Positions 1 to 64,000 of a DNA stretch of 64,000 nt are shown here, piece after piece; positions within the stretch are counted from its first letter, which is position 1; each line of letters opens with the position of its first letter. The DNA is from Opitutales bacterium. GTDB lineage: Bacteria; Verrucomicrobiota; Verrucomicrobiia; Opitutales; Coraliomargaritaceae. The notes beneath the pieces were generated by a model. That model saw only the letters and a list, made by a program, of their open reading frames with translations, searched no databases and had not been told where the DNA came from. Location of the stretch: NCBI GenBank assembly GCA_018607135.1, contig JABBCA010000047.1, positions 1 to 64,000 on the forward strand. The letters run 5' to 3'. Position numbers and translations under genes: made by a program.

Positions 1-1223
1 AGAATTTCACCATACTGCTCACAAACGAGTAGCTTCACGAAGCCTTCTGGGTTACCACCAGCGACCGCTTTACCAGACGCCATGAATGGGAATTTACCGA
101 TCTTATACTTAATGCCTTCTTCCTTTAGCTTCTTCTCAGTCATACCTATCGAAGCCACTTGAGGCACGCAGTAGGTGCAGCCAGGGAAATCTGTGACTTG
201 TTTTGCTGGGCCGTGGCCAAACATACCTTGCACAGCTTGAATCGCTTCGTAGGTGGCTACGTGCGCAAGCCATGGTGGTCCAATGATATCACCGGCAGCA
301 TAGATACCCTTAACAGTGGACTCGTAATTCTTATCCACGGTGATGTAGCCACGATCCATCGCTGGCTTCACACGTGGTGAAAGCAGGCCCTTAGTGTTCG
401 CAACCACACCGATCGCAATTAGAACGCTGTCAGCGGTAATCGACTCAGTCTTGTCGCCCTTAACCAAGTCCATCTTCACATTCGACTTACCCACTTCGAT
501 GTTTTGCACCGCGGTGGACACTCGGCAGTCAATGCCTTGCTTTTTAAATTCACCCGCCACGACCGCGGCCACTTCGTGGTCTTCGACTGGGAGCACTTGG
601 TCGAGCATTTCGACGAGTGTCACCTTCGTGCCAAAAGCATTGAGGAAATACGCAAACTCTGCACCGATCGCACCTGCACCCACGATTACGATCGATTTTG
701 GCTGTGTTTTCATTTCAAGCGCTTGGCGGGAAGTCATGATGCGCTCACCGTCAACTTCGAGGTCTGGAAGCTGACGTGGCTTACAACCAGTTGCGATCAA
801 TGTCTTTTCAGTCTGAAGAATCTTACCTTTGTCTGGCCCTTCGGTCACTTCAACCATACCAGGCACGTTGATGGTGCCGACGCCCTTCACATAATCGACC
901 TTGTTCTTCTTGAAGAGGAACTCGATCCCCTTAGCCATGTTGTCGGAGACACCACGTGAACGCTGAATGATCTTATCGAAGTCGTAGGATGCGCCCTTAA
1001 CACTGATGCCAAAGTCCTCACAATGAGCGATTTTATTGTAGAGCTCTGCGCTCTTCAATAGTGCCTTTGATGGGATACAACCCCAGTTCAAGCAAGTGCC
1101 ACCTGGGCGCTCTTGTTCGACGCACGCGACTTTCTTGCCGAGTTGCCCAGCACGAATCGCTGCTGCATAGCCTGCGGGTCCACCGCCGATGACGACGAGA
1201 TCGTATTTTGAATTATTAGACAT
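1..1223 (-). CDS. lpdA: Dihydrolipoyl dehydrogenase (E3), C-terminus cut by window edge
   Basis: FAD flavoprotein that reoxidises lipoyl groups of 2-oxoacid dehydrogenase complexes using NAD+. The reading frame starts at the ATG at 1223 (MSNNSKYDLVVIGGGPAGYA) and runs off the left edge after about 407 codons. Visible are the N-terminal GGGPAGYAAAIRAG dinucleotide-binding fold, the redox-active disulfide motif GGTCLNWGCIPSK near residue 40, the second NAD-binding motif (IVGAGAIGAEFA) in the middle, and the conserved AAGDIIG motif. About 60 C-terminal residues, including the dimerisation-domain His-Glu pair, should lie outside the window. It is transcribed away from the DUF493 gene. No other pyruvate dehydrogenase subunits are visible here, so its partner complex cannot be named. 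Confidence 0.95.
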   Translation of the reverse strand, partial: MSNNSKYDLVVIGGGPAGYAAAIRAGQLGKKVACVEQERPGGTCLNWGCIPSKALLKSAELYNKIAHCEDFGISVKGASYDFDKIIQRSRGVSDNMAKGIEFLFKKNKVDYVKGVGTINVPGMVEVTEGPDKGKILQTEKTLIATGCKPRQLPDLEVDGERIMTSRQALEMKTQPKSIVIVGAGAIGAEFAYFLNAFGTKVTLVEMLDQVLPVEDHEVAAVVAGEFKKQGIDCRVSTAVQNIEVGKSNVKMDLVKGDKTESITADSVLIAIGVVANTKGLLSPRVKPAMDRGYITVDKNYESTVKGIYAAGDIIGPPWLAHVATYEAIQAVQGMFGHGPAKQVTDFPGCTYCVPQVASIGMTEKKLKEEGIKYKIGKFPFMASGKAVAGGNPEGFVKLLVCEQYGEI

Positions 1224-1415
1224 AACTTTTTGTGTATTTAGGAAAGGAATTATCAAGTTTTGCAGGTTTGAAGCCCTCTGCCCGCAATTGGAATAGCGCA
1301 AACAAACAGTTCGAAGCGAATTCGTCAATGCCAGTGACAAATTGACGATGCAACGAGCGAAATATTCAACTAGACTAAGATTCAAACAACCGACTGACTC
1401 CTAGCCATTATTATT

Positions 1416-1682
1416 ATGAAAGAAGACGAATCTCTAGACTCATTTCGATCCTCATTGGATGCAAACTATGATTGGCCCTGCCTATTTCCATTTAAATTCA
1501 TTGTGCCCAGAGACCAAACGGAAGTCGTGCTAGGGCTATTTGCGGATGATCCAGTGAAATCGCGCGAGTCCTCCAGTGGTCGATTCACGGCATACACTAT
1601 GGAGATGCAGATGCACTCATCGAATGAGGTCATCGCTATTTACCAACGCGTGGCTCAAGTTCCGGGCGTCATCTCTCTGTAG
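1416..1682 (+). CDS. DUF493/YbeD-like small protein
   Basis: An 88-residue protein matching the YbeD/DUF493 family by its pattern: a PFKFIVP strand near residue 24 and a C-terminal IYQRVAQVPGVISL segment, with overall length typical of the family. These proteins have a small alpha/beta fold resembling regulatory ACT-like domains; in E. coli YbeD sits beside lipoate ligation genes, but the molecular role is unclear. Here it is divergent from lpdA, a lipoyl enzyme, which is at least suggestive. The family call is pattern recognition; the function is unknown. Confidence 0.75.
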   Translation: MKEDESLDSFRSSLDANYDWPCLFPFKFIVPRDQTEVVLGLFADDPVKSRESSSGRFTAYTMEMQMHSSNEVIAIYQRVAQVPGVISL

Positions 1683-1780
1683 TGCGAAACATTCCTACTA
1701 AATTCGCCCTCTTGCTTGCAGTATCTGCAGTTACGGCAACTACTATGAATCTAGAGTCCACACAATAAACATCGAAGTCT

Positions 1781-2308
1781 ATGAATCCATCCGACCCTGC
1801 CAGTTTAGAAATCGCAACTTTCGGCGCAGGCTGTTTTTGGTGCGTTGAAGCCGTGTTTGAATGCTTGGAGGGTGTTTCTGATGTGACATCGGGCTACATG
1901 GGCGGTGAGACTGAAAACCCGACCTATGAAGACATCTGCACTGGAAACACTGGGCATGCCGAAATCGCGCAAATCACTTTCGATCCAACAGTGATCTCCT
2001 ATGCGACACTGGTTGATTGGTTTTGGAAATCACACAACCCTACCACACTTAATCGTCAAGGCGGAGATATTGGCAGCCAATACCGATCCGCGATCTTCTA
2101 CCACGTAGAAGCGCAACGCTTGATTGCAGAAAAATCGATGGCTTCGGCTCAAAAACTCTTTCTGCAGCCAATCGTTACCGAGATCACTGAAGCGACTTTA
2201 TTTTACGTAGCGGAAAACTATCATCAAGATTACTACCGCCTGAATCCGTCTGCTGGCTATTGCCAGATGATGATCCGCCCGAAATTAAAGAAGCTCGAAC
2301 TTGAATAA
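1781..2308 (+). CDS. msrA: Peptide-methionine (S)-S-oxide reductase MsrA
   Basis: Repairs oxidised proteins by reducing the S-epimer of methionine sulfoxide, with electrons from thioredoxin. The 175-residue protein has the catalytic motif GAGCFWC near residues 15-21, the family block YMGGETENPTYEDICTGNTG, and the substrate-pocket block HAEIAQITFDP. The region FWKSHNPTTLNRQGGDIGSQYRS is also diagnostic. It has no signal peptide, so it is probably cytoplasmic. The length equals that of stand-alone MsrA, and no MsrB domain is fused. A thioredoxin gene that could reduce it lies far away at 50284-50616. Confidence 0.96.
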   Translation: MNPSDPASLEIATFGAGCFWCVEAVFECLEGVSDVTSGYMGGETENPTYEDICTGNTGHAEIAQITFDPTVISYATLVDWFWKSHNPTTLNRQGGDIGSQYRSAIFYHVEAQRLIAEKSMASAQKLFLQPIVTEITEATLFYVAENYHQDYYRLNPSAGYCQMMIRPKLKKLELE

Positions 2309-2335
2309 GATCAACGAGTAGATTTGTATCGCCAC

Positions 2336-3322
2336 ATGGCGGCAAAAAAAAGCGCGAAGCAACGCAAGAAACCGAAACAAGAACGCGGGATCTTCGCAGG
2401 CCTGCTGCGTGGGTGCTTTATTCTAAGTATTCTGTGCATCGTAGCAGTCGGAGCCATTTACTATTTTGCTTCCTTCGAAACTAGAGAACGAATGGACGGG
2501 TATGCGAAACAGACCCTAAATAAGTTTCGCGAGGCGGAGAGCATGCCTAATCTGCTAGTCGGAATCCTAGACACCCTTTACGACACGGTGCCTTCAAGTG
2601 AGGGCCTCATCGTAGATGGCGGGGAACTCGGCCGCGATAACGGGCCTTTCTTGGCAGGCATCCCACAGACACGTATACCAGTCCGTCTCCTCCACAACAC
2701 CGCCTACGTAAGTCTATTCAACGAAGTCGACAACCAACCCATCTGTGTCGCCTTCAAATTAATTGACGAAAACCATGCGACGAACACATCACCAGCAAGC
2801 GGAACCAGCGACCCCAGAGTCCCCTCTCTGCAGCTCAGTGACTTGCAATCCAGTAACTGGCAGGCCACACCACTCGCGCCCCCCCGTGCGCTCGCAAATA
2901 CTTACAGCGACAAAGGCGGCTACGAAGCAATGCTACTGACCAATTTTGTGCCAATCAAGCAGGGCTTGGCAAATACACTCTGGCAAGATGCCATGACCGA
3001 GGTCGCGATACGGTATCCAAAACGTTTTGACGAAGTCTGGATCTATGCAGGACCAGCTTACCATAAGCAACGCAAACAGTTATCTAGCGGTGTGCCACTG
3101 CCAGATGCACTCTATGTCATCGCATTTGATTTAACTGACTCAGGGGGCCTACGCGCGATCGCCTTTTGGATACCTACAAATGCTACGAATGGAACCAAAC
3201 TCAGCAACTGCATCACGTCTATTGCATACATTCAAAACCAGACGGGTATACAATTCTTGCCGGAGCTCGGCTTCGACTCTAAAGATCTACTACAAAATTG
3301 GGTAAGCCCAACTTTGTGGTGA
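2336..3322 (+). CDS. Hypothetical membrane-anchored protein
   Basis: A protein of about 328 residues that I cannot assign to a family. The N-terminus is very basic (MAAKKSAKQRKKPKQERG) and is followed by one hydrophobic segment at about residues 25-45 (a run of I, L, V and A ending in YYFAS). This predicts a single-pass inner-membrane protein with a large periplasmic part. That part has no recognised motif; it contains several Asn/Thr-rich stretches. The ATG at 2336 is preferred over an upstream TTG at 2324 because the basic stretch then starts the protein. It follows msrA by 27 nt and may be co-transcribed. Confidence 0.6.
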   Translation: MAAKKSAKQRKKPKQERGIFAGLLRGCFILSILCIVAVGAIYYFASFETRERMDGYAKQTLNKFREAESMPNLLVGILDTLYDTVPSSEGLIVDGGELGRDNGPFLAGIPQTRIPVRLLHNTAYVSLFNEVDNQPICVAFKLIDENHATNTSPASGTSDPRVPSLQLSDLQSSNWQATPLAPPRALANTYSDKGGYEAMLLTNFVPIKQGLANTLWQDAMTEVAIRYPKRFDEVWIYAGPAYHKQRKQLSSGVPLPDALYVIAFDLTDSGGLRAIAFWIPTNATNGTKLSNCITSIAYIQNQTGIQFLPELGFDSKDLLQNWVSPTLW

Positions 3323-3372
3323 ACGAATTAGTAATTGCCGCCTTCGCAAGCTGTAGGGCCCTTGCTCGGAGA

Positions 3373-3406
3373 TTGTCGCTGTCGTATTGGTTGTCGCTGT
3401 CGTATT
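3373..3406. repeat. Tandem direct repeat, 16 bp x 2
   Basis: The 16-bp unit TTGTCGCTGTCGTATT occurs at 3373-3388 and again at 3391-3406, an 18-nt period with a GG spacer. It lies in the noncoding gap between the membrane-anchored protein and proS. No protein-binding role can be inferred from two copies. Confidence 0.8.
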
Positions 3407-3478
3407 CGAGTCGTCGGAAGTTAAAGACTCATGGCAAATCGAGAGGAGTCAGATTACGATTAAGACACCAATACGTAG

Positions 3479-3502
3479 GGCTCACGGGAGCTGTTTTTTT
3501 TT
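3479..3502 (+). terminator. Weak candidate intrinsic terminator
   Basis: A short GCTC/GAGC stem directly followed by nine T residues on the plus strand, downstream of the membrane-anchored protein gene. The T-run is good but the stem is only 4 bp, so this is a weak call. Confidence 0.3.
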
Positions 3503-3567
3503 ATGAGACAGTCTCCTCGCAACGCGCCGCTTGAGTATAAGCGGTGCCCATCGCTCGCAGTCACGTC

Positions 3568-5088
3568 CTAGTAAGACTTCGCAAAAATCACACGCTTGCC
3601 TGGCTTGCCCGTAAAGACACACGGCACCTCTTCATTGACTGTCGCATTCGGAATACAGCGCACAGTGACCTTGTATTTCTTAGCAATCTGATCTTCGAGT
3701 TCGGAATCGCAGCAAAAGCCCATCGAAGCAAATCCACCATGAATCTCTGGGTTATTCGTATTCTTCGGTGTGAAAAACTCGACGAACTCCTCCTCGGTAG
3801 TGATCTCCTTGGTGTTTGCCTTACGGAAGGCCTTCGCCTTCGCGAGCAAGCCCGCTTGCATCTCATCCAACAAATCTACAAGACCCGCTACAAACTCATC
3901 ACGCTGATAACTTTGCTTATCCTTGGGCGCACGGTCACGACGTCCCACAAAGACAGAATCATTTGCAATGTCGCGTGGCCCCACTTCTATGCGAAGTGGT
4001 ATCCCCTTCTTGATCCAGCCCCATGCTTTCTCACCACCACGTATGTCGCGATCGTCGAATTCAACGCGAACACGACCTTCCATATAGTATTGGGCTTTCA
4101 ATTGCTGTTCCAACTCACGGCAATACGCCAAGACCTCCTCGCGTGTCTCCTCCTTCGGAGTAACTGGTATAATCACCACATGCGAAGGAGCAATACGCGG
4201 AGGGAGCACCAAGCCATCATCATCGGAGTGTGTCATGATCAAGCCACCCACAAGACGTGTGGAAACACCCCATGACGTAGTCCAAGCAAACTCTTCTTTT
4301 CCCTCAGCGCTGAGATACTTGATATTGCTAGACTTAGCGAAATTCTGCCCCAAGAAGTGCGAAGTTCCCGCCTGCAGCGCCTTACGGTCCTGCATCATCG
4401 CTTCAATTGCAAAGGTTGCATCTGCCCCTGGAAAGCGCTCGGACTCAGTCTTTTCTCCTGTAATCACTGGCATCGCCATAAAGTTCTCAGCGAAGTCCGC
4501 ATAGACATCGAGCATCTTGCGTGTTTCTTCCATCGCGTCGTCTGCAGTCGCATGCACGGTGTGCCCCTCTTGCCAAAGAAACTCCGCTGTGCGTAAAAAC
4601 AAGCGTGTGCGCATCTCCCAACGAACCACGTTCGCCCACTGATTGATCAACAACGGTAGATCACGATAAGACTGCACCCATTTAGAAAACAGCTCGCCAA
4701 TGATCGTCTCAGAGGTAGGACGCACAATCAACGGCTCCTCGAGTGGACCAGCAGGCTGGAGTTTGCCCTCATCGTCCGCTTCGAGACGTGAATGAGTCAC
4801 GACTGCGCACTCCTTCGCAAAGCCTTCTACGTGGTCAGCTTCTTTCTGCAAGAAACTCATCGGAATGAAGAGCGGGAAATAAGCATTCTTGTGTCCTGTT
4901 TCTTTAAAGCGACGATCGAGGTCTCCCTGAATGTTCTCCCATATCGCATACCCCCATGGCTTAATCACCATGCAACCACGAACGGGTGAGGTCTCAGCGA
5001 GGTCTGCGGCCTTGACGACCTGTTGATACCACTCGGGGTAATCTTCTTCGCGAGTTGGAGTAATTGCAGTTTTTGCCTGTTTAGCCAT
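3568..5088 (-). CDS. proS: Prolyl-tRNA synthetase, archaeal/eukaryotic type
   Basis: Class II aminoacyl-tRNA synthetase charging tRNA-Pro in the cytoplasm. The protein of about 506 residues starts at MAKQAKTAITPTREEDYPEW; an in-frame start five codons upstream is less likely. It shows RGCMVIKPWGYAIWE and the class II motif 2 region LLINQWANVVRWEMRTRLFLRTAEF. A QEGHTVHAT stretch follows, typical of the shorter archaeal/eukaryotic-like ProRS. The roughly 180-residue editing insertion of the long bacterial form is absent. The C-terminal part contains the anticodon-binding domain, and the protein ends in a Tyr (VIFAKSY), a hallmark of this subtype. The type is patchily distributed among bacteria. 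Confidence 0.95.
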   Translation of the reverse strand: MAKQAKTAITPTREEDYPEWYQQVVKAADLAETSPVRGCMVIKPWGYAIWENIQGDLDRRFKETGHKNAYFPLFIPMSFLQKEADHVEGFAKECAVVTHSRLEADDEGKLQPAGPLEEPLIVRPTSETIIGELFSKWVQSYRDLPLLINQWANVVRWEMRTRLFLRTAEFLWQEGHTVHATADDAMEETRKMLDVYADFAENFMAMPVITGEKTESERFPGADATFAIEAMMQDRKALQAGTSHFLGQNFAKSSNIKYLSAEGKEEFAWTTSWGVSTRLVGGLIMTHSDDDGLVLPPRIAPSHVVIIPVTPKEETREEVLAYCRELEQQLKAQYYMEGRVRVEFDDRDIRGGEKAWGWIKKGIPLRIEVGPRDIANDSVFVGRRDRAPKDKQSYQRDEFVAGLVDLLDEMQAGLLAKAKAFRKANTKEITTEEEFVEFFTPKNTNNPEIHGGFASMGFCCDSELEDQIAKKYKVTVRCIPNATVNEEVPCVFTGKPGKRVIFAKSY

Positions 5089-5136
5089 AAGGGCAGCTAG
5101 CAAATAACTGCAGCCCTCGCCTGCAATGCCAAAGTT

Positions 5137-5376
5137 CTACCAAGGCTGAGTTGGACGATTTTCACCGAGCCATCCGCCCCGAACAAAATCGACTAGCGGA
5201 TCCAAGACACCAGGCGCAACCGCATTGATGATGAAGCCAGCAATCAACAGAACAACCAAAATCAATGCAATCTTCCCAGCATTCTTGAGGAATTTCAAAA
5301 ACAACACAACGATCAGAATCATTACGATCCAAACGATGATGTTCTTTGATAAAATCATCTCTTTTAATTCTTCCAT
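5137..5376 (-). CDS. Small two-helix membrane protein
   Basis: A 79-residue protein from MEELKEMILSKN, with two closely spaced hydrophobic stretches: about residues 12-27 (IIVWIVMILIVVLFLKF) and 33-50 (IALILVVLLIAGFIINA). A short hydrophilic tail ends in RPTQPW. I do not recognise a family. It lies 48 nt upstream of proS on the same strand and may share its transcript. The ATG at 5376 is preferred because the longer reading frame adds a non-hydrophobic leader with no family support. Confidence 0.55.
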   Translation of the reverse strand: MEELKEMILSKNIIVWIVMILIVVLFLKFLKNAGKIALILVVLLIAGFIINAVAPGVLDPLVDFVRGGWLGENRPTQPW

Positions 5377-5545
5377 AACATACAATTGTTGCCAGGACTG
5401 AACATTTGGCAAGCTTTAGCACCATCAAACTAAGCTCAACTGATAATATTACACAACTTCAGAGCGATGCTTGAATTTAAGCGAAGAACATGAATGCTTG
5501 GCACATACATCGAGTAGATCGCCTTTGTCGCGGATAACTATAACT

Positions 5546-6463
5546 ATGACGCCGAATATATCAGTCCTCATCAACCTCTACAATTACGGTCAATTTATTG
5601 CAGAAGCCATTGACAGTGTATTGGCACAAAAGCACCCAGCTGATGAAATTATTATTGTGGACGATGGTTCTACCGATGAAGGCCCTCAAATTGTAGAAGA
5701 GTATGCAAGCAAGCACACAAATCTAAAACTGCTTCGCAAAGAGAATGGCGGGCAGCTCTCATGCTTCGAGCAAGGGTTTGAGGCTAGTTCTGGAGACATT
5801 GTATTATTTCTCGATGCCGACGACGTTTGGGAACCCTCCCACCTCGCAAACATCAGTCGAGCATTTCAAGAAAATCCAGATGTGGATTTAATCTTCACAG
5901 AATACCGAAAATTCGGAACTGCGAACGACAGGCACACGCCATACAGTAAGAGTATTCATTTGGGGCAGAATATTATCAGCACTCTGTTTAGTCGCAAATA
6001 CTATGGTTCGATTACTTCAGCAAATGCCTTTCGCAGACAGGCATTAATCCCTCTATTTCCGGTAACATCTGAAGTGCGCACACTCTGCCGAATCAATGCA
6101 GATGCATGGCTTGTTTTTGGCCTCTCAATCTTTGGAGGCAACAGCTACTACCTAAGCTCCGATACCGTGCGTTATCGAATTCATGGTGACAATAATTACC
6201 AAAACTCAGATAAAAACATCGCCAAACGTTTTGATGAGGTCCTGCTGCAGCGCCGTATCATTGAGCAGTTAAGAGTCAAAGCCGACATCCCCTTCTCTAT
6301 TAAATATGAGTTTCATCACGAGTTTGAAACCAAACCAAGCCCGAGTAAACGCTGCTATAAACAAGCTCTGAATAGTTTAAGTTTGCTCAACCTTTCAATG
6401 ATTAAAGGGTTCAAAATGCGGCAACGCATCGCTCGACACTACCGTAAATTCGGCACCCCATAA
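5546..6463 (+). CDS. Family 2 glycosyltransferase
   Basis: A GT-A fold inverting glycosyltransferase of about 305 residues. Starting at MTPNISVLINLYNYG it shows the classic GT2 opening, then IIIVDDGSTDEG (nucleotide-sugar binding, near residues 35-46) and the metal-binding DADD motif in FLDADDVWEPSHL near residue 87. The C-terminal third is basic and shows no transmembrane helix. The TTG at 5471 would add 25 unconserved residues and is not preferred. The sugar donor is unknown. It stands next to the GT8 gene, convergent with it, so both may decorate the same surface polysaccharide. Confidence 0.85.
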   Translation: MTPNISVLINLYNYGQFIAEAIDSVLAQKHPADEIIIVDDGSTDEGPQIVEEYASKHTNLKLLRKENGGQLSCFEQGFEASSGDIVLFLDADDVWEPSHLANISRAFQENPDVDLIFTEYRKFGTANDRHTPYSKSIHLGQNIISTLFSRKYYGSITSANAFRRQALIPLFPVTSEVRTLCRINADAWLVFGLSIFGGNSYYLSSDTVRYRIHGDNNYQNSDKNIAKRFDEVLLQRRIIEQLRVKADIPFSIKYEFHHEFETKPSPSKRCYKQALNSLSLLNLSMIKGFKMRQRIARHYRKFGTP

Positions 6464-6487
6464 ATGCATAAAGCATCCCAATTGGCG

Positions 6488-7504
6488 CTAATCACATGCA
6501 AACAGTTGATCGACTCGCTCATACAGCTCGGCCTCTTTCTTAATTGCTTCGCGAGTCACCCGAGCACGATTGAATTTGCGTCGATTCCGAAGCAATAAGC
6601 TCCTTAATGCCAACAAACACATTGCACTATGAGATGGGCGCTCACACAGAAATTCACTTAGAGTTTCAAAAGGTTTTAAGTTCAAAGCATTTAAAACGCG
6701 ATAAAAGACCATACGCTGAGCTAGCAGATCGGAACGCTGAACATTCAACCAGGGCTTGACTCTTCCTGCAAAGTGTAGATTGCCTGATCCAATAGACTCA
6801 AAGAGTGTGTTAAACGAAGAATTCTCATGAATAAGCTGATTAAAAGAAGGTGGGAGAATGGAACGTCGATCGTGCGTAAGCGCATTGATCGGCCCCTGGT
6901 CGGCATAAATTAAGCAGTCACGGCTCGCATTCATCAAATCGATTGCACGCGCCGAAAAGTTTTCTTTACGCAGGGCATCCAAATTCATCCACAGAAAACC
7001 TGTATTGATATATCGGTCATCTCGAACGTCCTCATTCGCAGACACTGGATCATTCTGAATTTTTTGAACCACGGTATCAACGACACCAGCCACTAAGCTT
7101 GAGGTCTCAACATGCTTAAAAACAGTAGAGATGTCTTGGAGCACCAAGATATCTGCATCGATCCAAATCACTTCAGAACACTTTAACAAGTCGGGAGCTA
7201 AAACCCGTGCATATGCGGCCAACGAATCTCCTCCAAATTTTGGTAGCGCTTGAAACTGAGAGAGGTCCACATCCACCCAATGCAAACTGACCATACTGGG
7301 GCGTTTCAAACCAATGCGCTCAATTTCAGAGTGTAAATGCGCTCGTTGAGATGGCGTTAAGCCACAATCGAGAATATTGATACGACAGGCAGCTCGCTCA
7401 TCCAAAAAAAGAATGACCGTGCACACTGCCGCACGTAATCCCTCATAATAAGCAGCGTCACCGCCAAGTAGAAGTTCTAGCGTCGATCGTGGCATCTTCA
7501 GCAA
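6488..7504 (-). CDS. Family 8 glycosyltransferase
   Basis: A retaining GT-A glycosyltransferase of 338 residues related to LPS galactosyl/glucosyltransferases (RfaI/RfaJ-type). Key features are the N-terminal GGDAAYYEGL segment, AYARVLAPDLL, and the DxD metal motif in VIWIDADILVL near residue 120. A GFLWMNLDALR block and the acceptor-side DQGPINAL motif follow. There is no membrane anchor. An ATG three codons downstream of the chosen start is an alternative. It ends 22 nt upstream of the serS stop region on the same strand. Confidence 0.88.
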   Translation of the reverse strand: MLKMPRSTLELLLGGDAAYYEGLRAAVCTVILFLDERAACRINILDCGLTPSQRAHLHSEIERIGLKRPSMVSLHWVDVDLSQFQALPKFGGDSLAAYARVLAPDLLKCSEVIWIDADILVLQDISTVFKHVETSSLVAGVVDTVVQKIQNDPVSANEDVRDDRYINTGFLWMNLDALRKENFSARAIDLMNASRDCLIYADQGPINALTHDRRSILPPSFNQLIHENSSFNTLFESIGSGNLHFAGRVKPWLNVQRSDLLAQRMVFYRVLNALNLKPFETLSEFLCERPSHSAMCLLALRSLLLRNRRKFNRARVTREAIKKEAELYERVDQLFACD

Positions 7505-7525
7505 ATCGACAATCCTACAATTAAA

Positions 7526-8797
7526 CTAGTTAACCTCGCCAATAAACTCTTGCTGCATCCAATAGTGAAGGCACTCGGGGATTTTCACACGACCGTCTGC
7601 TTGCAGGTTATTTTCAAGAATGGCAGCAAGCACACGTGGCACCGCAAGGCCCGAACCATTCAGAGTGTGAGCGGTTACAGGCTTACCACTCTCATCACGA
7701 TAGCGTATTCCCGCCCGACGTGCTTGGAAATCGGTAAAGTTACTGCAACTAGAAACCTCAAGCCAGCGCTTCTGCCCTGCTGCAAACACTTCAAGGTCAT
7801 ATTGTTTCGCATGCGGAAAACCAATGTCGCCCGTGCACATACGCAATACTCTATACGGCAGACCTAACTTTTGCAGCGTGGCTTCCACATTATCACGTAG
7901 TTTCTCGAGCTCTTCCATACTGGAACCCGCATCGGTCCACTTGACCAACTCGACCTTGTCGAACTGGTGCAAACGATTTAAACCACGCACATGCGCTCCC
8001 CAACTGCCTGCTTCACGACGAAAGCACGGAGTGTAGGCGCATCGATAGATCGGCATCTCATTCGAATCGAGAATCTCATCTCGATAAAAATTAGTCACAG
8101 GCACCTCTGCAGTCGGAATCAAGTAGAGACCTTCATTCTCGTCGACATACATTTGGCCTTCTTTGTCAGGCAGCTGCCCAGTCGCGGTTGCGCTCGCCGC
8201 ATTCACCACGATTGGAGGCAACACCTCTTCATAACCGTTCTGACGTGCCTCTTCTAAAAAGAAATTCACCAAGGCCCGCACCAAACGTGACATTTCACCT
8301 ACATAGAATGGGAAACCAGCGCCCGCAGTCTTCACACCACGAGCAAAATCGATACGAGATTCAAACCATGGAATATCAAAGTGCGGCAACGCATTTGGAA
8401 ACTCTGCATCCGCATCACCCCAAGTCGAAGCCACTAAATTCTCGTCTTCACCTTTGCCCACAGGAACCGATGGATCAGGTAAATTCGGAATCGAAAGAAA
8501 CGCCTCTTGAAAGGCCTCGTCTGCTTGTTTGGAAGCCACTTCGAGCTCCTTAGCTTGAGCGGAGATCGTTTTCATTTCTTGCACCTTAGCAATAAACTCA
8601 GGAGTGCCCTTTGGCAACGCCGCCATCTCCTTATTAGCCGCCTTCTGTGCAGCACGAGCTTGCTCTGCCTCAGTGATCTTCGAGCGACGCGTAGCATCGA
8701 GCTCCAAGACTGTATCAATGTCAGTTTTGAACTTTTTATTAGCAATTGCAGCTCGAACAAAGTCCGGCTGCTCACGAAGGAGTTTAATATCGATCAT
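7526..8797 (-). CDS. serS: Seryl-tRNA synthetase
   Basis: Class II synthetase charging tRNA-Ser and tRNA-Sec. The 423-residue protein begins MIDIKLLREQPDFVRAAI, the canonical SerRS start. It continues with an N-terminal coiled-coil tRNA-binding arm (about residues 30-105, rich in A, K, E and Q). The catalytic core follows, with motif 2 FRREAGSWGAHVRGLNRLHQF and motif 3 around LNGSGLAVPRVLAAILE. The start at 8797 removes an 11-residue leader that is outside family homology. Nothing unusual was seen. Confidence 0.97.
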   Translation of the reverse strand: MIDIKLLREQPDFVRAAIANKKFKTDIDTVLELDATRRSKITEAEQARAAQKAANKEMAALPKGTPEFIAKVQEMKTISAQAKELEVASKQADEAFQEAFLSIPNLPDPSVPVGKGEDENLVASTWGDADAEFPNALPHFDIPWFESRIDFARGVKTAGAGFPFYVGEMSRLVRALVNFFLEEARQNGYEEVLPPIVVNAASATATGQLPDKEGQMYVDENEGLYLIPTAEVPVTNFYRDEILDSNEMPIYRCAYTPCFRREAGSWGAHVRGLNRLHQFDKVELVKWTDAGSSMEELEKLRDNVEATLQKLGLPYRVLRMCTGDIGFPHAKQYDLEVFAAGQKRWLEVSSCSNFTDFQARRAGIRYRDESGKPVTAHTLNGSGLAVPRVLAAILENNLQADGRVKIPECLHYWMQQEFIGEVN

Positions 8798-8852
8798 TTG
8801 AACCCAAATGGAGAAGACAGAAGCAGGCAATCAGTCAAGCCATGAATGGTAG

Positions 8853-11800
8853 CTAACCTTCCATTAAATACTCTAGGTCACTGCGACTGAGCTTTGCGGA
8901 AGCCGACTTGCCACCGGGCTCTTCGACTAACTGACGGAAGAGTTCGGCCTTACGCGCTTTCAGCTCCAGCATGCGAGCTTCGATTGTGTGCTGCATGATT
9001 AAACGCTGCACAAAAACCGAACGTGTCTGGCCGATACGGTGGGCACGGTCGCTGGCTTGATTTTCGACCGCAGGGTTCCACCAAGGATCTAGATGAAAGA
9101 CATAGTTGGCTCGCGTTAAATTGAGGCCGACTCCACCGGTTTTAAGACTGATAAAGAAAAAGGCTGGGCCCTTTTCACTTTGAAAGCTCTGCACGAGTTC
9201 TTTTCTCTGTGATACTGGCGTGCTGCCATCCATACGTAGGTAAGGGATACTTCGCTCTTTGGCGATAGCTTCCATTTGATCGAGACCACCGATGAACTGA
9301 CTGAAGATCAAGGCTGCGTGCCCTTCGGCTTGAAGCTCCTCTAGCTTATCAGCCATGTAATTAAACTTTGGAGCAGGCTCCTCCATGGTCTTACCGAGCA
9401 ACTCTGGGCTTACACATACTTGTCTTAAGCGTAGAATCGCGGCAAGGGCCACGATGCCGGCTTGTTGCTCAGGACGGTCCTCATATGCGGCAGCGACCTC
9501 TTCACGGACCTCGGAAACAGTGCGTGTGTATATCTCCTTTTGCACCGGCGACATTTCCAAAAAGAGTTCATGCTCTTCCTTTTTAGGAAGCTCCTTAAGG
9601 ATCTTCTCTTTCGTGCGTCTCAAGACAAACGGTGTGGCTCGACGCAATGTCTTTTGCGGCTCCTTACGGTAGCGCTCCTTAAAATCCTTAAGTTGGCCGA
9701 AAATACCAGGCACGGTCGCAGTCAACACCGAGAAATACTCCGACACATTGTTTTCTACCGGAGTGCCAGTGAGGCAAAGCGTAAAGCGACGATTTAAACG
9801 TGATGCCGCCTTGGTGCGTGCTGTTGACACATTCTTTAAGTTATGGGCTTCATCAAAAACCAACACATCGAACTCATGCGCTGACATGGTCTTCGCCTCG
9901 ATTCGCACGCGGTCATAGGTGGTTAAAATAATTTGCGCTTGCTGCAAAGATTGCTGCCACGCTGAAGGTGACAAACAGTCCGTCACTTTCAAATGCGGCG
10001 CAAATCGAGCAAACTCGTCCAACCAGTTGAAGACCAAACTCGGCGGCACGACAATCAGAACGGATGCGAGTGACTCGCGTTTCGTTTCGGCCTGCTCAAA
10101 TCGATGGGTTAAGAATGCGATCGTCTGCACGGTCTTACCCAGACCCATATCATCCGCGAGACAGGCACCGAAGCGATGTTGATACATGAATTCGATCCAT
10201 GCACAGCCATCCCGCTGATAAGGGCGTAAATCAGCCTTCAATTGCTTCGATGGCACAAACCCTGGTAACTCGTTGAACTTACTTAAGCTCTGAAAGACCG
10301 CTTCGACCTCTTCTGGAAGTTCGACTTTCACGCCACGACGACGCAAGGATATCCAATCCAGCATTTCTAGACGAGAAATCTGCAGACCACCTGTTGGCGT
10401 TAAGCCACTCTCCCCACGACTGGGTCGGCCGCGCTGCAAAATTTCCGCAATCATTTGCAAGCCATCGGCTTCTCCATCACCGACTTCGGGCATGATCAAG
10501 CTACCATCTTCCGCCTCGAGAAAGAGTTGACCGCGAATTAAGCGTTTCCACTCGGCTTGTGTAATGGTTCGATCTCCGCAGGTAATCGATGGATGTAATT
10601 CGAACCAATCGATATCTTTGCCTGCGCCACCATGCTGTCCCTGTAGATTGATTGCCAGCGGAGCCGATCGAATCGCTTGATCATTGAAGCGCACGCGCAC
10701 TCCCAAGGCCGCACATACTGAAACAAGACGCTGCAACACGCCATCGTCATTATCGTGGCGCGAAAGTTGTAATCGTCCCTCACATAGCCCCTTTAGGTCA
10801 TCACGTGAAATCGAGTCATACATGCTGAACAGGAGCATGGCTACTTTGCCCAGGTGCATGGGGCATGCGAGCCATAACGCTTGCGATTCATCGATCACAA
10901 GCCGTGGATCATCGACACGGGTCGTGCCTATAAAGTTCAAGACTCGATCCACCACATGGCGAACGACTGTGCCATACTCTTCTCCCAACAATTCTGGAAA
11001 ATCCTCCGCAAGTTCATGTAGATCCACCGCCACCGACTGCTCATTTGCGGATAAAGCGCGCCGCAGCAGATCAGAGAGCGCGCGCACTCGACGTTTTGCA
11101 GAGAGCAAGGCGCCATAAGATCCGTCCAACACAGAGTCCAACAGCGATTCTTGATAACTCTGCAGATCCAACTTCAGAGAACCATGCGTCGCATATAAAT
11201 CGAATTCAAGCGCTTCGCGTTCACCAGCCGCATTTTCAACTGCGTGTAAATCCAATTCAATTTTCACCGACTTCGGATCTACTTTAGACACCTTGATCGG
11301 TTCACCATCCACGCAGTAGGAATAGACCTGCTTCTGTGCCACCATGGCTGGATAGGCTCGGCGATAGGCCGAGTCATTAAAGCTCTCGCCATCCGTAGAA
11401 AAGAGCACCCGCCCGCGATGCTCTGCGATTCCACTAGGGTCTTCCTTAATTGAACGCACCGAGCCATCTGATAAAATCACATAAGAGCTCTCAGGAATCA
11501 TGCAATAAGGCTCTAGAGGCTTACCCTTGGTATCCTGAAAGCAAATACGACGGCTGACCTCGTCGTCGGCATAGTCATAAACCACTTTCATTCGGCACGC
11601 CTGCTTACGCATCTCTAAGCGCTGTGACTCACCACTCACCCCTACCATGACAGGGATGTTTGCTTTCTTCGCCTCGGATAGAAAATTTGCGAAGTTCTTA
11701 TCTACTTCGCCTAAAGAAAACTCACGAGCCACCGAAAACCCATAGCTACTGGGCAAGCTCACTCCTACCGCACGTAAAAACTGTTGAGGCACATCCCCAC

Positions 11801-12302
11801 GAATCTCGAAATCAAGATTTCCAAACTCCCGAACCTCAGCCAGCCATAGCTCGGTAGCATCGAGTTCCTCACCTTCACCATAAGCGTCCGACTCGCCTCC
11901 AACATCTCGATACCCGAGCTGTGCGCGCAAGTCTTGAGCGTAGTCAGGTGGCATTTCAAAGTTACCCACGCTCTTCCCCTGAACGGCTAGAAAGACGGCT
12001 GACACCGCCGCGATAACATGCTTGCACCCGCCATAGGTCGACCATGCGGGGCACTCACAACCATGCTCCAACTCACCAGAGCGGACTTGCAACCAAACGT
12101 CATACGGATCACGACGGTTGCCTTGCACGATGGTATTGATTCGCTTCGCTTCCTTATCCCATTCGCAGCCTTCGACCGCGAAATTACGATAGTAGGCTAA
12201 ACCGCGTTCAACGAATTGCCGGTTGCCGATATAATACAACTCACCAATGTCGAGTTGTTCAAAGCCTTCAAGTCCTTCTAATTTATTTTTGGTAGTCGTC
12301 AT
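8853..12302 (-). CDS. SNF2-family helicase with N-terminal SWIM zinc finger
   Basis: A 1149-residue superfamily 2 ATPase of the bacterial SNF2/RapA-like type, presumably remodelling protein-nucleic acid complexes. The N-terminal SWIM motif is C82-x-C84 ... C93-x-H95 (CECPAWSTYGGCKH). A long middle region of about 600 residues follows without recognised motifs. The helicase core then shows Walker A LADDMGLGKT near residue 720, the DEAH box near 817 (LVFDEAHNL), and motif III LTGTPVEN. Motifs V/VI follow in the C-terminal domain (SLKTGGVGLNL and DRAHRIGQT). SWIM-SNF2 fusions are common in Verrucomicrobiota and Cyanobacteria; the biological role is unknown. It stands alone on the minus strand. 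Confidence 0.93.
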   Translation of the reverse strand: MTTTKNKLEGLEGFEQLDIGELYYIGNRQFVERGLAYYRNFAVEGCEWDKEAKRINTIVQGNRRDPYDVWLQVRSGELEHGCECPAWSTYGGCKHVIAAVSAVFLAVQGKSVGNFEMPPDYAQDLRAQLGYRDVGGESDAYGEGEELDATELWLAEVREFGNLDFEIRGDVPQQFLRAVGVSLPSSYGFSVAREFSLGEVDKNFANFLSEAKKANIPVMVGVSGESQRLEMRKQACRMKVVYDYADDEVSRRICFQDTKGKPLEPYCMIPESSYVILSDGSVRSIKEDPSGIAEHRGRVLFSTDGESFNDSAYRRAYPAMVAQKQVYSYCVDGEPIKVSKVDPKSVKIELDLHAVENAAGEREALEFDLYATHGSLKLDLQSYQESLLDSVLDGSYGALLSAKRRVRALSDLLRRALSANEQSVAVDLHELAEDFPELLGEEYGTVVRHVVDRVLNFIGTTRVDDPRLVIDESQALWLACPMHLGKVAMLLFSMYDSISRDDLKGLCEGRLQLSRHDNDDGVLQRLVSVCAALGVRVRFNDQAIRSAPLAINLQGQHGGAGKDIDWFELHPSITCGDRTITQAEWKRLIRGQLFLEAEDGSLIMPEVGDGEADGLQMIAEILQRGRPSRGESGLTPTGGLQISRLEMLDWISLRRRGVKVELPEEVEAVFQSLSKFNELPGFVPSKQLKADLRPYQRDGCAWIEFMYQHRFGACLADDMGLGKTVQTIAFLTHRFEQAETKRESLASVLIVVPPSLVFNWLDEFARFAPHLKVTDCLSPSAWQQSLQQAQIILTTYDRVRIEAKTMSAHEFDVLVFDEAHNLKNVSTARTKAASRLNRRFTLCLTGTPVENNVSEYFSVLTATVPGIFGQLKDFKERYRKEPQKTLRRATPFVLRRTKEKILKELPKKEEHELFLEMSPVQKEIYTRTVSEVREEVAAAYEDRPEQQAGIVALAAILRLRQVCVSPELLGKTMEEPAPKFNYMADKLEELQAEGHAALIFSQFIGGLDQMEAIAKERSIPYLRMDGSTPVSQRKELVQSFQSEKGPAFFFISLKTGGVGLNLTRANYVFHLDPWWNPAVENQASDRAHRIGQTRSVFVQRLIMQHTIEARMLELKARKAELFRQLVEEPGGKSASAKLSRSDLEYLMEG

Positions 12303-12401
12303 CGCAATCGTCGAGACGAAACCGATAACCGCTGTTTTGACGAGCCTAAAGAAGGTCGAAACCGCAATTAATTACAGAAACAGGCCTATTTCTACTAAAA
12401 A

Positions 12402-13364
12402 TTAGAGATTCAACAAAGGTAAGACCTTTGAGTTGAACGCTTCACACACCGTATTTAACTCAAGCGAAGCCATCACATGGTCGTCAGACCTAAGGGTAAA
12501 ATGGGCGTCGGCATCGATTGGATACGGCCCATAGGACTCAATCGGAGTGGGCCCAAACAATGCCAACACAGGGGTGCCCACTGCTGCCGCGATATGAATG
12601 GGGCCGCTGTCATTTGCTAACACTGCACCAGCTTTTTGAATCAATGCGATGGCATCCAATAAACTGGTTTTACCCGCCAGGTTATACACATTCGCTAATT
12701 GTGGGCATTGACTGGCAGATGCAGCCGAACCGCACCAAATAAACACCTGCTGCGGATGCGACTGCTCCATCGCTTGTAGAAAATCAGCAAAATAAGGCCA
12801 GTTCTTCTCTTCACGGCGGCTCTCTGGAAATACTAAGACTGACTTCGAGAGAGTCTCCGGCAATGAAACCGTTGGAACGGGCAGCCTAAAGCTGAGACCA
12901 TCCTTAACCTCTAGGGGCAGACCTATTGCTGGTAAAAATTGACTTAAAATCTCTACCGCATGCGGTTGTTCAGTGCTCGGCATCGGGACTTTGACATCGT
13001 AAAAGAAACCAGCACCCTCACGAGCGTCACTGCGTCCGATTTTACGATCCGAAATTGCGGCCTTAGTCATCAATCCACTGCGCGCCAGTCCTTGCATATC
13101 CAAGACGTAATCATACTTCCCAGACCGCTTAATCGCCTGCAGTAATCGCCAAAAGCTACCAAGCCCACCCTTACGTTTAAACACGATCACCTCGTCAACC
13201 GCGTCACAGGATTCAACTACCGGTGAAAATGCATCTGCCACAACCCAGGTCACATGTGTATTTGGTTGATGGATACGTATTGAGTTCACGACTTGTAAGC
13301 CATGAATAATATCTCCAAGCGACGACGGCTTGATAATCAGCAACTTTTGTAAATCAACACTCAT
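12402..13364 (-). CDS. waaC: Family 9 glycosyltransferase, heptosyltransferase I-like
   Basis: Transfers L-glycero-D-manno-heptose from ADP-heptose to the Kdo-lipid A inner core at the cytoplasmic face of the inner membrane. The 320-residue GT-B protein opens with LLIIKPSSLGDIIHGLQVV, the WaaC-style version of the GT9 motif. It also has LDMQGLARSGL near residue 108 (the conserved Asp-x-x-G-x-x-(K/R)-S site) and the C-terminal donor-binding block AVLANDSGPIHIAAAVGTPVLALFGPT. It overlaps the upstream kinase gene by 11 nt, so it is the last gene of a coupled three-gene operon. WaaC rather than WaaF is inferred from the N-terminal motif; acceptor specificity is not proven. Confidence 0.85.
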   Translation of the reverse strand: MSVDLQKLLIIKPSSLGDIIHGLQVVNSIRIHQPNTHVTWVVADAFSPVVESCDAVDEVIVFKRKGGLGSFWRLLQAIKRSGKYDYVLDMQGLARSGLMTKAAISDRKIGRSDAREGAGFFYDVKVPMPSTEQPHAVEILSQFLPAIGLPLEVKDGLSFRLPVPTVSLPETLSKSVLVFPESRREEKNWPYFADFLQAMEQSHPQQVFIWCGSAASASQCPQLANVYNLAGKTSLLDAIALIQKAGAVLANDSGPIHIAAAVGTPVLALFGPTPIESYGPYPIDADAHFTLRSDDHVMASLELNTVCEAFNSKVLPLLNL

Positions 13365-14805
13365 CGCGGCCAGCTAAAGTTAAAGCTTCTTTAAAGATTT
13401 GTTGAACGTCGGGCATCGACTCCCAATTCTTCATAAATCGTCGGTAGTCCTTTTCACGCCCTCGCTGAAACGCATTCTCACTCAATCCAAAGCGAAACGC
13501 GTCTAAATCGAATAAATAAACCACGCCCTCGGAATCGACAAGTAGATTGGTAGCTTTCAAATCACCGTGCGCAGCGCGCATACGCCCTAATGCACTCCAC
13601 ACCTGTGCAAAGGAAAACGCCACGGCTTGGATACGATCCAAGGAGTCGAGGCTAGATTCTACAAAATCGGGCAACAATTGACCTTCGAGTTGCTCCATTA
13701 ACAAGTAGCACTTTCCTTTTAACAAACCTCTACGCTCTTCGCAGTATGCAACTGGTCTCGACGTAGGGATAAACGCCATATCTAGTAGCCAAGCACTCGA
13801 CCAACTCGTCCGGGCCCTAGAGTCCGAAAAGACTTTCAGTAAGCGGCGAAACCAAGGCTTCAAGTTGTATCGCTTTAACACATACGAAACTCCACCATTC
13901 TCAAAGCCTTGCACCGTGCACGTATTTCCATCTTTGAGGCACTGCCCCTCGGACATAAATCTTTCTGGATTTGTAAAGAACGTATCCACCACTCCGTTAG
14001 CAGCTGACTTAGAATACATTCCCATCAATTTAGGAGAAGCCACTTTTTTAAACTCAGTGCAGTCGCGAATCGTTTTAGTGTAATAACGCCGAAGACGACC
14101 CGATTGCTGTTCGAGTATTACCGTATCTAATTTAGCCATGAGCGCTTTTCGACGCACGGGGTCATCGCTCATGTAGCATTGGCTTAATGACTTGCGGAAG
14201 GTTCGCTCAGCTGACGGAAGCAACGTCACACAAATCGAAGCGACATCCATCAAACGATCAAAATCGCTCAGGGGCGCATCACCGAGATCAAAGGTTCCTG
14301 CATCTAGAAGGAAAAGGTCTCCATTCGCGACCACCCAATTATTGACATGCTGATCCTTCTGTCGCGCGCCTACCGCATGCACTCGATCCACCAATACGGC
14401 CAGATCCGATGCGATCTGCTCAACACCTAAAGCATCCGCACGACGTAGATACGCTCCTAAAGTGATGGCACCGTGAATCCGCTTCATCACGACCCATACC
14501 GATTGATCGACCGAAGATTCGGCTACGCAGACAGGCTCAGCACAGGGTAAGCCCTTATGGCTTAATCCCAATAGACCGTTCCACTCCGCTCGCCAATCAC
14601 GTGTCTGCTTCGGGTGTGCCAAGAAGCGCTTCACCACCACAGCCTCCTTAGCAGGACTCAGTTTAGCGGCGTAAACCTCTCGGCGACCTGGTAAAATTCG
14701 CAATTCTGCGCCGATCACTAAATCAATGACTTTCTCATTAAAATGATCGACCGCTTGAACCACTTTTAACGCGCTTTGCTCAGAACCTGCTTCAAAGTCT
14801 TTCAC
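13354..14805 (-). CDS. Tandem two-domain LPS kinase-like protein (InaA/WaaP superfamily)
   Basis: A 483-residue protein made of two kinase-like domains in a row, probably phosphorylating LPS core sugars. Domain 1 (about residues 35-210) has a candidate lysine at V-V-V-K59, a catalytic-loop-like D151-x4-N156 without the preceding His-Arg, and D168 in LFLLDAGTFD. Domain 2 (about 290-470) has YVLKRYNLKPW with K311, H413-G-D415-L-K with N420, and D433 in YLFDLDAF. Both halves keep the main Asp/Asn residues. The start is a GTG whose bases overlap the stop of the upstream acyltransferase-heptosyltransferase fusion (GTGA), implying translational coupling. Its substrate is unknown; a role as a double core kinase is inferred from context. 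Confidence 0.8.
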   Translation of the reverse strand: MKDFEAGSEQSALKVVQAVDHFNEKVIDLVIGAELRILPGRREVYAAKLSPAKEAVVVKRFLAHPKQTRDWRAEWNGLLGLSHKGLPCAEPVCVAESSVDQSVWVVMKRIHGAITLGAYLRRADALGVEQIASDLAVLVDRVHAVGARQKDQHVNNWVVANGDLFLLDAGTFDLGDAPLSDFDRLMDVASICVTLLPSAERTFRKSLSQCYMSDDPVRRKALMAKLDTVILEQQSGRLRRYYTKTIRDCTEFKKVASPKLMGMYSKSAANGVVDTFFTNPERFMSEGQCLKDGNTCTVQGFENGGVSYVLKRYNLKPWFRRLLKVFSDSRARTSWSSAWLLDMAFIPTSRPVAYCEERRGLLKGKCYLLMEQLEGQLLPDFVESSLDSLDRIQAVAFSFAQVWSALGRMRAAHGDLKATNLLVDSEGVVYLFDLDAFRFGLSENAFQRGREKDYRRFMKNWESMPDVQQIFKEALTLAGRDEC

Positions 14806-16721
14806 TTCGCAGAGCTCCCTAAGTAGGATTGTATTGCGGCATAGGCAGACCCTGAAGACACGCCGTCAATCTCAGCGCCTCCGGTCTTCGGGCACCCTTC
14901 TGGCTGCAGAATTCTTGCAGGTGCCTCAAAGATAGGCCCAGTTCGCACTGGGTTTGTCGGACCGAAAATGGCAACGACTGGAGTGCCGAGCATATTCGCG
15001 AGGTGCATGCCACCAGTATCGTTACAACTGACTACCGCGCAACTATTTAGCCCGTCACAAAACTCCGACAAATCCGTTTTCCCGGCTAAATTGCGCACTC
15101 GCGCTTCTGGAAATCCTGCAGCCACTTGATCCGTAATCGCACGATCCGCAGGCGTGCCATAGAGATCGATTTCCACGTCATCGCTGGCATCCAAAAGCTT
15201 TTCGACCAATTCACGCCAATGCGCTATCGGCCAACGCTTTTCTGGCGCATTTTCGGTGCCACAGATGAGCCCCACGCGATTTGCATGCACTTTCGACGCT
15301 TTGGGTATTGGTGTAAAATCGAGATCTGCCTGAAGACCATAGTAACGAGCCATCTGTTCCCAGACATGCGTCTGATGCACTAAAGTCTCATCCAGCTCCT
15401 CACTCAATGGAAAGGGATTCGTCAGCAGCGGACGCCTTTTACCTGGCCGCAGCATCCCAAAGCGCTGACGACAACGAGTCAACACGGCCTCCAAATCGCT
15501 GCGTGATGAATTTGTGAATAGCAGATAGGTATCAGGATATTCAAAACGCCTGTCATAGAATGACTTAAAATACCCACGACCCCGTGCTGGAAGCGGAATG
15601 AAGGCATCGCCCACACCCAGTCGGTCGAAAAGCGGTTTGAAGGCAGACTTGCCTATCAATGTAATTTTGAAGTCAGGCCGTCCCGCCTGTATCGCCCGTA
15701 AAACGGGTAAGGCCATCACCACATCTCCCAACCAATTCGGCATACGCACCCATAAATTGGTTTTTCGAGGCGTCGACTCAGTTCCGAGTATACGACTTGA
15801 AAGCTCTAAACAATTGCGCTTTTCAGGTAAACGAAAGCGTTTGTGCGCAGAATAGAAGTGATCCCAGCGGTCATGCAGCCACAACCAATCAGCAGCGGCG
15901 CTTGCATCACGCTGCAGATACTGAGCCAAGGCATGATGCGCATGGATAGTAATCTCGGTAGGATCTTCCGCCTTAGGCAACTGAGTCAATGTGAGTTTGG
16001 CCTGCCAAAAATCGCGCCGCTCCGTAAGCATCAGAAACACATCGGCATTAAAGCGTTGAGCCATCAATGCCGGTAAGTCCGTCGCAGAGACCACTCGATC
16101 CATAAACGTAATCGTTGAACCTTTATTCGACGCATCTTGATCGAATAAAACAGTGACCATTTCACCGCGTCTCAGCGCTGCCATGGCATCATTATAGCCA
16201 TTTCGACGAGAAATCATTTTTGCGCCATAGCGCTCTCGCTCTGAAGTGACCCACGCATTGATCGAAGCTTGATTTAAAGGACGAAAGATCGCATGCACTG
16301 GCATAATACCTAAAGCCCTCGCAGGCAACATGGTTGCAGATTCTGCCATCGTCATGTGTGGCAGCATAATCACGACTGGGCGCCCATAACACTCGCCCCC
16401 TTCAGAGTAACGAGTGATCAACTCTTGAGTCTTTGGGCAAATTTCCAAGGTCGCCTCCATGCGTTTGGCACTGAAGAAGGCAGATGCGATCCGAAAGAGG
16501 CCCATTTCAAACAATCGAGCAGATGATTCTCTAAAGACTCCGCGCCGCCAGGCCTGTGAACGCGTCGGATATGCGTGATACAGGCTATTCATCGTCTTGT
16601 GCCTGCGCGAAGGCATTAAAGCTCCAACAAGCAAGCCCAAGCTATAACACACGCCACGACAGAGCGAGGGTGGTAGCGCAGCGAGTAGTCGCCCCAATAG
16701 TTTTAACAGAAATAGCAGCAC
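14802..16721 (-). CDS. Fusion of lipid A acyltransferase and heptosyltransferase II-like GT9
   Basis: A 639-residue bifunctional protein. Residues about 1-300 form an LpxL/HtrB-type lauroyl acyltransferase: an N-terminal hydrophobic helix and the catalytic H122-x4-E127 motif in LPHMTMAES. An IFRPLNQ block and the VLFDQDASNKG region follow, typical of these enzymes. Residues about 322-639 form a GT9 heptosyltransferase opening with LWVRMPNWLGDVVMALPVLRAI (WaaF-like). It contains VGLICGTENAPEKRWP and ends with VVSCNDTGGMHLANMLGTPVVAIFGPTNP. The first half would acylate lipid A and the second would add the second core heptose. It is the first gene of the operon. There is no frameshift or stop at the junction, so the fusion is real in this sequence. 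Confidence 0.9.
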   Translation of the reverse strand: MLLFLLKLLGRLLAALPPSLCRGVCYSLGLLVGALMPSRRHKTMNSLYHAYPTRSQAWRRGVFRESSARLFEMGLFRIASAFFSAKRMEATLEICPKTQELITRYSEGGECYGRPVVIMLPHMTMAESATMLPARALGIMPVHAIFRPLNQASINAWVTSERERYGAKMISRRNGYNDAMAALRRGEMVTVLFDQDASNKGSTITFMDRVVSATDLPALMAQRFNADVFLMLTERRDFWQAKLTLTQLPKAEDPTEITIHAHHALAQYLQRDASAAADWLWLHDRWDHFYSAHKRFRLPEKRNCLELSSRILGTESTPRKTNLWVRMPNWLGDVVMALPVLRAIQAGRPDFKITLIGKSAFKPLFDRLGVGDAFIPLPARGRGYFKSFYDRRFEYPDTYLLFTNSSRSDLEAVLTRCRQRFGMLRPGKRRPLLTNPFPLSEELDETLVHQTHVWEQMARYYGLQADLDFTPIPKASKVHANRVGLICGTENAPEKRWPIAHWRELVEKLLDASDDVEIDLYGTPADRAITDQVAAGFPEARVRNLAGKTDLSEFCDGLNSCAVVSCNDTGGMHLANMLGTPVVAIFGPTNPVRTGPIFEAPARILQPEGCPKTGGAEIDGVSSGSAYAAIQSYLGSSAK

Positions 16722-16875
16722 AATGATTTTTTAATTTGCTCCACATGACAACGAACCTGCCCTATTGATGGCAACGCCGAAATAGCATGAAGTCCGAGCA
16801 GATGGGGTCCATTGAATACTCAAAGGATTTACCCTTGTTTTGTAACCAGATCTAAACTCATATCATATACTTCCG

Positions 16876-17703
16876 ATGCCAAAACCTTCGCTCAAAACAC
16901 TCATACAAAAAACCAATGCGCTGCGCCAGAGTTGGTCAGTCTTGGGCAGTGTAAATGTAGACCCATCACAGATATTTGAGCGCTCTGCGGTCTTTGAGCG
17001 GGAAATGATGGATAAGGGCCGCAGGTTGCCAGTGTATGTGAAGGTCTATACCTACAAAAAATCCACGCTACAACGACTCTGGCGACGCGGACGCAGCCAA
17101 AATGAAGCGAGGAATCTAGTGTTCTTCAATGAGATCGGTATACCTGCTGCACGCGTGATCGCGTGGGCGGAACGTCGTAACAAAATTGGTCGAATCGTAG
17201 AAGAATACATTATTACAGAAGCCATTGCCGATGCCGTCCCGTTAGAGGCGTTCATGCATGAGCATTGTCCCAATCGCGAGACTCCGTTGTTTCGTGAACG
17301 ACGAGATTGGATCCTTCGTGAGCTCGGCAAGTCTACGCGCAGCATTCACGATCACGGTTTCCTGCATCGCGATTTAAAATGGAGAAATATTCTCGGTCGG
17401 ATTCACAATGGTCAGGTTGAACTCTTTTGGATCGACTGCCCAATTGGCGATTTTAGTAAACTTCCTAAACAGCTTGAAAGGGGTCGTTTAAAAGACTGTG
17501 CGACACTCGACAAACTCGCTCGTAAACTGTGCAGCACAGAAGAGCGAAAACACTTTGTAGCGCATTACTTGAGTGCTGCCATAGACAGTCCAGCGGTTGA
17601 AGACCTCAGTAATGAAATCAATGCATTTCGCCGTATGCGATTCGACGCAAAAGATCGACAACAAGCCCTCGAAAAAGAAAGACGACGTGCAGAGCAAAAC
17701 TAA
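16876..17703 (+). CDS. LPS core kinase-like protein (InaA/Kdo kinase family)
   Basis: A 275-residue protein of the lipopolysaccharide kinase superfamily. It carries VYVKVYTYKKST near residues 53-64 (candidate nucleotide-binding lysine K55), a complete catalytic loop H164-R-D166-LKWR-N171, and a metal-binding D187 in LFWIDCPIG. The C-terminal tail is basic and helical (KDRQQALEKERRRAEQ). Such enzymes phosphorylate heptose or Kdo residues of the LPS core in the cytoplasm. It is the first of three adjacent kinase-like genes leading to a carbamoyltransferase. It is divergent from the acyltransferase-heptosyltransferase operon across a 154-nt gap that must hold both promoters. Confidence 0.82.
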   Translation: MPKPSLKTLIQKTNALRQSWSVLGSVNVDPSQIFERSAVFEREMMDKGRRLPVYVKVYTYKKSTLQRLWRRGRSQNEARNLVFFNEIGIPAARVIAWAERRNKIGRIVEEYIITEAIADAVPLEAFMHEHCPNRETPLFRERRDWILRELGKSTRSIHDHGFLHRDLKWRNILGRIHNGQVELFWIDCPIGDFSKLPKQLERGRLKDCATLDKLARKLCSTEERKHFVAHYLSAAIDSPAVEDLSNEINAFRRMRFDAKDRQQALEKERRRAEQN

Positions 17704-18355
17704 AGTAGAATTTGATAACTTAACCACAAATGCTGAACCATTGGAACAAGATCAGCATGGAGTGAAAGTATATCGCTTGCCCAATGAGAAGATATTAAAA
17801 CTATTTTGGCGTAGAAATAAAATCTCCTCTCAGATTTGGGCACCGCATGCACAGCGCTTTGCACGAAATGCTCTGATTCTAAAGAATCGACACATTCCAA
17901 CCATCGATGTGGAGTCGATTTTCAAGCTCCCCCACCTCAAGTGCGATGCAGTGCTCTATCATGAACTGCCAGGCACGACCTTGCGTAGTTGGCTGAGGGC
18001 ACATTCAGGTAATGACCAACAAGATAAAATCCAACAATTTGGCCAGTTTGTGAGCCGCCTACACGATAAAGGCATTCATTTCAGATCACTACACTTAGGA
18101 AACGTTTTAGTCACTCCAAACGGCTCATTTGCATTAATCGATATCGTCGACATGACCTTCCAACACTTTGGCAAATCAACGATTTCTAAACGATTGCGCA
18201 ATCTACGACACATCGCACGTTATAAAGAAGACAGGCAACTCATGGTTTCTGAGGGAGACAACGTCTTTATTGATAGCTACCTTGAAGCTTCACATCTGTC
18301 AGAGGCAGATAACAAACAACTCCGAAGTGTATACTTCCAACTGTTCCTTACTTAG
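17687..18355 (+). CDS. LPS kinase-like protein with Ser in place of catalytic Asp (WapP-like)
   Basis: A protein of about 222 residues, assuming the GTG at 17687 that overlaps the previous gene's end by 17 nt; the longer frame from 17597 would overlap it by 107 nt. The kinase-like core has KILKLFWRRN near residues 35-44, a catalytic-loop equivalent G-I-H131-F-R-S134-L-H-L-G-N139, and ALIDIVDMTF with D152. The usual HRD aspartate is Ser, while Asn and the metal Asp remain. From memory, Pseudomonas aeruginosa core kinases of the WapP/WapQ group share the FRSLHLGN version, so this may be a family trait rather than inactivation. Function is inferred as LPS core modification. Confidence 0.75.
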   Translation: MQSKTKVEFDNLTTNAEPLEQDQHGVKVYRLPNEKILKLFWRRNKISSQIWAPHAQRFARNALILKNRHIPTIDVESIFKLPHLKCDAVLYHELPGTTLRSWLRAHSGNDQQDKIQQFGQFVSRLHDKGIHFRSLHLGNVLVTPNGSFALIDIVDMTFQHFGKSTISKRLRNLRHIARYKEDRQLMVSEGDNVFIDSYLEASHLSEADNKQLRSVYFQLFLT

Positions 18356-18356
18356 C

Positions 18357-19145
18357 ATGTTTAAAATACAACAATTGTGGACCGCAGATGCGTGGAAATC
18401 ACAGCTTTCCAAAGCAGGCCTGCTAGACATTGATGCAGTCAGCCAACGTGACTTCGACTGGTTCGAAGAGCCTAATAAACGACGCGGTGGATGGAGCGGC
18501 GTCGCACGGATAGTCCTCAACCCCAAGGCCACCATAGAGCAGCAAAGCGTAGTTTTTCTAAAAATACAGCAAAACCACTTTTACAGAGAGCCCAGAAAAC
18601 TATTTAAAAAATGCCTAACCTTTGAACGTGAATTTGATGTTTTAGAAAATGTGGGCAAGGTCAGTAAGTGTGTCCCCGAAGTTGTCTTGTTTGCTAAATG
18701 GCAGAATGGCTCAGATGTCGGCTCAATTCTGATTACAAAAGCTCTCGATGAATGGTATCCATTAAGAGAATGGATTCTAGGTGACAACGGCCTCACTCCT
18801 CCCGATGAGCCCACTTTCCACCGAGCACTGGATGCCATCGCTCGATGTGGGCGTGAAATCAACACTGCTGGATGGGTCCATCTATGTTTCTCTGCAAAGC
18901 ATCTCTTTGTAAAACCAGAAGCAGACGGCAGTTTCAGTAGCTGCGTCATCGATTTTGAGAAATCTCGTAAACATCTGCGCTCCAATTATCGCACCATGAA
19001 AGATTGCTCTCACTTCATGAGGCACACGCCGAACCTAACGGACAGTCATAAACGTCACTTTTTAGAATCGTATTTTCAGACAAACGATTTCACTCCTGCA
19101 CAACGTAAACTGATTGGCAAAATGCGTGGCGCACCCGCCGTTTGA
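18357..19145 (+). CDS. InaA-family LPS kinase-like protein (WapQ-like)
   Basis: A 262-residue protein starting at MFKIQQLWTADAW, one base after the previous stop, so surely co-transcribed; a longer upstream reading would run through the preceding gene. The kinase-like core shows VVFLKIQQNHFYREP near residues 65-79 (candidate K69), EREFDVLENVG, a catalytic-loop equivalent G-W-V-H175-L-C-F-S-A-K-H, and CVIDFEKSRK with D199. The canonical HRD is not preserved but the InaA-type HxCxxxKH pattern is. Members include InaA and, from memory, a Pseudomonas core-kinase group. Phosphorylation activity has to be regarded as unproven. Confidence 0.75.
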   Translation: MFKIQQLWTADAWKSQLSKAGLLDIDAVSQRDFDWFEEPNKRRGGWSGVARIVLNPKATIEQQSVVFLKIQQNHFYREPRKLFKKCLTFEREFDVLENVGKVSKCVPEVVLFAKWQNGSDVGSILITKALDEWYPLREWILGDNGLTPPDEPTFHRALDAIARCGREINTAGWVHLCFSAKHLFVKPEADGSFSSCVIDFEKSRKHLRSNYRTMKDCSHFMRHTPNLTDSHKRHFLESYFQTNDFTPAQRKLIGKMRGAPAV

Positions 19146-19184
19146 AAACTTGCGTTCATACACTCAGCCATCTAATAAATCTCT

Positions 19185-20927
19185 ATGAATATCCTAGGAC
19201 TTGGAGGTGCCGTTGGGCACGACCCCGCAACTGCGATCTTTGTCGACGGCGAGCTGATCGCAGCTGTCGAAGAAGAACGCTTCATTCGCGATAAACATGC
19301 TAAAGGCAAAGCTGGACACGAAGCGACCAAGTTCTGCCTCAAGCAAGCAGGGCTCAAGCCTGAGGATATCGACATCGTAGCCTACCCCTACGCGCCGATC
19401 TCCCTGTCTCGCCCAGACCGTTGGCATTATGCCAAACGCTACTGGTATGCGCCAGATCGTGCGTTGACCGCGATTTTCAATGGTAACCGCCGCTTCAAGC
19501 GTAACGAGAAGCAAGCACTTGCCATGCTCAATGATCTCGGCTTCGACATGACGAAGACCAAGTTTCAGCCAGTTGAGCACCACCTGGCACATGCAAGTAG
19601 CGCCTATCACCTGAGCGGCTTTAAAGAAAAGACCGCAGTCTTAGGCATTGATGGCAAAGGTGAATACGCCACCACATTTTTCGGCTATGCTGAAAATGGC
19701 AAAATTCATAAGATTAAAGAATTTTACGATCCAGATTCCCTTGGAGGCGTCTATGGCGCACTCACGGAGTTCCTCGGCTTTGATATGCTCGACGGCGAAT
19801 TTAAGGTTATGGGTATGGCTCCCTATGGTGATCCCCAAAAATACGACTTTTCTCGCCTCATCCAATACGGCAACGGAGATTTCAAGGTGAACACCAAGCT
19901 GGTGAATGTGATTGGCAATCGTCGCTATAAAGAAAATGGCAAAGGCTACTACTTCAGCCCAGAGCTCATCGAATGGCTTGGCCCCAAGCGCCAGGGCGAT
20001 GAAATTGACGATCCCTACATCGATTACGCGGCCTCGATTCAACAATTGCTAGAAGACGTCGCACTGCACCTCATTGACTTCTACCTCGGAGATATCCTCA
20101 AAGAAACGGGTAAACTTGTATTTGCCGGCGGCGTCGCGCTGAATGTGAAGCTCAATCAACGCATCATGGCACTCCCGTATGTCGATGAGCTCTTCGTTCA
20201 ACCTGCGGCCAGCGACTCAGGCACATCTATCGGTGCGGCCTCCTATGCGGCCCATCAAGCAGGTGAAACCATCCAGCCACAAAAGCACGCCTACCTCGGA
20301 CCCGCTTACACTACAGAAGAATGTATTGAGGCCTGCAAAAATCACTCGGTGAAACCCACATGGGAGATTCTCGAAAATCCATCCATCACTGGGGCTCAGA
20401 TCCTAGCAGCAGGCAACCCACTCTCGTGGTTTCAAGGTCGCTTAGAGTTCGGCCCACGCGCACTTGGTAATCGCAGCATCTTGGGCGATCCAAGCTACCC
20501 TGGAGTCGCCGATCGCATCAACGAACAGATTAAATATCGCGAGCGTTGGCGCCCTTTCTGTCCAAGTATGCTCGATACCGTTGCTGAAGACCTTTTGCAG
20601 TCCAAGCACCCTGCCCCCTATATGACCTTCACCTTCAATATGGCTGAGCACTGGAAAGACCGTGTGCCCGAAGTCGTCCACGAAGATGGCACCGCACGTG
20701 CGCAGATCGTAACCGAGGACACCAACAAGCCTTACTACGATTTAATAAAGGAACTGGAGCGCTTACGTGGACACGGAGTCTGCTTAAACACCTCGCTCAA
20801 CCGCCGCGGCGAACCCATGGTTTGCTCGCCTACCGATGCGCTGAACATGCTCTACGGATCCGATCTTCAGTTCCTTATAATGGAGAATGTGTTGGTCAAA
20901 AAGCCCGACGCTCCAGAGTATCAATAA
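19185..20927 (+). CDS. Carbamoyltransferase, NodU/CmcH (TobZ) family
   Basis: A 580-residue O-carbamoyltransferase using carbamoyl phosphate and ATP to carbamoylate a sugar hydroxyl. The N-terminal Kae1-like domain opens ILGLGGAVGHDPATAIFVDG with EEERF, has the iron/nucleotide-site motif VEHHLAHASSAYH near residues 128-140, and LGIDGKGEYATTF. The C-terminal YrdC-like part has FQGRLEFGPRALGNRSILGDP and LNTSLNRRGEPMV. The gene follows three core-kinase-like genes. From memory, Pseudomonas aeruginosa has a comparable neighbour (WapO) that carbamoylates heptose II of the core. That makes LPS core the likely acceptor, by inference. Confidence 0.92.
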   Translation: MNILGLGGAVGHDPATAIFVDGELIAAVEEERFIRDKHAKGKAGHEATKFCLKQAGLKPEDIDIVAYPYAPISLSRPDRWHYAKRYWYAPDRALTAIFNGNRRFKRNEKQALAMLNDLGFDMTKTKFQPVEHHLAHASSAYHLSGFKEKTAVLGIDGKGEYATTFFGYAENGKIHKIKEFYDPDSLGGVYGALTEFLGFDMLDGEFKVMGMAPYGDPQKYDFSRLIQYGNGDFKVNTKLVNVIGNRRYKENGKGYYFSPELIEWLGPKRQGDEIDDPYIDYAASIQQLLEDVALHLIDFYLGDILKETGKLVFAGGVALNVKLNQRIMALPYVDELFVQPAASDSGTSIGAASYAAHQAGETIQPQKHAYLGPAYTTEECIEACKNHSVKPTWEILENPSITGAQILAAGNPLSWFQGRLEFGPRALGNRSILGDPSYPGVADRINEQIKYRERWRPFCPSMLDTVAEDLLQSKHPAPYMTFTFNMAEHWKDRVPEVVHEDGTARAQIVTEDTNKPYYDLIKELERLRGHGVCLNTSLNRRGEPMVCSPTDALNMLYGSDLQFLIMENVLVKKPDAPEYQ

Positions 20928-20933
20928 TTGGAC

Positions 20934-21782
20934 ATGACTCGTATTCCGAAATGTTCGCTCATCGTCAACGTCTACAATCAGGCGAAACAACTGGATGTGC
21001 TGCTAGAGAGTGCTCTGAAGCAAACGAACCAAGATTTCGAGGTCATCGTCGCTGACGATGGCTCGGCAGATGAGACCGAAAGCATTGTTCAGAAATGGTC
21101 TTCCCAACTTAATATACGGCGTGTTTGGCACGAAGACCGTGGCTTTTATCGCACCATAATCCTAAATAGCGCGGCAAAAATAACGAACAGCGAGTATTTG
21201 ATCTTTGTCGATGGCGACATGATCCTCCACCACCGATTCATCGAAATGCATCTCAAGTATGCCCATCCTCAACGTGTCATGTGCGGATGGAGAGGATGCA
21301 AGATCCGCCAAGATATTGCCGAAAAAATCATTCGCAAAGAAATCGATTTTCCGACCGACACTCGCTCAGTGCTCTGGCGCGGACTTAAAGGGCAAGTGAT
21401 CAAACCCTTCCGCACCACGATCATCGAAAACAAATTACTACGAACAATCCTGTGCCGAGAGCGCCACCACGTCGGTGGCTGCAATTTTGCGATGCACAAG
21501 AAAAACTACGAACTTTGTAACGGAATGGATGAAACGATTCTTCAATACGGCTACGAAGATCACGAAATTGGACGGCGCCTCCAAAACAACGGCATCATGC
21601 CTGTGGGTATTCGAAATTGCGCAAATACTTACCACTTGGAACACGGAAAATCAGATAACCCAGGCATTAAAGAGATCCTGCCTCGCATCCATTCGAACCC
21701 TCATAAGCAATGTAAAAATGGCTTAAGGAGATTAGATGAAGGCAGCACTAATGAAATGTTTATCAATCCATCGGATCGGTGA
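20934..21782 (+). CDS. Family 2 glycosyltransferase with galactosyltransferase-like C-terminus
   Basis: About 282 residues from MTRIPKCSLIVNVYNQAKQL. It shows FEVIVADDGSADET near residue 35, the metal motif FVDGDMI near 88, and HVGGCNFAMHKKNYELCNGMDE. The later block YGYEDHEIGRRLQNNG is typical of GT2 enzymes with the GT7-like C-terminal extension. The ATG at 20934 is preferred to the TTG at 20928, which abuts the carbamoyltransferase stop; either way the two genes are adjacent. It is presumably an outer-core or O-chain transferase; donor unknown. Confidence 0.88.
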   Translation: MTRIPKCSLIVNVYNQAKQLDVLLESALKQTNQDFEVIVADDGSADETESIVQKWSSQLNIRRVWHEDRGFYRTIILNSAAKITNSEYLIFVDGDMILHHRFIEMHLKYAHPQRVMCGWRGCKIRQDIAEKIIRKEIDFPTDTRSVLWRGLKGQVIKPFRTTIIENKLLRTILCRERHHVGGCNFAMHKKNYELCNGMDETILQYGYEDHEIGRRLQNNGIMPVGIRNCANTYHLEHGKSDNPGIKEILPRIHSNPHKQCKNGLRRLDEGSTNEMFINPSDR

Positions 21783-22756
21783 AAAAACAACTTATCCAGT
21801 TCGCATCTCCCGTGTTGTCTAAGCTTGGACTTCAACTGCTAAAGACAAAAGATTATCGGCACACTAAAACTCTGAACTCAATACTACTGGCATTAACCAA
21901 AGAACGCCAGGCGTCTACGACCAGAGGATCCGATCCTGGCACCACTTTTATTATATTCTCGAAAGATCGCACCCTCCAACTAGATGGCCTATTGCGTAGC
22001 TTATTGTGTAATGTTGCGGGAGCCTTTAAGCTTCGTGTCCTATTCCGCGCCTCTAGCACAACTCACGCAAATGCCTACAAAGAAATACAAGAAGAATTCT
22101 CAAATCAGACTCCGATCGTATGGATCAGTGAAAAAAATTTTAAGCAAGATTTGGTAAACGAGCTGCAACAAGTGACAACGGAATCTGTATGCTTTCTGGT
22201 TGATGACATCGTATTCATTCGAAAAACAAACTTGAATACACTTAACTCAATAAAACCAGCTAGCAACATTTTGTCACTACGCTTGGGAAGCAACATTACC
22301 TACTGTTACACGAAGCAGAAAAGCATGGTTCCGCCTAAGTTAAAAGCTGATCCAAACCATTCCGATTTATATCAATTTTCTTGGAAGCAGAGCACTTTAG
22401 ATTGGGCATACCCGATGTCCCTCGACGGGCACTTCTTTCCCACGGATTTGATTCGCATTGCCGCACAAGAATTAGATTACAACGCACCTAACACATTAGA
22501 GCGGGGAATGCAGCTACTGACCCCATTGTTCATCGACCAAGAGGGCTACTGCTACTCACAGCCCAAACTATTTAACATTCCAATGAATCGTGTTCAAAAC
22601 GAAAATGGAAATATCAGCGCAAACATTGATCCCAACGATTTACTACAAAAATGGAATCACGGATACCGTTTAGAGTTCGAAGCACTCGCTGACATCACTA
22701 CATCCAGTCCGCACGAAGAGACACACATACACCTTACTAAACGCCTACAGGCATAA
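21779..22756 (+). CDS. Glycosyltransferase-like protein of unknown specificity
   Basis: A 325-residue protein beginning with GTG that overlaps the previous TGA (GTGA). The region TTFIIFSKDRTLQLDGLLRSLL near residues 55-76 and CFLVDDIVFIRKTNL near 140 resemble a GT-A nucleotide-sugar fold with a DD motif. The family is not one I recognise with certainty. The N-terminus (QLIQFASPVLSKLGLQLL) is weakly amphipathic. Codon use is more A/T-rich than in the carbamoyltransferase, and this gene marks the start of the A/T-rich part of the locus. Its role in surface glycan assembly is inferred from position. Confidence 0.55.
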   Translation: MKKQLIQFASPVLSKLGLQLLKTKDYRHTKTLNSILLALTKERQASTTRGSDPGTTFIIFSKDRTLQLDGLLRSLLCNVAGAFKLRVLFRASSTTHANAYKEIQEEFSNQTPIVWISEKNFKQDLVNELQQVTTESVCFLVDDIVFIRKTNLNTLNSIKPASNILSLRLGSNITYCYTKQKSMVPPKLKADPNHSDLYQFSWKQSTLDWAYPMSLDGHFFPTDLIRIAAQELDYNAPNTLERGMQLLTPLFIDQEGYCYSQPKLFNIPMNRVQNENGNISANIDPNDLLQKWNHGYRLEFEALADITTSSPHEETHIHLTKRLQA

Positions 22757-22784
22757 AAGCTATATACAATCTTTTGCACCTAAA

Positions 22785-23795
22785 ATGGACGACTCCATCA
22801 ACAAACATTTAATCATTCCATGTCATAGTGCAGGCATGGGAAGTATTTTAAATGGTGCAGTAGCCGGCCTACTCTATGCAGAAATAACTGGACGGACGCC
22901 GCTTATATATTGGAACGCTTATTGCAAGTATATGCCTACCGCGTATGAAACCCATCATAATGCATACACTGACTTTTTCCAAGAAACGTCAACCCACTCT
23001 ATCGAGTATCTCTTAACTAGGTCACAAAAAGTATTCCCCTCGAAAACCACAATTCTAAATATCGACAAAGTCATTCAAGCGTATCAAGGAAAATTCGCCG
23101 ACCTTTGTTCAACACATACAGATGACTTCGACGTGCTACTTTTCCCGCTCTATGTCTCGATTGAAGCAGTGGCTCAGCTTCTACCCGAAGAACATGCTCT
23201 GCATGGAGCCGACACCTCGTCGATTACACGCTGGATAGCCGAACTTTACATAGAAATTAGACCCGAAATCAAACAACAGGTAGACATTTTTTGGAATGAG
23301 CACTTCAAAAATGAATCGCATGTTGTTACCCTACATATACGTGAAGGTGACAAATACAGAGAAGCCGTGCTCCCTAACTACAACAAATATAAAGCCACAG
23401 CTGATGCCTACCTAAAGAAGCATCCAAATGCCAAGATTTTCCTCGCGAGTGATTCCGATACCGCAATCAACTATTTCCAGCAACGCTACGGCCCAAGGCT
23501 CATTACCTCGACCGCGACTCGCTCCTCCGGCCGCAAGGGCGTGCACCGCATGCGTAACGATGGCACAAAGATTGGCAATGAAATCGTGTTCGATGCCGAA
23601 TGCCTATCAAGAGGCACTCATTTCATAGGATTGGATGAATCTAACGTATTCCAGTGGGTCTGCCACATCACAAAACGCGGGCGAGAGCACCGGTTCACCG
23701 CTGAAAGCGTGCAGCATGGTATTTCAGATTTAATCTTTAATCGCCGTAACCTTAAAAAGTGCATTCAAGACACTTTGAAAGAAAAAATACGATGA
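22785..23795 (+). CDS. Putative GT23/NodZ-like fucosyltransferase
   Basis: A 336-residue protein with features of GDP-fucose-using NodZ/O-fucosyltransferase-type GT-B enzymes. The N-terminal HLIIPCHSAGMGSILNGAVAG is a glycine-rich loop. VVTLHIREGDKYREA near residues 184-198 is the HxRxGDK motif that contacts the donor. KIFLASDSDTAINYF near residue 225 is the conserved SDSD block. It precedes, with ATGA overlap, a GT10-type fucosyltransferase. GDP-fucose as donor is inferred from family and neighbour; no GDP-fucose synthesis genes are present in this window. Confidence 0.6.
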   Translation: MDDSINKHLIIPCHSAGMGSILNGAVAGLLYAEITGRTPLIYWNAYCKYMPTAYETHHNAYTDFFQETSTHSIEYLLTRSQKVFPSKTTILNIDKVIQAYQGKFADLCSTHTDDFDVLLFPLYVSIEAVAQLLPEEHALHGADTSSITRWIAELYIEIRPEIKQQVDIFWNEHFKNESHVVTLHIREGDKYREAVLPNYNKYKATADAYLKKHPNAKIFLASDSDTAINYFQQRYGPRLITSTATRSSGRKGVHRMRNDGTKIGNEIVFDAECLSRGTHFIGLDESNVFQWVCHITKRGREHRFTAESVQHGISDLIFNRRNLKKCIQDTLKEKIR

Positions 23796-24814
23796 TGAAA
23801 ACCGTGCACATTCACCTTCCATGGAATGAAAAAAGGTTTCCCTCGTTATTTCGACAAACCCCTAAGGAATTAGGCATCTGGAATGATTATGAATTTCATA
23901 TTAACAGTGATACTAAGAGCTGTGACTATTTAGTAATTTTTGCAGGTCAAACAAGCATCATTAAAAAACAGGTCCACCCAAAAAATACGCTATTCATCGC
24001 GGGTGAGCCTCCATCTATTAGGAAATATCCAGATGCTTATCTTGCACAATTTGAGTATGTGATCTCGTCAGATGGCGAAACAATCCATCCAAACAAACAA
24101 TCCTTTCAACAAGGCTACCCCTGGTTTTGCGGTGTTCAGTTTACGCAGGATGGAAATAGATCCTCTGTAAAAAACTATGACGACTTCAAACAAGACAACG
24201 ACATACAAAAAACAAAACTTATGTCTGTTGTATGCTCAGACAAAAAAGAAAAACCAGGCCACCGAAAGCGCCATGAGTTCGTGATGCGTTTAAAAGAAGT
24301 CTTTGGTGACGATTTAGATGTCTATGGACGAGGGCACAATCCAATCATAGATAAATCTGATGCCATTCGCCCTTACAAATACCATATTGCAATCGAAAAC
24401 AGTAGCACTCCAGATTACTGGACAGAGAAGCTCTCAGACTGTTACTTGGAAGAGGCCTTTCCTGTTTATGCAGGATGCCCAAACCTAGAAGACTACTTTG
24501 ATAAAGATGCTTTTCTTGACATTAATTTAGATGCATTCGAAGAATCCACTCAGCGTATTCGAAATGCCATCAACAATGACCAGCACTTGCACTCGAGTTT
24601 AGCAATCAAGGAGGCCAAAAGAAAAATCCTCGATGAATATAACCTCTTCAATCTTATTTCGAATCATGCCACTAAAACTGCAGTTGATTTAGAAAAACCG
24701 CTGCATAATTTTAAAGCATATCCAAGGCGGTATTTCAGTAATGGCTTATTATATAAAATGAAGCTAGCTCTGCGTGAACTTGCAAAAGAAATCCTTACTC
24801 ACAGTAAACGTTAA
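23792..24814 (+). CDS. Family 10 (alpha-1,3/1,4) fucosyltransferase-like protein
   Basis: About 340 residues starting at the ATG that overlaps the previous stop codon. The C-terminal half holds the GT10 donor-binding signature: YKYHIAIENSSTPDYWTEKL followed by EEAFPVYAGCPNLEDYF near residues 205-245. These match the conserved block of bacterial and plant alpha-1,3-fucosyltransferases. The N-terminal half is the variable acceptor domain (TLFIAGEPPSIRKY). It is rich in A and T. The end of the protein is basic (KMKLALRELAKEILTHSKR) and could peripherally bind the membrane, as in bacterial Lewis-antigen enzymes. Confidence 0.82.
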   Translation: MMKTVHIHLPWNEKRFPSLFRQTPKELGIWNDYEFHINSDTKSCDYLVIFAGQTSIIKKQVHPKNTLFIAGEPPSIRKYPDAYLAQFEYVISSDGETIHPNKQSFQQGYPWFCGVQFTQDGNRSSVKNYDDFKQDNDIQKTKLMSVVCSDKKEKPGHRKRHEFVMRLKEVFGDDLDVYGRGHNPIIDKSDAIRPYKYHIAIENSSTPDYWTEKLSDCYLEEAFPVYAGCPNLEDYFDKDAFLDINLDAFEESTQRIRNAINNDQHLHSSLAIKEAKRKILDEYNLFNLISNHATKTAVDLEKPLHNFKAYPRRYFSNGLLYKMKLALRELAKEILTHSKR

Positions 24815-24883
24815 ATCTATTTTACAGAGGCAGCGTCCATCTAATTATTCACATACTTCCTTAATTTATTCATTTTTTTAACC

Positions 24884-25510
24884 ATGAGTTTCGTTTTTCA
24901 ATTTAAAGAAACAGAGCAGCACGTATTCATTCACATCCCAAAGAATGGAGGCACCGCATTAGTCGAAGCACTCATGCCATTCAATCCTTACAAAGAAGTA
25001 AAAAAGAGGCGTCCAAATCGAGATTTTGTTGGACACCTCACTTATAGAGAAACCACACCATTGATGACCACAAATTTTACAGTCAGATACTTTTGCATCA
25101 TACGAAATCCTTGGAGCAGAATGGTATCACTCTATCATTATTTAAAACAAACCAATCCAAAAGTCCACGGTTACCACGACCTTCATAAACCACTAAAAAA
25201 AGGCCTCCGTTTCGATGAGTTTGTAAGCCGCATTATTACAGATCCAGAGAATCGATTTAAGGCACAAATTGACTACATGACAGACGCTCAAGGAGCACTT
25301 GCGATCGATCACATTTTATCACTCGAAAATCTTGAAGCAGACGCGAATTGTTTTTTGCAAGAAGTCGGAATCGACATTGCAGTAGAAGTGCCGCGAAGTA
25401 ACACATCGAAGCACACTAACTATCGCGAATACTACACCTCACCAGATACCATCGAAGCAGTTGCTGACTTTGAAAGAGGCATCCATCAAATCGTGCCAAT
25501 GGAGTTTTAG
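24884..25510 (+). CDS. PAPS-dependent sulfotransferase family protein
   Basis: A 208-residue cytosolic sulfotransferase-like protein (sulfotransfer_2 family). The 5'-phosphosulfate loop is HIPKNGGTALVEAL near residues 17-30, with the catalytic Lys followed by NGGT. The 3'-phosphate block is FCIIRNPWSRMVSLYHYL near residues 68-85. The length is short but typical of carbohydrate sulfotransferases of this group. Coming directly after two fucosyltransferases, it may sulfate the glycan they build; this is inference. The gap before it (24815-24883) is strongly A/T-rich. Confidence 0.82.
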   Translation: MSFVFQFKETEQHVFIHIPKNGGTALVEALMPFNPYKEVKKRRPNRDFVGHLTYRETTPLMTTNFTVRYFCIIRNPWSRMVSLYHYLKQTNPKVHGYHDLHKPLKKGLRFDEFVSRIITDPENRFKAQIDYMTDAQGALAIDHILSLENLEADANCFLQEVGIDIAVEVPRSNTSKHTNYREYYTSPDTIEAVADFERGIHQIVPMEF

Positions 25511-25535
25511 TTGCCGTGCTTAGTTAGCCAATAAA

Positions 25536-26261
25536 TCAACACAACTTGAGCTGCCCATTTAAACTAGCATTCAATAGAATTCGATACGAGCGCTTACCTC
25601 TAATCTGATGCGCCATACGCTTAAAAAGACGAACCAATAAGCACTTTCGATGCATGGACGCTAAAGCTTCCAACACCCATTGATCATCTGAATAAGCGGC
25701 AACTAACCAGCCTACGTATTCGTCAACGTATCTTGACCCAACGATCCTGAGAAAAGACAGGCTAAAACGTTCCACTTCAGAAACAATCAGAGTTTCTATT
25801 GAAGACGCCTTGGTAGGATTTGCGAAATCCACCATACTGATTCCTTCGTCATGCATCAGGAAATTATAAGGATGTGGATCTGGATGTATCAACTCAGGAT
25901 CTGAGTTCTTCAAAGCGAGACGCTGTCGCATCGCATTGAGTTTAAGTATTGGCGTTATTATATTAGATAAATTTCCGCCTGTATCCAAAACACGCTGAAT
26001 CAGCTCTCCAGCGCTTATAGATTCGATGTATTCAATTGCAATATGCGGCGTCGTCAGGGTTGTCGATTCAAACTCATATAACTCAGGCACTGAAAAACCA
26101 GCCGCCTTCCAATGCTTGAGCCGACTGACTTCACGACACTTTTGTGCCTCCGCTTGAGCGCTATGATAACTCTTCACAAGCATGCATTTCACACCATCTG
26201 TCATCAAATAAAGCCGACTGTGCTCATTTAATTTTGAAGGTGAGTATGGGACGAGTTCCAT
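25536..26261 (-). CDS. Kinase-like protein of the LPS kinase superfamily
   Basis: A protein of about 241 residues from MELVPYSPSKLNEHSRLYL; a longer start adds an unrelated hydrophobic leader. It has CMLVKSYHSAQAEAQKC near residue 30 (candidate Lys K30 and following Glu), a catalytic loop H126-P-D128-P-H-P-Y-N133, and MVDFANPT with D145. The loop HPDPHPYN resembles aminoglycoside phosphotransferase/Kdo-kinase folds. It is convergent with the sulfotransferase gene, 25 nt apart. Role in core phosphorylation is inferred from the many related kinases in the locus. Confidence 0.68.
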   Translation of the reverse strand: MELVPYSPSKLNEHSRLYLMTDGVKCMLVKSYHSAQAEAQKCREVSRLKHWKAAGFSVPELYEFESTTLTTPHIAIEYIESISAGELIQRVLDTGGNLSNIITPILKLNAMRQRLALKNSDPELIHPDPHPYNFLMHDEGISMVDFANPTKASSIETLIVSEVERFSLSFLRIVGSRYVDEYVGWLVAAYSDDQWVLEALASMHRKCLLVRLFKRMAHQIRGKRSYRILLNASLNGQLKLC

Positions 26262-26394
26262 GTAACCAACCGTAATTAATAAAATCTCAGTAACAATTAC
26301 AAAAATCGAGGAAAACACGTGTAGTTACAAAGCGAGAAAAGCATCACTAGTGTCCAAAAAAAGTTTTGAAAAGTAGTGATACAGTGTAGGCATT

Positions 26395-26703
26395 GTGCCA
26401 CACTACAAAGACCGCTCACACATCAAGATGAGGCAACTGAGGGCCATTGCCCACGAAGTAAAAGTTATTGATGTTTTTGACGCGCCTAAAGATGTGATTA
26501 AACAAATCGCCCAATGTGATTTTATCTTATCTTCCAGCTTGCACGGTCTAATTGTCGCAGATTCTCTAAAGATTTCACCCCCAACACTGAACGCGGACGA
26601 CATCTCAACAGTCGAGGACTGCGCTGCGATACGCGAGAGTTACGAACGCCTAGAGCTTGATCGTGTAAAGCAACAGCTCCAAGCGTCATTTCCAAATTTC
26701 TAG
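26395..26703 (+). pseudogene. C-terminal remnant of a polysaccharide pyruvyltransferase-like gene
   Basis: An open stretch of 102 codons from a GTG whose product matches only the C-terminal end of PF04230-type enzymes (ExoV/CsaB-like). It begins at the PHYKD segment and contains the signature ILSSSLHGLIVADSL near residues 44-58, normally deep inside a protein of roughly 300 residues or more. The upstream 130 nt hold no N-terminal part; the neighbouring kinase gene on the other strand occupies the place. It is most likely a truncated, non-functional leftover; expression as a short protein cannot be excluded. Confidence 0.7.
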
Positions 26704-26719
26704 ATTTTACCCCTATGTA

Positions 26720-27520
26720 TCAGCCACCATCTGGATAAATATACTTCAAATAAAACTTATTCAGTATGGGTAATTTACGAAACAAGCGCATAATACGCAC
26801 TCCGCGCCTAATCGAACTGGGCCATTGATATCGATACTGCTTCTTTTCACATATCCTGTTTTCGAGGTCTCTGGCTTCCAAAAATTCTGTGCGCTTGGAT
26901 AACTGACCGTCATGCTTTGTGTATAAGTATAGCACTTTACGGATCAATCCGACTCTCAAGTTTGCCGACAAAACTTTAGACCAAAAATCTTTATCTCCTA
27001 CAATCGACAGGGATTCATCAAACATCCCAATTTGCGAACTCAGCTCACGTCGCCACGCAAAAAAGACCCCAGGTCGCGTGCTCAAATCAAGCTTTGCAAT
27101 GCGATCACGGTGCCAGGTATTCGTGCCCTCACTGAGTTTCTGTTTCGCGGTCAACACAGTTGCGACATCCCATTTCTTTGAATTCATATTTAGGGCAACG
27201 AACTCTAAAAGCCGCGGATGCATCGTGTCATCCATATTAGAGATACATACTAGAGGAGCCCGCGCCTCGGACCAACCTATATTCCAAGATTTATACAAGG
27301 TAACCCGCTCCTCTAGCTTAATTAAACAACAATTCTGATTCGCTACACAAAATGGCTCCAGGAGTTCTCGCTCCTTACCAGGTGATGCCGACTCAATAAA
27401 AATAAATTCGCACTGATCAAAGATCGTCTGATCTCGGACTTCGGCCAATTTCTTCTCAACAAAAGCACGATCATCATAGGTGCTGATTATCACAGAAATT
27501 TTATATGAGTCAGATTGCAT
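26720..27520 (-). CDS. Family 2 glycosyltransferase
   Basis: About 266 residues from MQSDSYKISVIISTYDDRAFVEKKL, with the GT2 nucleotide-binding region CEFIFIESASPGKE and a metal-site equivalent in CISNMDDTMHPRLLEF near residue 100. The typical DxD is replaced by MDD. The C-terminus is basic with an amphipathic segment (RIMRLFRKLPILNKFYLKYI). The longer frame starting at 27571 begins with a poly-Val leader encoded by a CAA/GTT repeat and is rejected as a start. Acceptor and donor unknown; likely outer core. Confidence 0.78.
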   Translation of the reverse strand: MQSDSYKISVIISTYDDRAFVEKKLAEVRDQTIFDQCEFIFIESASPGKERELLEPFCVANQNCCLIKLEERVTLYKSWNIGWSEARAPLVCISNMDDTMHPRLLEFVALNMNSKKWDVATVLTAKQKLSEGTNTWHRDRIAKLDLSTRPGVFFAWRRELSSQIGMFDESLSIVGDKDFWSKVLSANLRVGLIRKVLYLYTKHDGQLSKRTEFLEARDLENRICEKKQYRYQWPSSIRRGVRIMRLFRKLPILNKFYLKYIYPDGG

Positions 27521-27547
27521 CGGCTCAAAGTTTAAGACTTGAATTCG

Positions 27548-27566
27548 AACAACAACAACAACAATC
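27548..27566. repeat. CAA trinucleotide repeat between divergent genes
   Basis: About six consecutive CAA/AAC units lie in the 150-nt gap between the divergent GT2 and waaG genes. In one direction they read as poly-Asn, in the other as poly-Val, giving spurious extensions to both reading frames. A simple repeat in a promoter gap could vary in length, but only one copy number is seen here. Confidence 0.7.
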
Positions 27567-27670
27567 AACACGATCCAGCTACGTTAATGAGGCACTATAA
27601 TTCCAAATTTAGTGCCAACCATACCCGTTTTCACATTGCTGCAATTCCCACAATCCACTCTGATAGGAAT

Positions 27671-28798
27671 ATGAAGATCGGTTTCGTGCTTTACGACTAT
27701 TACCCTTTTGGCGGACTACAAGAAGACTGCTTAGCAACTGCTTTAGCCACTGAACGCCTGGGACATGAAATTCATATTTTTACGCGAACATGGAAAGGCG
27801 AACCTCCCGCAAGGGGCAAAGCTCATATCTTGGGTAAAACTGGTTGGAGCAATACCTCACGCAATCAAAACTTTTTTAAGCAACTAAGCGCCACTCTACC
27901 ACAGCATAACTTGGATGGCATTGTAGCTTTCAATCGTATCCCACAAGCAGATATTTATTTTGCCGCAGACCCATGCTTCCTTGAACGCAAGAAAGCGACC
28001 CTCTTTTGGCAAAAACTAGGTTCCCGTCACAGGTATTACGCTGCTCTGGAAGCATCCATTTTTAAGGCCGTTCCAGCACTTGAGACTCTAGTATTAACGG
28101 AACGTGAAATTGACGCTTTTACAAAGCACTACCCGATCAGTAAAGCGCATTTTCATTTACTACCTCCAGGAGTCAGTCGCGTCGAGCAGTCGGTCAGTAT
28201 GAAGCTTCGAAACCGTGCTAACTTAAGAAGCGAATTTGGCACCAGCGAGGCAACGACTGTTGCACTCTTCGTAGGTTCGGGATTCCGAATAAAGGGCTTA
28301 GATCGAGCACTGAAAGCAGTTCGTGCGAACCAGTCCTCTAACACTAAGTTTGAGTTTTGGATTGTAGGCAACGGTAACCCTACTCGTTTTAAAAAACTCG
28401 CTCAAAAGGCAGGAGTGCCCGTTCGCTTTATTGGCGGCAGAGCAGATGTCGCCTCTTTCTACGATGCTGCTGATTTCCTCCTGCATCCGGCTTACAGTGA
28501 GTCCGCGGGTAAGGTCCTACTAGAGGCAATAACACATGGCCTGCCCGTGCTCACTACGGATACTTGTGGCTATGAATACCATATACGAAACGCAAATGCG
28601 GGTCACGTGCTGCCAAGTCCATTTTCGCAAGATCAACTCAACGACGCCCTAAAACAATTCATCGAGGATACGAAGATACGAAAGCGTTGGAGTGCCGCGG
28701 CACTCGAATATGCCGCCAATCAAGACCTTTACAGCTGTCACGAATTTGCCGCAAAGCTTATCGAAGAGATACTGACTGAAAAAAGCATGAAGCACTAG
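27671..28798 (+). CDS. waaG: LPS core glucosyltransferase WaaG-like (GT4)
   Basis: Adds the first outer-core hexose, glucose in E. coli, to heptose II at the cytoplasmic face of the membrane. The 375-residue GT-B protein starts MKIGFVLYDYYPFGGLQEDC, matching the WaaG N-terminus recalled from E. coli (FPFGGLQRD). It also contains DGIVAFNRIPQADIYFAADPCF, LPPGVSR, and FVGSGFRIKGLDRAL. The donor block DFLLHPAYSESAGKVLLEAITHGLPVLTT has the conserved Glu residues. A GATAGG stretch 3 nt before the ATG may aid initiation. The longer frame adds a poly-Asn leader from a CAA repeat and is not preferred. It overlaps the end of the next gene by 4 nt, tail to tail. Confidence 0.9.
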   Translation: MKIGFVLYDYYPFGGLQEDCLATALATERLGHEIHIFTRTWKGEPPARGKAHILGKTGWSNTSRNQNFFKQLSATLPQHNLDGIVAFNRIPQADIYFAADPCFLERKKATLFWQKLGSRHRYYAALEASIFKAVPALETLVLTEREIDAFTKHYPISKAHFHLLPPGVSRVEQSVSMKLRNRANLRSEFGTSEATTVALFVGSGFRIKGLDRALKAVRANQSSNTKFEFWIVGNGNPTRFKKLAQKAGVPVRFIGGRADVASFYDAADFLLHPAYSESAGKVLLEAITHGLPVLTTDTCGYEYHIRNANAGHVLPSPFSQDQLNDALKQFIEDTKIRKRWSAAALEYAANQDLYSCHEFAAKLIEEILTEKSMKH

Positions 28799-31047
28799 CG
28801 TAGCTTGCGTATGACGCGTCGCTTGAAGCGTTTCAGATCCGTCTTTACTGCATAGAGTTTAAACGTTAAACGATACCTCATACTGAAACGCGCTCCAAGC
28901 CGACTCATGTATTTATCCATAAAATAGGCTTGTTGTTTTGGCTGTAATTTCAAAACAAGGCGTTTCAAATCCGAGACTCGATCCGGAACGCATACGCCCC
29001 AAGAAGTGCACCGTGCACGAGCAGTATCGATCAATGAAAATTTGAGTTCATTTCCAGCGCCTATTTCGACAAGAACATTCCCCCCCGACAAGTCTCGAAA
29101 AAATATCCCACGCCGATGCATGGTGATCGTAAATTCAATGAGCTCATCCACAAATGCCTCAAACGTGTATCCATGTAGTTGGCTTTCACCTTGAGCATAC
29201 GCCGACCAAAAATTGCGAACTGACAAGCCTCCACCCATAAACTCGCAGATGAACCAATTGTTCATCAGATCTGATGGATCTTTACTCTCAAAATAGGCAA
29301 CTGTCTTTGGCGTCTCGATACCACGGCGCATAATTTCTGCAGTGCCATTCCAACTTCTTAGGCCTTTGGATGGCTTATTACGGTCCAGTATACGTTTATG
29401 CCACGCCATGGTTGACGGCTTCTTTACCACTAATGATCTTTGCGGATCACGTGGATCAGACACCTTCCAAATCACATTTCGTGAATTACGTAAGGTCCCA
29501 ATATCCTCTTGTTGCTTAATCATATCTGGCTGGAGTGCATCCATTAAAAGTTCTGCATCACCACGCGAATTTGCCATCACCATACCACGCCAAGAATCGG
29601 TCTCGAAGTCATAATAGGCTTGTTCCTTTGCAGGACGGGCAGCAACGACTTGACCTGGCAATTGAATCGACTCCCGAGCGAGACTAATATCTTCGGTTTT
29701 TGTAATTACATAAATTGGCGAGCCTCTAAAGAAGTCAGGGATCTCAGCCATCACCTGACCATCTCGACCCACAACATGTTGAATCTGATGAAAATTCGAT
29801 TCATCGAAGCAATCTTTGAAACGCGCGACGCGACCGTTGCTTGTCCATGCAACATAAACGGATCTCCCATCTTTTGTAAACTGATGAATCTCAAGCTGAC
29901 GATTCACGCATGAAGCGCCCACGTAGTGGCTGTTACCTAATTGGCTAATTAGGGTTTTAAGTGCTTCAAATGCCGGTCTAGCTCGCCACTGAGACGACTC
30001 ACCTAGCAAACAATCATAAAAACTAACAATATCTCGACCGTCAGATAGCGAACGGTCATTTGTGCCATCATCAATGAGTCCTTCGCGATAACTAATCAGT
30101 GGCCCCCAATAATTTCGCTCAAATTGCATCGACGTCGCGGTAATCAATTGGTGGCGCACTAAGTAATCGGCCATTTTCTCCTCTGGATTACCCCAAATTC
30201 GGTTCAGACGAGGTAAGGTCCAAAAAGAGCAAGTCGACCAGTTGCGTTGCATACAATTACGTGATGCTATCGATGCGATGAGCCATATCTTTTTACGCAG
30301 ATTATAACTCAAAACAGCACGAAACATCCTCCCAAGTATCTTATGATCTAAGGCCTCGGGTTCACCTGCACGCTCTGCAAATAGATTGTTGGAATGCACA
30401 TCAGGCAACTGGTCGCGTTTCGCAAGCGTCGCTAGCAAACCTGCATTATATTGCGGCTCAAAATCGGTCACATTTGGCCCCACTAAAGTCAGCCCATGAT
30501 CTTTGACGATCGAATAGGCAATGTTCCATAATGCTTGAAATCCCCCTAGTGAATAACCACTCCATTTAGCACGATTGATCGTATTTCCAATTTCTACTGC
30601 TTCAATCTTCCCAGTATAATGATTAAGCGATTCCTTTACGAAAGTCCGCCATTGAAGACATGCTGACTCTTTGGGCATTTGCTCAGCATATTCCAACGAT
30701 TGGACTAAATGCAGTAAAACGCCGACTCCTTCAGCAACTAAGCCATCCACTAGCCAGTCGACCTTGACTCGATCACTCGTATCGGAGAAATCAACACCTG
30801 CACTTTTAATACCCAGTTCACGAATATATTCTAGGGCTTTTTGACAATCCTCTTGGCTTTTTGGCTCGGCTAGGCAAACACCAAAGAAGTCCTTCGACAG
30901 TGCGTGATTTTGTCTTCCTTCAGGAACTATCGAGGCCTTGTCATATTGAAACGGGCGTAGTCCTTTTAATGCTTCCCAGGAAAACTCGAGGTCACCAATC
31001 GATGGATTCTTGAAGTTAAAGAAACGAGTTTTACTAGTCTGAGACAT
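28795..31047 (-). CDS. Glycoside-hydrolase-like TIM barrel fused to an LPS kinase-like domain
   Basis: A 750-residue two-domain protein. Residues about 40-370 look like a clan GH-A glycosidase barrel. EYIRELGIKSAGVDFSDTSD near 73-92 is a barrel strand-helix and AVEIGNTINRAKWSGY near 150-165 sits where the acid/base Asn-Glu pair is expected. Here it reads N155-T156, so the acid Glu seems lost. Residues about 520-700 form a kinase-like domain with VVKKPS (K542/K543), FFRD652LSGGN657VL and SLID674TARARC. The C-terminus is very basic. The ATG at 31047 removes a poorly conserved leader. It could be a sugar-binding module directing a core kinase. It lies between waaG and waaP on the opposite strand. 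Confidence 0.72.
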   Translation of the reverse strand: MSQTSKTRFFNFKNPSIGDLEFSWEALKGLRPFQYDKASIVPEGRQNHALSKDFFGVCLAEPKSQEDCQKALEYIRELGIKSAGVDFSDTSDRVKVDWLVDGLVAEGVGVLLHLVQSLEYAEQMPKESACLQWRTFVKESLNHYTGKIEAVEIGNTINRAKWSGYSLGGFQALWNIAYSIVKDHGLTLVGPNVTDFEPQYNAGLLATLAKRDQLPDVHSNNLFAERAGEPEALDHKILGRMFRAVLSYNLRKKIWLIASIASRNCMQRNWSTCSFWTLPRLNRIWGNPEEKMADYLVRHQLITATSMQFERNYWGPLISYREGLIDDGTNDRSLSDGRDIVSFYDCLLGESSQWRARPAFEALKTLISQLGNSHYVGASCVNRQLEIHQFTKDGRSVYVAWTSNGRVARFKDCFDESNFHQIQHVVGRDGQVMAEIPDFFRGSPIYVITKTEDISLARESIQLPGQVVAARPAKEQAYYDFETDSWRGMVMANSRGDAELLMDALQPDMIKQQEDIGTLRNSRNVIWKVSDPRDPQRSLVVKKPSTMAWHKRILDRNKPSKGLRSWNGTAEIMRRGIETPKTVAYFESKDPSDLMNNWFICEFMGGGLSVRNFWSAYAQGESQLHGYTFEAFVDELIEFTITMHRRGIFFRDLSGGNVLVEIGAGNELKFSLIDTARARCTSWGVCVPDRVSDLKRLVLKLQPKQQAYFMDKYMSRLGARFSMRYRLTFKLYAVKTDLKRFKRRVIRKLR

Positions 31048-31217
31048 TAAAGATGCTGATGTAGGATTGTCGAAGCTGAGTGACACGAAGATCGGCACTT
31101 CAAAATAGATCAACAAAAAATACAGCCTTTACGCGGAACGATACAATTCAAGACTAGACTCTGACAAGCGCATTGACAAACCTGCACTCAGCGGATTCCA
31201 CCGTGCATAAAAAGTAT

Positions 31218-32060
31218 ATGTATCTCGACCTCTCAGACGAACTCAAGCGTGTCATCCCAGATGGATGTGACCCTTTCGTATGGCTACTCGAAGGTCATGG
31301 AGTGACGCATAGGCATGTCAAGAATCGCTTAACCTACGAACAAAGTCTGGGAGACCTACATTTCTTTGTTAAACGCCACCTAGGCTGTGGATGGAACGAA
31401 GTTTTTAAAGAGTGGTATCGATTTCGTAAACCAGTCGTCAGTGCTCGCACCGAATGGGAAGGCGCAGAGAGCTTGTGCAAGGCAGGCATTCGAGTGCCTA
31501 AAGTGTTGGGTAAAGGCGAGCGCGGCAGCTACCCCCACGCAATCGAATCATTCGTCGTGCTAGAAGCACTGGAAGATTGCGACACCTTAGAGCACTTCAA
31601 AGAGGGATGGCATGATTACACGGGAGTCAATTGGGTTCGCCTTAAGCGTGATCTCATCACTGAAGTGGCAACGATCTCGCGTAAGATGCACGCAAAGGGA
31701 ATCAACCATAGGGATTTTTACCTAAATCACTTTTTGCTGAATCGGAAGCACATCAAGAATTGGTCTCCTAGAACTGAAATCCAGCTTAACTTAATTGACT
31801 TGCACAGAGTCCAGCAGCGATCCTCGGTTCCTAGGCGCTGGCTGATAAAAGATTTAGGCTCATTGATTTTCTCAGCCTTAGATGTCGGTCTTACTTCGTC
31901 GGACGCAGCACGCTTTCTTAAAATATATCTCGGTCCCAACTGGAAACAATTGCTGTGTAACGATTTAAGCTTGTGGCAATCGATCATGAAACGAGCCGTT
32001 AAACTCTATGTTGGATTTCATGGAACACGCCCAAAACTGCCGAAGCTACTGACCACTTAG
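31218..32060 (+). CDS. waaP: Lipopolysaccharide core heptose(I) kinase WaaP
   Basis: Phosphorylates heptose I of the LPS inner core with ATP, which stabilises the outer membrane. The 280-residue protein aligns by eye along its whole length with E. coli RfaP. Matching blocks are DLHFFVKRHLGCGWNEVFKEW (Lys K52), KPVVSARTEWEGAESL, and the catalytic loop G-I-N-H164-R-D166-F-Y-L-N-H-F-L-L. LNLIDLHRVQ (D194) and VPRRWLIKDLGSLIFSA follow. The start at MYLDLSDELK fits the E. coli N-terminus; GTG at 31203 and TTG at 31173 are alternatives. The gmhB gene follows after 24 nt, suggesting one transcript. Confidence 0.92.
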   Translation: MYLDLSDELKRVIPDGCDPFVWLLEGHGVTHRHVKNRLTYEQSLGDLHFFVKRHLGCGWNEVFKEWYRFRKPVVSARTEWEGAESLCKAGIRVPKVLGKGERGSYPHAIESFVVLEALEDCDTLEHFKEGWHDYTGVNWVRLKRDLITEVATISRKMHAKGINHRDFYLNHFLLNRKHIKNWSPRTEIQLNLIDLHRVQQRSSVPRRWLIKDLGSLIFSALDVGLTSSDAARFLKIYLGPNWKQLLCNDLSLWQSIMKRAVKLYVGFHGTRPKLPKLLTT

Positions 32061-32084
32061 CAGAACGCTGACCTCTTTTATATT

Positions 32085-32669
32085 ATGATGCAAAACGTTT
32101 GGCTCAATCCACACTACGCTCATACTGAGCCAAAGACTGCAATTTTTGCAGATCGAGACGGAACTTTGATACGGCACGTCGATTACATTGACGACCCAGA
32201 TCAAGTAAAATTGCTACCTGGCGTCAAAGAAACCGTCCACAAACTGCTACAGCGCAAACTCCCCTTTTATATTCTCACCAATCAATCAGGAGTTGGCCGC
32301 GGATACTTTTCCATAGAGAGGGTCTATGAATGCCAACAACGTTTTTTTGAACTACTCGAAATAGACCCTACAGCAATCGCAGGTTGGTGTATTGCTCCTG
32401 AGGCTCCCGATGCCACGGGTGGCTACCGCAAGCCCTCCCCCCGTTTTATTGATGAAGCCTGTGAGCTTCTTGGGATCGCTGCTAAACAGACCCACATGAT
32501 TGGAGACACGTTGGTCGACCTAGAAACCGCATGGGCTACAGGCGCAAAGGCATGGGCTGTCGAGTGCGGCAAACCGCAACTACCACGGATGATCAGAAAC
32601 AACGAACTCTCACGGGAACATCACTTGATGCCCGACTTCTCAAGCTGTATACACGCAATTATAGACTAG
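32085..32669 (+). CDS. gmhB: D-glycero-manno-heptose 1,7-bisphosphate 7-phosphatase
   Basis: HAD-superfamily phosphatase removing the 7-phosphate before nucleotidyl transfer in ADP-heptose synthesis. The 194-residue protein has FADRDGTLIRHVDYIDDPDQV (catalytic DxD near residues 23-25), YILTNQSGVGRGYF (motif II), GGYRKPSPRF (motif III Lys), and HMIGDTLVDLETA (motif IV Asp pair). The length and the order of blocks match GmhB. It stands between waaP and hldD, its pathway neighbours. A histidinol-phosphatase role of the same family is less likely in this context. Confidence 0.9.
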   Translation: MMQNVWLNPHYAHTEPKTAIFADRDGTLIRHVDYIDDPDQVKLLPGVKETVHKLLQRKLPFYILTNQSGVGRGYFSIERVYECQQRFFELLEIDPTAIAGWCIAPEAPDATGGYRKPSPRFIDEACELLGIAAKQTHMIGDTLVDLETAWATGAKAWAVECGKPQLPRMIRNNELSREHHLMPDFSSCIHAIID

Positions 32670-32737
32670 TCTTTAATCGCAAGCATACAAATACTCCATA
32701 ATCCACCCATTTCCTTTCGTATAGAAACAGTTTACGT

Positions 32738-33748
32738 ATGAGCACAGGCAAATACACACTCGTCACCGGCGGCGCAGGCTTTATCGGCAGCGCTTTAGTC
32801 CACGCACTCAACCAATCGGGTCACACAGATATCGTCATCTCCGACGTCCTTGGGACCGATGAGAAGTTTAAAAACCTAGTGCCTCTGCGCTACGCGGATT
32901 ATTTAGAGGCCGACGACCTACTAGAGCTCGCGATCGAAGAGCCTGAGTATTTCGAACAGTTCGACACGATCTACCACTTAGGAGCCTGCTCTGCGACCAC
33001 CGAAAAAGACGCTAGCTACCTAATCCGCAACAACTACGAATACACCAAAACACTCGCATCCATCGCGATTGAGAACGGCATTCGATTTGTCTATGCATCC
33101 AGTGCCGCTACTTACGGTGACGGCAGCCAAGGTATGGATGATACCATCGAAGACTTACATAGCCTCAGCCCGCTCAACATGTATGGCTACTCCAAGCACA
33201 TGTTCGACCTTTATGCACAGCGTATGGGCTGGCTCGACAAGATTGTAGGGCTTAAATACTACAACGTTTATGGCCCAAATGAAGGGCACAAAGGAGACAT
33301 GCGTAGCCTAGTAAATAAGGCATATGAACAAGTGCAAGAAACGGGTGAGATTGGACTCTTCAAGAGCTACCACCCAGACTACACCGACGGCAACCAGATG
33401 CGGGACTTCCTCTACGTGAAAGATGCAGTCGCAATGTCGATCCACCTCGCAAACACACCAACTGCCAACGGCCTTTTCAACCTCGGAACTGGCGAAGCCA
33501 ATACTTGGAATACTCTAGCAGAAGCCATCTTCGCTGCCCTAGATTTAGAGCCAAACATTAACTATATCGAGATGCCAGAACAGCTGAAAGGCAAATATCA
33601 GTATTACACCTGTGCCAACACTGATAAACTGAAAGCTACTGGCTACGACACTTCGGCAGGATACAGCCTAAAAGACGCAGTTAAAGACTACGTCTGCAAC
33701 TACATGGTGCCAGGAAAGTTCTTAGGACAAGAGAGTTTAGAGGGATGA
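32738..33748 (+). CDS. hldD: ADP-L-glycero-D-manno-heptose 6-epimerase
   Basis: Converts ADP-D,D-heptose to ADP-L,D-heptose, the donor used by the heptosyltransferases. The 336-residue short-chain dehydrogenase-like enzyme has the NADP-binding GGAGFIGSALVHAL at residues 11-24 and the family-specific DVLGTDEKFKNL. It also has a YASSAATYGDGSQG block, the catalytic Y-x3-K in MYGYSKHMFDLY, and KYYNVYGPNEGHKGDM. Also called rfaD/gmhD. Its end is followed by a 357-nt gap before rfaE2 that carries a decayed gene fragment. Confidence 0.95.
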   Translation: MSTGKYTLVTGGAGFIGSALVHALNQSGHTDIVISDVLGTDEKFKNLVPLRYADYLEADDLLELAIEEPEYFEQFDTIYHLGACSATTEKDASYLIRNNYEYTKTLASIAIENGIRFVYASSAATYGDGSQGMDDTIEDLHSLSPLNMYGYSKHMFDLYAQRMGWLDKIVGLKYYNVYGPNEGHKGDMRSLVNKAYEQVQETGEIGLFKSYHPDYTDGNQMRDFLYVKDAVAMSIHLANTPTANGLFNLGTGEANTWNTLAEAIFAALDLEPNINYIEMPEQLKGKYQYYTCANTDKLKATGYDTSAGYSLKDAVKDYVCNYMVPGKFLGQESLEG

Positions 33749-34105
33749 GACTCGAAAGCTGAGATTTGAAGTATGACAGATAAGGCAACTGTGATAGCAG
33801 GTTTAAGAGCTGAGATTGAATTTTAGACTAAACATGGATACTTCGGAGAGAACTCAGGCACTACGCGTCCGAACAAAACAGTTTGCAGGATCAGATGTTA
33901 GGTTTTTTGTCAACTTAGACAAGCAACCTCTTGAAATCGCCATAGTTGGAAGATAGTGATCTATCTAAATCACTAACAAAACCAATTTGGCAAGGAGCCA
34001 ATGAACTGATTAGTAGTTAGTGACGATGTCCGTAAACATTCAACAACGCAGAGACCAAGCAAAGCAATAGCCCGCTCTCAAACCACAGCCCTCAAGCCTC
34101 ACCCC
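33749..34105. other. Intergenic gap between hldD and rfaE2
   Basis: A 357-nt gap inside the otherwise tight heptose pathway cluster. It opens with two near-identical AGCTGAGATT-type stretches (about 33758 and 33809), then the decayed fragment described separately. A short hairpin AGTGAT...ATCACT lies near 33955-33974. A second hairpin, TTGGC-AAGGA-GCCAA, occurs shortly before 34000. No other gene is seen. Confidence 0.6.
33834..33956 (+). pseudogene. Decayed fragment resembling a four-helix-bundle protein (S23/IVP type)
   Basis: A 40-codon reading frame starting at ATG 33834. Its central residues RTKQFAGSDVRFFVNLD...AIVGR resemble the first helix and turn of the four-helix-bundle family, where RTK-x-FA-x-RVIRL ... 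VIGRQLLRS is the usual pattern. The frame ends in a TAG exactly where the conserved Gln after VIGR would be read, and nothing convincing continues downstream. Such genes often sit between surface-polysaccharide genes. This is a by-eye match on a short stretch, so the identification is tentative. Confidence 0.4.
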
Positions 34106-34603
34106 ATGCACCTACCAAACGACAAACTGCTCACACTACCGCAAGCGGTAGAGGCTCGCAAAGCGCTTAAAGCCGCAGGCAAGACCATGGTCATGACCAA
34201 CGGTTGCTTTGATCTACTGCATGTCGGTCACATCTCCTATATGCAGAAAGCGAAGGCGCTGGGCGATGAACTGTGGGTCCTAATCAACAGCGACGACAGC
34301 GTTCGAGCACTTAAAGGCCCTACTCGTCCAATCGAGTCCGAAAGCGAACGTGCATTCTGCCTCGCAGCATTGAGCTGTATCGACTGCGTCGTGGTGTTCA
34401 ATACGCCTCGAATCACTGAAGAAATCAAATTACTGAGTCCTGACATCTACACTAAGGCAGGTGACTATACCATCGACACCTTACACCAAGGTGAACGCCA
34501 GGCCTTTGAGTCGGTTGGCACTGAGATACGTTTCCTGCCCTTCCTTGAGGGCTTCAGCACCACTAAAATGATCGAAAAGATTCACAAAGCAGGCTCACTC
34601 TAG
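34106..34603 (+). CDS. rfaE2: D-glycero-beta-D-manno-heptose 1-phosphate adenylyltransferase
   Basis: Cytidylyltransferase-fold enzyme making ADP-D,D-heptose; corresponds to the C-terminal domain of E. coli HldE. The 165-residue protein shows MTNGCFDLLHVGHISYMQKAK (the HxGH motif, residues about 31-51), VLINSDDSVRALKGPTRPI, and the GFSTTKMIEKI tail with the conserved S-T-T. Being a stand-alone protein, it needs the separate kinase rfaE1 encoded 0.6 kb downstream. About 70 nt with direct repeats separate it from gmhA. Confidence 0.94.
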   Translation: MHLPNDKLLTLPQAVEARKALKAAGKTMVMTNGCFDLLHVGHISYMQKAKALGDELWVLINSDDSVRALKGPTRPIESESERAFCLAALSCIDCVVVFNTPRITEEIKLLSPDIYTKAGDYTIDTLHQGERQAFESVGTEIRFLPFLEGFSTTKMIEKIHKAGSL

Positions 34604-34670
34604 CCGCAGCCCTCAATAATTACTCATTAGCCATCCGCTATTCGCCATTATTCATTAGCCATTTACCAGT

Positions 34671-35234
34671 ATGTCACTCGTTCAAAAAGACTTCCAAGCA
34701 CTGAAAGACTGCATCCACGCACTCGAGCCCCAACTCGGCCAGATCGAACACACGGGTGAGTTGATCTTACAACGCTTGATTGAAGGCAAAACAATCTTTG
34801 CGTGCGGCAACGGAGGCAGTGCGACCGACTCCATGCACCTCTGCGAAGAGCTTGTCGGACGCTATCGTGATAATCGTCGACCACTACCTGCTGTGTCACT
34901 CAACACCGACACCTCAGTGCTCACTTGCATCGGCAATGATTATGGGTTTGACGCTATCTTTAGCAGGCAAATTGAAGCGCTCGGCAAACAGGATGATGTC
35001 TTGGTGGGCTTCTCCACCAGCGGTAATTCTGAGAATATCGCCCTCGCTTTCGAAGCTGCTAAGAAAAATGGCGTCACCACCCTGTTACTTTCTGGCAAGG
35101 ATGGTGGCAAAATTAAGTCTATTGCGGATTATTCCGTGATCATTCCGAGCTCAAATACCGCACGCATCCAAGAGCTACACACCTTCATATTACATGCTTG
35201 GCTTGAACTCGTGGAAAACCATGATTGGTCGTAA
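34671..35234 (+). CDS. gmhA: Phosphoheptose isomerase
   Basis: Converts sedoheptulose 7-phosphate to D-glycero-D-manno-heptose 7-phosphate, the first step of the pathway. The 187-residue SIS-domain protein contains IFACGNGGSATDSMHLCEEL near residues 42-61 and VSLNTDTSVLTCIGNDYG. A DDVLVGFSTSGNSENIALAFEAAK block and the C-terminal HTFILHAWLELVE carry the conserved His residues. It overlaps rfaE1 by 10 nt, implying coupled translation of the first two pathway enzymes. Confidence 0.95.
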   Translation: MSLVQKDFQALKDCIHALEPQLGQIEHTGELILQRLIEGKTIFACGNGGSATDSMHLCEELVGRYRDNRRPLPAVSLNTDTSVLTCIGNDYGFDAIFSRQIEALGKQDDVLVGFSTSGNSENIALAFEAAKKNGVTTLLLSGKDGGKIKSIADYSVIIPSSNTARIQELHTFILHAWLELVENHDWS

Positions 35235-36247
35235 TTGATTCGCCCCAAAGTTCAACAGACGCACACGTGGATATTGCCAGCATTCTCAACAAATTCTCTA
35301 AGCTAAACATTGTCGTGGTCGGCGACATCATGCTCGACCACTACATCATGGGGGATGCTACACGCATTTCGCCCGAAGCTCCAGTCCCCGTGGTTTCCGT
35401 CGCTTGTGATAAGTATGTCCCTGGTGGCGCTGCGAATGTCGCTAACAATTTCACTGGACTAGGCGTGCCTACGAATCTAATTGGCTCTTATTGCGAAGAT
35501 CCTGAGAGCAAATTACTCAGCGAGGTGCTTCACCAGCGGAACATTACCCTCTCCCCTTTGGGTAAACAAGCAGGTGCCACGACTATAGTCAAAACACGTG
35601 TGGTTGTGCAGCGCCAACAACTGTGTCGTATAGACCGCGAGGCGAAACCAGCCGCATACGCACTGGATCATCTACTGGAGTCGCCAGAATTTGTTGAAAT
35701 CATTTCGAAAGCCGATGCCGTGCTTTTCTCCGACTACGCAAAGGGTGTCGTCAACGATCCTTTACTTTCAGCCATTCACCAGATCTCCAGCAGATTGGAT
35801 AAGAAGCCACTGCTCATTGTAGACCCAAAACCGAAGCGCCACCTAAACCTAGCTGGTATGACTTTGATGACTCCGAATCGTAGCGAGGCGCTACAAATGG
35901 CGGGCCTCGATGGCAGTCCCAGTGCTGACTTCGACGATGCGTTCGTCACCAAAGCAATCTTTGATAAATATAATCCGGAAAAGCTCGTGATCACACTGGG
36001 TGCTGACGGGATGCTCCTGGGAGAAAATCAGAAAATCATCGGTCGTATCGCGACCGAAGCACGTGAGGTTTTCGACGTATCGGGCGCGGGCGACACTGTC
36101 GTCGCAGTGCTCACTGCTGCCTTGGCAAGTGGCGAAAGCCTAGAAACCGCAGCCGCGCTTGCAAACCGTGCAGCTGGAATTGTAGTCAGCCACCTTGGCA
36201 CCGCGCCGATCTCTAAAGAAGAATTGCTGGCTCTAGACGCACAGTAG
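35225..36247 (+). CDS. rfaE1: D-glycero-beta-D-manno-heptose 7-phosphate kinase
   Basis: PfkB/ribokinase-family enzyme phosphorylating heptose 7-phosphate at C1; equals the N-terminal half of E. coli HldE. The 340-residue protein has IVVVGDIMLDHYIMGDATRISPEAPVPVV near residue 30, the glycine-rich YVPGGAANVANNF, and the anion hole/catalytic base block FDVSGAGDTVVAVLTAAL near residue 288. The frame's only upstream start is a TTG at 35225 inside the end of gmhA; a non-ATG start is therefore likely. Separate rfaE1 and rfaE2 genes are a known alternative to fused HldE. Confidence 0.94.
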   Translation: MVVIDSPQSSTDAHVDIASILNKFSKLNIVVVGDIMLDHYIMGDATRISPEAPVPVVSVACDKYVPGGAANVANNFTGLGVPTNLIGSYCEDPESKLLSEVLHQRNITLSPLGKQAGATTIVKTRVVVQRQQLCRIDREAKPAAYALDHLLESPEFVEIISKADAVLFSDYAKGVVNDPLLSAIHQISSRLDKKPLLIVDPKPKRHLNLAGMTLMTPNRSEALQMAGLDGSPSADFDDAFVTKAIFDKYNPEKLVITLGADGMLLGENQKIIGRIATEAREVFDVSGAGDTVVAVLTAALASGESLETAAALANRAAGIVVSHLGTAPISKEELLALDAQ

Positions 36248-36272
36248 ATTGCGGCTTCATTACGATTAAGTG

Positions 36273-37010
36273 ATGAATGTAATCGCACTACATGGTTTCA
36301 CAGGATGCGGAGCAGATTTTGCCCCGCTCGCAGAGACTTGTGTTGGCAAGTGGAATTGCCCCGACTTGCCAGGCCACGGTAAGGCTTCCAACATCGATTG
36401 CTCAGTAGAATCGACCTTGAGCTATTTGAGAAGCTATTGCCAAAAGCATTCAACACCACGAGTTCTTGTCGGCTACTCAATGGGCGCACGAGCGGCGCTT
36501 AATCTGATAATTCAGGACAGCAATCATTGGCGCGGACTGATTGTGCTCAGCCCGAATCCTGGTATTGAAGACCCCATGTCTAAAGAAGCTCGAATCGTGT
36601 CGGATGCGCACTTGGCCGAACGTATTGAGAGTCACGGCATTGAAGCGTTCATGAATGACTGGCAATCGCTTCCCATCATTCAGAGCCAGCAAAACATCCG
36701 TAAGAGCTGGTTACAAAACATGAACGAAAACCGTCTTCGCCACACCGCCAATGGGCTCAGCAATAGCCTTCGCAATTTTGGACAAGGCGTATGCCCAAAC
36801 CTCTGGCCTCAACTAGGAAACCTACAATTACCTGTGCTTTGTATCACGGGTGAGAACGATACAAAATACTGTCAAATCAGTCAAAGAATGTGCGCGATAC
36901 TTCCCAACGGCAGGCATGAAATCATCGACGATGCGGGCCATATGCCACATCTAGAAAATCCAGAACAAAGCTTTTCAGCTATCGACCAATTTTTGACACA
37001 ATTCGCTTAA
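36273..37010 (+). CDS. Alpha/beta hydrolase, MenH-like
   Basis: A 245-residue alpha/beta hydrolase. Near the start it has MNVIALHGFTGCGADFAPL (oxyanion region HGFTG), then CPDLPGHGKAS. The nucleophile elbow is VGYSMGARAAL with Ser near residue 69. The final GENDTKYCQIS and DAGHMPHLENPEQ blocks supply the Asp and His of the triad. The HGFTG, DLPGHG and YSMGAR combination and the length resemble 2-succinyl-6-hydroxy-2,4-cyclohexadiene-1-carboxylate synthase of menaquinone synthesis. No other men gene is visible here, so a generic hydrolase is possible. A GTG one codon upstream is an alternative start. Confidence 0.7.
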   Translation: MNVIALHGFTGCGADFAPLAETCVGKWNCPDLPGHGKASNIDCSVESTLSYLRSYCQKHSTPRVLVGYSMGARAALNLIIQDSNHWRGLIVLSPNPGIEDPMSKEARIVSDAHLAERIESHGIEAFMNDWQSLPIIQSQQNIRKSWLQNMNENRLRHTANGLSNSLRNFGQGVCPNLWPQLGNLQLPVLCITGENDTKYCQISQRMCAILPNGRHEIIDDAGHMPHLENPEQSFSAIDQFLTQFA

Positions 37011-37015
37011 ACGAA

Positions 37016-37573
37016 TTACTCAATACTTGGGAGATTTGGATCTTTCTGAATACGCTCAGGAAAATTCTCAATGGCTCGCTGTAGAGAGAGCTCCAAGCGC
37101 TCTTCGGTCAATTGAATCGCATCGAATAAATTCGGCAACTCTTTCCTCCAGAAAAGCTTACCGCTCTCTGATACATATATCTCAATGGTTAGGTGGACGC
37201 GAGAGGCGAACTGATAGCTAGGAAGGTCTCTTCGATTGTAGGATTCGTAAGGGCCATCAATCGATTGAAACGCATTGGGATAGCTGCTGACCGCTTTCTT
37301 CCACTTGGTCACCACATAGAAGTCGGCCGCTGAACCTGCCTGCTCAAAGCCCCGTTGAATCAACTGATTGGTGAGAACCAACTCTGACAGCTCTTCAAGC
37401 AGAATCTCTTCGGACTCACGAAAATCCATCCCAGTAATCAGCGTGCGTTTATATGCAAACGTAGTTAAGTTTGAAAAGTTAACGGACCCTACAAACTCAG
37501 CATTTGGAGCAGGACTAGTCACACACCCCGAAAAAACAAATGCTGCAAGCGCGGCAATAAAGAAAGATTTCAT
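37016..37573 (-). CDS. Lipoprotein, DUF4136-like
   Basis: A 185-residue protein starting MKSFFIAALAAFVFSGC, a lipoprotein signal with lipobox F-S-G-C17. The mature part begins VTSPAPNAEFVGSVNFSNLTTFAYKR, and its strand-rich layout with ADFYVVTKWKKAV and RVHLTIEIYVSESGKLFWRKE resembles DUF4136 outer-membrane lipoproteins. The following residue after Cys is Val, compatible with outer-membrane sorting in E. coli terms. It is convergent with the MenH-like gene, 5 nt apart, with no terminator visible. Function unknown. Confidence 0.72.
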   Translation of the reverse strand: MKSFFIAALAAFVFSGCVTSPAPNAEFVGSVNFSNLTTFAYKRTLITGMDFRESEEILLEELSELVLTNQLIQRGFEQAGSAADFYVVTKWKKAVSSYPNAFQSIDGPYESYNRRDLPSYQFASRVHLTIEIYVSESGKLFWRKELPNLFDAIQLTEERLELSLQRAIENFPERIQKDPNLPSIE

Positions 37574-37626
37574 ATGGAGCATTAAACTAGATTTGGCCAA
37601 ATATTCAACACTTGTCCTCATCCTAT

Positions 37627-37734
37627 ATGTTTTATGAACTCGATCAAATGCGACTCACAAAACAGGAACGTAGCACGCTCTCGATCTTAGCCTTGGTATT
37701 TACCCTTGCGCTTATTGGCTATCTAATTTTCTAG
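37627..37734 (+). CDS. Tiny putative single-helix membrane protein
   Basis: A 35-codon frame too short for routine ORF calling: MFYELDQMRLTKQERSTLSI followed by a hydrophobic stretch (LALVFTLALIGYLIF) and TAG at 37732-37734. The charged RLTKQER segment followed by a 20-residue hydrophobic helix at the very C-terminus suits a small tail-anchored protein. A second ATG at 37648 would give 28 residues. It exactly fills the gap up to the argH stop. Coding is plausible but not proven. Confidence 0.35.
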   Translation: MFYELDQMRLTKQERSTLSILALVFTLALIGYLIF

Positions 37735-39129
37735 CTACTGCCGCCAGTGCGCAATACGCGCAGCCACCTGTTTAGGCCCCGGCATACCGATCTTTTCGCG
37801 CGCTTTAAGCGCACGTTGTAGATCAAAGACATCATTCCAGTCCTCACCAAGCTGTCCATGAATCTTAGACACTTCATCGTAAGGAAGCTGATCCAAAGGT
37901 GTCTCCAATTTTTCAGAAAGCCCCACCAGCGCACCGACCACGTGGTGTGCTTCACGGAACGGAACACCTTTCTCGACTAAATAGTCCACGACATCAGTCG
38001 CGAGCAGCGCTGGATCCGCTACAGCGGCCGCGCAACGTGCTTCATTAGCAGAGACACCAGGCAAACATGCGGCCACACTATCGAGCATCAATAATGCCTG
38101 ATCGAGCGAATCAAATACTGGCGGCTTGTCCTCTTGAAGATCACGATTGTAGGTCAACGGCAGTCCCTTCACCATCGTGAGTAACATTTGCAGATTGCCA
38201 GTGAGACGTGCCGATTTACCACGGATCAATTCAAACGCATCTGGATTCTTCTTTTGCGGCATTAAACTAGAGCCAGTGGTGAACGCATCGGGCAACTTGA
38301 CAAAACCAAACTCCGCACTGCTCCAAAGAATGAAATCTTCGGATAAACGAGACAAGTGCACACCGATCGTCGCACAGGCGGATGCAAACCCAATAAAAGT
38401 ATCACGGTCACTCACGGCATCCATACTGTTTGGTGTGCATTTTGCGTTACCGTCCGCATCCACAAAACCAAGTGCTTTTGCAACAAACTCACGGTCAATC
38501 GGTAGAGTCGTGCCGGCAATCGCTCCAGAACCGAGTGGACACACATTTGCCTCCTCTTTTACGGCAGCCACACGCGTGCGGTCCCGATCCAACATTTCGA
38601 CGTAAGCTAATAAATGGTGCGCCATTGACACAGGCTGAGCACGCTGTAGGTGCGTGTATCCAGGAATGATCACGGTCTGGGTGCGATCCGCAAGATCGAC
38701 CAACGAAGCCACCACCGCATCTAGGGAGGTGGTCAACTGATCGCAGGCGAACTTAAACCACAGGCGCATATCCGTTGCCACCTGATCATTACGGCTCCGA
38801 GCGGTGTGTAACTTTGCAGCCGCAGGCACATTTTGCGTGAGCGCCTGCTCTATATTCATGTGCACATCTTCAAGCTCTGGATTCCATATAAAATGCCCTG
38901 CTTCGACTTGGGCCAAAATCTGATCGAGACCATCTTGAATCGCATCGCGCTCATCTTCAGTAATTATACCAACATGGGCGAGCATCGCCGCCTGTGCTTG
39001 GCTGCCCAAAACATCGAAAGGTGCCAATCGTTGATCAAACGAAACCGATTCACCGATGCGTAGCATCAATTCTGCAGGTCCTTCTGAAAACCGCCCACCC
39101 CAAGTCGCTTGCTTTGATTCGTTTGCCAT
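37735..39129 (-). CDS. argH: Argininosuccinate lyase
   Basis: Last step of arginine synthesis, splitting argininosuccinate into arginine and fumarate. The 464-residue protein starts [18 protein letters not shown], the normal ArgH opening. It holds [35 protein letters not shown], and the fumarase-superfamily signature [21 protein letters not shown] with the catalytic Ser near residue 277. The 10-codon longer form lacks family support. No other arg gene is nearby. Confidence 0.97.
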
Positions 39130-39183
39130 ATGCGGCAAATCTCCACCGACGGTCTGCATTTGGCAAATCTAAAGGTAATGGAA

Positions 39184-39248
39184 TTGTAGCCGCGTCACCC
39201 TGCCAACGCTTTCACTACGAATCACCGCAATTAAGCCTGTTGCTACAA
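39184..39248. repeat. Degenerate copy of the TTGTAGC-ended palindromic element
   Basis: A 65-nt stretch in the gap between the DUF255 gene and argH that begins TTGTAGC and ends GCTACAA, with little similarity inside. It shares its ends with the better copies at 41503 and 58613. It may be a decayed or unrelated sequence. Confidence 0.3.
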
Positions 39249-39352
39249 AAATCGCACTCATGGCAAAACCTTAAAAACTGCCGCCCTATGGGAACGCGAA
39301 CCTCCGCCTCAGACCAAGACGAACAACTACCGGGCAGAGTCCAAAGCTCCAC

Positions 39353-41371
39353 TCAAATCGAATCCAGCAATTCATTCAAATCATTCGTGGGTGCTAGACA
39401 CTGCGTGCCGATACACAATTGATAATCGTCGCTCTGCCCCTCGGAAATCTGGATGAACGTGCGACGCCAGGGAATTGACGCCAATCCTTCACGCAATGCA
39501 TGTAAATCCACACCAAATCGAACCTTTATCACTGGAATCCCTGCAGCATGTTCCGTCGCTGCTTCGAGTGCATGTGAAATACCCGCAGCCACTTTTAAGG
39601 AGTAGTCGGTAAATGCAGGTAAAGTCTCTTGAATTTCTTTTGCATACTGAGCCTCACCAGTCAGCGCATATAAACCTCCCAACGCATGCAGCATCACCGA
39701 ATTTCCCGAGGGAGTGGCATTATCAAACCACTCTTTTCGACGTGCCACAGGCGTCTCCACGTCGCTTGCAGTAAAATAATAGCCTATGGTATGTGAATCT
39801 GAAAACAGCTGGAGCGCTGATTCCATTAACGACTGCGCACGTTGTTGATAACGAGCGGAAGCGCCTGACTCAAGCAGGTCGACCTTTGCTGAAAGAGCCA
39901 AAAACGCATCCGCCACGAGCGCATAGTCATGCAAAAAGCCGTCGACTTGTGCGCCCGCCTCTTCGTAATAGACCGCCTTCACGCGAACCGATCCATCCTC
40001 TTCCTCGACCAAAGAGTCCCAGAGGAAATCCGCAGCCTTCTGCGCGCGCTCCATCCACTCGGGTCGATTCATATAGAACCCAGCATCGACTAAGGCACGA
40101 ATCAACAACCCGTTCCATGCCGTGCTGATCTTGGTGTCTTTGCCTGGTGGCACGCGCTCAGCTTCACGATGCGCAAGTAGCTTCGCACGCGCCTCCGCCA
40201 GCTGAACACGGACCTGAAAGTCCGCTTCGACCAAAGCGGGATTCGTCGTGTTGTTTTCAAAATTACCTTCGTTGGTGATATTATAAGCCGCGCGCAATTC
40301 GCGTGCCTCAGACAAGCCAAGCACCGAATCGACCTCCTCTGGAGTCCACACATAGTAGCGCCCCTCCTCTCCTTCACTGTCCGCATCCAGCGCTGCATAG
40401 AATCCGCCACAAGGTGCGCTCATCTCACGTTCCAACCATCCAATGGTTTCTTCAACCACTGCTAAATACAACGGATCGTTATTCTCCAACCAAGCGCGCG
40501 TATACGCATCGATCAGCAAGGCATTATCATACAGCATCTTCTCGAAATGCGGAATCAACCAATGCGTATCCACGCTATAACGAGCAAAACCACCGCCGAA
40601 CTGATCGTAAATCCCACCATGCGCCATCGCACGAAGTGTCGCATGCGTCACCACATCGATGCGCTTGCCGAGTTCAGCATCGCCCTCATCCACTGCCTGA
40701 GTGTGCCGCAGTGCGCGCAAGAAATTCAAAGTCATTGAAGGTGGAAACTTCGGCGCACCCCCAAAGCCACCATACTGATCATCGTGATTGCCACAAATAC
40801 CGTGTGCCGCAGAAATTAAATGTTGGTTATCCCAGCCCGCGCTCGCGCCGCCTGTGCTGGACGCCATGGTCGCCGCCATGATATTTTTCTGAATCGCGTC
40901 TGCATTCTCCTCAAGCTCTCCTTTCGAGCGCTTGTAATGTTCAGAAATACGCATCAGCACCTGCGGCCATGGGATCAATCCCTGCCCTCTATCTTCAGGC
41001 GGAAAATAGGTGCCACCAAAAAACGGTCGCCCATCCGGCAAACAAAACACGTTCAAAGGCCAGCCCCCCTGCTGCTGGATCATCTGCACTGCTTCCATAT
41101 AAACCTGATCCACATCAGGGCGCTCCTCTCGGTCGACTTTCACGCAGATAAAGTGCTTATTCATCAGCTTAGCGATGTAGTCATTCTCAAAGCTCTCATG
41201 CGCCATTACGTGACACCAATGACAAGCCGAATATCCTATCGAAACGAGGATCGGTTTGTTCTGCGCCTCCGCAGCCGCCAACGCTTCTTCACCCCATGGA
41301 TACCAATCCACAGGGTTGTCAGCATGTTGTTTCAGGTAGAGACTGTTTTCTTCAGAGAGTCGATTTGGCAT
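39353..41371 (-). CDS. DUF255/YyaL-like thioredoxin-fold protein
   Basis: A 672-residue protein of the widely conserved, poorly understood DUF255 (SSP411/YyaL) family. The N-terminal thioredoxin-like domain starts [19 protein letters not shown] and holds the CHWC motif in [18 protein letters not shown] near residues 45-62, with [25 protein letters not shown]. The rest is an (alpha/alpha)-barrel resembling N-acylglucosamine 2-epimerases, with [30 protein letters not shown] and [16 protein letters not shown]. No signal peptide is seen. The start at [10 protein letters not shown] is preferred over one eight codons upstream. Biological role unknown. Confidence 0.92.
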
Positions 41372-43707
<2,336 letters not shown>

Positions 43708-43714
43708 GCTAAGT

Positions 43715-44890
43715 ATGAACACGATGCAAAAGTCTATCACATCAAAATCCGCAGGCAGTCGAATCGCTGGAATTCTTTTCGGCCTCTTGTTCTTTGGCGT
43801 GGGCTTTTTATTCTGTTGGATGATGGCCATCAGCCCTCTTTTAAACGTTATCAACAGCAAAGACTGGATCGAAGCCGACTGCGTGATCACGTCCAGTAAA
43901 GTGCACACCAATCGCAGTAGTGATGGTGATACCTATAAGATCGAAATCAGCTTCAGTTATGAGCTAGAAGGCAGAAATTATAGAAGTGATACCTATGATT
44001 TCAACATCAGCAGCTCTAGTGGTTATGACGGAAAAGCCAAAATCGTCGCCCGTTACCCCGTAGGCTCTAAGAAAACTTGCTGGATCAATCCAGAAGACCC
44101 GACTCATGCTGTATTGTCTAGGAAGGTCCCAGGAATCGTCTACTTCGTCATTCCGTTTACATCGATCTTTATGATTATCGGTCTAACGGCACTCCTCGGT
44201 TCTTTCGGCTTGTTGCCCAAGTCTTGGTCAATTCCTTTCAACAACGCACGACATAAGCGAGTTGCGACAGAAGCAAAGGGAACAAAACAGTTAACGCCCA
44301 AAAACTCTGGCATTGGTAAGGTGCTCATCATCACAGCAGTTGCTTGCTTTTGGAACGGCATCGTCAGTGTCTTTCTCTTTCAAGTATATAAAGGCTTTCA
44401 AGAGGGTGACCCAGAGTGGTTCCTCGCGATCTTTATGATACCCTTTGTTTGCATAGGGCTACTCCTTATACTCGGAATTATCCACTCGTTACTGAGCCTG
44501 GCGAATCCAAAAATAGAACTCACGCTCAGTGAATCCAGCCCTACGCTCGGACAAACGGTAGAGCTTGAGTGGCAAGCAAACAAACCCCTCAAACGAGTAT
44601 CCAAATTGCAAATCTTATTGATCGGCAAGGAAGCTGCCACCTATCAACGCGGCACGAAGACGACAACAGATACTTCGACTTTTCATATATGCGCCATCCT
44701 CGATCTAGAGAATCCCGCACTGCATCAACGCGGCACCGTAACACTGACCATACCGAAGGACAGCATGCATAGTTTTGATAGTGGAAATAATAAGATCCTA
44801 TGGGAACTAGCAGTCGATGGAACCATCCATCGTTTTCCAGATATCAACGACACGTATCCTATCACTGTGCGTCCCCTTCCTTCAGTCTAA
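43715..44890 (+). CDS. DUF3592-type membrane protein
   Basis: A 391-residue protein with a transmembrane helix at about residues 18-40 (IAGILFGLLFFGVGFLFCWMMA), followed by the DUF3592-like extracytoplasmic domain. That domain contains WIEADCVITSSKV, FSYELEGRNYRSDTYDF and YPVGSKKTCWINPEDPTHAVL. Two more hydrophobic regions follow (about 145-165 and 205-270), and then a soluble beta-rich C-terminus. The gene begins 7 nt after ligA and continues into a second, unknown gene and an ATPase gene. The family's function is unknown. Confidence 0.72.
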   Translation: MNTMQKSITSKSAGSRIAGILFGLLFFGVGFLFCWMMAISPLLNVINSKDWIEADCVITSSKVHTNRSSDGDTYKIEISFSYELEGRNYRSDTYDFNISSSSGYDGKAKIVARYPVGSKKTCWINPEDPTHAVLSRKVPGIVYFVIPFTSIFMIIGLTALLGSFGLLPKSWSIPFNNARHKRVATEAKGTKQLTPKNSGIGKVLIITAVACFWNGIVSVFLFQVYKGFQEGDPEWFLAIFMIPFVCIGLLLILGIIHSLLSLANPKIELTLSESSPTLGQTVELEWQANKPLKRVSKLQILLIGKEAATYQRGTKTTTDTSTFHICAILDLENPALHQRGTVTLTIPKDSMHSFDSGNNKILWELAVDGTIHRFPDINDTYPITVRPLPSV

Positions 44891-44901
44891 CACCATTCGT
44901 C

Positions 44902-45309
44902 ATGAACGACAATTTATTCATTGATCTAGAGAGCACTCAATTCCAGCCAGAGATGAAAATATCCGGCAAAATCCTTTGGGCACTGGACAAAGACCCCAAA
45001 GAGCTACGTCTCACCCTCGGTTGGTCCACTCAAGGCCGAGGCAGCAGCGATCATAAAGCTGAAGACCAACTCAATTGGAAAACCAATGCCACGAGCGGCG
45101 AGGAGACATTTGAGTTCACGCTCCCTGCCACTCCCTACTCCTTTGAGGGTAAATTAATTGCGCTCAATTGGGAGCTCTCGCTGACTGCAAAAAAAGGTAA
45201 AGCCCAGTGCCAACTACCGATCACGGTTTCGCCTCATGGTTCTGCCATCGAGTTGCCAGTAGTTAACGATGAACGCAAACGTAAATCCTTTTCGATCGGC
45301 TCGCGTTGA
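44902..45309 (+). CDS. Hypothetical protein, second gene of DUF3592 unit
   Basis: A 135-residue soluble protein from MNDNLFIDLESTQFQPEMKI that I do not recognise. The composition suggests a beta-sandwich, possibly arrestin-like (ISGKILWALDKDPKELRLTLGW, ALNWELSLTAKKGKAQCQLPITV). The C-terminal region of the preceding protein carries similar phrases (PTLGQTVELEWQANKPLKRV), so the two may be related domains. The ATG is 11 nt after the upstream stop, and the end overlaps the ATPase gene by 41 nt, so this is an operon member. A longer frame from 44800 is rejected because it overlaps the upstream gene. Confidence 0.6.
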   Translation: MNDNLFIDLESTQFQPEMKISGKILWALDKDPKELRLTLGWSTQGRGSSDHKAEDQLNWKTNATSGEETFEFTLPATPYSFEGKLIALNWELSLTAKKGKAQCQLPITVSPHGSAIELPVVNDERKRKSFSIGSR

Positions 45310-45859
45310 ACAGATCCGCTATGCCTTGCCCAGTGAGTCGCTTGAGTCACTGAGCAACAAAGCGATCCAAGCACAGATGAGTTGCCTCCTTGGTCCACAC
45401 GGGACGGGTAAGTCAACACTACTGGAGGACTTAAAGCCCTACTTCCTCACAGGTGGCCATAGTATCGAGCATATCTATTTAAATACAGACTCCAGCAGAG
45501 AAGAACGCAGTGCAGCCATCGCATCGATCGCCTCAATGAACAGACAAACCGTATGCCTCTTCGATGGCGCGGAAATCATGTCGAGATGGCAATGGTCGCG
45601 GATCTGCAAGGCCGCGCGAGCACAATCGGTTTGCTTGATCGCAACACTACATAAACCTCGTGCCATGCACGTGCTACATGAAACAACCCCCGACTGGTCA
45701 TTAGCTAAAGAGTTTGTTCAACAATTAGCTGCGAGCCACGCCAACAAAGATTTGATTGCTGAAGCCAAGCGCGCTTTCGACAAAAATAAAGGCAATATGC
45801 GCGAAGTGTTTCGAAGCTGTTATCTATATTTAGCTCAAAATCCTTCTGAGACTTTTTAA
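45269..45859 (+). CDS. Small P-loop ATPase of unknown role
   Basis: A 196-residue protein with Walker A SCLLGPHGTGKSTLLEDL near residues 38-55 and a Walker B-like QTVCLFDGAEIMSRWQW near residue 95, where hydrophobics are followed by D and acidic residues. Downstream it has CLIATLHKPRAMHVLHETT and a helical C-terminus. It resembles small AAA-type ATPases. The start lies 41 nt inside the upstream gene and may be further downstream. It ends 1 nt before the galactokinase-like stop on the other strand. Function unknown. Confidence 0.65.
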   Translation: MNANVNPFRSARVEQIRYALPSESLESLSNKAIQAQMSCLLGPHGTGKSTLLEDLKPYFLTGGHSIEHIYLNTDSSREERSAAIASIASMNRQTVCLFDGAEIMSRWQWSRICKAARAQSVCLIATLHKPRAMHVLHETTPDWSLAKEFVQQLAASHANKDLIAEAKRAFDKNKGNMREVFRSCYLYLAQNPSETF

Positions 45860-45860
45860 A

Positions 45861-47012
45861 TTACAACGAACGTGCGCCTTTTCCTGCGCGCGTGTGGATA
45901 ATGGTCGCAGCGAGGCCGCACTTCTTCTCGTATGCAGCAGCGACTTGCTCTGCTTGTCTCTGGTCAAACTCCGCATTGGTAAACGCCATTACAGCACCAC
46001 CGAAACCACCACCAGTGAGACGCGCACCATACATGTTAGGTTGCTGCATCAAAAGTTCAGCCAACACATCTAGTTGCTCGACGCTATTTTCAAAATTTAC
46101 GCGTGAACTTTCATGAGACGCGTTTAATGCATCACCCACCGCCTGCAAGTCGCCGGATGCCAGCGCAACTTTCACGGCACGCACACGATCATTCTCGCCA
46201 ACGATGTGCGAAGCACGTCGATACAAAAGATCACCCAATGCTTCTTTGGAAGCATCGAGCTGCTCGCGGCTGATGTCAGAGAGGGTCGTCGCACTTGGAA
46301 AAGTCTTTTGTAGAAGTGCCAGTGCGTCGTGACACTCTTTGTGACGATCGGCATATGCGGAATCCACCAGTGCATGCTTCTTATTGGAATTAAAAATCCA
46401 GAAGTGAGTATCCTTAGGCATTTTAGTGGTGCCAAAGACATCGGTCGCGCAGTCGATACTTACGAGTGAGTCCACTTCACCAAACGCTGAAACACCCTGA
46501 TCTAAAATACCACACGGCATACCAACAAAATCGTTCTCAGCCTTTTTACCAATTCGAGCCAGACCGATTTTGTCTGTTTTGTGGCCATAAATCGCACCCA
46601 ATGCTAAGGCTGTCGCGAGCTCAAATGCTGCGCTACTGCTCATTCCCGCACCTGAGGGCAGTGTTGTCGTCACTGCAATATTATACCCCACAGGCATCTC
46701 TACCCCCATATCTTGCATGACCTTAGTCACCCCCACTGGATAATTGGTCCATGACGCTGGACCTTGTATGGGAGCCAAATCATCCAATTTCAAATTCACT
46801 GGTTCCGCACCATCACTGATCAAGTGAATTTCCCGATCTTCACGACGAGACACCGATACCGTAATCCCTTCAGTCACTGCAGCGCCCATCACCAGGCCAC
46901 CGTTGTAGTCAGTATGATTACCAATAAACTCGATTCGTCCCGGAGCAAATGCAGTATGCTCGGGTTCAGTGTTATATATGAGTTTGAAGAATTCTTGGGT
47001 TCGATCTGGCAT
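45861..47012 (-). CDS. galK: Galactokinase-like GHMP kinase
   Basis: ATP-dependent sugar-1-kinase of the GHMP superfamily, 383 residues. The GalK-type opening is HTAFAPGRIEFIGNHTDYNGG (about residues 18-38), in place of the usual GRVNLIGEHTDYN. The ATP loop is TTLPSGAGMSSSAAFELA near residue 115, and motif 3 is GARLTGGGFGGAVMAF near residue 338. The E-to-N change in the sugar-binding GEHTDY motif could indicate a different sugar. The neighbouring genes give no other galactose gene. The fold call is safe; the substrate is less so. Confidence 0.85.
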   Translation of the reverse strand: MPDRTQEFFKLIYNTEPEHTAFAPGRIEFIGNHTDYNGGLVMGAAVTEGITVSVSRREDREIHLISDGAEPVNLKLDDLAPIQGPASWTNYPVGVTKVMQDMGVEMPVGYNIAVTTTLPSGAGMSSSAAFELATALALGAIYGHKTDKIGLARIGKKAENDFVGMPCGILDQGVSAFGEVDSLVSIDCATDVFGTTKMPKDTHFWIFNSNKKHALVDSAYADRHKECHDALALLQKTFPSATTLSDISREQLDASKEALGDLLYRRASHIVGENDRVRAVKVALASGDLQAVGDALNASHESSRVNFENSVEQLDVLAELLMQQPNMYGARLTGGGFGGAVMAFTNAEFDQRQAEQVAAAYEKKCGLAATIIHTRAGKGARSL

Positions 47013-47049
47013 AAATTACAGGGTTGAGCTATCCGACTTGGATTTAGGG

Positions 47050-48714
47050 TCAGGCCTTATTTGCCCACGAGTCACGCAGCGCTACGGTGCGGTTAAACAC
47101 CAGTGCTTCTGAACTCGAAAGCTGTGTATCTGGGCAAAAATACCCAATCCGCTCAAATTGACAAGTCTCTCCTGCGGGGAGCTCAGTAAGGCTCGGCTCA
47201 CAGTAGGCAGTCACTTCTGAAACAGAATCAGGATTCACAAAATCTAAAAATTCTTTTTCCTTATCCGCCTCCGGTTTCTCAACTGAAAACAAACGATCGA
47301 ACATTCTAACTTTTGCCTGCACTGCATGGTCACGACTGACCCAGTGAATCACCCCCTTCACCTTTCGATCCTCAGGATTTTTGTTCAGAGTATCGAGATC
47401 CACACTACAGAGAAGCTTCTGAATCGCTCCATCGGCATCTTTGATCACTTCATCGCACTGGATGATGTAGCCGTTACGCAAACGCACTTCTTTGCCCAAC
47501 TTAAGACGGAAGAACTTTTTATTCGCCTCTTCTCTAAAGTCGTCTTGCTCAATCAAGAGATGCTTACTGAAAGGGATCTTACGTGTGCCTGCGGATTCGT
47601 CTTCAGGATTACTAATGCCTTCGACTTCGAGCACCTCGCCCTCAGGCCAATTCGTAAGTTCAATCTCCAAGGGATCGAGCACCGCCATACGACGCACCGC
47701 CACCTTGTTTAGCTCTTGGCGAACTGCATGCTCCAAAAGTGCGATATCACTCATGGATGGCACCTTAGTAATACCGATGGTAGCGCAAAAATTACGAATC
47801 GCAGCCGCCGGATAACCACGGCGACGCATGCCTGAAAGTGTTGGCATGCGTGGATCATCCCAACCAGTCACGTGATTCGCTTCAACCAGAGCCCGCAGCT
47901 TACGCTTGCTGACCACGGCATAGCTGAGGTTTAGGCGGGCAAACTCAGTTTGCTTAGAAGGAAAGATATCGAGTTTAGATATGAACCAATCGTAAAGCGG
48001 ACGGTGATCTTCAAATTCGAGTGAGCAAAGCGAGTGAGTGACCTTCTCAAGCGAGTCACTTTGACCGTGCGTAAAGTCGTAGCTTGGATAGATGCACCAA
48101 GCATCCCCCACACGGTGGTGGTGCATACGTTTGATACGATACATCACAGGGTCACGCATATTCATATTCGGATGTGACATATCGATCTTCGCGCGGAGCA
48201 CTTTGGCACCGTCGTCAAATTCACCTGCGCGCATACGCTTAAATAAGTCCACGCTCTCTTGAGCGGGACGATCGCGATACGGACTCGACTTACCTGGCTC
48301 CGTAATCGAACCACGATATTCGCGCATCTCTTCAAAGCTCAGCTCATCGACATAGGCATCACCCGACTCGATCAATTGGATTGCCCACTCGAATAGCTGT
48401 TCAAAGTAGTCACTCGCATAGCAGATCTGCTCCCACTTATAGCCCAACCATTTGATGTCTTCTTGAATCGCTTGCACGAACTCATCACTCTCTTTCTCCG
48501 GATTGGTGTCGTCGAAGCGCAGGTTACACTTTCCGCCAAACTCTCTGGCGATCTCAAAGTTAAGGCAGATCGCCTTCGCATGGCCAATCTGTAGGTATCC
48601 GTTTGGTTCAGGAGGGAAGCGCGTCTGCACACGCCCATCATGTTTACCAGCAGCCACATCGGCTGCCACCATTTGGCGGATAAAATCGGTCGGCGTATCT
48701 GAAGCGTCTGACAT
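47050..48714 (-). CDS. glnS: Glutaminyl-tRNA synthetase
   Basis: Class I synthetase charging tRNA-Gln directly. The 554-residue protein begins MSDASDTPTDFIRQMVAADV. It has RFPPEPNGYLQIGHAKAICLNF (HIGH equivalent IGHAKA), RFDDTNPEKE, and the KMSKS equivalent VVSKRKL near residue 270. A two-barrel anticodon-binding C-terminal part follows. Presence of GlnRS means charging does not depend solely on the amidotransferase route. Its start lies 51 nt downstream of the TetR stop on the same strand, so some co-transcription is possible. Confidence 0.97.
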   Translation of the reverse strand: MSDASDTPTDFIRQMVAADVAAGKHDGRVQTRFPPEPNGYLQIGHAKAICLNFEIAREFGGKCNLRFDDTNPEKESDEFVQAIQEDIKWLGYKWEQICYASDYFEQLFEWAIQLIESGDAYVDELSFEEMREYRGSITEPGKSSPYRDRPAQESVDLFKRMRAGEFDDGAKVLRAKIDMSHPNMNMRDPVMYRIKRMHHHRVGDAWCIYPSYDFTHGQSDSLEKVTHSLCSLEFEDHRPLYDWFISKLDIFPSKQTEFARLNLSYAVVSKRKLRALVEANHVTGWDDPRMPTLSGMRRRGYPAAAIRNFCATIGITKVPSMSDIALLEHAVRQELNKVAVRRMAVLDPLEIELTNWPEGEVLEVEGISNPEDESAGTRKIPFSKHLLIEQDDFREEANKKFFRLKLGKEVRLRNGYIIQCDEVIKDADGAIQKLLCSVDLDTLNKNPEDRKVKGVIHWVSRDHAVQAKVRMFDRLFSVEKPEADKEKEFLDFVNPDSVSEVTAYCEPSLTELPAGETCQFERIGYFCPDTQLSSSEALVFNRTVALRDSWANKA

Positions 48715-48764
48715 AAGCGGGGAAGCAAAACGCAGCGACCCGCTCTGCGCCAGTCAAAAAAAGA

Positions 48765-49331
48765 TCAATTACGCGCCTCCGATAGGAGCTTTTTTGCCAA
48801 ATCCTTGACGATGTCGACCACCTCAACTCCTCGTCCCGTCTGCGCGAGCACAATACTGCCCTCCAACAAGAGCTGTAATTGATCGGCTAGTAACTCTGGC
48901 TCACGCGCGCCTTGCTCCACACAGAGCTCGATAAAAAAAGCACGCATCGCCACTTTCGATTCTACCGCGATACTGGTCAGCTTCGATGAACAGCTGCCAA
49001 ACTCGTTCATGGTCTTTACAAAAATACAGCCCGAAAAATTCGAACGCCCAAACCAATCGCGATACATTTCGATGCTCGCCATCAAACGCGCATCTCCAAC
49101 TGGGTGAATCGCAAGTATCTTGGCACGGGCGCGCTGCATCATGCCTTCATGGTGACGCCTTAAGACCTCTTCAATCAGCCCCTCCTTAGAACCGAAGTAT
49201 TTATACAAGGTCCGCTTGGTGACGCCCGATTCCGCAGCAAGTTGATCGACCCCAGTCGCATGAAAACCCTGCAATTCGAATAATTGATTCGCAGTCACAA
49301 GCACTGCTTCACGTTTTTCATTATTTTTCAT
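48765..49331 (-). CDS. TetR-family transcriptional regulator
   Basis: A 188-residue repressor with an N-terminal TetR-type helix-turn-helix: EAVLVTANQLFELQGFHATG, then VDQLAAESGVTKRTLYKYFGSKEGLIEEVL up to about residue 57. The remaining 130 residues form the ligand domain, which has two Cys residues (FSGCIFV, GSCSSK) that might sense thiol-reactive compounds. It faces the YHS-protein/thioredoxin genes across a 173-nt gap with palindromes, and probably regulates them and itself. Confidence 0.9.
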   Translation of the reverse strand: MKNNEKREAVLVTANQLFELQGFHATGVDQLAAESGVTKRTLYKYFGSKEGLIEEVLRRHHEGMMQRARAKILAIHPVGDARLMASIEMYRDWFGRSNFSGCIFVKTMNEFGSCSSKLTSIAVESKVAMRAFFIELCVEQGAREPELLADQLQLLLEGSIVLAQTGRGVEVVDIVKDLAKKLLSEARN

Positions 49332-49406
49332 AGTGTATAAATAACTGTAAACAAACGATTAATGTAAAATTAAGGACCAAATTGTAAAAAAGTTTAACTT
49401 TTAGGA

Positions 49407-49451
49407 ATAAACCGATCGGTATATTATCTAATGTATACAAATCAGTATACT
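49407..49451. promoter_or_regulatory. Candidate TetR operator palindromes
   Basis: Between the TetR gene and the YHS gene are a perfect 10-bp palindrome ACCGATCGGT (49411-49420) in a near-palindromic 18-bp context, and a second site GTATAC-N6-GTATAC (49433-49450). Half-site words ATCGGTATA and ATCAGTATA recur, and TATACT overlaps the second site. The length and placement fit TetR operators; binding has not been tested. Confidence 0.5.
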
Positions 49452-49504
49452 AAACTACTGCTTTGATTCACAACTAAAAAATAAAACTCAAAGAACACAA
49501 AACT

Positions 49505-49942
49505 ATGAAGACACTCAAAAATCTCCTCCGCATCGCGACACTCCTGATCACATCGGCAACAGCAAGTTTTGCTGCGCAAGCTAGCGACTACGACCTACCC
49601 GCAGTCAGCGGTTACGATCTAGTCAGTTATCACCAAGTCGGTGGCCCCGTGCGTGGCACTGGCTTCCAAGCAGTCCACCACGAAGGGATCACTTATCTCT
49701 TCTCGTCAGAAGCCAACAAAGCCGCATTCGAATCCAATCCAGCAAAATACCTACCCGAATTTAATGGTTACTGCGCCTACGGCGTCGCGCTCGGTAAAAA
49801 ATTCAACACCGACCCAAGTATCTACGAAATCGTCGGCGGCAAACTCTACCTTAACCTAGATGGCAACATTCAGAAGAAGTGGTCCGAAGACAAGGCCGCG
49901 AACATCCACAAGGCTCATGCGAACTGGAAAGAAATTCAATAA
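49505..49942 (+). CDS. Secreted YHS-domain protein
   Basis: A 145-residue protein with a signal peptide (MKTLKNLLRIATLLITSATA, cleaved near ASFA-AQA). The mature domain matches the YHS family: SGYDLVSYHQVGGPVRG, HHEGITYLFSSEANKAAFESNPAKYLPEFNGYCAYGVALGKKF, and a C-terminal tail NIHKAHANWKEI. YHS domains are small metal-associated folds; here the GYCAYGVA Cys is retained. Likely periplasmic. It begins the TetR-facing gene group, which suggests a stress or metal response; this is inference. Confidence 0.85.
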   Translation: MKTLKNLLRIATLLITSATASFAAQASDYDLPAVSGYDLVSYHQVGGPVRGTGFQAVHHEGITYLFSSEANKAAFESNPAKYLPEFNGYCAYGVALGKKFNTDPSIYEIVGGKLYLNLDGNIQKKWSEDKAANIHKAHANWKEIQ

Positions 49943-49979
49943 TCCAAACCATTCACACTCACCGAAAATCAAAATAAAT

Positions 49980-50249
49980 ATGAACATGAAAAAGAACACA
50001 GCAATCACCACCCTGCTCGCACTCACAGTCGTCACTGCTACCAGCTATGCTGGACGTGGCCCAGAAGTTCGCTTCGCCAATCAAGGGCGCAACGCACCGG
50101 TCGCAGAATCGATGGCGGCCAATACAAACACTGAACGAAACAGCGTTCGCAATGATGGAGGCCGAAACGGTCCAGTCACTCACATGGCCACCCAAACCCG
50201 CGAAGACACTCACACAACTTCTAAGTGGCGATTCCAATCCCAAAGCTAA
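49980..50249 (+). CDS. Small secreted protein of unknown function
   Basis: An 89-residue protein from MNMKKNTAITTLLALTVVTATSYA, a clear signal peptide. The mature part is low-complexity and rich in Asn, Arg, Thr and Gly (GRGPEVRFANQGRNAPVAE ... GGRNGPVTH), with no Cys and no recognisable domain. It is probably disordered. It stands 38 nt after the YHS gene and 35 nt before trxA, so likely in one operon under the TetR regulator. A longer frame starting at 49860 is rejected because it overlaps the YHS gene. Confidence 0.7.
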   Translation: MNMKKNTAITTLLALTVVTATSYAGRGPEVRFANQGRNAPVAESMAANTNTERNSVRNDGGRNGPVTHMATQTREDTHTTSKWRFQSQS

Positions 50250-50283
50250 CATTCAAGCTCTAAACACGAAAGGAACCTGAAAG

Positions 50284-50616
50284 ATGCCAAAAAACATCCA
50301 AACCGAAGCAGCGTTTGAAGCGCTCATTCAACAAAACAATACAGTCGTCGCAGTCGACTTCTGGGCCCCATGGTGCGGACCCTGCCAAGCATTTGGACCG
50401 ATCCTCGACGAGGCGGCTCAAGCCGTTGGTGAACGAGCAGTGCTCACAAAAGTCAATGTCGACGAGCTCCCAGAGCTCGCCCGCAATTACCGCATCACCT
50501 CAATCCCATCGGTTCTCTATTTCCAAAATGGAACCGTAGTTGACCGAGCCACAGGCATCGAGCCTACAGAAAAAATTGTAGCGCGATTAAACACGCTCAA
50601 CCTTCAACAAGTATAG
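50284..50616 (+). CDS. trxA: Thioredoxin
   Basis: A 110-residue cytoplasmic thioredoxin with VAVDFWAPWCGPCQAFGPILDE (WCGPC active site near residues 30-34), the cis-Pro loop ITSIPSVLYFQNG near residue 73, and the C-terminal helix. A purine-rich AAAGGA sequence nine nt upstream of the ATG is a good ribosome binding site, stronger than at most genes here. It is the last gene of the YHS group, with a strong terminator just after it. Being under a TetR regulator it may be a specialised thioredoxin rather than the main one. Confidence 0.95.
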   Translation: MPKNIQTEAAFEALIQQNNTVVAVDFWAPWCGPCQAFGPILDEAAQAVGERAVLTKVNVDELPELARNYRITSIPSVLYFQNGTVVDRATGIEPTEKIVARLNTLNLQQV

Positions 50617-50636
50617 TTGGTAGTAGAAGAGAACCC

Positions 50637-50667
50637 AAAGCCCGCCTAACACTAGGCGGGCTTTTTT
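50637..50667 (+). terminator. Strong intrinsic terminator after trxA
   Basis: A perfect 12-bp stem AAAGCCCGCCTA / TAGGCGGGCTTT with an ACAC loop, followed immediately by a T-run (CTTTTTT). Starts 21 nt after the trxA stop and is the clearest terminator in the window. Confidence 0.92.
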
Positions 50668-50840
50668 ACGTGGAGATTAGGCTCCGCGCTGTCCGCCTAT
50701 AACGTGAAACAGACATTCTGGTCTGTTCATAATCAGAAATCATATAATGGAATTAACCACCACGAATCCGAAGCGAAACTAGGAACTCGTTTCGGCCAGC
50801 ACTGAAATCAAACCAGTGAGATCAGCCAAACTTGCCGAAG

Positions 50841-51845
50841 CTACAACTCGCAAGCCGCGTCAATCGCCTGTAGCTCCGCATCCGTAAATGGCGTTGCCTC
50901 CAAGCAACCGAGAATGTCCGTGATCTGCTCACAGCGGCTCGCACCAATCAAGGCACTGGTCACCGTCTTACGTTTGAGCACCCATGAGACTGCCATTTGC
51001 GCGAGACTCTGCCCTCTTGCTAGAGCGATTACATTAAGCGCTCTAATTTTTCCAAGATACGGCGCCACCCCATCTGCCTGCAAAAATGGACTGTTCGCAT
51101 CCGCAGCGCGGGAGTCGGCTGGAATCGATTTGAGATACTTATTGGTCAGCATCCCTTGAGCCAACGGTGAGAAGACGATGCTTCCCACTCCAGTCTCGTC
51201 CAAGGCATCCAACAAGCCATCCTCGACCCAGCGATCAAAAATACTGTAGCGCGGCTGATGAATGAGGCAGGGCGTGCCAAGCGCTTTCAATATACGCACC
51301 GCTTCTCGAAACTGCTCAGGTTGGTAATTCGATAGTCCAACATACAGCGCCTTGCCAGAGCGCACCGCAGTGTCGAGCGCACCCATGGTTTCTTCCAACG
51401 GTGTATCTGGATCTGGACGATGACTGTAGAAAATATCTACATACTCGATCCCCATGCGCTGTAAGCTTTGATCCAAACTCGCCAACAGATACTTACGAGA
51501 GCCCCATTCGCCATACGGTCCATCCCACATGTCATAGCCAGCCTTCGTCGAAACGATCAGTTCATCGCGAAAGGGCAAAAAATCTTCTTTAAAGAGTTTA
51601 CCAAAATTACGCTCCGCAGACCCTGGCGGCGGGCCGTAGTTGTTTGCTAGATCAAAATGAGTGATTCCATTATCGAAGGCACAACGCAGCATCGCACGAC
51701 TGTTTTCAAAGTCATCGACATCGCCGAAATTATGCCAAAGCCCGAGCGAAATCGGCGGCAACTTTAGACCACTGCGCCCGCAGCGGTTGTATTCAAGTTT
51801 GGAGTAACGATCCTTCGCAGCTTGGTAAAACATGGTGTAATTCAT
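50841..51845 (-). CDS. gpr: Aldo/keto reductase, YghZ/Gpr-like (L-glyceraldehyde 3-phosphate reductase)
   Basis: NADPH-dependent aldehyde reductase of the AKR14-like group, 334 residues from MNYTMFYQAAKDRYSKLEY. The sequence closely follows E. coli YghZ: GRSGLKLPPISLGLWHNFGDV, ITHFDLANNYGPPPGSAERNFGKL, ISTKAGYDMWDGPYGEWGSRKYLLASLDQSL, MGIEYVDIFYSHRPD, and VTSALIGASRCEQI. The catalytic Asp, Tyr and Lys (STKAGYDMW) are visible. It likely detoxifies reactive aldehydes such as methylglyoxal. An upstream start adds 28 residues without homology and is not preferred. Confidence 0.9.
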   Translation of the reverse strand: MNYTMFYQAAKDRYSKLEYNRCGRSGLKLPPISLGLWHNFGDVDDFENSRAMLRCAFDNGITHFDLANNYGPPPGSAERNFGKLFKEDFLPFRDELIVSTKAGYDMWDGPYGEWGSRKYLLASLDQSLQRMGIEYVDIFYSHRPDPDTPLEETMGALDTAVRSGKALYVGLSNYQPEQFREAVRILKALGTPCLIHQPRYSIFDRWVEDGLLDALDETGVGSIVFSPLAQGMLTNKYLKSIPADSRAADANSPFLQADGVAPYLGKIRALNVIALARGQSLAQMAVSWVLKRKTVTSALIGASRCEQITDILGCLEATPFTDAELQAIDAACEL

Positions 51846-52228
51846 GCACCGAGAAAAAGGCAATGCAATCAATACCACTGAAATTTTAAGTCCTAGGTAG
51901 ATCATAGCCGAAACCTGTTCCCCGTTCATCTACTTTAATTTCAACCACCTCAAGGCACCCTCAAGAGAGTGTAACACGCGACTCCCGAAGGGAGCGCGTT
52001 CCCACTCAAACTGCAAATGGATCCGCACCTCGCACTCGATGCTTCGCATCGAAGCACATATTAAAAACGCTGACTCTCTAAACGAATTACCAGACTCGCC
52101 CACTCCTATGCAGCACGTCCATCATGACCTCAATGCACCTACGTTAAAAAATTATACCCATTCAACCTATTAAAAAGGTTATCGTTTTTTTACGTGCAAG
52201 CGTCTGAAATACCCTCATAATCGCCAAC
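51846..52228. other. Divergent gap with repeat copy B
   Basis: A 383-nt gap between the divergent aldo/keto reductase and ACT-protein genes. It holds repeat copy B (51970-52060). A weak AACCT-N7-AGGTT hairpin followed by a T-run lies at about 52164-52191. No further gene is seen. Confidence 0.6.
51970..52060. repeat. Dispersed imperfect palindromic element, copy B
   Basis: A stretch of about 91 bp starting TGTAACACGCGACTCCC, with a GGGAGCGCGTT arm. Near its right end is CTCGATGCTTCGCATCGAAGCA, which is almost identical to the corresponding part of copy D at 58678. Ends are less well preserved than in copies A and D. Confidence 0.55.
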
Positions 52229-52690
52229 ATGTCAGCAGAAGTGATGCGCAACCCAGGTGCTTTCGAGCCCATCATACAGTTCTCCATTCACGCCGATAAT
52301 AAGGTCGGACGCTTGAACGAAATCATTGGCCTACTCTCCGTGCATGAAGTGCATATTATGGCACTCTCGATTCTCGACACCACGGACAGCTCAATCATTC
52401 GACTCATTGTCGACTATCCCTCAGAAGCACAGAAGCTGCTCATCGAACACCAATTCTCTTATGTTCAGAGTGAATTGATCGCAGTCGAGCTCCTCGACGA
52501 ATCACAAGTGCGCACAGTGACCTCTGCACTAGTGCAGGCGGAAATCAACATTCACTACATTTATCCATTCCTCGTTCGACCTAACGGTCGCTACGCGCTC
52601 GCCATCAGTCTCGAAGATAACGAGCTGGCAGCCGACACGCTAAAACGGCATCAGCTAAATATTATTGGTCAAGACGACGTCACTCGCTGA
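52229..52690 (+). CDS. Tandem ACT-domain protein
   Basis: A 153-residue protein built of two ACT-type modules (about residues 15-80 and 85-150). The first opens [32 protein letters not shown], with the N-x-V/K-G-x-L pattern seen in ligand-binding ACT domains. The second is [23 protein letters not shown]. No catalytic domain is attached. It may be an amino-acid sensor; no nearby biosynthetic gene tells which. Confidence 0.75.
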
Positions 52691-52786
52691 ACACGAACGC
52701 TCCGAAACGAACAAAACAATACATTTTTGACTAATTTTTTAGCAAGACTTGCAGCAGGCACGTGATGTGCAGTATGGGTCGGACGT

Positions 52787-53356
52787 ATGCCCCTCAAACG
52801 TTCACGCCCACAAACCGAGTCAAAATTCAAGGACGCTGTCCTTGATTTGGTCGCGGAATCTGGCTGCGGAGCACTGGGAGTCAACGCAGTCGCACAAAAA
52901 GCAGGCGCGGATAAAGTCTTAATATATCGCTACTTCGGAGACTTGGATGGACTTCTACAAACGGTCGCCGACCAACAGTCATGGCTTCCGTCGATCGACG
53001 AACTCGTCGAATCGATTCAATTCAGCGCACAAGATGTCGCCGATTACTTGAGTATGCTCTTCAACACAATCGTCGAACACATCCGCTCCGAAGCTTCGAC
53101 CCTACAAATTATCCGTTGGCGAAAAGCATCCAGTAATCCGTTGACTCACCACTTCACACAAGAGTGGCAGGCCCTCTGGGGCGAACTACCGAGCCGTATC
53201 ACAGAGGAACTCGACGAAGCCGCTCAGACCGCATGGAAACATGCCTGCGCACTCATGTCGCTGCTTGCCGAAGCCGAGCTCAACGACGAGCAGGTCGATC
53301 TCAATTGTATTCACGTCTTCGCAAACGATTTGCCACCACTCAAGGTTGACGCATAG
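52787..53356 (+). CDS. TetR-family transcriptional regulator
   Basis: A 189-residue regulator with an N-terminal TetR helix-turn-helix (FKDAVLDLVAESGCGALGVNAVAQKAGADKVLIYRYFGDLDGLLQTVA, residues about 14-60). An acidic helical C-terminal domain follows (ADYLSMLFNTIVEHIRSE, HACALMSLLAEAELNDEQ). It is unrelated to the TetR at 48765-49331 beyond the fold. The target genes are not apparent, since the ACT gene precedes and thyA follows on the same strand. Confidence 0.85.
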   Translation: MPLKRSRPQTESKFKDAVLDLVAESGCGALGVNAVAQKAGADKVLIYRYFGDLDGLLQTVADQQSWLPSIDELVESIQFSAQDVADYLSMLFNTIVEHIRSEASTLQIIRWRKASSNPLTHHFTQEWQALWGELPSRITEELDEAAQTAWKHACALMSLLAEAELNDEQVDLNCIHVFANDLPPLKVDA

Positions 53357-53401
53357 GCATTCAGGCACAATGAATAGTTAGACTGTTCACCTGATCCCTT
53401 T

Positions 53402-54196
53402 ATGAAAAGCTACTTAGACCTTTTGCGCACCGTGCTTGAAACGGGCACCTACCGCGACGACCGCACTGGAACCGGCACCTACTCGATCTTCGGCGCACAA
53501 GCCCGCTTCTCAATCGAGCCTGATTTCCCGCTCCTCACCACCAAGAAACTACACCTGCGCTCGATCATTCACGAGCTACTTTGGTTCATCCAAGGCAACA
53601 CCAACATCAGTTACCTCAAAGAGAATAAAGTCCGCATCTGGGACGAGTGGGCGGACGAGAACGGCGATTTAGGCCGCGTCTATGGCGCCCAATGGCGCGA
53701 CTGGATCGCACCCGATGGCGAACACGTCGACCAACTCGCCGAAGTCATCGATGCGCTCAAAAACAACCCCGACAGCCGCCGGCACATCGTCTGCGCTTGG
53801 AACCCAGGCGAAGTCAAACACATGGCCCTCCCGCCCTGCCACGCACTCTTTCAATTCTACGTCGCCAATGGCGAGCTCAGTTGCCAGCTCTACCAACGCA
53901 GCGCCGACATTTTTCTCGGCGTGCCCTTCAACATCGCATCCTACGCGCTATTGACTCAAATGATCGCGCAAGTCTGCGGCCTCAAAGCCAAAGAATTTGT
54001 GCACACCTTCGGCGACCTACACCTCTACGCCAACCACGTCGATCAAGCCAAGCTGCAGCTCAGCCGCGAACCACGCGCACTGCCGCAAATGAAGATCAAC
54101 CCCGACGTGAAAGACATCAACGACTTCAAGTTCGAAGACTTCGAATTAGTGAATTACGATCCACACCCAGCCATCAAAGCCCCAATCGCCGTATAA
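53402..54196 (+). CDS. thyA: Thymidylate synthase
   Basis: Makes dTMP from dUMP with methylenetetrahydrofolate; the 264-residue length equals E. coli ThyA. Motifs include [62 protein letters not shown] with the catalytic Cys at about residue 146, and [24 protein letters not shown]. The dihydrofolate produced is recycled by the folA gene that follows after a 100-nt repetitive spacer; the two are probably co-transcribed. Confidence 0.98.
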
Positions 54197-54296
54197 TAAG
54201 TCTTAATCCTAATCTTACTCTTAATCTTAATCCCCAGTCCTAGCCCCATCCAGCATCCCACATCCAGCATCACTCATCCCCCATCACTGATCCCAA
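54197..54296. repeat. Low-complexity spacer between thyA and folA
   Basis: A 100-nt spacer built from short near-repeats: several TCTTAATC-like units, then several CATCCAGCATC / ATCACTCATC units. Nearly free of G on the plus strand. It shows no coding or regulatory signal. Confidence 0.7.
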
Positions 54297-54758
54297 ATGA
54301 AAGCCTTCAAAGCAATTGCCGCCATGGCCGAAAACCGAGTCATCGGCAACGATGGCGACATCCCTTGGCACCTCCCCGAAGACTTCAAATGGTTTAAAAA
54401 AACCACCATGGGCGACATCCTCGTGATGGGCCGTAAGACTTACGAATCCATCGGCCGTCCACTACCGGGCCGCCAGACCTTTGTCCTAAGCCGACAGCCC
54501 AGAGACATCCCCGGCGTGCACAGCTTCACCGATCTAGAGATGCTTGAGCATTTCGAAACCGAGCAAACCATTTGGATCGCAGGAGGCGGTGAAATCTACC
54601 GCCAAATGCTCCCAAAATGTGAATCGCTCTATTTGACACGCGTCCATCGCACCGTCGAAGGCGACGCCACTTTTCCCGAATTTGAAGATCAATTCGAACT
54701 CAAAGAAATCATCGAAACAAACGACGACTTCACCATCGAGCACTGGGTAAAGAAATAA
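54297..54758 (+). CDS. folA: Dihydrofolate reductase
   Basis: Reduces dihydrofolate to tetrahydrofolate with NADPH. The 153-residue protein has KAIAAMAENRVIGNDGDIPWHLPEDFKWFKK (substrate acid in LPED), MGRKTYESIGRPLPGRQTFVLSR, and WIAGGGEIYRQMLPKCESLYLTRVH. It forms a functional pair with thyA. A short TCCGC-TT-GCGGA hairpin without T-run follows the stop. Confidence 0.97.
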   Translation: MKAFKAIAAMAENRVIGNDGDIPWHLPEDFKWFKKTTMGDILVMGRKTYESIGRPLPGRQTFVLSRQPRDIPGVHSFTDLEMLEHFETEQTIWIAGGGEIYRQMLPKCESLYLTRVHRTVEGDATFPEFEDQFELKEIIETNDDFTIEHWVKK

Positions 54759-54899
54759 ACGTAGGGCCTCCGCTTGCGGATGTAGGTTAAACACTCCTGC
54801 CTGACTACCGCACACGCAAACCAGTCAGATAAAAGTGTCTAACTTACGATTCCGAACCAGTATTTCTTCGCGAGCCTCGAACCCGCCAGTAACCTGGCC

Positions 54900-55226
54900 T
54901 CACTCTCCCTTCGAAGGGGCCACTGCTACGTAGAGCAGAAACAATAAATTCACGCCTGGAACGAACATCCACAGCGTATTGTAAGCAGCCTTACCCATAT
55001 CACGCAGGCGCTTCAAGAGTTGCATCAATCCGATAAAGCTTGCGATCAGACCGAAGACAATCGTCATAAACACTGCCAGAGTGCCAAACGTGCCATGGTG
55101 CCAGTGTGCAAAGAAATGCGACGCCCACATCCACACACCATAAACGATGGCAGCGAGAATTGCGATGCGTAGGATGAATGCAAAACGACCGATACGGCCT
55201 TCAGAACTGATAAATGAATTTAACAT
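54900..55226 (-). CDS. DUF805-family membrane protein
   Basis: A 108-residue membrane protein starting MLNSFISSEGRIGRFAFILRI. DUF805 hallmarks are the GRIGRFAF opening and the LMQLLKRLRDMGKAAYNTLWMFVPGVNLLFLLYV block. Three or four hydrophobic segments are seen (about residues 16-36, 47-68, 83-102). The family is of unknown function. It stands alone on the minus strand between folA and mutL. Confidence 0.82.
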   Translation of the reverse strand: MLNSFISSEGRIGRFAFILRIAILAAIVYGVWMWASHFFAHWHHGTFGTLAVFMTIVFGLIASFIGLMQLLKRLRDMGKAAYNTLWMFVPGVNLLFLLYVAVAPSKGE

Positions 55227-55765
55227 GGTAGGTCAAAAAGAGTGTTGTAGCGCCGATGTTTACGATTGAACGCCCAAGCGCAATAAAAACCTGCAATTCC
55301 CCCACCCTCCGCAGGAGCATCTCCTTACACATAAGTCTGAGGGCGTGAGCACTCTTAGGAAAGCTTAGGATTCTAGAGCCGCTTATGAGTGATGTTTGTA
55401 GGACGTGCCTCTCGAAGAGGGCGCGTTATGGCGGCGGAAGGACTCAACACGGCCTTTGCTGTGCAAAGAACCGCGTTCTACACTAGAACATATCTCGATT
55501 AATAGACTTACTCGCGTAAATTAAATCATACAAAAATGTGTATAAGGATATGCCGCAGGAGAGGGGGTTCCCCTAGCCCCATCTCTATCACCCCGTCGTT
55601 CAATCGAAGAACAAACCCTCTCCAAAAATATCTGCGTTCGTCTGAGTAATCTGCTGCCAGCCCCACAGTTTCCCAGAAATTGTTTTGCAGCGCCTCAATC
55701 TCACCTCTCTATTCGAAGCTTTGATTCTGCATTCGCTCTCCTAAATTCAGAATGCTGCCCAAACC
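55227..55765. other. Large intergenic gap before mutL
   Basis: A 539-nt gap between the divergent DUF805 gene and mutL. It holds repeat copy C (55396-55482) and a short AGGGG-GTT-CCCCT hairpin near 55563. The last 150 nt before mutL are pyrimidine-rich without a clear promoter. I found no tRNA-like or coding structure. Confidence 0.6.
55396..55482. repeat. Dispersed imperfect palindromic element, copy C
   Basis: An 87-bp stretch beginning TTGTAGGACGTGCCTCTC and ending CGCGTTCTACA, whose reverse complement TGTAGAACGCG resembles the start. A GCCTCTCGAAGAGGGC hairpin sits next to the left end. Confidence 0.6.
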
Positions 55766-57604
55766 ATGTCTTCGATCCGCATACTTTCCGACCGAGTCGC
55801 CAATCAAATCGCCGCTGGCGAGGTGATTGAGCGCCCGGTGGCAGTGGTCAAGGAGCTGGTCGAAAACAGTATTGATGCCGGCGCGACCCGCATCGAGGTC
55901 GAATTCCGCAACGGCGGCAAATCTTACATTCGTATTGAGGACAACGGCAAAGGCATGAGCCCCGACGAAGCATTGCTCTCGCTCGAACGCCACGCCACCA
56001 GTAAAATTCGCGAAGCTGCCGATCTCAACGAAGTCTCCAGTTTTGGGTTTCGCGGTGAGGCCCTGCCTTCGATTGCCTCCGTCTCCAAATTCACGCTGCG
56101 CACCCGCGCCGAGGGATGGGACCACGGCACCGAGATTTTAATCAACGGTGGCAAGCTCCTCGAAAAGAAAGACTGCGGCATGCCCGTAGGCACCGTTATC
56201 GAAGTGGCCAACCTCTTCAACTCTGTGCCCGCGCGTCGTAAGTTCTTAAAGACCGACCCCACAGAGACTGCGCACATCACTTACAATTGCCGACTCTTCG
56301 CAGTCGCACACCCGCAGGTCGCCTTCCGTGTGCTCGAAAACGGTCGCACTGTCTTTCAATCGCCTGCTTGTGAGCACCTACGCGATCGCATCTCCGAGAT
56401 CTGGGGCAAGGCACTCGCTAACGACCTCATTCCAGTCGATGTCACCGACGAAAAATGCGGCCTGCGCCTCACCGGCCTCACCGCCAAGCCTGGCGTCGGC
56501 CGCTCCACCCGCCGAGAGCTCGTCACCTTAGTCAACCGCCGTCCAGTCGACAGCCGCACCCTCGGCTTTGCCGTATTAGACGCCTATCATGGCCGCATAC
56601 AAAAAGGCCGCTACCCACCCGCCTTTCTCTTTCTCGAAATTCAGCCGCAAGAAGTCGACGTCAACGTCCACCCCGCCAAGCGCGAGGTCCGTTTTCGAAA
56701 CGACGGCGAAATCCGCCGCTTCGTGCTCGCCGCCATCTCCGACACACTCGCCGCCGCCCGCGATACCATCGCCCCAGCTACCACCAACGAGCCCGAAACA
56801 GATCGCGCAGACTCACCACGAGCCACCCCCGTCGTGCCGACACCATCGCCCTCTATCAGCCGAGCGGTCAGCAAAGGGAGCGTCGGCCTCCGTGCCGACA
56901 CCAGTTCACCGATTGCTAAACCAGCCGTCGCCAAGAAAACACCAGCACCCACCAAACCCACAGTCGCCACCCCGTCACCAGCACCCGCTGTGCAACCCAT
57001 CGCCCCCCCCGCTCCGAAACGAGCCCCCGAATGGCGATTCATCTCACGACTCAAACAACGCTACGCACTGTTTGAAGCACCCCGTGGTTTAGTCATGCTA
57101 CACTTACGACATGCCGACCAACGCGTGCGCTTCGAACGTATCTGCGAAGACTTCAAGAAAGAGTCCATTGCCAGCCAACGACTCCTCATCCCGCACCCAA
57201 TCGAATTTGAACCACTGGCATCCGAAGCACTCAACAGTCAGCTCGACTTGCTCAACCAACAAGGTTTCGAAATCGAGCCCTTTGGCCGTAATTTCTACCG
57301 AATTGGTGCCGTCCCCGTATGGCTCAGCGAAGAACAAGCCGAGAACTTCATCCGCGACCTCGTCGATATGATCCGTCAACGCGGCGACACCCGCAAAGGC
57401 GGCGAACTCGCATGGCAAGCCATCGCGAAACTCGCAGTCGAAGGCAGTTATCAAAAAAGTGACACCATAGCCGATTCCAGTATTCAACAATTGGTTACAG
57501 ACCTCCTAGCCTGCGAAACCCCGCACACCTCCCCCTTCGGCAAGCCCACCTTCAGCGAAGTCAGCTGGAACGAATGGGAACGCCGCCTAGGCGGAGAGAA
57601 ATAA
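55766..57604 (+). CDS. mutL: DNA mismatch repair protein MutL
   Basis: GHKL ATPase coordinating mismatch repair after MutS. The 612-residue protein has [52 protein letters not shown] and [15 protein letters not shown] in the N-terminal ATPase, and RPVDSR and [14 protein letters not shown] in the transducer domain. A proline/alanine-rich linker spans about residues 335-430. The C-terminal dimerisation domain has an altered DQHAxxE motif, reading DQRVRFE near residue 455; the later CPHGRP-like region is [11 protein letters not shown]. Endonuclease activity is therefore doubtful. No mutS is in the window. Confidence 0.95.
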
Positions 57605-57624
57605 AAGTTAGCGCGGCGCTGGAG

Positions 57625-57644
57625 GGTTGCGCTTCCGCGCAACC
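57625..57644. other. GC-rich hairpin after mutL
   Basis: A perfect 8-bp stem GGTTGCGC / GCGCAACC with a TTCC tetraloop, 21 nt after the mutL stop. There is no T-run, so a rho-independent terminator is unlikely; transcript stability or a remnant of a repeat element is possible. Confidence 0.55.
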
Positions 57645-57806
57645 GCGTAGCCGAAGGCCTGAGCCTCAGATCGCTAAGTCACGAGCATCACCCACCAATA
57701 CTAACGCTCACAAACTGTGAAGCTTGACGCCCCAACGTCTTGGCCCACATAGTATGATCAACACCCCACTCCAAGAACCTATAGTTCGTAACTTATGATT
57801 GGGGCA

Positions 57807-57812
57807 TATAAT
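57807..57812 (+). promoter_or_regulatory. Candidate -10 box upstream of secreted hypothetical
   Basis: A perfect TATAAT hexamer 18 nt before the ATG at 57831. A -35 hexamer at 16-18 bp spacing is weak (region GTTCGTA), so sigma-70 use is plausible but not secure. Confidence 0.35.
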
Positions 57813-57830
57813 ACTGTTGGCTAAGAGAAT

Positions 57831-58235
57831 ATGAAAAACATCCTTCCCCTTTTATTATTGCCCTCACTGCTCATGGGAATGCTGGCTTTCACACCGATGC
57901 CAGAGAAGCCGGACTTCACTCAAGCGGCTGATTTTGTTCAAGAGCGATACGACAATGGACATACTTTTCCGAAAGAATCGCTCACGAAAGAAACAATGGT
58001 AGAAGCGTTGCTCTCTGGAAAATTCGACAGTAGTAATCCCAAAGTTGCCTATGGAAATAAAGAATATCCGTATGACCGAAACATGGCACGATTCAACGGC
58101 GTTATAACTTTGAAGGATGGAACTCTCTACAATTGGAAGGTAATCAGAAAAGGAATTATTGAGATCGAAGATAGCCAATACAGGACTGGATATATCTTCT
58201 ACCCCAAGGAGCTTCTGGACCTCTCCTCCTACTGA
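57831..58235 (+). CDS. Hypothetical secreted protein
   Basis: A 134-residue protein with an N-terminal hydrophobic signal (MKNILPLLLLPSLLMGMLA) and a mature region of mixed charge (PMPEKPDFTQAADFVQERYDNG). No cysteines, no family recognised. The later part (FNGVITLKDGTLYNWKVIRKGIIEIED) looks beta-rich. A TATAAT box lies 18 nt upstream. It precedes the DUF2007 gene by 31 nt and may be expressed with it. Confidence 0.6.
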   Translation: MKNILPLLLLPSLLMGMLAFTPMPEKPDFTQAADFVQERYDNGHTFPKESLTKETMVEALLSGKFDSSNPKVAYGNKEYPYDRNMARFNGVITLKDGTLYNWKVIRKGIIEIEDSQYRTGYIFYPKELLDLSSY

Positions 58236-58266
58236 CATGATCAACACATCAGAGTAAAAATAACCC

Positions 58267-58581
58267 ATGCAAGAAGTCTTCCAAGATATCGACACCGCCA
58301 AAGTAGGCATGATTGATGAGCTCCTAAAGGAATCAGGAATCCCCACGATGCTGAAGAATTTCACCGGTGGATCGAACATTACCTCTGTCCCGATCCCATC
58401 GCTCTACCCGACCATCTTTGTGCTCGACGACTCCCAAGTGAATGAAGCACGGGAGCTGATCGAAGAATTTTTTGCAGCCAAACCAGTGGAAGCAGCCGAA
58501 TGGAATTGCAGTCACTGCGGCGAAAGCGTGGATGGATTCCTGAGCGAGTGTTGGTCATGCCAACACCCGAAAGAAAGCTAG
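58267..58581 (+). CDS. DUF2007-like protein with C-terminal zinc ribbon
   Basis: A 104-residue protein. The first 75 residues resemble the DUF2007 putative signal-transducing family (FQDIDTAKVGMIDELLKESGIPTMLKN, PTIFVLDDSQVNEARELIEEFF). The end is a small zinc ribbon with two Cys pairs, C-S-H-C near residues 80-83 and C-W-S-C near residues 95-98. This domain combination is common among uncharacterised bacterial proteins. Function unknown. Confidence 0.75.
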   Translation: MQEVFQDIDTAKVGMIDELLKESGIPTMLKNFTGGSNITSVPIPSLYPTIFVLDDSQVNEARELIEEFFAAKPVEAAEWNCSHCGESVDGFLSECWSCQHPKES

Positions 58582-58612
58582 GGCTCAAATCTGTTTGGTA
58601 AAACCACACGAA

Positions 58613-58710
58613 TTGTAGCACGTGCTTCCCAACGGGAGCACGTTTTATTCGGAGATGCTTTTCAAATGGAACCACGCGCTCGATGCTTCGCATAGAAGCA
58701 GGTGCTACAA
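58613..58710. repeat. Dispersed imperfect palindromic element, copy D
   Basis: A 98-bp stretch beginning TTGTAGCACGTGCTTCCC and ending GAAGCAGGTGCTACAA; the outer 16 bp are inverted copies with one mismatch. Inner arms include CGGGAGCACG and CTCGATGCTTCGCATAGAAG. It is the best preserved copy and lies between DUF2007 and upp, convergent genes. Confidence 0.75.
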
Positions 58711-58797
58711 GCGCCACGACATGAGCGAGGGATTGACTCAATTCTGCCTCTCATCTCCGACCTCAAGTCTCCCCCCTCAAGTCTCTTCCGCACGCGC

Positions 58798-59418
58798 CTA
58801 CGTCCGGAACAAGCGGTCACCAAAGTCACCTAAGCCTGGGCGAATGTATTTGTTCTCATCCAACTCACGGTCAATCACACCAGTCATAATACTGACATCG
58901 GGATGAGCTTCCTGCAGGGCCGCAATTCCTTCTGGAGCGGCGATGATACTCACCATCGAAATACGCGTCGCGCCCTCTTTCTTGATTTGTTCGATGGATT
59001 GAATCGCAGAGCCCCCTGTCGCCAGCATCGGATCGATCACATAGACGATTTGCGCCGCGCCGAGCTCTGGCATTTTTGAATAGTAGCAACTCGCTTCCGC
59101 GGTCGCTTCGTCACGTTCAAGTCCAATATAGCCGACACTTGATCCCGGCACCACAGCCATGGCTGCATCTAGCATCCCAAGTCCTGCGCGTAATATCGGA
59201 ACAAACACCACATCGCCTGTAATTCGTGCGCCCTCGGTTCTCTCCAAAGGTGTCTGAACTGAAACGGTATCGACATCCAATTGCTTCGCCGCCTCAGTCA
59301 TCAATACCGTGGTGATCCCAGTGCAGGCGCGACGAAAGTCTTCCGTCGGGGTTTCCGAATCACGAAGAATCGTTATGTAATGACGAACTAAAGGATGGCT
59401 GGAGAGTTCAATGGACAT
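58798..59418 (-). CDS. upp: Uracil phosphoribosyltransferase
   Basis: Salvages uracil to UMP with PRPP. The 206-residue protein starts [20 protein letters not shown] and contains [21 protein letters not shown] and the PRPP-binding block [23 protein letters not shown]. It ends in [13 protein letters not shown], the canonical Upp terminus. It is followed upstream, on the same strand, by the purine nucleoside phosphorylase and thymidine phosphorylase genes, forming a nucleoside salvage group. Confidence 0.97.
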
Positions 59419-59501
59419 GGTAAAGGAGTTAGAATGTAGAAGTTAGGAGTTAGAATCTAAAGGAAGCTACGAATGGCGCGCAGGGACACACGCCGCTACC
59501 T

Positions 59502-60299
59502 CTATGCCAACGACACCGCTCCGGCCAGTAGCTCTACGAATTGCGGTCGCACACGATCTGCGGTTTCGGAAACTTCTTCGTGTGAGAGTGGATTCTTTGA
59601 AATACCTGCGGCCTTGTTGGTGATACAAGAGATACCGATCACACGCAGGCCGAGCTTCCTCGCAACAATCGCTTCGGGAACGGTCGACATACCGACCGCA
59701 TCCGCGCCGAGCGTTGCAAAGGCACGAATCTCGGCAGGGGTTTCAAAACTCGGCCCTGTGGTGGCCAAATAAACGCCCTCTTTGAGGTCAAGCCCCTTGG
59801 TTTGAGCGAGCAAGCGAATCTTCATGCGCAAGGCAGCGTCGTAAACTTCCGACATATCGGGAAAGCGCACGCCGTCGTCGGATGTATCCCCGATCAGAGG
59901 ATTCGTGCCTAAGAAATTGATATGATCACTGAGCAACATGAAGTCGCCAGGCGTATAGCTACGATTGATCCCGCCCGAGGCATTGGTCACGAACAAAGTC
60001 TTCACGCCGATCTGAGCCATTAAACGGATCGGCAGTGTCAATTGCTGCATGGTGTAGCCCTCATAAAAATGAAAGCGTCCCTGCATACAGACCACACGTT
60101 TGCCATTAAGGCGCCCATAGACAAATTGCCCCGCATGCCCCGGCACCGTCGAGACGGGGAAGCCTTCGATATCGCCATAGGGCAAGCGACCTTCGACCTC
60201 GATTCGATCATCCGCAAAAAAGCCAAGTCCCGAACCTAAAATAAGTCCCACTTCAGGAGCAAAGTCTGCGAGCACTTTGGGTATGTCTAAGGCTTCCAT
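59502..60299 (-). CDS. Purine nucleoside phosphorylase (inosine/guanosine type)
   Basis: Splits purine nucleosides with phosphate to base and ribose 1-phosphate. The protein from MEALDIPKVLADFAPEVG has about 265 residues. It shows the PNP/MTAP-family motifs LILGSGLG near residue 20, TVPGHAGQFVYGRLNGK, CMQGRFHFYEGY, TLFVTNASGGINRSYTPGDFM, and LATTGPSFETPAEIRAFATLGADAVGMSTVPEAI. The trimeric (PunA) type is indicated, rather than DeoD. A longer TTG start 14 codons upstream is possible. It lies between upp and deoA. Confidence 0.92.
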   Translation of the reverse strand: MEALDIPKVLADFAPEVGLILGSGLGFFADDRIEVEGRLPYGDIEGFPVSTVPGHAGQFVYGRLNGKRVVCMQGRFHFYEGYTMQQLTLPIRLMAQIGVKTLFVTNASGGINRSYTPGDFMLLSDHINFLGTNPLIGDTSDDGVRFPDMSEVYDAALRMKIRLLAQTKGLDLKEGVYLATTGPSFETPAEIRAFATLGADAVGMSTVPEAIVARKLGLRVIGISCITNKAAGISKNPLSHEEVSETADRVRPQFVELLAGAVSLA

Positions 60300-60416
60300 G
60301 AACTTCAGTTTGGACAAAGCAATCCTCCCTTCAATGCTCAAATGATGCGAGCGCGAACCTCTATGTCCGCATTCAGCAGATCACCTAAATGTTGAGCAAG
60401 GTGCGTTTCAAAGGAG

Positions 60417-60480
60417 CAAGGACATTTCTGTCCTTGTCTCGACCAGTCTGTCTCGCCCCGACGGACAAGAATGTCCTTCC
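60417..60480. repeat. Paired AAGGACAT hairpins upstream of the PNP gene
   Basis: Two hairpins in the gap between PNP and thymidine phosphorylase. CAAGGACA-TTTC-TGTCCTTG at 60417-60436 is a perfect 8-bp stem and GGACA-AGAA-TGTCC at 60463-60476 a 5-bp stem. The sequence AAGGACATT appears in both, in opposite orientation. No T-run follows either. Confidence 0.6.
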
Positions 60481-60539
60481 CCCTTAGCCCGTTCGTCGAA
60501 ATAAAACGGCAGCAGAGCGCCATTGCTACCCTCTATCCA

Positions 60540-61865
60540 CTATCCACTCGCCACGACTCGCCCCATCACAAGATCTGGCAAGTCAACAGCCTCAGCTGAA
60601 AACGCATATGCCGATTCGACTCGCTCTAGAGCGGCAGCTAACTCATCGGGCTGACTATAATACAAACGGCACAGCGGTTCGCTGGGCTCAACTCGATCAC
60701 CTGATTTTTTCAACAACTCGATCCCTACCGTAAGATCAATTACAGCGTCTGCATGGGCTCGGCCTGCACCGAGCATGCGTGCGGCTTCGCCGATGCGTAA
60801 GGCATCGATTGATTCCACATACGCCGTCTCAAGTAAGGTAGCGCAAAACTCGTGAGTCTGCGTCGCCACCTTGAGCAAACTAGGATCCTTGACTACCTTT
60901 GGATCGCCTCCTTGTGCGTCGACGAGCTGCTCAAAGGCCCGCAGCGCCGAGCCATCAGCGATGGCAGCTTCCAGGCAGTTACGCGCTTCACTGTGATCCG
61001 AGTAGAGGCCACCAAGGCAGAGCATTTCGGCGGTCAACGTATAGGTAACTTCCATTAAATCGGCTGGCCCTTGCCCTTTCAAACAGTCAATCGCTTCGCG
61101 CACTTCCAGAGAATTGCCCACCATGCGTCCGAGCGGATCATCCATACGTGTGAGTATCGCTGTAGTGGGTTTGCCCATAGTCGAGCTGATCCGCACCAAA
61201 GATTCGGCGAGCTGCCGCGCGTCGGCCTCGGTCTTCATGAAGGCGCCTTTACCGCACTTTACGTCGAGCACCAAAGCATCGATCCCTTCTGCGAGTTTCT
61301 TACTTAAAATACTCGCGCAAATCAGCGGCACACTTTCGACCGTCGAAGTCACATCGCGCAACGCATACAGCTTTCGATCGGCGGGCACCATATCTGCGGA
61401 CTGGCCAATCATCGCTTGGTGAATCGAACGCAATTGAGCCCGATACGCCGCATCGTCCAACTCAACCGAAAAGCCGGGGATGGCCTCTAACTTATCTAAA
61501 GTCCCGCCAGTGTGCCCGAGCCCACGCCCACTCATCATCGGCACGCATAAACCACAGGCCGCCGCCAAGGGAGCTAAGATCAACGATACTTTATCGCCCA
61601 CCCCTCCCGTGGAATGTTTGTCCACTTTGGGTCGTTCGATCTCTGGTAGGTCGACCACTCTCCCCGAGCGCATCATCGCATCAGTCAACCAGGCAGTCTC
61701 TTCCGCGCTCATTCCATTGAGGACAATCGCCATGAGCAAGGCGCTGGACTGATAATCGCGAAAAGCACCTGAAACCACCCCTGCAACGAACTGCTCGATT
61801 TGAGCTTTGGTTAAGGCTTCGCCGTCGCGTTTCGCTCGGATGATATCTTGAGGAAGTTCCGCCAT
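60540..61865 (-). CDS. deoA: Thymidine phosphorylase / pyrimidine-nucleoside phosphorylase
   Basis: Cleaves thymidine (and possibly uridine) with phosphate. The 441-residue protein from MAELPQDIIRAKRDGEALTK shows the family signature MSGRGLGHTGGTLDKLEAIPGF, VDKHSTGGVGDKVSLILAP near residue 80, and the Lys-containing VLDVKCGKGAFM block. It belongs to the nucleoside salvage group with PNP and upp. The ATG at 61865 is preferred over an upstream start four codons earlier. Confidence 0.94.
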   Translation of the reverse strand: MAELPQDIIRAKRDGEALTKAQIEQFVAGVVSGAFRDYQSSALLMAIVLNGMSAEETAWLTDAMMRSGRVVDLPEIERPKVDKHSTGGVGDKVSLILAPLAAACGLCVPMMSGRGLGHTGGTLDKLEAIPGFSVELDDAAYRAQLRSIHQAMIGQSADMVPADRKLYALRDVTSTVESVPLICASILSKKLAEGIDALVLDVKCGKGAFMKTEADARQLAESLVRISSTMGKPTTAILTRMDDPLGRMVGNSLEVREAIDCLKGQGPADLMEVTYTLTAEMLCLGGLYSDHSEARNCLEAAIADGSALRAFEQLVDAQGGDPKVVKDPSLLKVATQTHEFCATLLETAYVESIDALRIGEAARMLGAGRAHADAVIDLTVGIELLKKSGDRVEPSEPLCRLYYSQPDELAAALERVESAYAFSAEAVDLPDLVMGRVVASG

Positions 61866-62116
61866 GACCAACACCATGGCCAGCTCTTTGCTGATTTCAA
61901 CTTTAGAGATACACAGAAAGCTAAATCGCTGTGGTGAATGCGATTAATTAAGAAAGTAGAATAATTTTAGGGAAATAATTACCCATCGCTCATCGCTTAA
62001 AAATGGTTCTACCCGTAAGTCTTCTGCTCAAGAGTCATCGCTCCTGCAGCTCCTACAGCCAAATGAAAGTCAGGCAAGGGCGTCAAACTTACGTTAGAGC
62101 TGAGAGTGACTCCACT

Positions 62117-62563
62117 CTACTGTAACATTGTGGGTTTCCCAAACTGCTTCACATACCATGAGTTGTCCCGTTTAACCATTTGAACGTCATGTCGGATGCG
62201 GACTTCAGAATCTCCAATCACCGTATTCACACCCGGTGATTTGACGCGAGATACTTGCTCAGCGACAATGTATGAACTCTCGCCATCGTAACTATAGCGC
62301 TGTTGCTTGATCACATAATAGGTAAATAAGACCGACTTATTTCCAAGCAGCTTCTTACGTTCTTCATCGGAACGAGCAAGTTGATCCCCGCAACTGGAAT
62401 CCAGCACCATCTTTTGAATGGTGCCACCATCGTTGTCTGCCAACGCGCTGGCCAAACGCTTGTAGGCAAGAACATCCGCTTTAGTGTGCTGCTTCGTATA
62501 ACTATAAACATTCAATGCCGCAACAGCAGCAAGGGCCCAAATAAAGATGCGTCGTGGTTTCAT
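62117..62563 (-). CDS. Hypothetical membrane-anchored/exported protein
   Basis: A 148-residue protein from MKPRRIFIWALAAVAALNVYSY, a signal-like or anchor helix at residues 6-21. The rest is small and beta-rich (VLAYKRLASALADNDGGTIQKMVLDSSCG, FTYYVIKQQRYSYDGESSYIVAEQVSRV, WYVKQFGKPT). It is not assigned to a family. A longer start exists 15 codons upstream but is not supported. Confidence 0.55.
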   Translation of the reverse strand: MKPRRIFIWALAAVAALNVYSYTKQHTKADVLAYKRLASALADNDGGTIQKMVLDSSCGDQLARSDEERKKLLGNKSVLFTYYVIKQQRYSYDGESSYIVAEQVSRVKSPGVNTVIGDSEVRIRHDVQMVKRDNSWYVKQFGKPTMLQ

Positions 62564-63165
62564 AATCTTACTAATCCCTTGTCCGAATTCGGCACTACAG
62601 TAAAGCAAAATAGATTCGTTTCCAGCTGATTAACAGCAACTTAACAGGAATTTGAACCAAAGCCCCTAAAAACACAAGGGTCTTATCCTTAGCGCTATCA
62701 AACGGTTTTACCTTAATCCTTGTAGGCTATTTTACGGGTATGCTTTTCCGAGGAAATTTGAGCTGTTTGGTGATTATTGATGACCGCTGGAGATGAGGCC
62801 GTGTTTTTAGTGTAGCTGAAAACCGCTTGTTCTCGCTTAGAGAACGCTAATGAAAATAGACGAAGCGGTGCTGGCCGCCGAACCGACCCACTGAACTCTG
62901 CACTGTCGAGGGATCCAACCTGTTCTACCAATCAAGTGCTGAAAAGCCTTGGCTCGACAGACCGATTCAAACTTTAGGGCCTTTCCATGGAAACTGTCTC
63001 AAAATTGACCAAATCATTCCCGATAAGAGTTGTCGGCGTCGCCTGAGATCGGCTACACATCGTGAAAATGTAGCCGAAAGCGTGAGCATTGGGTTCGCTA
63101 GAACAGAGTAATTGCTGATATTTTTATTTTGAGACCATTTCCTTCCTCGAGCGCTACGACTCACC
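62564..63165. other. Large intergenic region upstream of exported hypothetical
   Basis: About 600 nt without a convincing gene. It contains a GTTCTC-GCTTA-GAGAAC hairpin (62829-62845) and, near its right end, the TIR-flanked element at 62989-63142. Short open frames on the minus strand (72 and 65 codons) have no start or composition support. I see no tRNA. Confidence 0.55.
62989..63142. mobile_element. Candidate MITE-like element with 17-bp terminal inverted repeats
   Basis: A 154-bp segment bounded by GGAAACTGTCTCAAAAT (62989-63005) and ATTTTGAGACCATTTCC (63126-63142). The right end's reverse complement, GGAAATGGTCTCAAAAT, matches the left at 15 of 17 positions. The interior has a 9-bp stem TCGGCTACA / TGTAGCCGA. 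It carries no transposase. It is most likely a non-autonomous element or a fragment of an insertion sequence; no target duplication is evident. Confidence 0.55.
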
Positions 63166-64000
63166 TTAGCTTTCGAGGCCTGAGGCGATCAATTCTGGGA
63201 TCACTTCAGCGAGTGCATCGCGTGGAAATTCTTTTTCTGCTCCACTTGCGAAATCACGCAGTTTGAAAACGCCCTTCTCGATTTCGTCGCTGCCATAAAT
63301 TAATGCGAAACGAGCGCCTTTATTATTGGCTTCTTTGAACTGCTTACCAAAGGACTGATCCTTCAATGGATACTCAACGGTGTAGCCCATGCTGCGTATG
63401 ACCGCTGAATCGGCCATTGCGGCATCGCGTGCTTCGGCACCACCGATGATGGCAATGAAATCTGGTGACTGCACATAGTTTGCGGTCAAGCCCTTGGAAT
63501 CCAATAGATCAGCGAGGGTCACATCGCCCATCGCAAACCCGACGGCTGGCATTTCTGGACCTCCGAGTTTTTTGACCAAGGCATCGTAGCGCCCCCCACC
63601 TGCGAGCGCACGTCCTGCACCACTCGCTTCAAAGGCTTCAAAAACAAAGCCCGTGTAATAAGCGAGCCCTCGAACAATCCCGAGATCGATCTGAATAAAC
63701 TCACCTGCACCCGCAGCATTCAAACGCTTGAGTAGTTCCTGCCACTCTTGCAGACGTGCCACGATTTGATCGGCAATATCACCTTCGGACGCGAGGCTGC
63801 GCATGTGCGCGCTCAATGTATCGAAATCACGAATCGCGATCACTGCTTCGATGCGGCTTAAAAACGCATCCGCTTCATCGCCAACGATTGGGCAGAGCTT
63901 TTCGACCGCTTTTTCACGATCCATACGCTCAAGCTTGTCAACGATGCCGAGCACTGCGGCACTGGCATCTGAGTCGAGCCCCTCTGCTGCAAGCATCAGT
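63166..64000 (-). CDS. hisS: Histidyl-tRNA synthetase, C-terminal part (cut by window edge)
   Basis: Class II synthetase charging tRNA-His. Only the last 278 or so residues lie in the window; the frame is open to the right edge. Visible are the HisRS-specific QIDLGIVRGLAYYTGFVFEAF, the catalytic AGGGRYDALVKKLGG, and PAVGFAMGDVTLADLL. The C-terminal anticodon-binding domain follows (FIAIIGGAEARD, YPLKDQSFGKQFKEANNKGARFALI). Class II motif 1 should be beyond the edge. Confidence 0.95.
   Translation of the reverse strand, partial: LMLAAEGLDSDASAAVLGIVDKLERMDREKAVEKLCPIVGDEADAFLSRIEAVIAIRDFDTLSAHMRSLASEGDIADQIVARLQEWQELLKRLNAAGAGEFIQIDLGIVRGLAYYTGFVFEAFEASGAGRALAGGGRYDALVKKLGGPEMPAVGFAMGDVTLADLLDSKGLTANYVQSPDFIAIIGGAEARDAAMADSAVIRSMGYTVEYPLKDQSFGKQFKEANNKGARFALIYGSDEIEKGVFKLRDFASGAEKEFPRDALAEVIPELIASGLES

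Follow-up and report, generated by a model that had tools for sequence, protein, structure and literature searches.

A single gene in the window (the whole 64,000-nucleotide stretch of DNA analyzed here) encodes a 750-aa protein in which a degenerate glycosidase-type barrel is joined to a kinase of the Kdo/WaaP superfamily. With slightly more confidence than an even chance would warrant, we interpret this protein as a lipopolysaccharide (LPS)-glycan kinase whose pseudo-glycosidase module binds the acceptor glycan. According to this model, a cytoplasmic kinase would phosphorylate a sugar at the inner leaflet of the inner membrane, either in the growing LPS core or in some other lipid-linked glycan of the envelope. 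The GH39-clan barrel would be a pseudo-glycosidase that has lost both the acid/base and the nucleophile and has kept a constrained pocket; most likely it would bind the acceptor in a lectin-like manner and present it to the kinase, while the basic tail at the C terminus may keep the protein at the membrane. We infer the kinase substrate, the glycan binding, the membrane contact, and the cellular location. No description of a fusion between a kinase and a glycosidase barrel was found in the open-access literature searched.

The open reading frame is intact, running on the minus strand from an ATG at 31047 to a stop codon at 28795-28797 with no internal stops, and its own genome carries a single copy of the fusion gene (Table 1). 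The original prediction of a barrel followed by a C-terminal kinase in one 750-residue chain is borne out by this frame, by a Pfam kinase match above the gathering score, and by profiles of the relatives that reach GH39-type enzymes. No segment of the protein appeared hydrophobic enough to span a membrane, and its amphipathic C-terminal tail is a possible membrane contact; because of these two features, a cytoplasmic protein that touches the membrane would fit. Recent transfer of the gene is not strongly indicated, since its GC content (0.45) is near the values of the adjoining glycosyltransferase and kinase genes.

Table 1. Coordinates of the fusion gene, its domains and key residues, and its neighbors in the window
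Feature	Positions	Strand	Basis or remark
GT4 glycosyltransferase, convergent neighbor	27539..28798	+	PF00534
Whole ORF: barrel, beta domain, and Kdo/WaaP-type kinase	28795..31047	-	ORF and translation
Residues 53-365, predicted (beta/alpha)8 barrel of the GH39/clan GH-A group, degenerate at the catalytic positions	29953..30891	-	Profile matches and partial model
N155-T156 at the Asn-Glu acid/base motif, with Thr in place of Glu	30580..30585	-	Homologue alignment
D195-F196-E197, family-specific D-F-E motif, end of beta5	30457..30465	-	No variation at D195 or E197 in 29/29 core barrels
C273, site of the lost nucleophile Glu (Glu276 in PslG)	30229..30231	-	Alignment to PslG
Residues 366-450, small beta domain behind the barrel	29698..29952	-	GH39 enzymes (5jvk) have the same
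Residues 515-705, Kdo/WaaP-type kinase domain	28933..29505	-	PF06293 and 6dfl matches
K542, ATP-binding lysine	29422..29424	-	Alignment with RfaP; equals WaaP K51
R651-D652 ... N657, catalytic loop FRDLSGGN	29077..29097	-	HRD His is Phe650
D674, Mg-binding Asp (DFG position)	29026..29028	-	Alignment with RfaP
Residues 716-750, basic amphipathic tail	28798..28902	-	Net charge +13 over 35 residues
Heptose(I) kinase RfaP-like, divergent neighbor	31173..32060	+	NCBIfam RfaP, 1.4e-70, above cutoff
gmhB-like heptose gene	32085..32669	+	Named by reading the sequence
rfaD-like heptose gene	32738..33748	+	Named by reading the sequence

The Pfam Kdo/WaaP family (PF06293) matches residues 567-700 of the protein with an E value of 1.8e-5 and a score of 24.8 bits, which passes the gathering cutoff of 21.3 bits; close relatives score between 16.8 and 31.6 bits. 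When a profile of 11 relatives was compared with the PDB, the top sequence match was WaaP/RfaP (6dfl; 1.9e-6), and the same structure ranked first in a Foldseek search with the full model. The catalytic Lys, the HRD Asp, and the DFG-position Asp are present as K542, D652, and D674 and align with WaaP K51, D163, and D188, respectively, each of which is essential in Pseudomonas aeruginosa (PMC6147952). Together with R651, these residues are invariant in an alignment with the RfaP-like protein of the window and E. coli RfaP. The Lys, Asp652, Asn657, and Asp674 that the original prediction listed as kept are indeed found at those positions, and all four are invariant across 11 relatives.

The kinase nonetheless differs from WaaP itself. 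Against the RfaP/WaaP equivalog model (NF011703), the window protein scored 16.3 bits, far under the curated cutoff of 170 bits. The loop that reads DCYICH in WaaP reads DLSGGN in the window protein, and neither Y165 nor H168, with which WaaP binds its substrate, is retained. Because these residues are absent and the HRD His is replaced by Phe650, the alignments identify a WaaP-like kinase rather than WaaP, and replacement of Y165 and H168 implies that its substrate would not simply be that of WaaP.

No Pfam glycosidase family matches the window protein itself; a Pfam scan of 18 barrels from proteins of the opposite, kinase-barrel order likewise returned no GH family. For the barrel, a profile of 11 relatives with the window architecture had the GH39 enzyme PslG as its top PDB match, at a weak E value of 0.019 over two collinear stretches, and aligned STE276WGW of PslG onto STC273SFW of the window protein. 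A kinase-barrel profile matched GH39-like enzymes in which the WNE and TE motifs are intact (G079, 1.8e-13; G180, 3.6e-11), and a full-length hhalign comparison of the barrel with active-looking GH39-like enzymes agreed over 359 columns, the hhalign E values to these enzymes being single-template figures that are not database-calibrated. Two of the GH39-like enzymes found by the kinase-barrel profile match Pfam GH39, one of them above the cutoff. The barrels of the two domain orders are homologous to each other (hhalign, 8.6e-42), and 16 of their positions are invariant across both branches despite identities of 22 to 28%.

Structure prediction, proposed earlier as a check on the TIM barrel, gave an answer for part of the fold. 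AlphaFold runs for the whole protein and for the isolated barrel, based on a four-sequence alignment, returned partial models with a pLDDT of 56 to 58. In the low-confidence barrel model (mean pLDDT, 58), beta1 to beta5 are confident and agree with clan GH-A, whereas beta6 to beta8 have a pLDDT of about 30. Compared with known structures, the beta1-beta5 portion matched clan GH-A glycosidases best, GH39 members included (Z, 12 to 14.5 over about 175 residues). Taken with the profile comparisons, this partial model places the barrel in the GH39/clan GH-A group.

At the acid/base position, the Glu of the NEP/NE motif after beta4, the original prediction had read N155-T156, and this substitution proved to be fixed: the residue is Thr in 15/15 window-type homologues and Ala in 50 of the 57 kinase-barrel proteins, Glu occurs in none of those 57, and Glu is absent from this position in all of about 70 homologues. 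A second loss, that of the nucleophile at Cys273, had been missed. This position, after beta7, is occupied by C, S, N, H, or Y in the 15 window-type proteins and by Glu in none, whereas 53 of the 57 kinase-barrel proteins, all but four degenerate lineages, keep the nucleophile Glu, as do 18/18 kinase-barrel relatives in a smaller set. The homologue alignments thus show the loss of both canonical GH-A carboxylates in the window type.

Around these positions, N158, R159, W162, D195, E197, R226, P230, E231, K253, W276, and R298 are invariant in all 29 core barrels, and N158, R159, D195, E197, R226, and E231 are invariant in the same 15 window-type proteins. We rejected simple random decay of the barrel because the Thr is fixed and the pocket does not vary. 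Because the acid and the nucleophile are replaced while the surrounding residues are invariant, we conclude from the alignments that the canonical hydrolase machinery is gone and that the pocket is still constrained. An active hydrolase had been thought recognizable by two properly placed catalytic Glu residues elsewhere in the barrel; the canonical pair is absent, yet the core families never vary at D195, E197, or E231, so a relocated active site is conceivable. The original prediction of a sugar-binding pseudo-hydrolase that positions a glycan is supported in its pseudo-hydrolase part by the replacement of both carboxylates and by acid loss in every homologue found. Glycan binding and presentation are suggested by the retention of the pocket residues, the pairing of the domains in two orders, and the LPS gene neighborhoods.

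We searched 388 Verrucomicrobiota genomes with proteins and with profiles. The protein search gave a match in 55 genomes, and the profile search gave a match in 76, a number in which weak matches to ordinary glycosidases are counted. Two domain orders occur in the phylum, barrel-kinase as in the window and the commoner kinase-barrel; 15 homologues of the former and 57 of the latter were fetched for the residue counts given above. The window type was not found in the same-genus or same-family genomes searched. An all-genome scan with exact peptides detected three relatives, in Verrucomicrobiota only, no relatives were found in viral contigs, and a tblastn search of plasmids with a kinase-barrel protein detected the kinase part alone, in Bacteroidota.

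Kinases of both orders, one long-branch kinase included, form one clade (97/93) that excludes the remaining Kdo kinases of Verrucomicrobiota, and the barrel tree contains the same two sister groups. Since both domains show the same split, the trees indicate that the barrel-kinase pairing is old. The two parts also occur as separate genes: kinase and barrel are neighbors in G269, the barrel of G356 is likewise encoded on its own, by an ORF that matches the one in G269 in length and motifs, and in L056 the kinase (7239-8243, +) and the barrel (8236-9390, +) are overlapping adjacent genes beside an MsbA-like gene. Because long outgroup branches root the barrel tree, the order of events is one that we infer; the simplest history would be an old pairing with ancestral loss of the acid, followed by nucleophile loss and a swap of domain order on the branch of the window protein. 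In L070 (3534-5639, -), both domains look degenerate: the kinase reads HGN instead of HRD, and the barrel is devoid of catalytic residues. The D-F-E motif is lost in both L069 and L070, and L071 and L072 consist of a barrel only, with degenerate motifs.

The gene had been described as lying between waaG and waaP on the other strand. It is flanked by a convergent GT4 gene and a divergent RfaP-like gene, whose product is 37% identical to E. coli RfaP; the name waaG is tentative, because the GT4 neighbor falls under the cutoff of every NCBIfam glycosyltransferase model listed. Further heptose-pathway genes, as judged by reading the sequence, follow the gmhB- and rfaD-like genes. The search of other genomes, proposed earlier as a check, found homologues across Verrucomicrobiota. 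In another member of the phylum (L003) the fusion homologue adjoins gmhB-, rfaD-, and hldE-like genes in a syntenic arrangement; no obvious LPS gene is near the homologue at several loci (L002, L045, and L053). For selected neighbors of homologues, the best NCBIfam matches were MsbA (two loci), ArnT (two loci), LpxL, an ArnC-like GT2, a MOP flippase, and GT4 enzymes; these matches are below the strict equivalog cutoffs, and the neighbors were picked by eye without a background rate.

Besides the RfaP-like gene, the window holds more Kdo/WaaP-family kinases (13357-14805, -; 16876-17700, +; 18168-19142, +), and a 483-aa protein of this family apparently has two tandem kinase domains. A 639-aa ORF (14805-16721, -) joins a lipid A acyltransferase (PF03279) to a heptosyltransferase domain (PF01075), and a relative of NodZ-like fucosyltransferases in the same locus (22785-23795, +) scores 27.7 bits against a Pfam cutoff of 28.3 bits. 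Elsewhere in Verrucomicrobiota, Kdo-family kinases are fused behind a GT4 domain (L082, 1372-3408; L098, 259-2175; L101, 1273-3561), and because such fusions also occur, the joining of a kinase to another glycan protein is recurrent in the phylum.

The invariant pocket could instead mean that the barrel has remained enzymatic and, through a site rebuilt from D195-x-E197 at beta5, E231, and the Arg residues, acts on the glycan of the kinase as a hydrolase, transglycosidase, or epimerase. The invariance of D195, E197, R226, P230, E231, K253, W276, and R298 in 29/29 core barrels is consistent with this idea, as is the nucleophile Glu of the kinase-barrel relatives; because 53 of the 57 keep it, their branch at least may be catalytically active, either using a different acid or acting on leaving groups that require none. 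We nevertheless consider a rebuilt enzyme unlikely for the window type, which has neither canonical carboxylate, whose classical nucleophile site varies freely, and whose related lineages L069 and L070 have lost the D-F-E motif too. It is conceivable, if doubtful at best, that the active site was remade in two steps, the common ancestor losing the acid and the branch of the window losing the nucleophile and swapping the domain order, within an undescribed and widespread verrucomicrobial family that links LPS phosphorylation with a glycosidase fold and whose nucleophile-only branch might be an acid-free transglycosidase on phosphate-activated sugars. That the barrel is a decaying relic without a function of its own seems to us very improbable: the far-degenerate L070, with motifs lost in both domains, and the barrel-only L071 and L072 are what such decay might look like, but 16 barrel positions have stayed invariant across both branches at 22 to 28% identity, and the 15 window-type homologues keep the same pocket residues.

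The target of the kinase may also lie outside LPS, in a protein or a small cytoplasmic sugar, in which case the barrel would be a sugar-sensing regulator. The loop FRDLSGGN resembles ordinary protein kinases more closely than the WaaP loop DCYICH does, the kinase clade is distinct from the RfaP orthologues, and the same genome carries an RfaP-like gene directly alongside. LPS kinases are, however, the closest families by both sequence and fold, and the gene sits in an LPS locus with other Kdo-family kinases, which makes this alternative quite improbable in our judgment and leaves an LPS-glycan kinase with an acceptor-binding pseudo-glycosidase as our preferred explanation.

In those bacteria in which they have been studied, LPS kinases determine outer-membrane stability, while their choice of sugar is poorly known and the LPS of Verrucomicrobiota has been little studied. 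If our interpretation is true, a repurposed glycosidase serving as the substrate-binding part would be a direct way to guide LPS kinases. Such a kinase, occurring in two domain orders, offers a defined domain pair for testing, and the relatives form a clean natural series of stepwise loss of catalytic residues in a glycosidase.

Among known systems, WaaP/RfaP and the PF06293 family share the kinase fold and motif set with the window protein, including the three aligned catalytic residues. The window kinase, however, fails the RfaP model, belongs to a clade separate from the RfaP-like genes, has Phe in place of the HRD His, has no counterpart of Y165 or H168, and carries a barrel. Klotho-type pseudo-glycosidases have a clan GH-A fold without catalytic residues and bind partners. 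Klotho is among the fold matches of the barrel model; proteins of this type are eukaryotic receptors with no kinase and an independent loss of the catalytic residues. The GT4-kinase fusions of other Verrucomicrobiota likewise combine a Kdo-family kinase with an envelope-glycan enzyme, but theirs is a glycosyltransferase, whereas the window protein carries a degenerate glycosidase. The best PDB sequence relative of the barrel, PslG, is the GH39 endoglycosidase of Pseudomonas Psl biosynthesis and, like the window barrel, represents a glycosidase fold in a polysaccharide synthesis locus; the role of PslG is intracellular. PslG is active through Glu165 (acid/base) and Glu276 (nucleophile) (PMC11912335), whereas the window barrel has both catalytic Glu positions replaced and a kinase attached.
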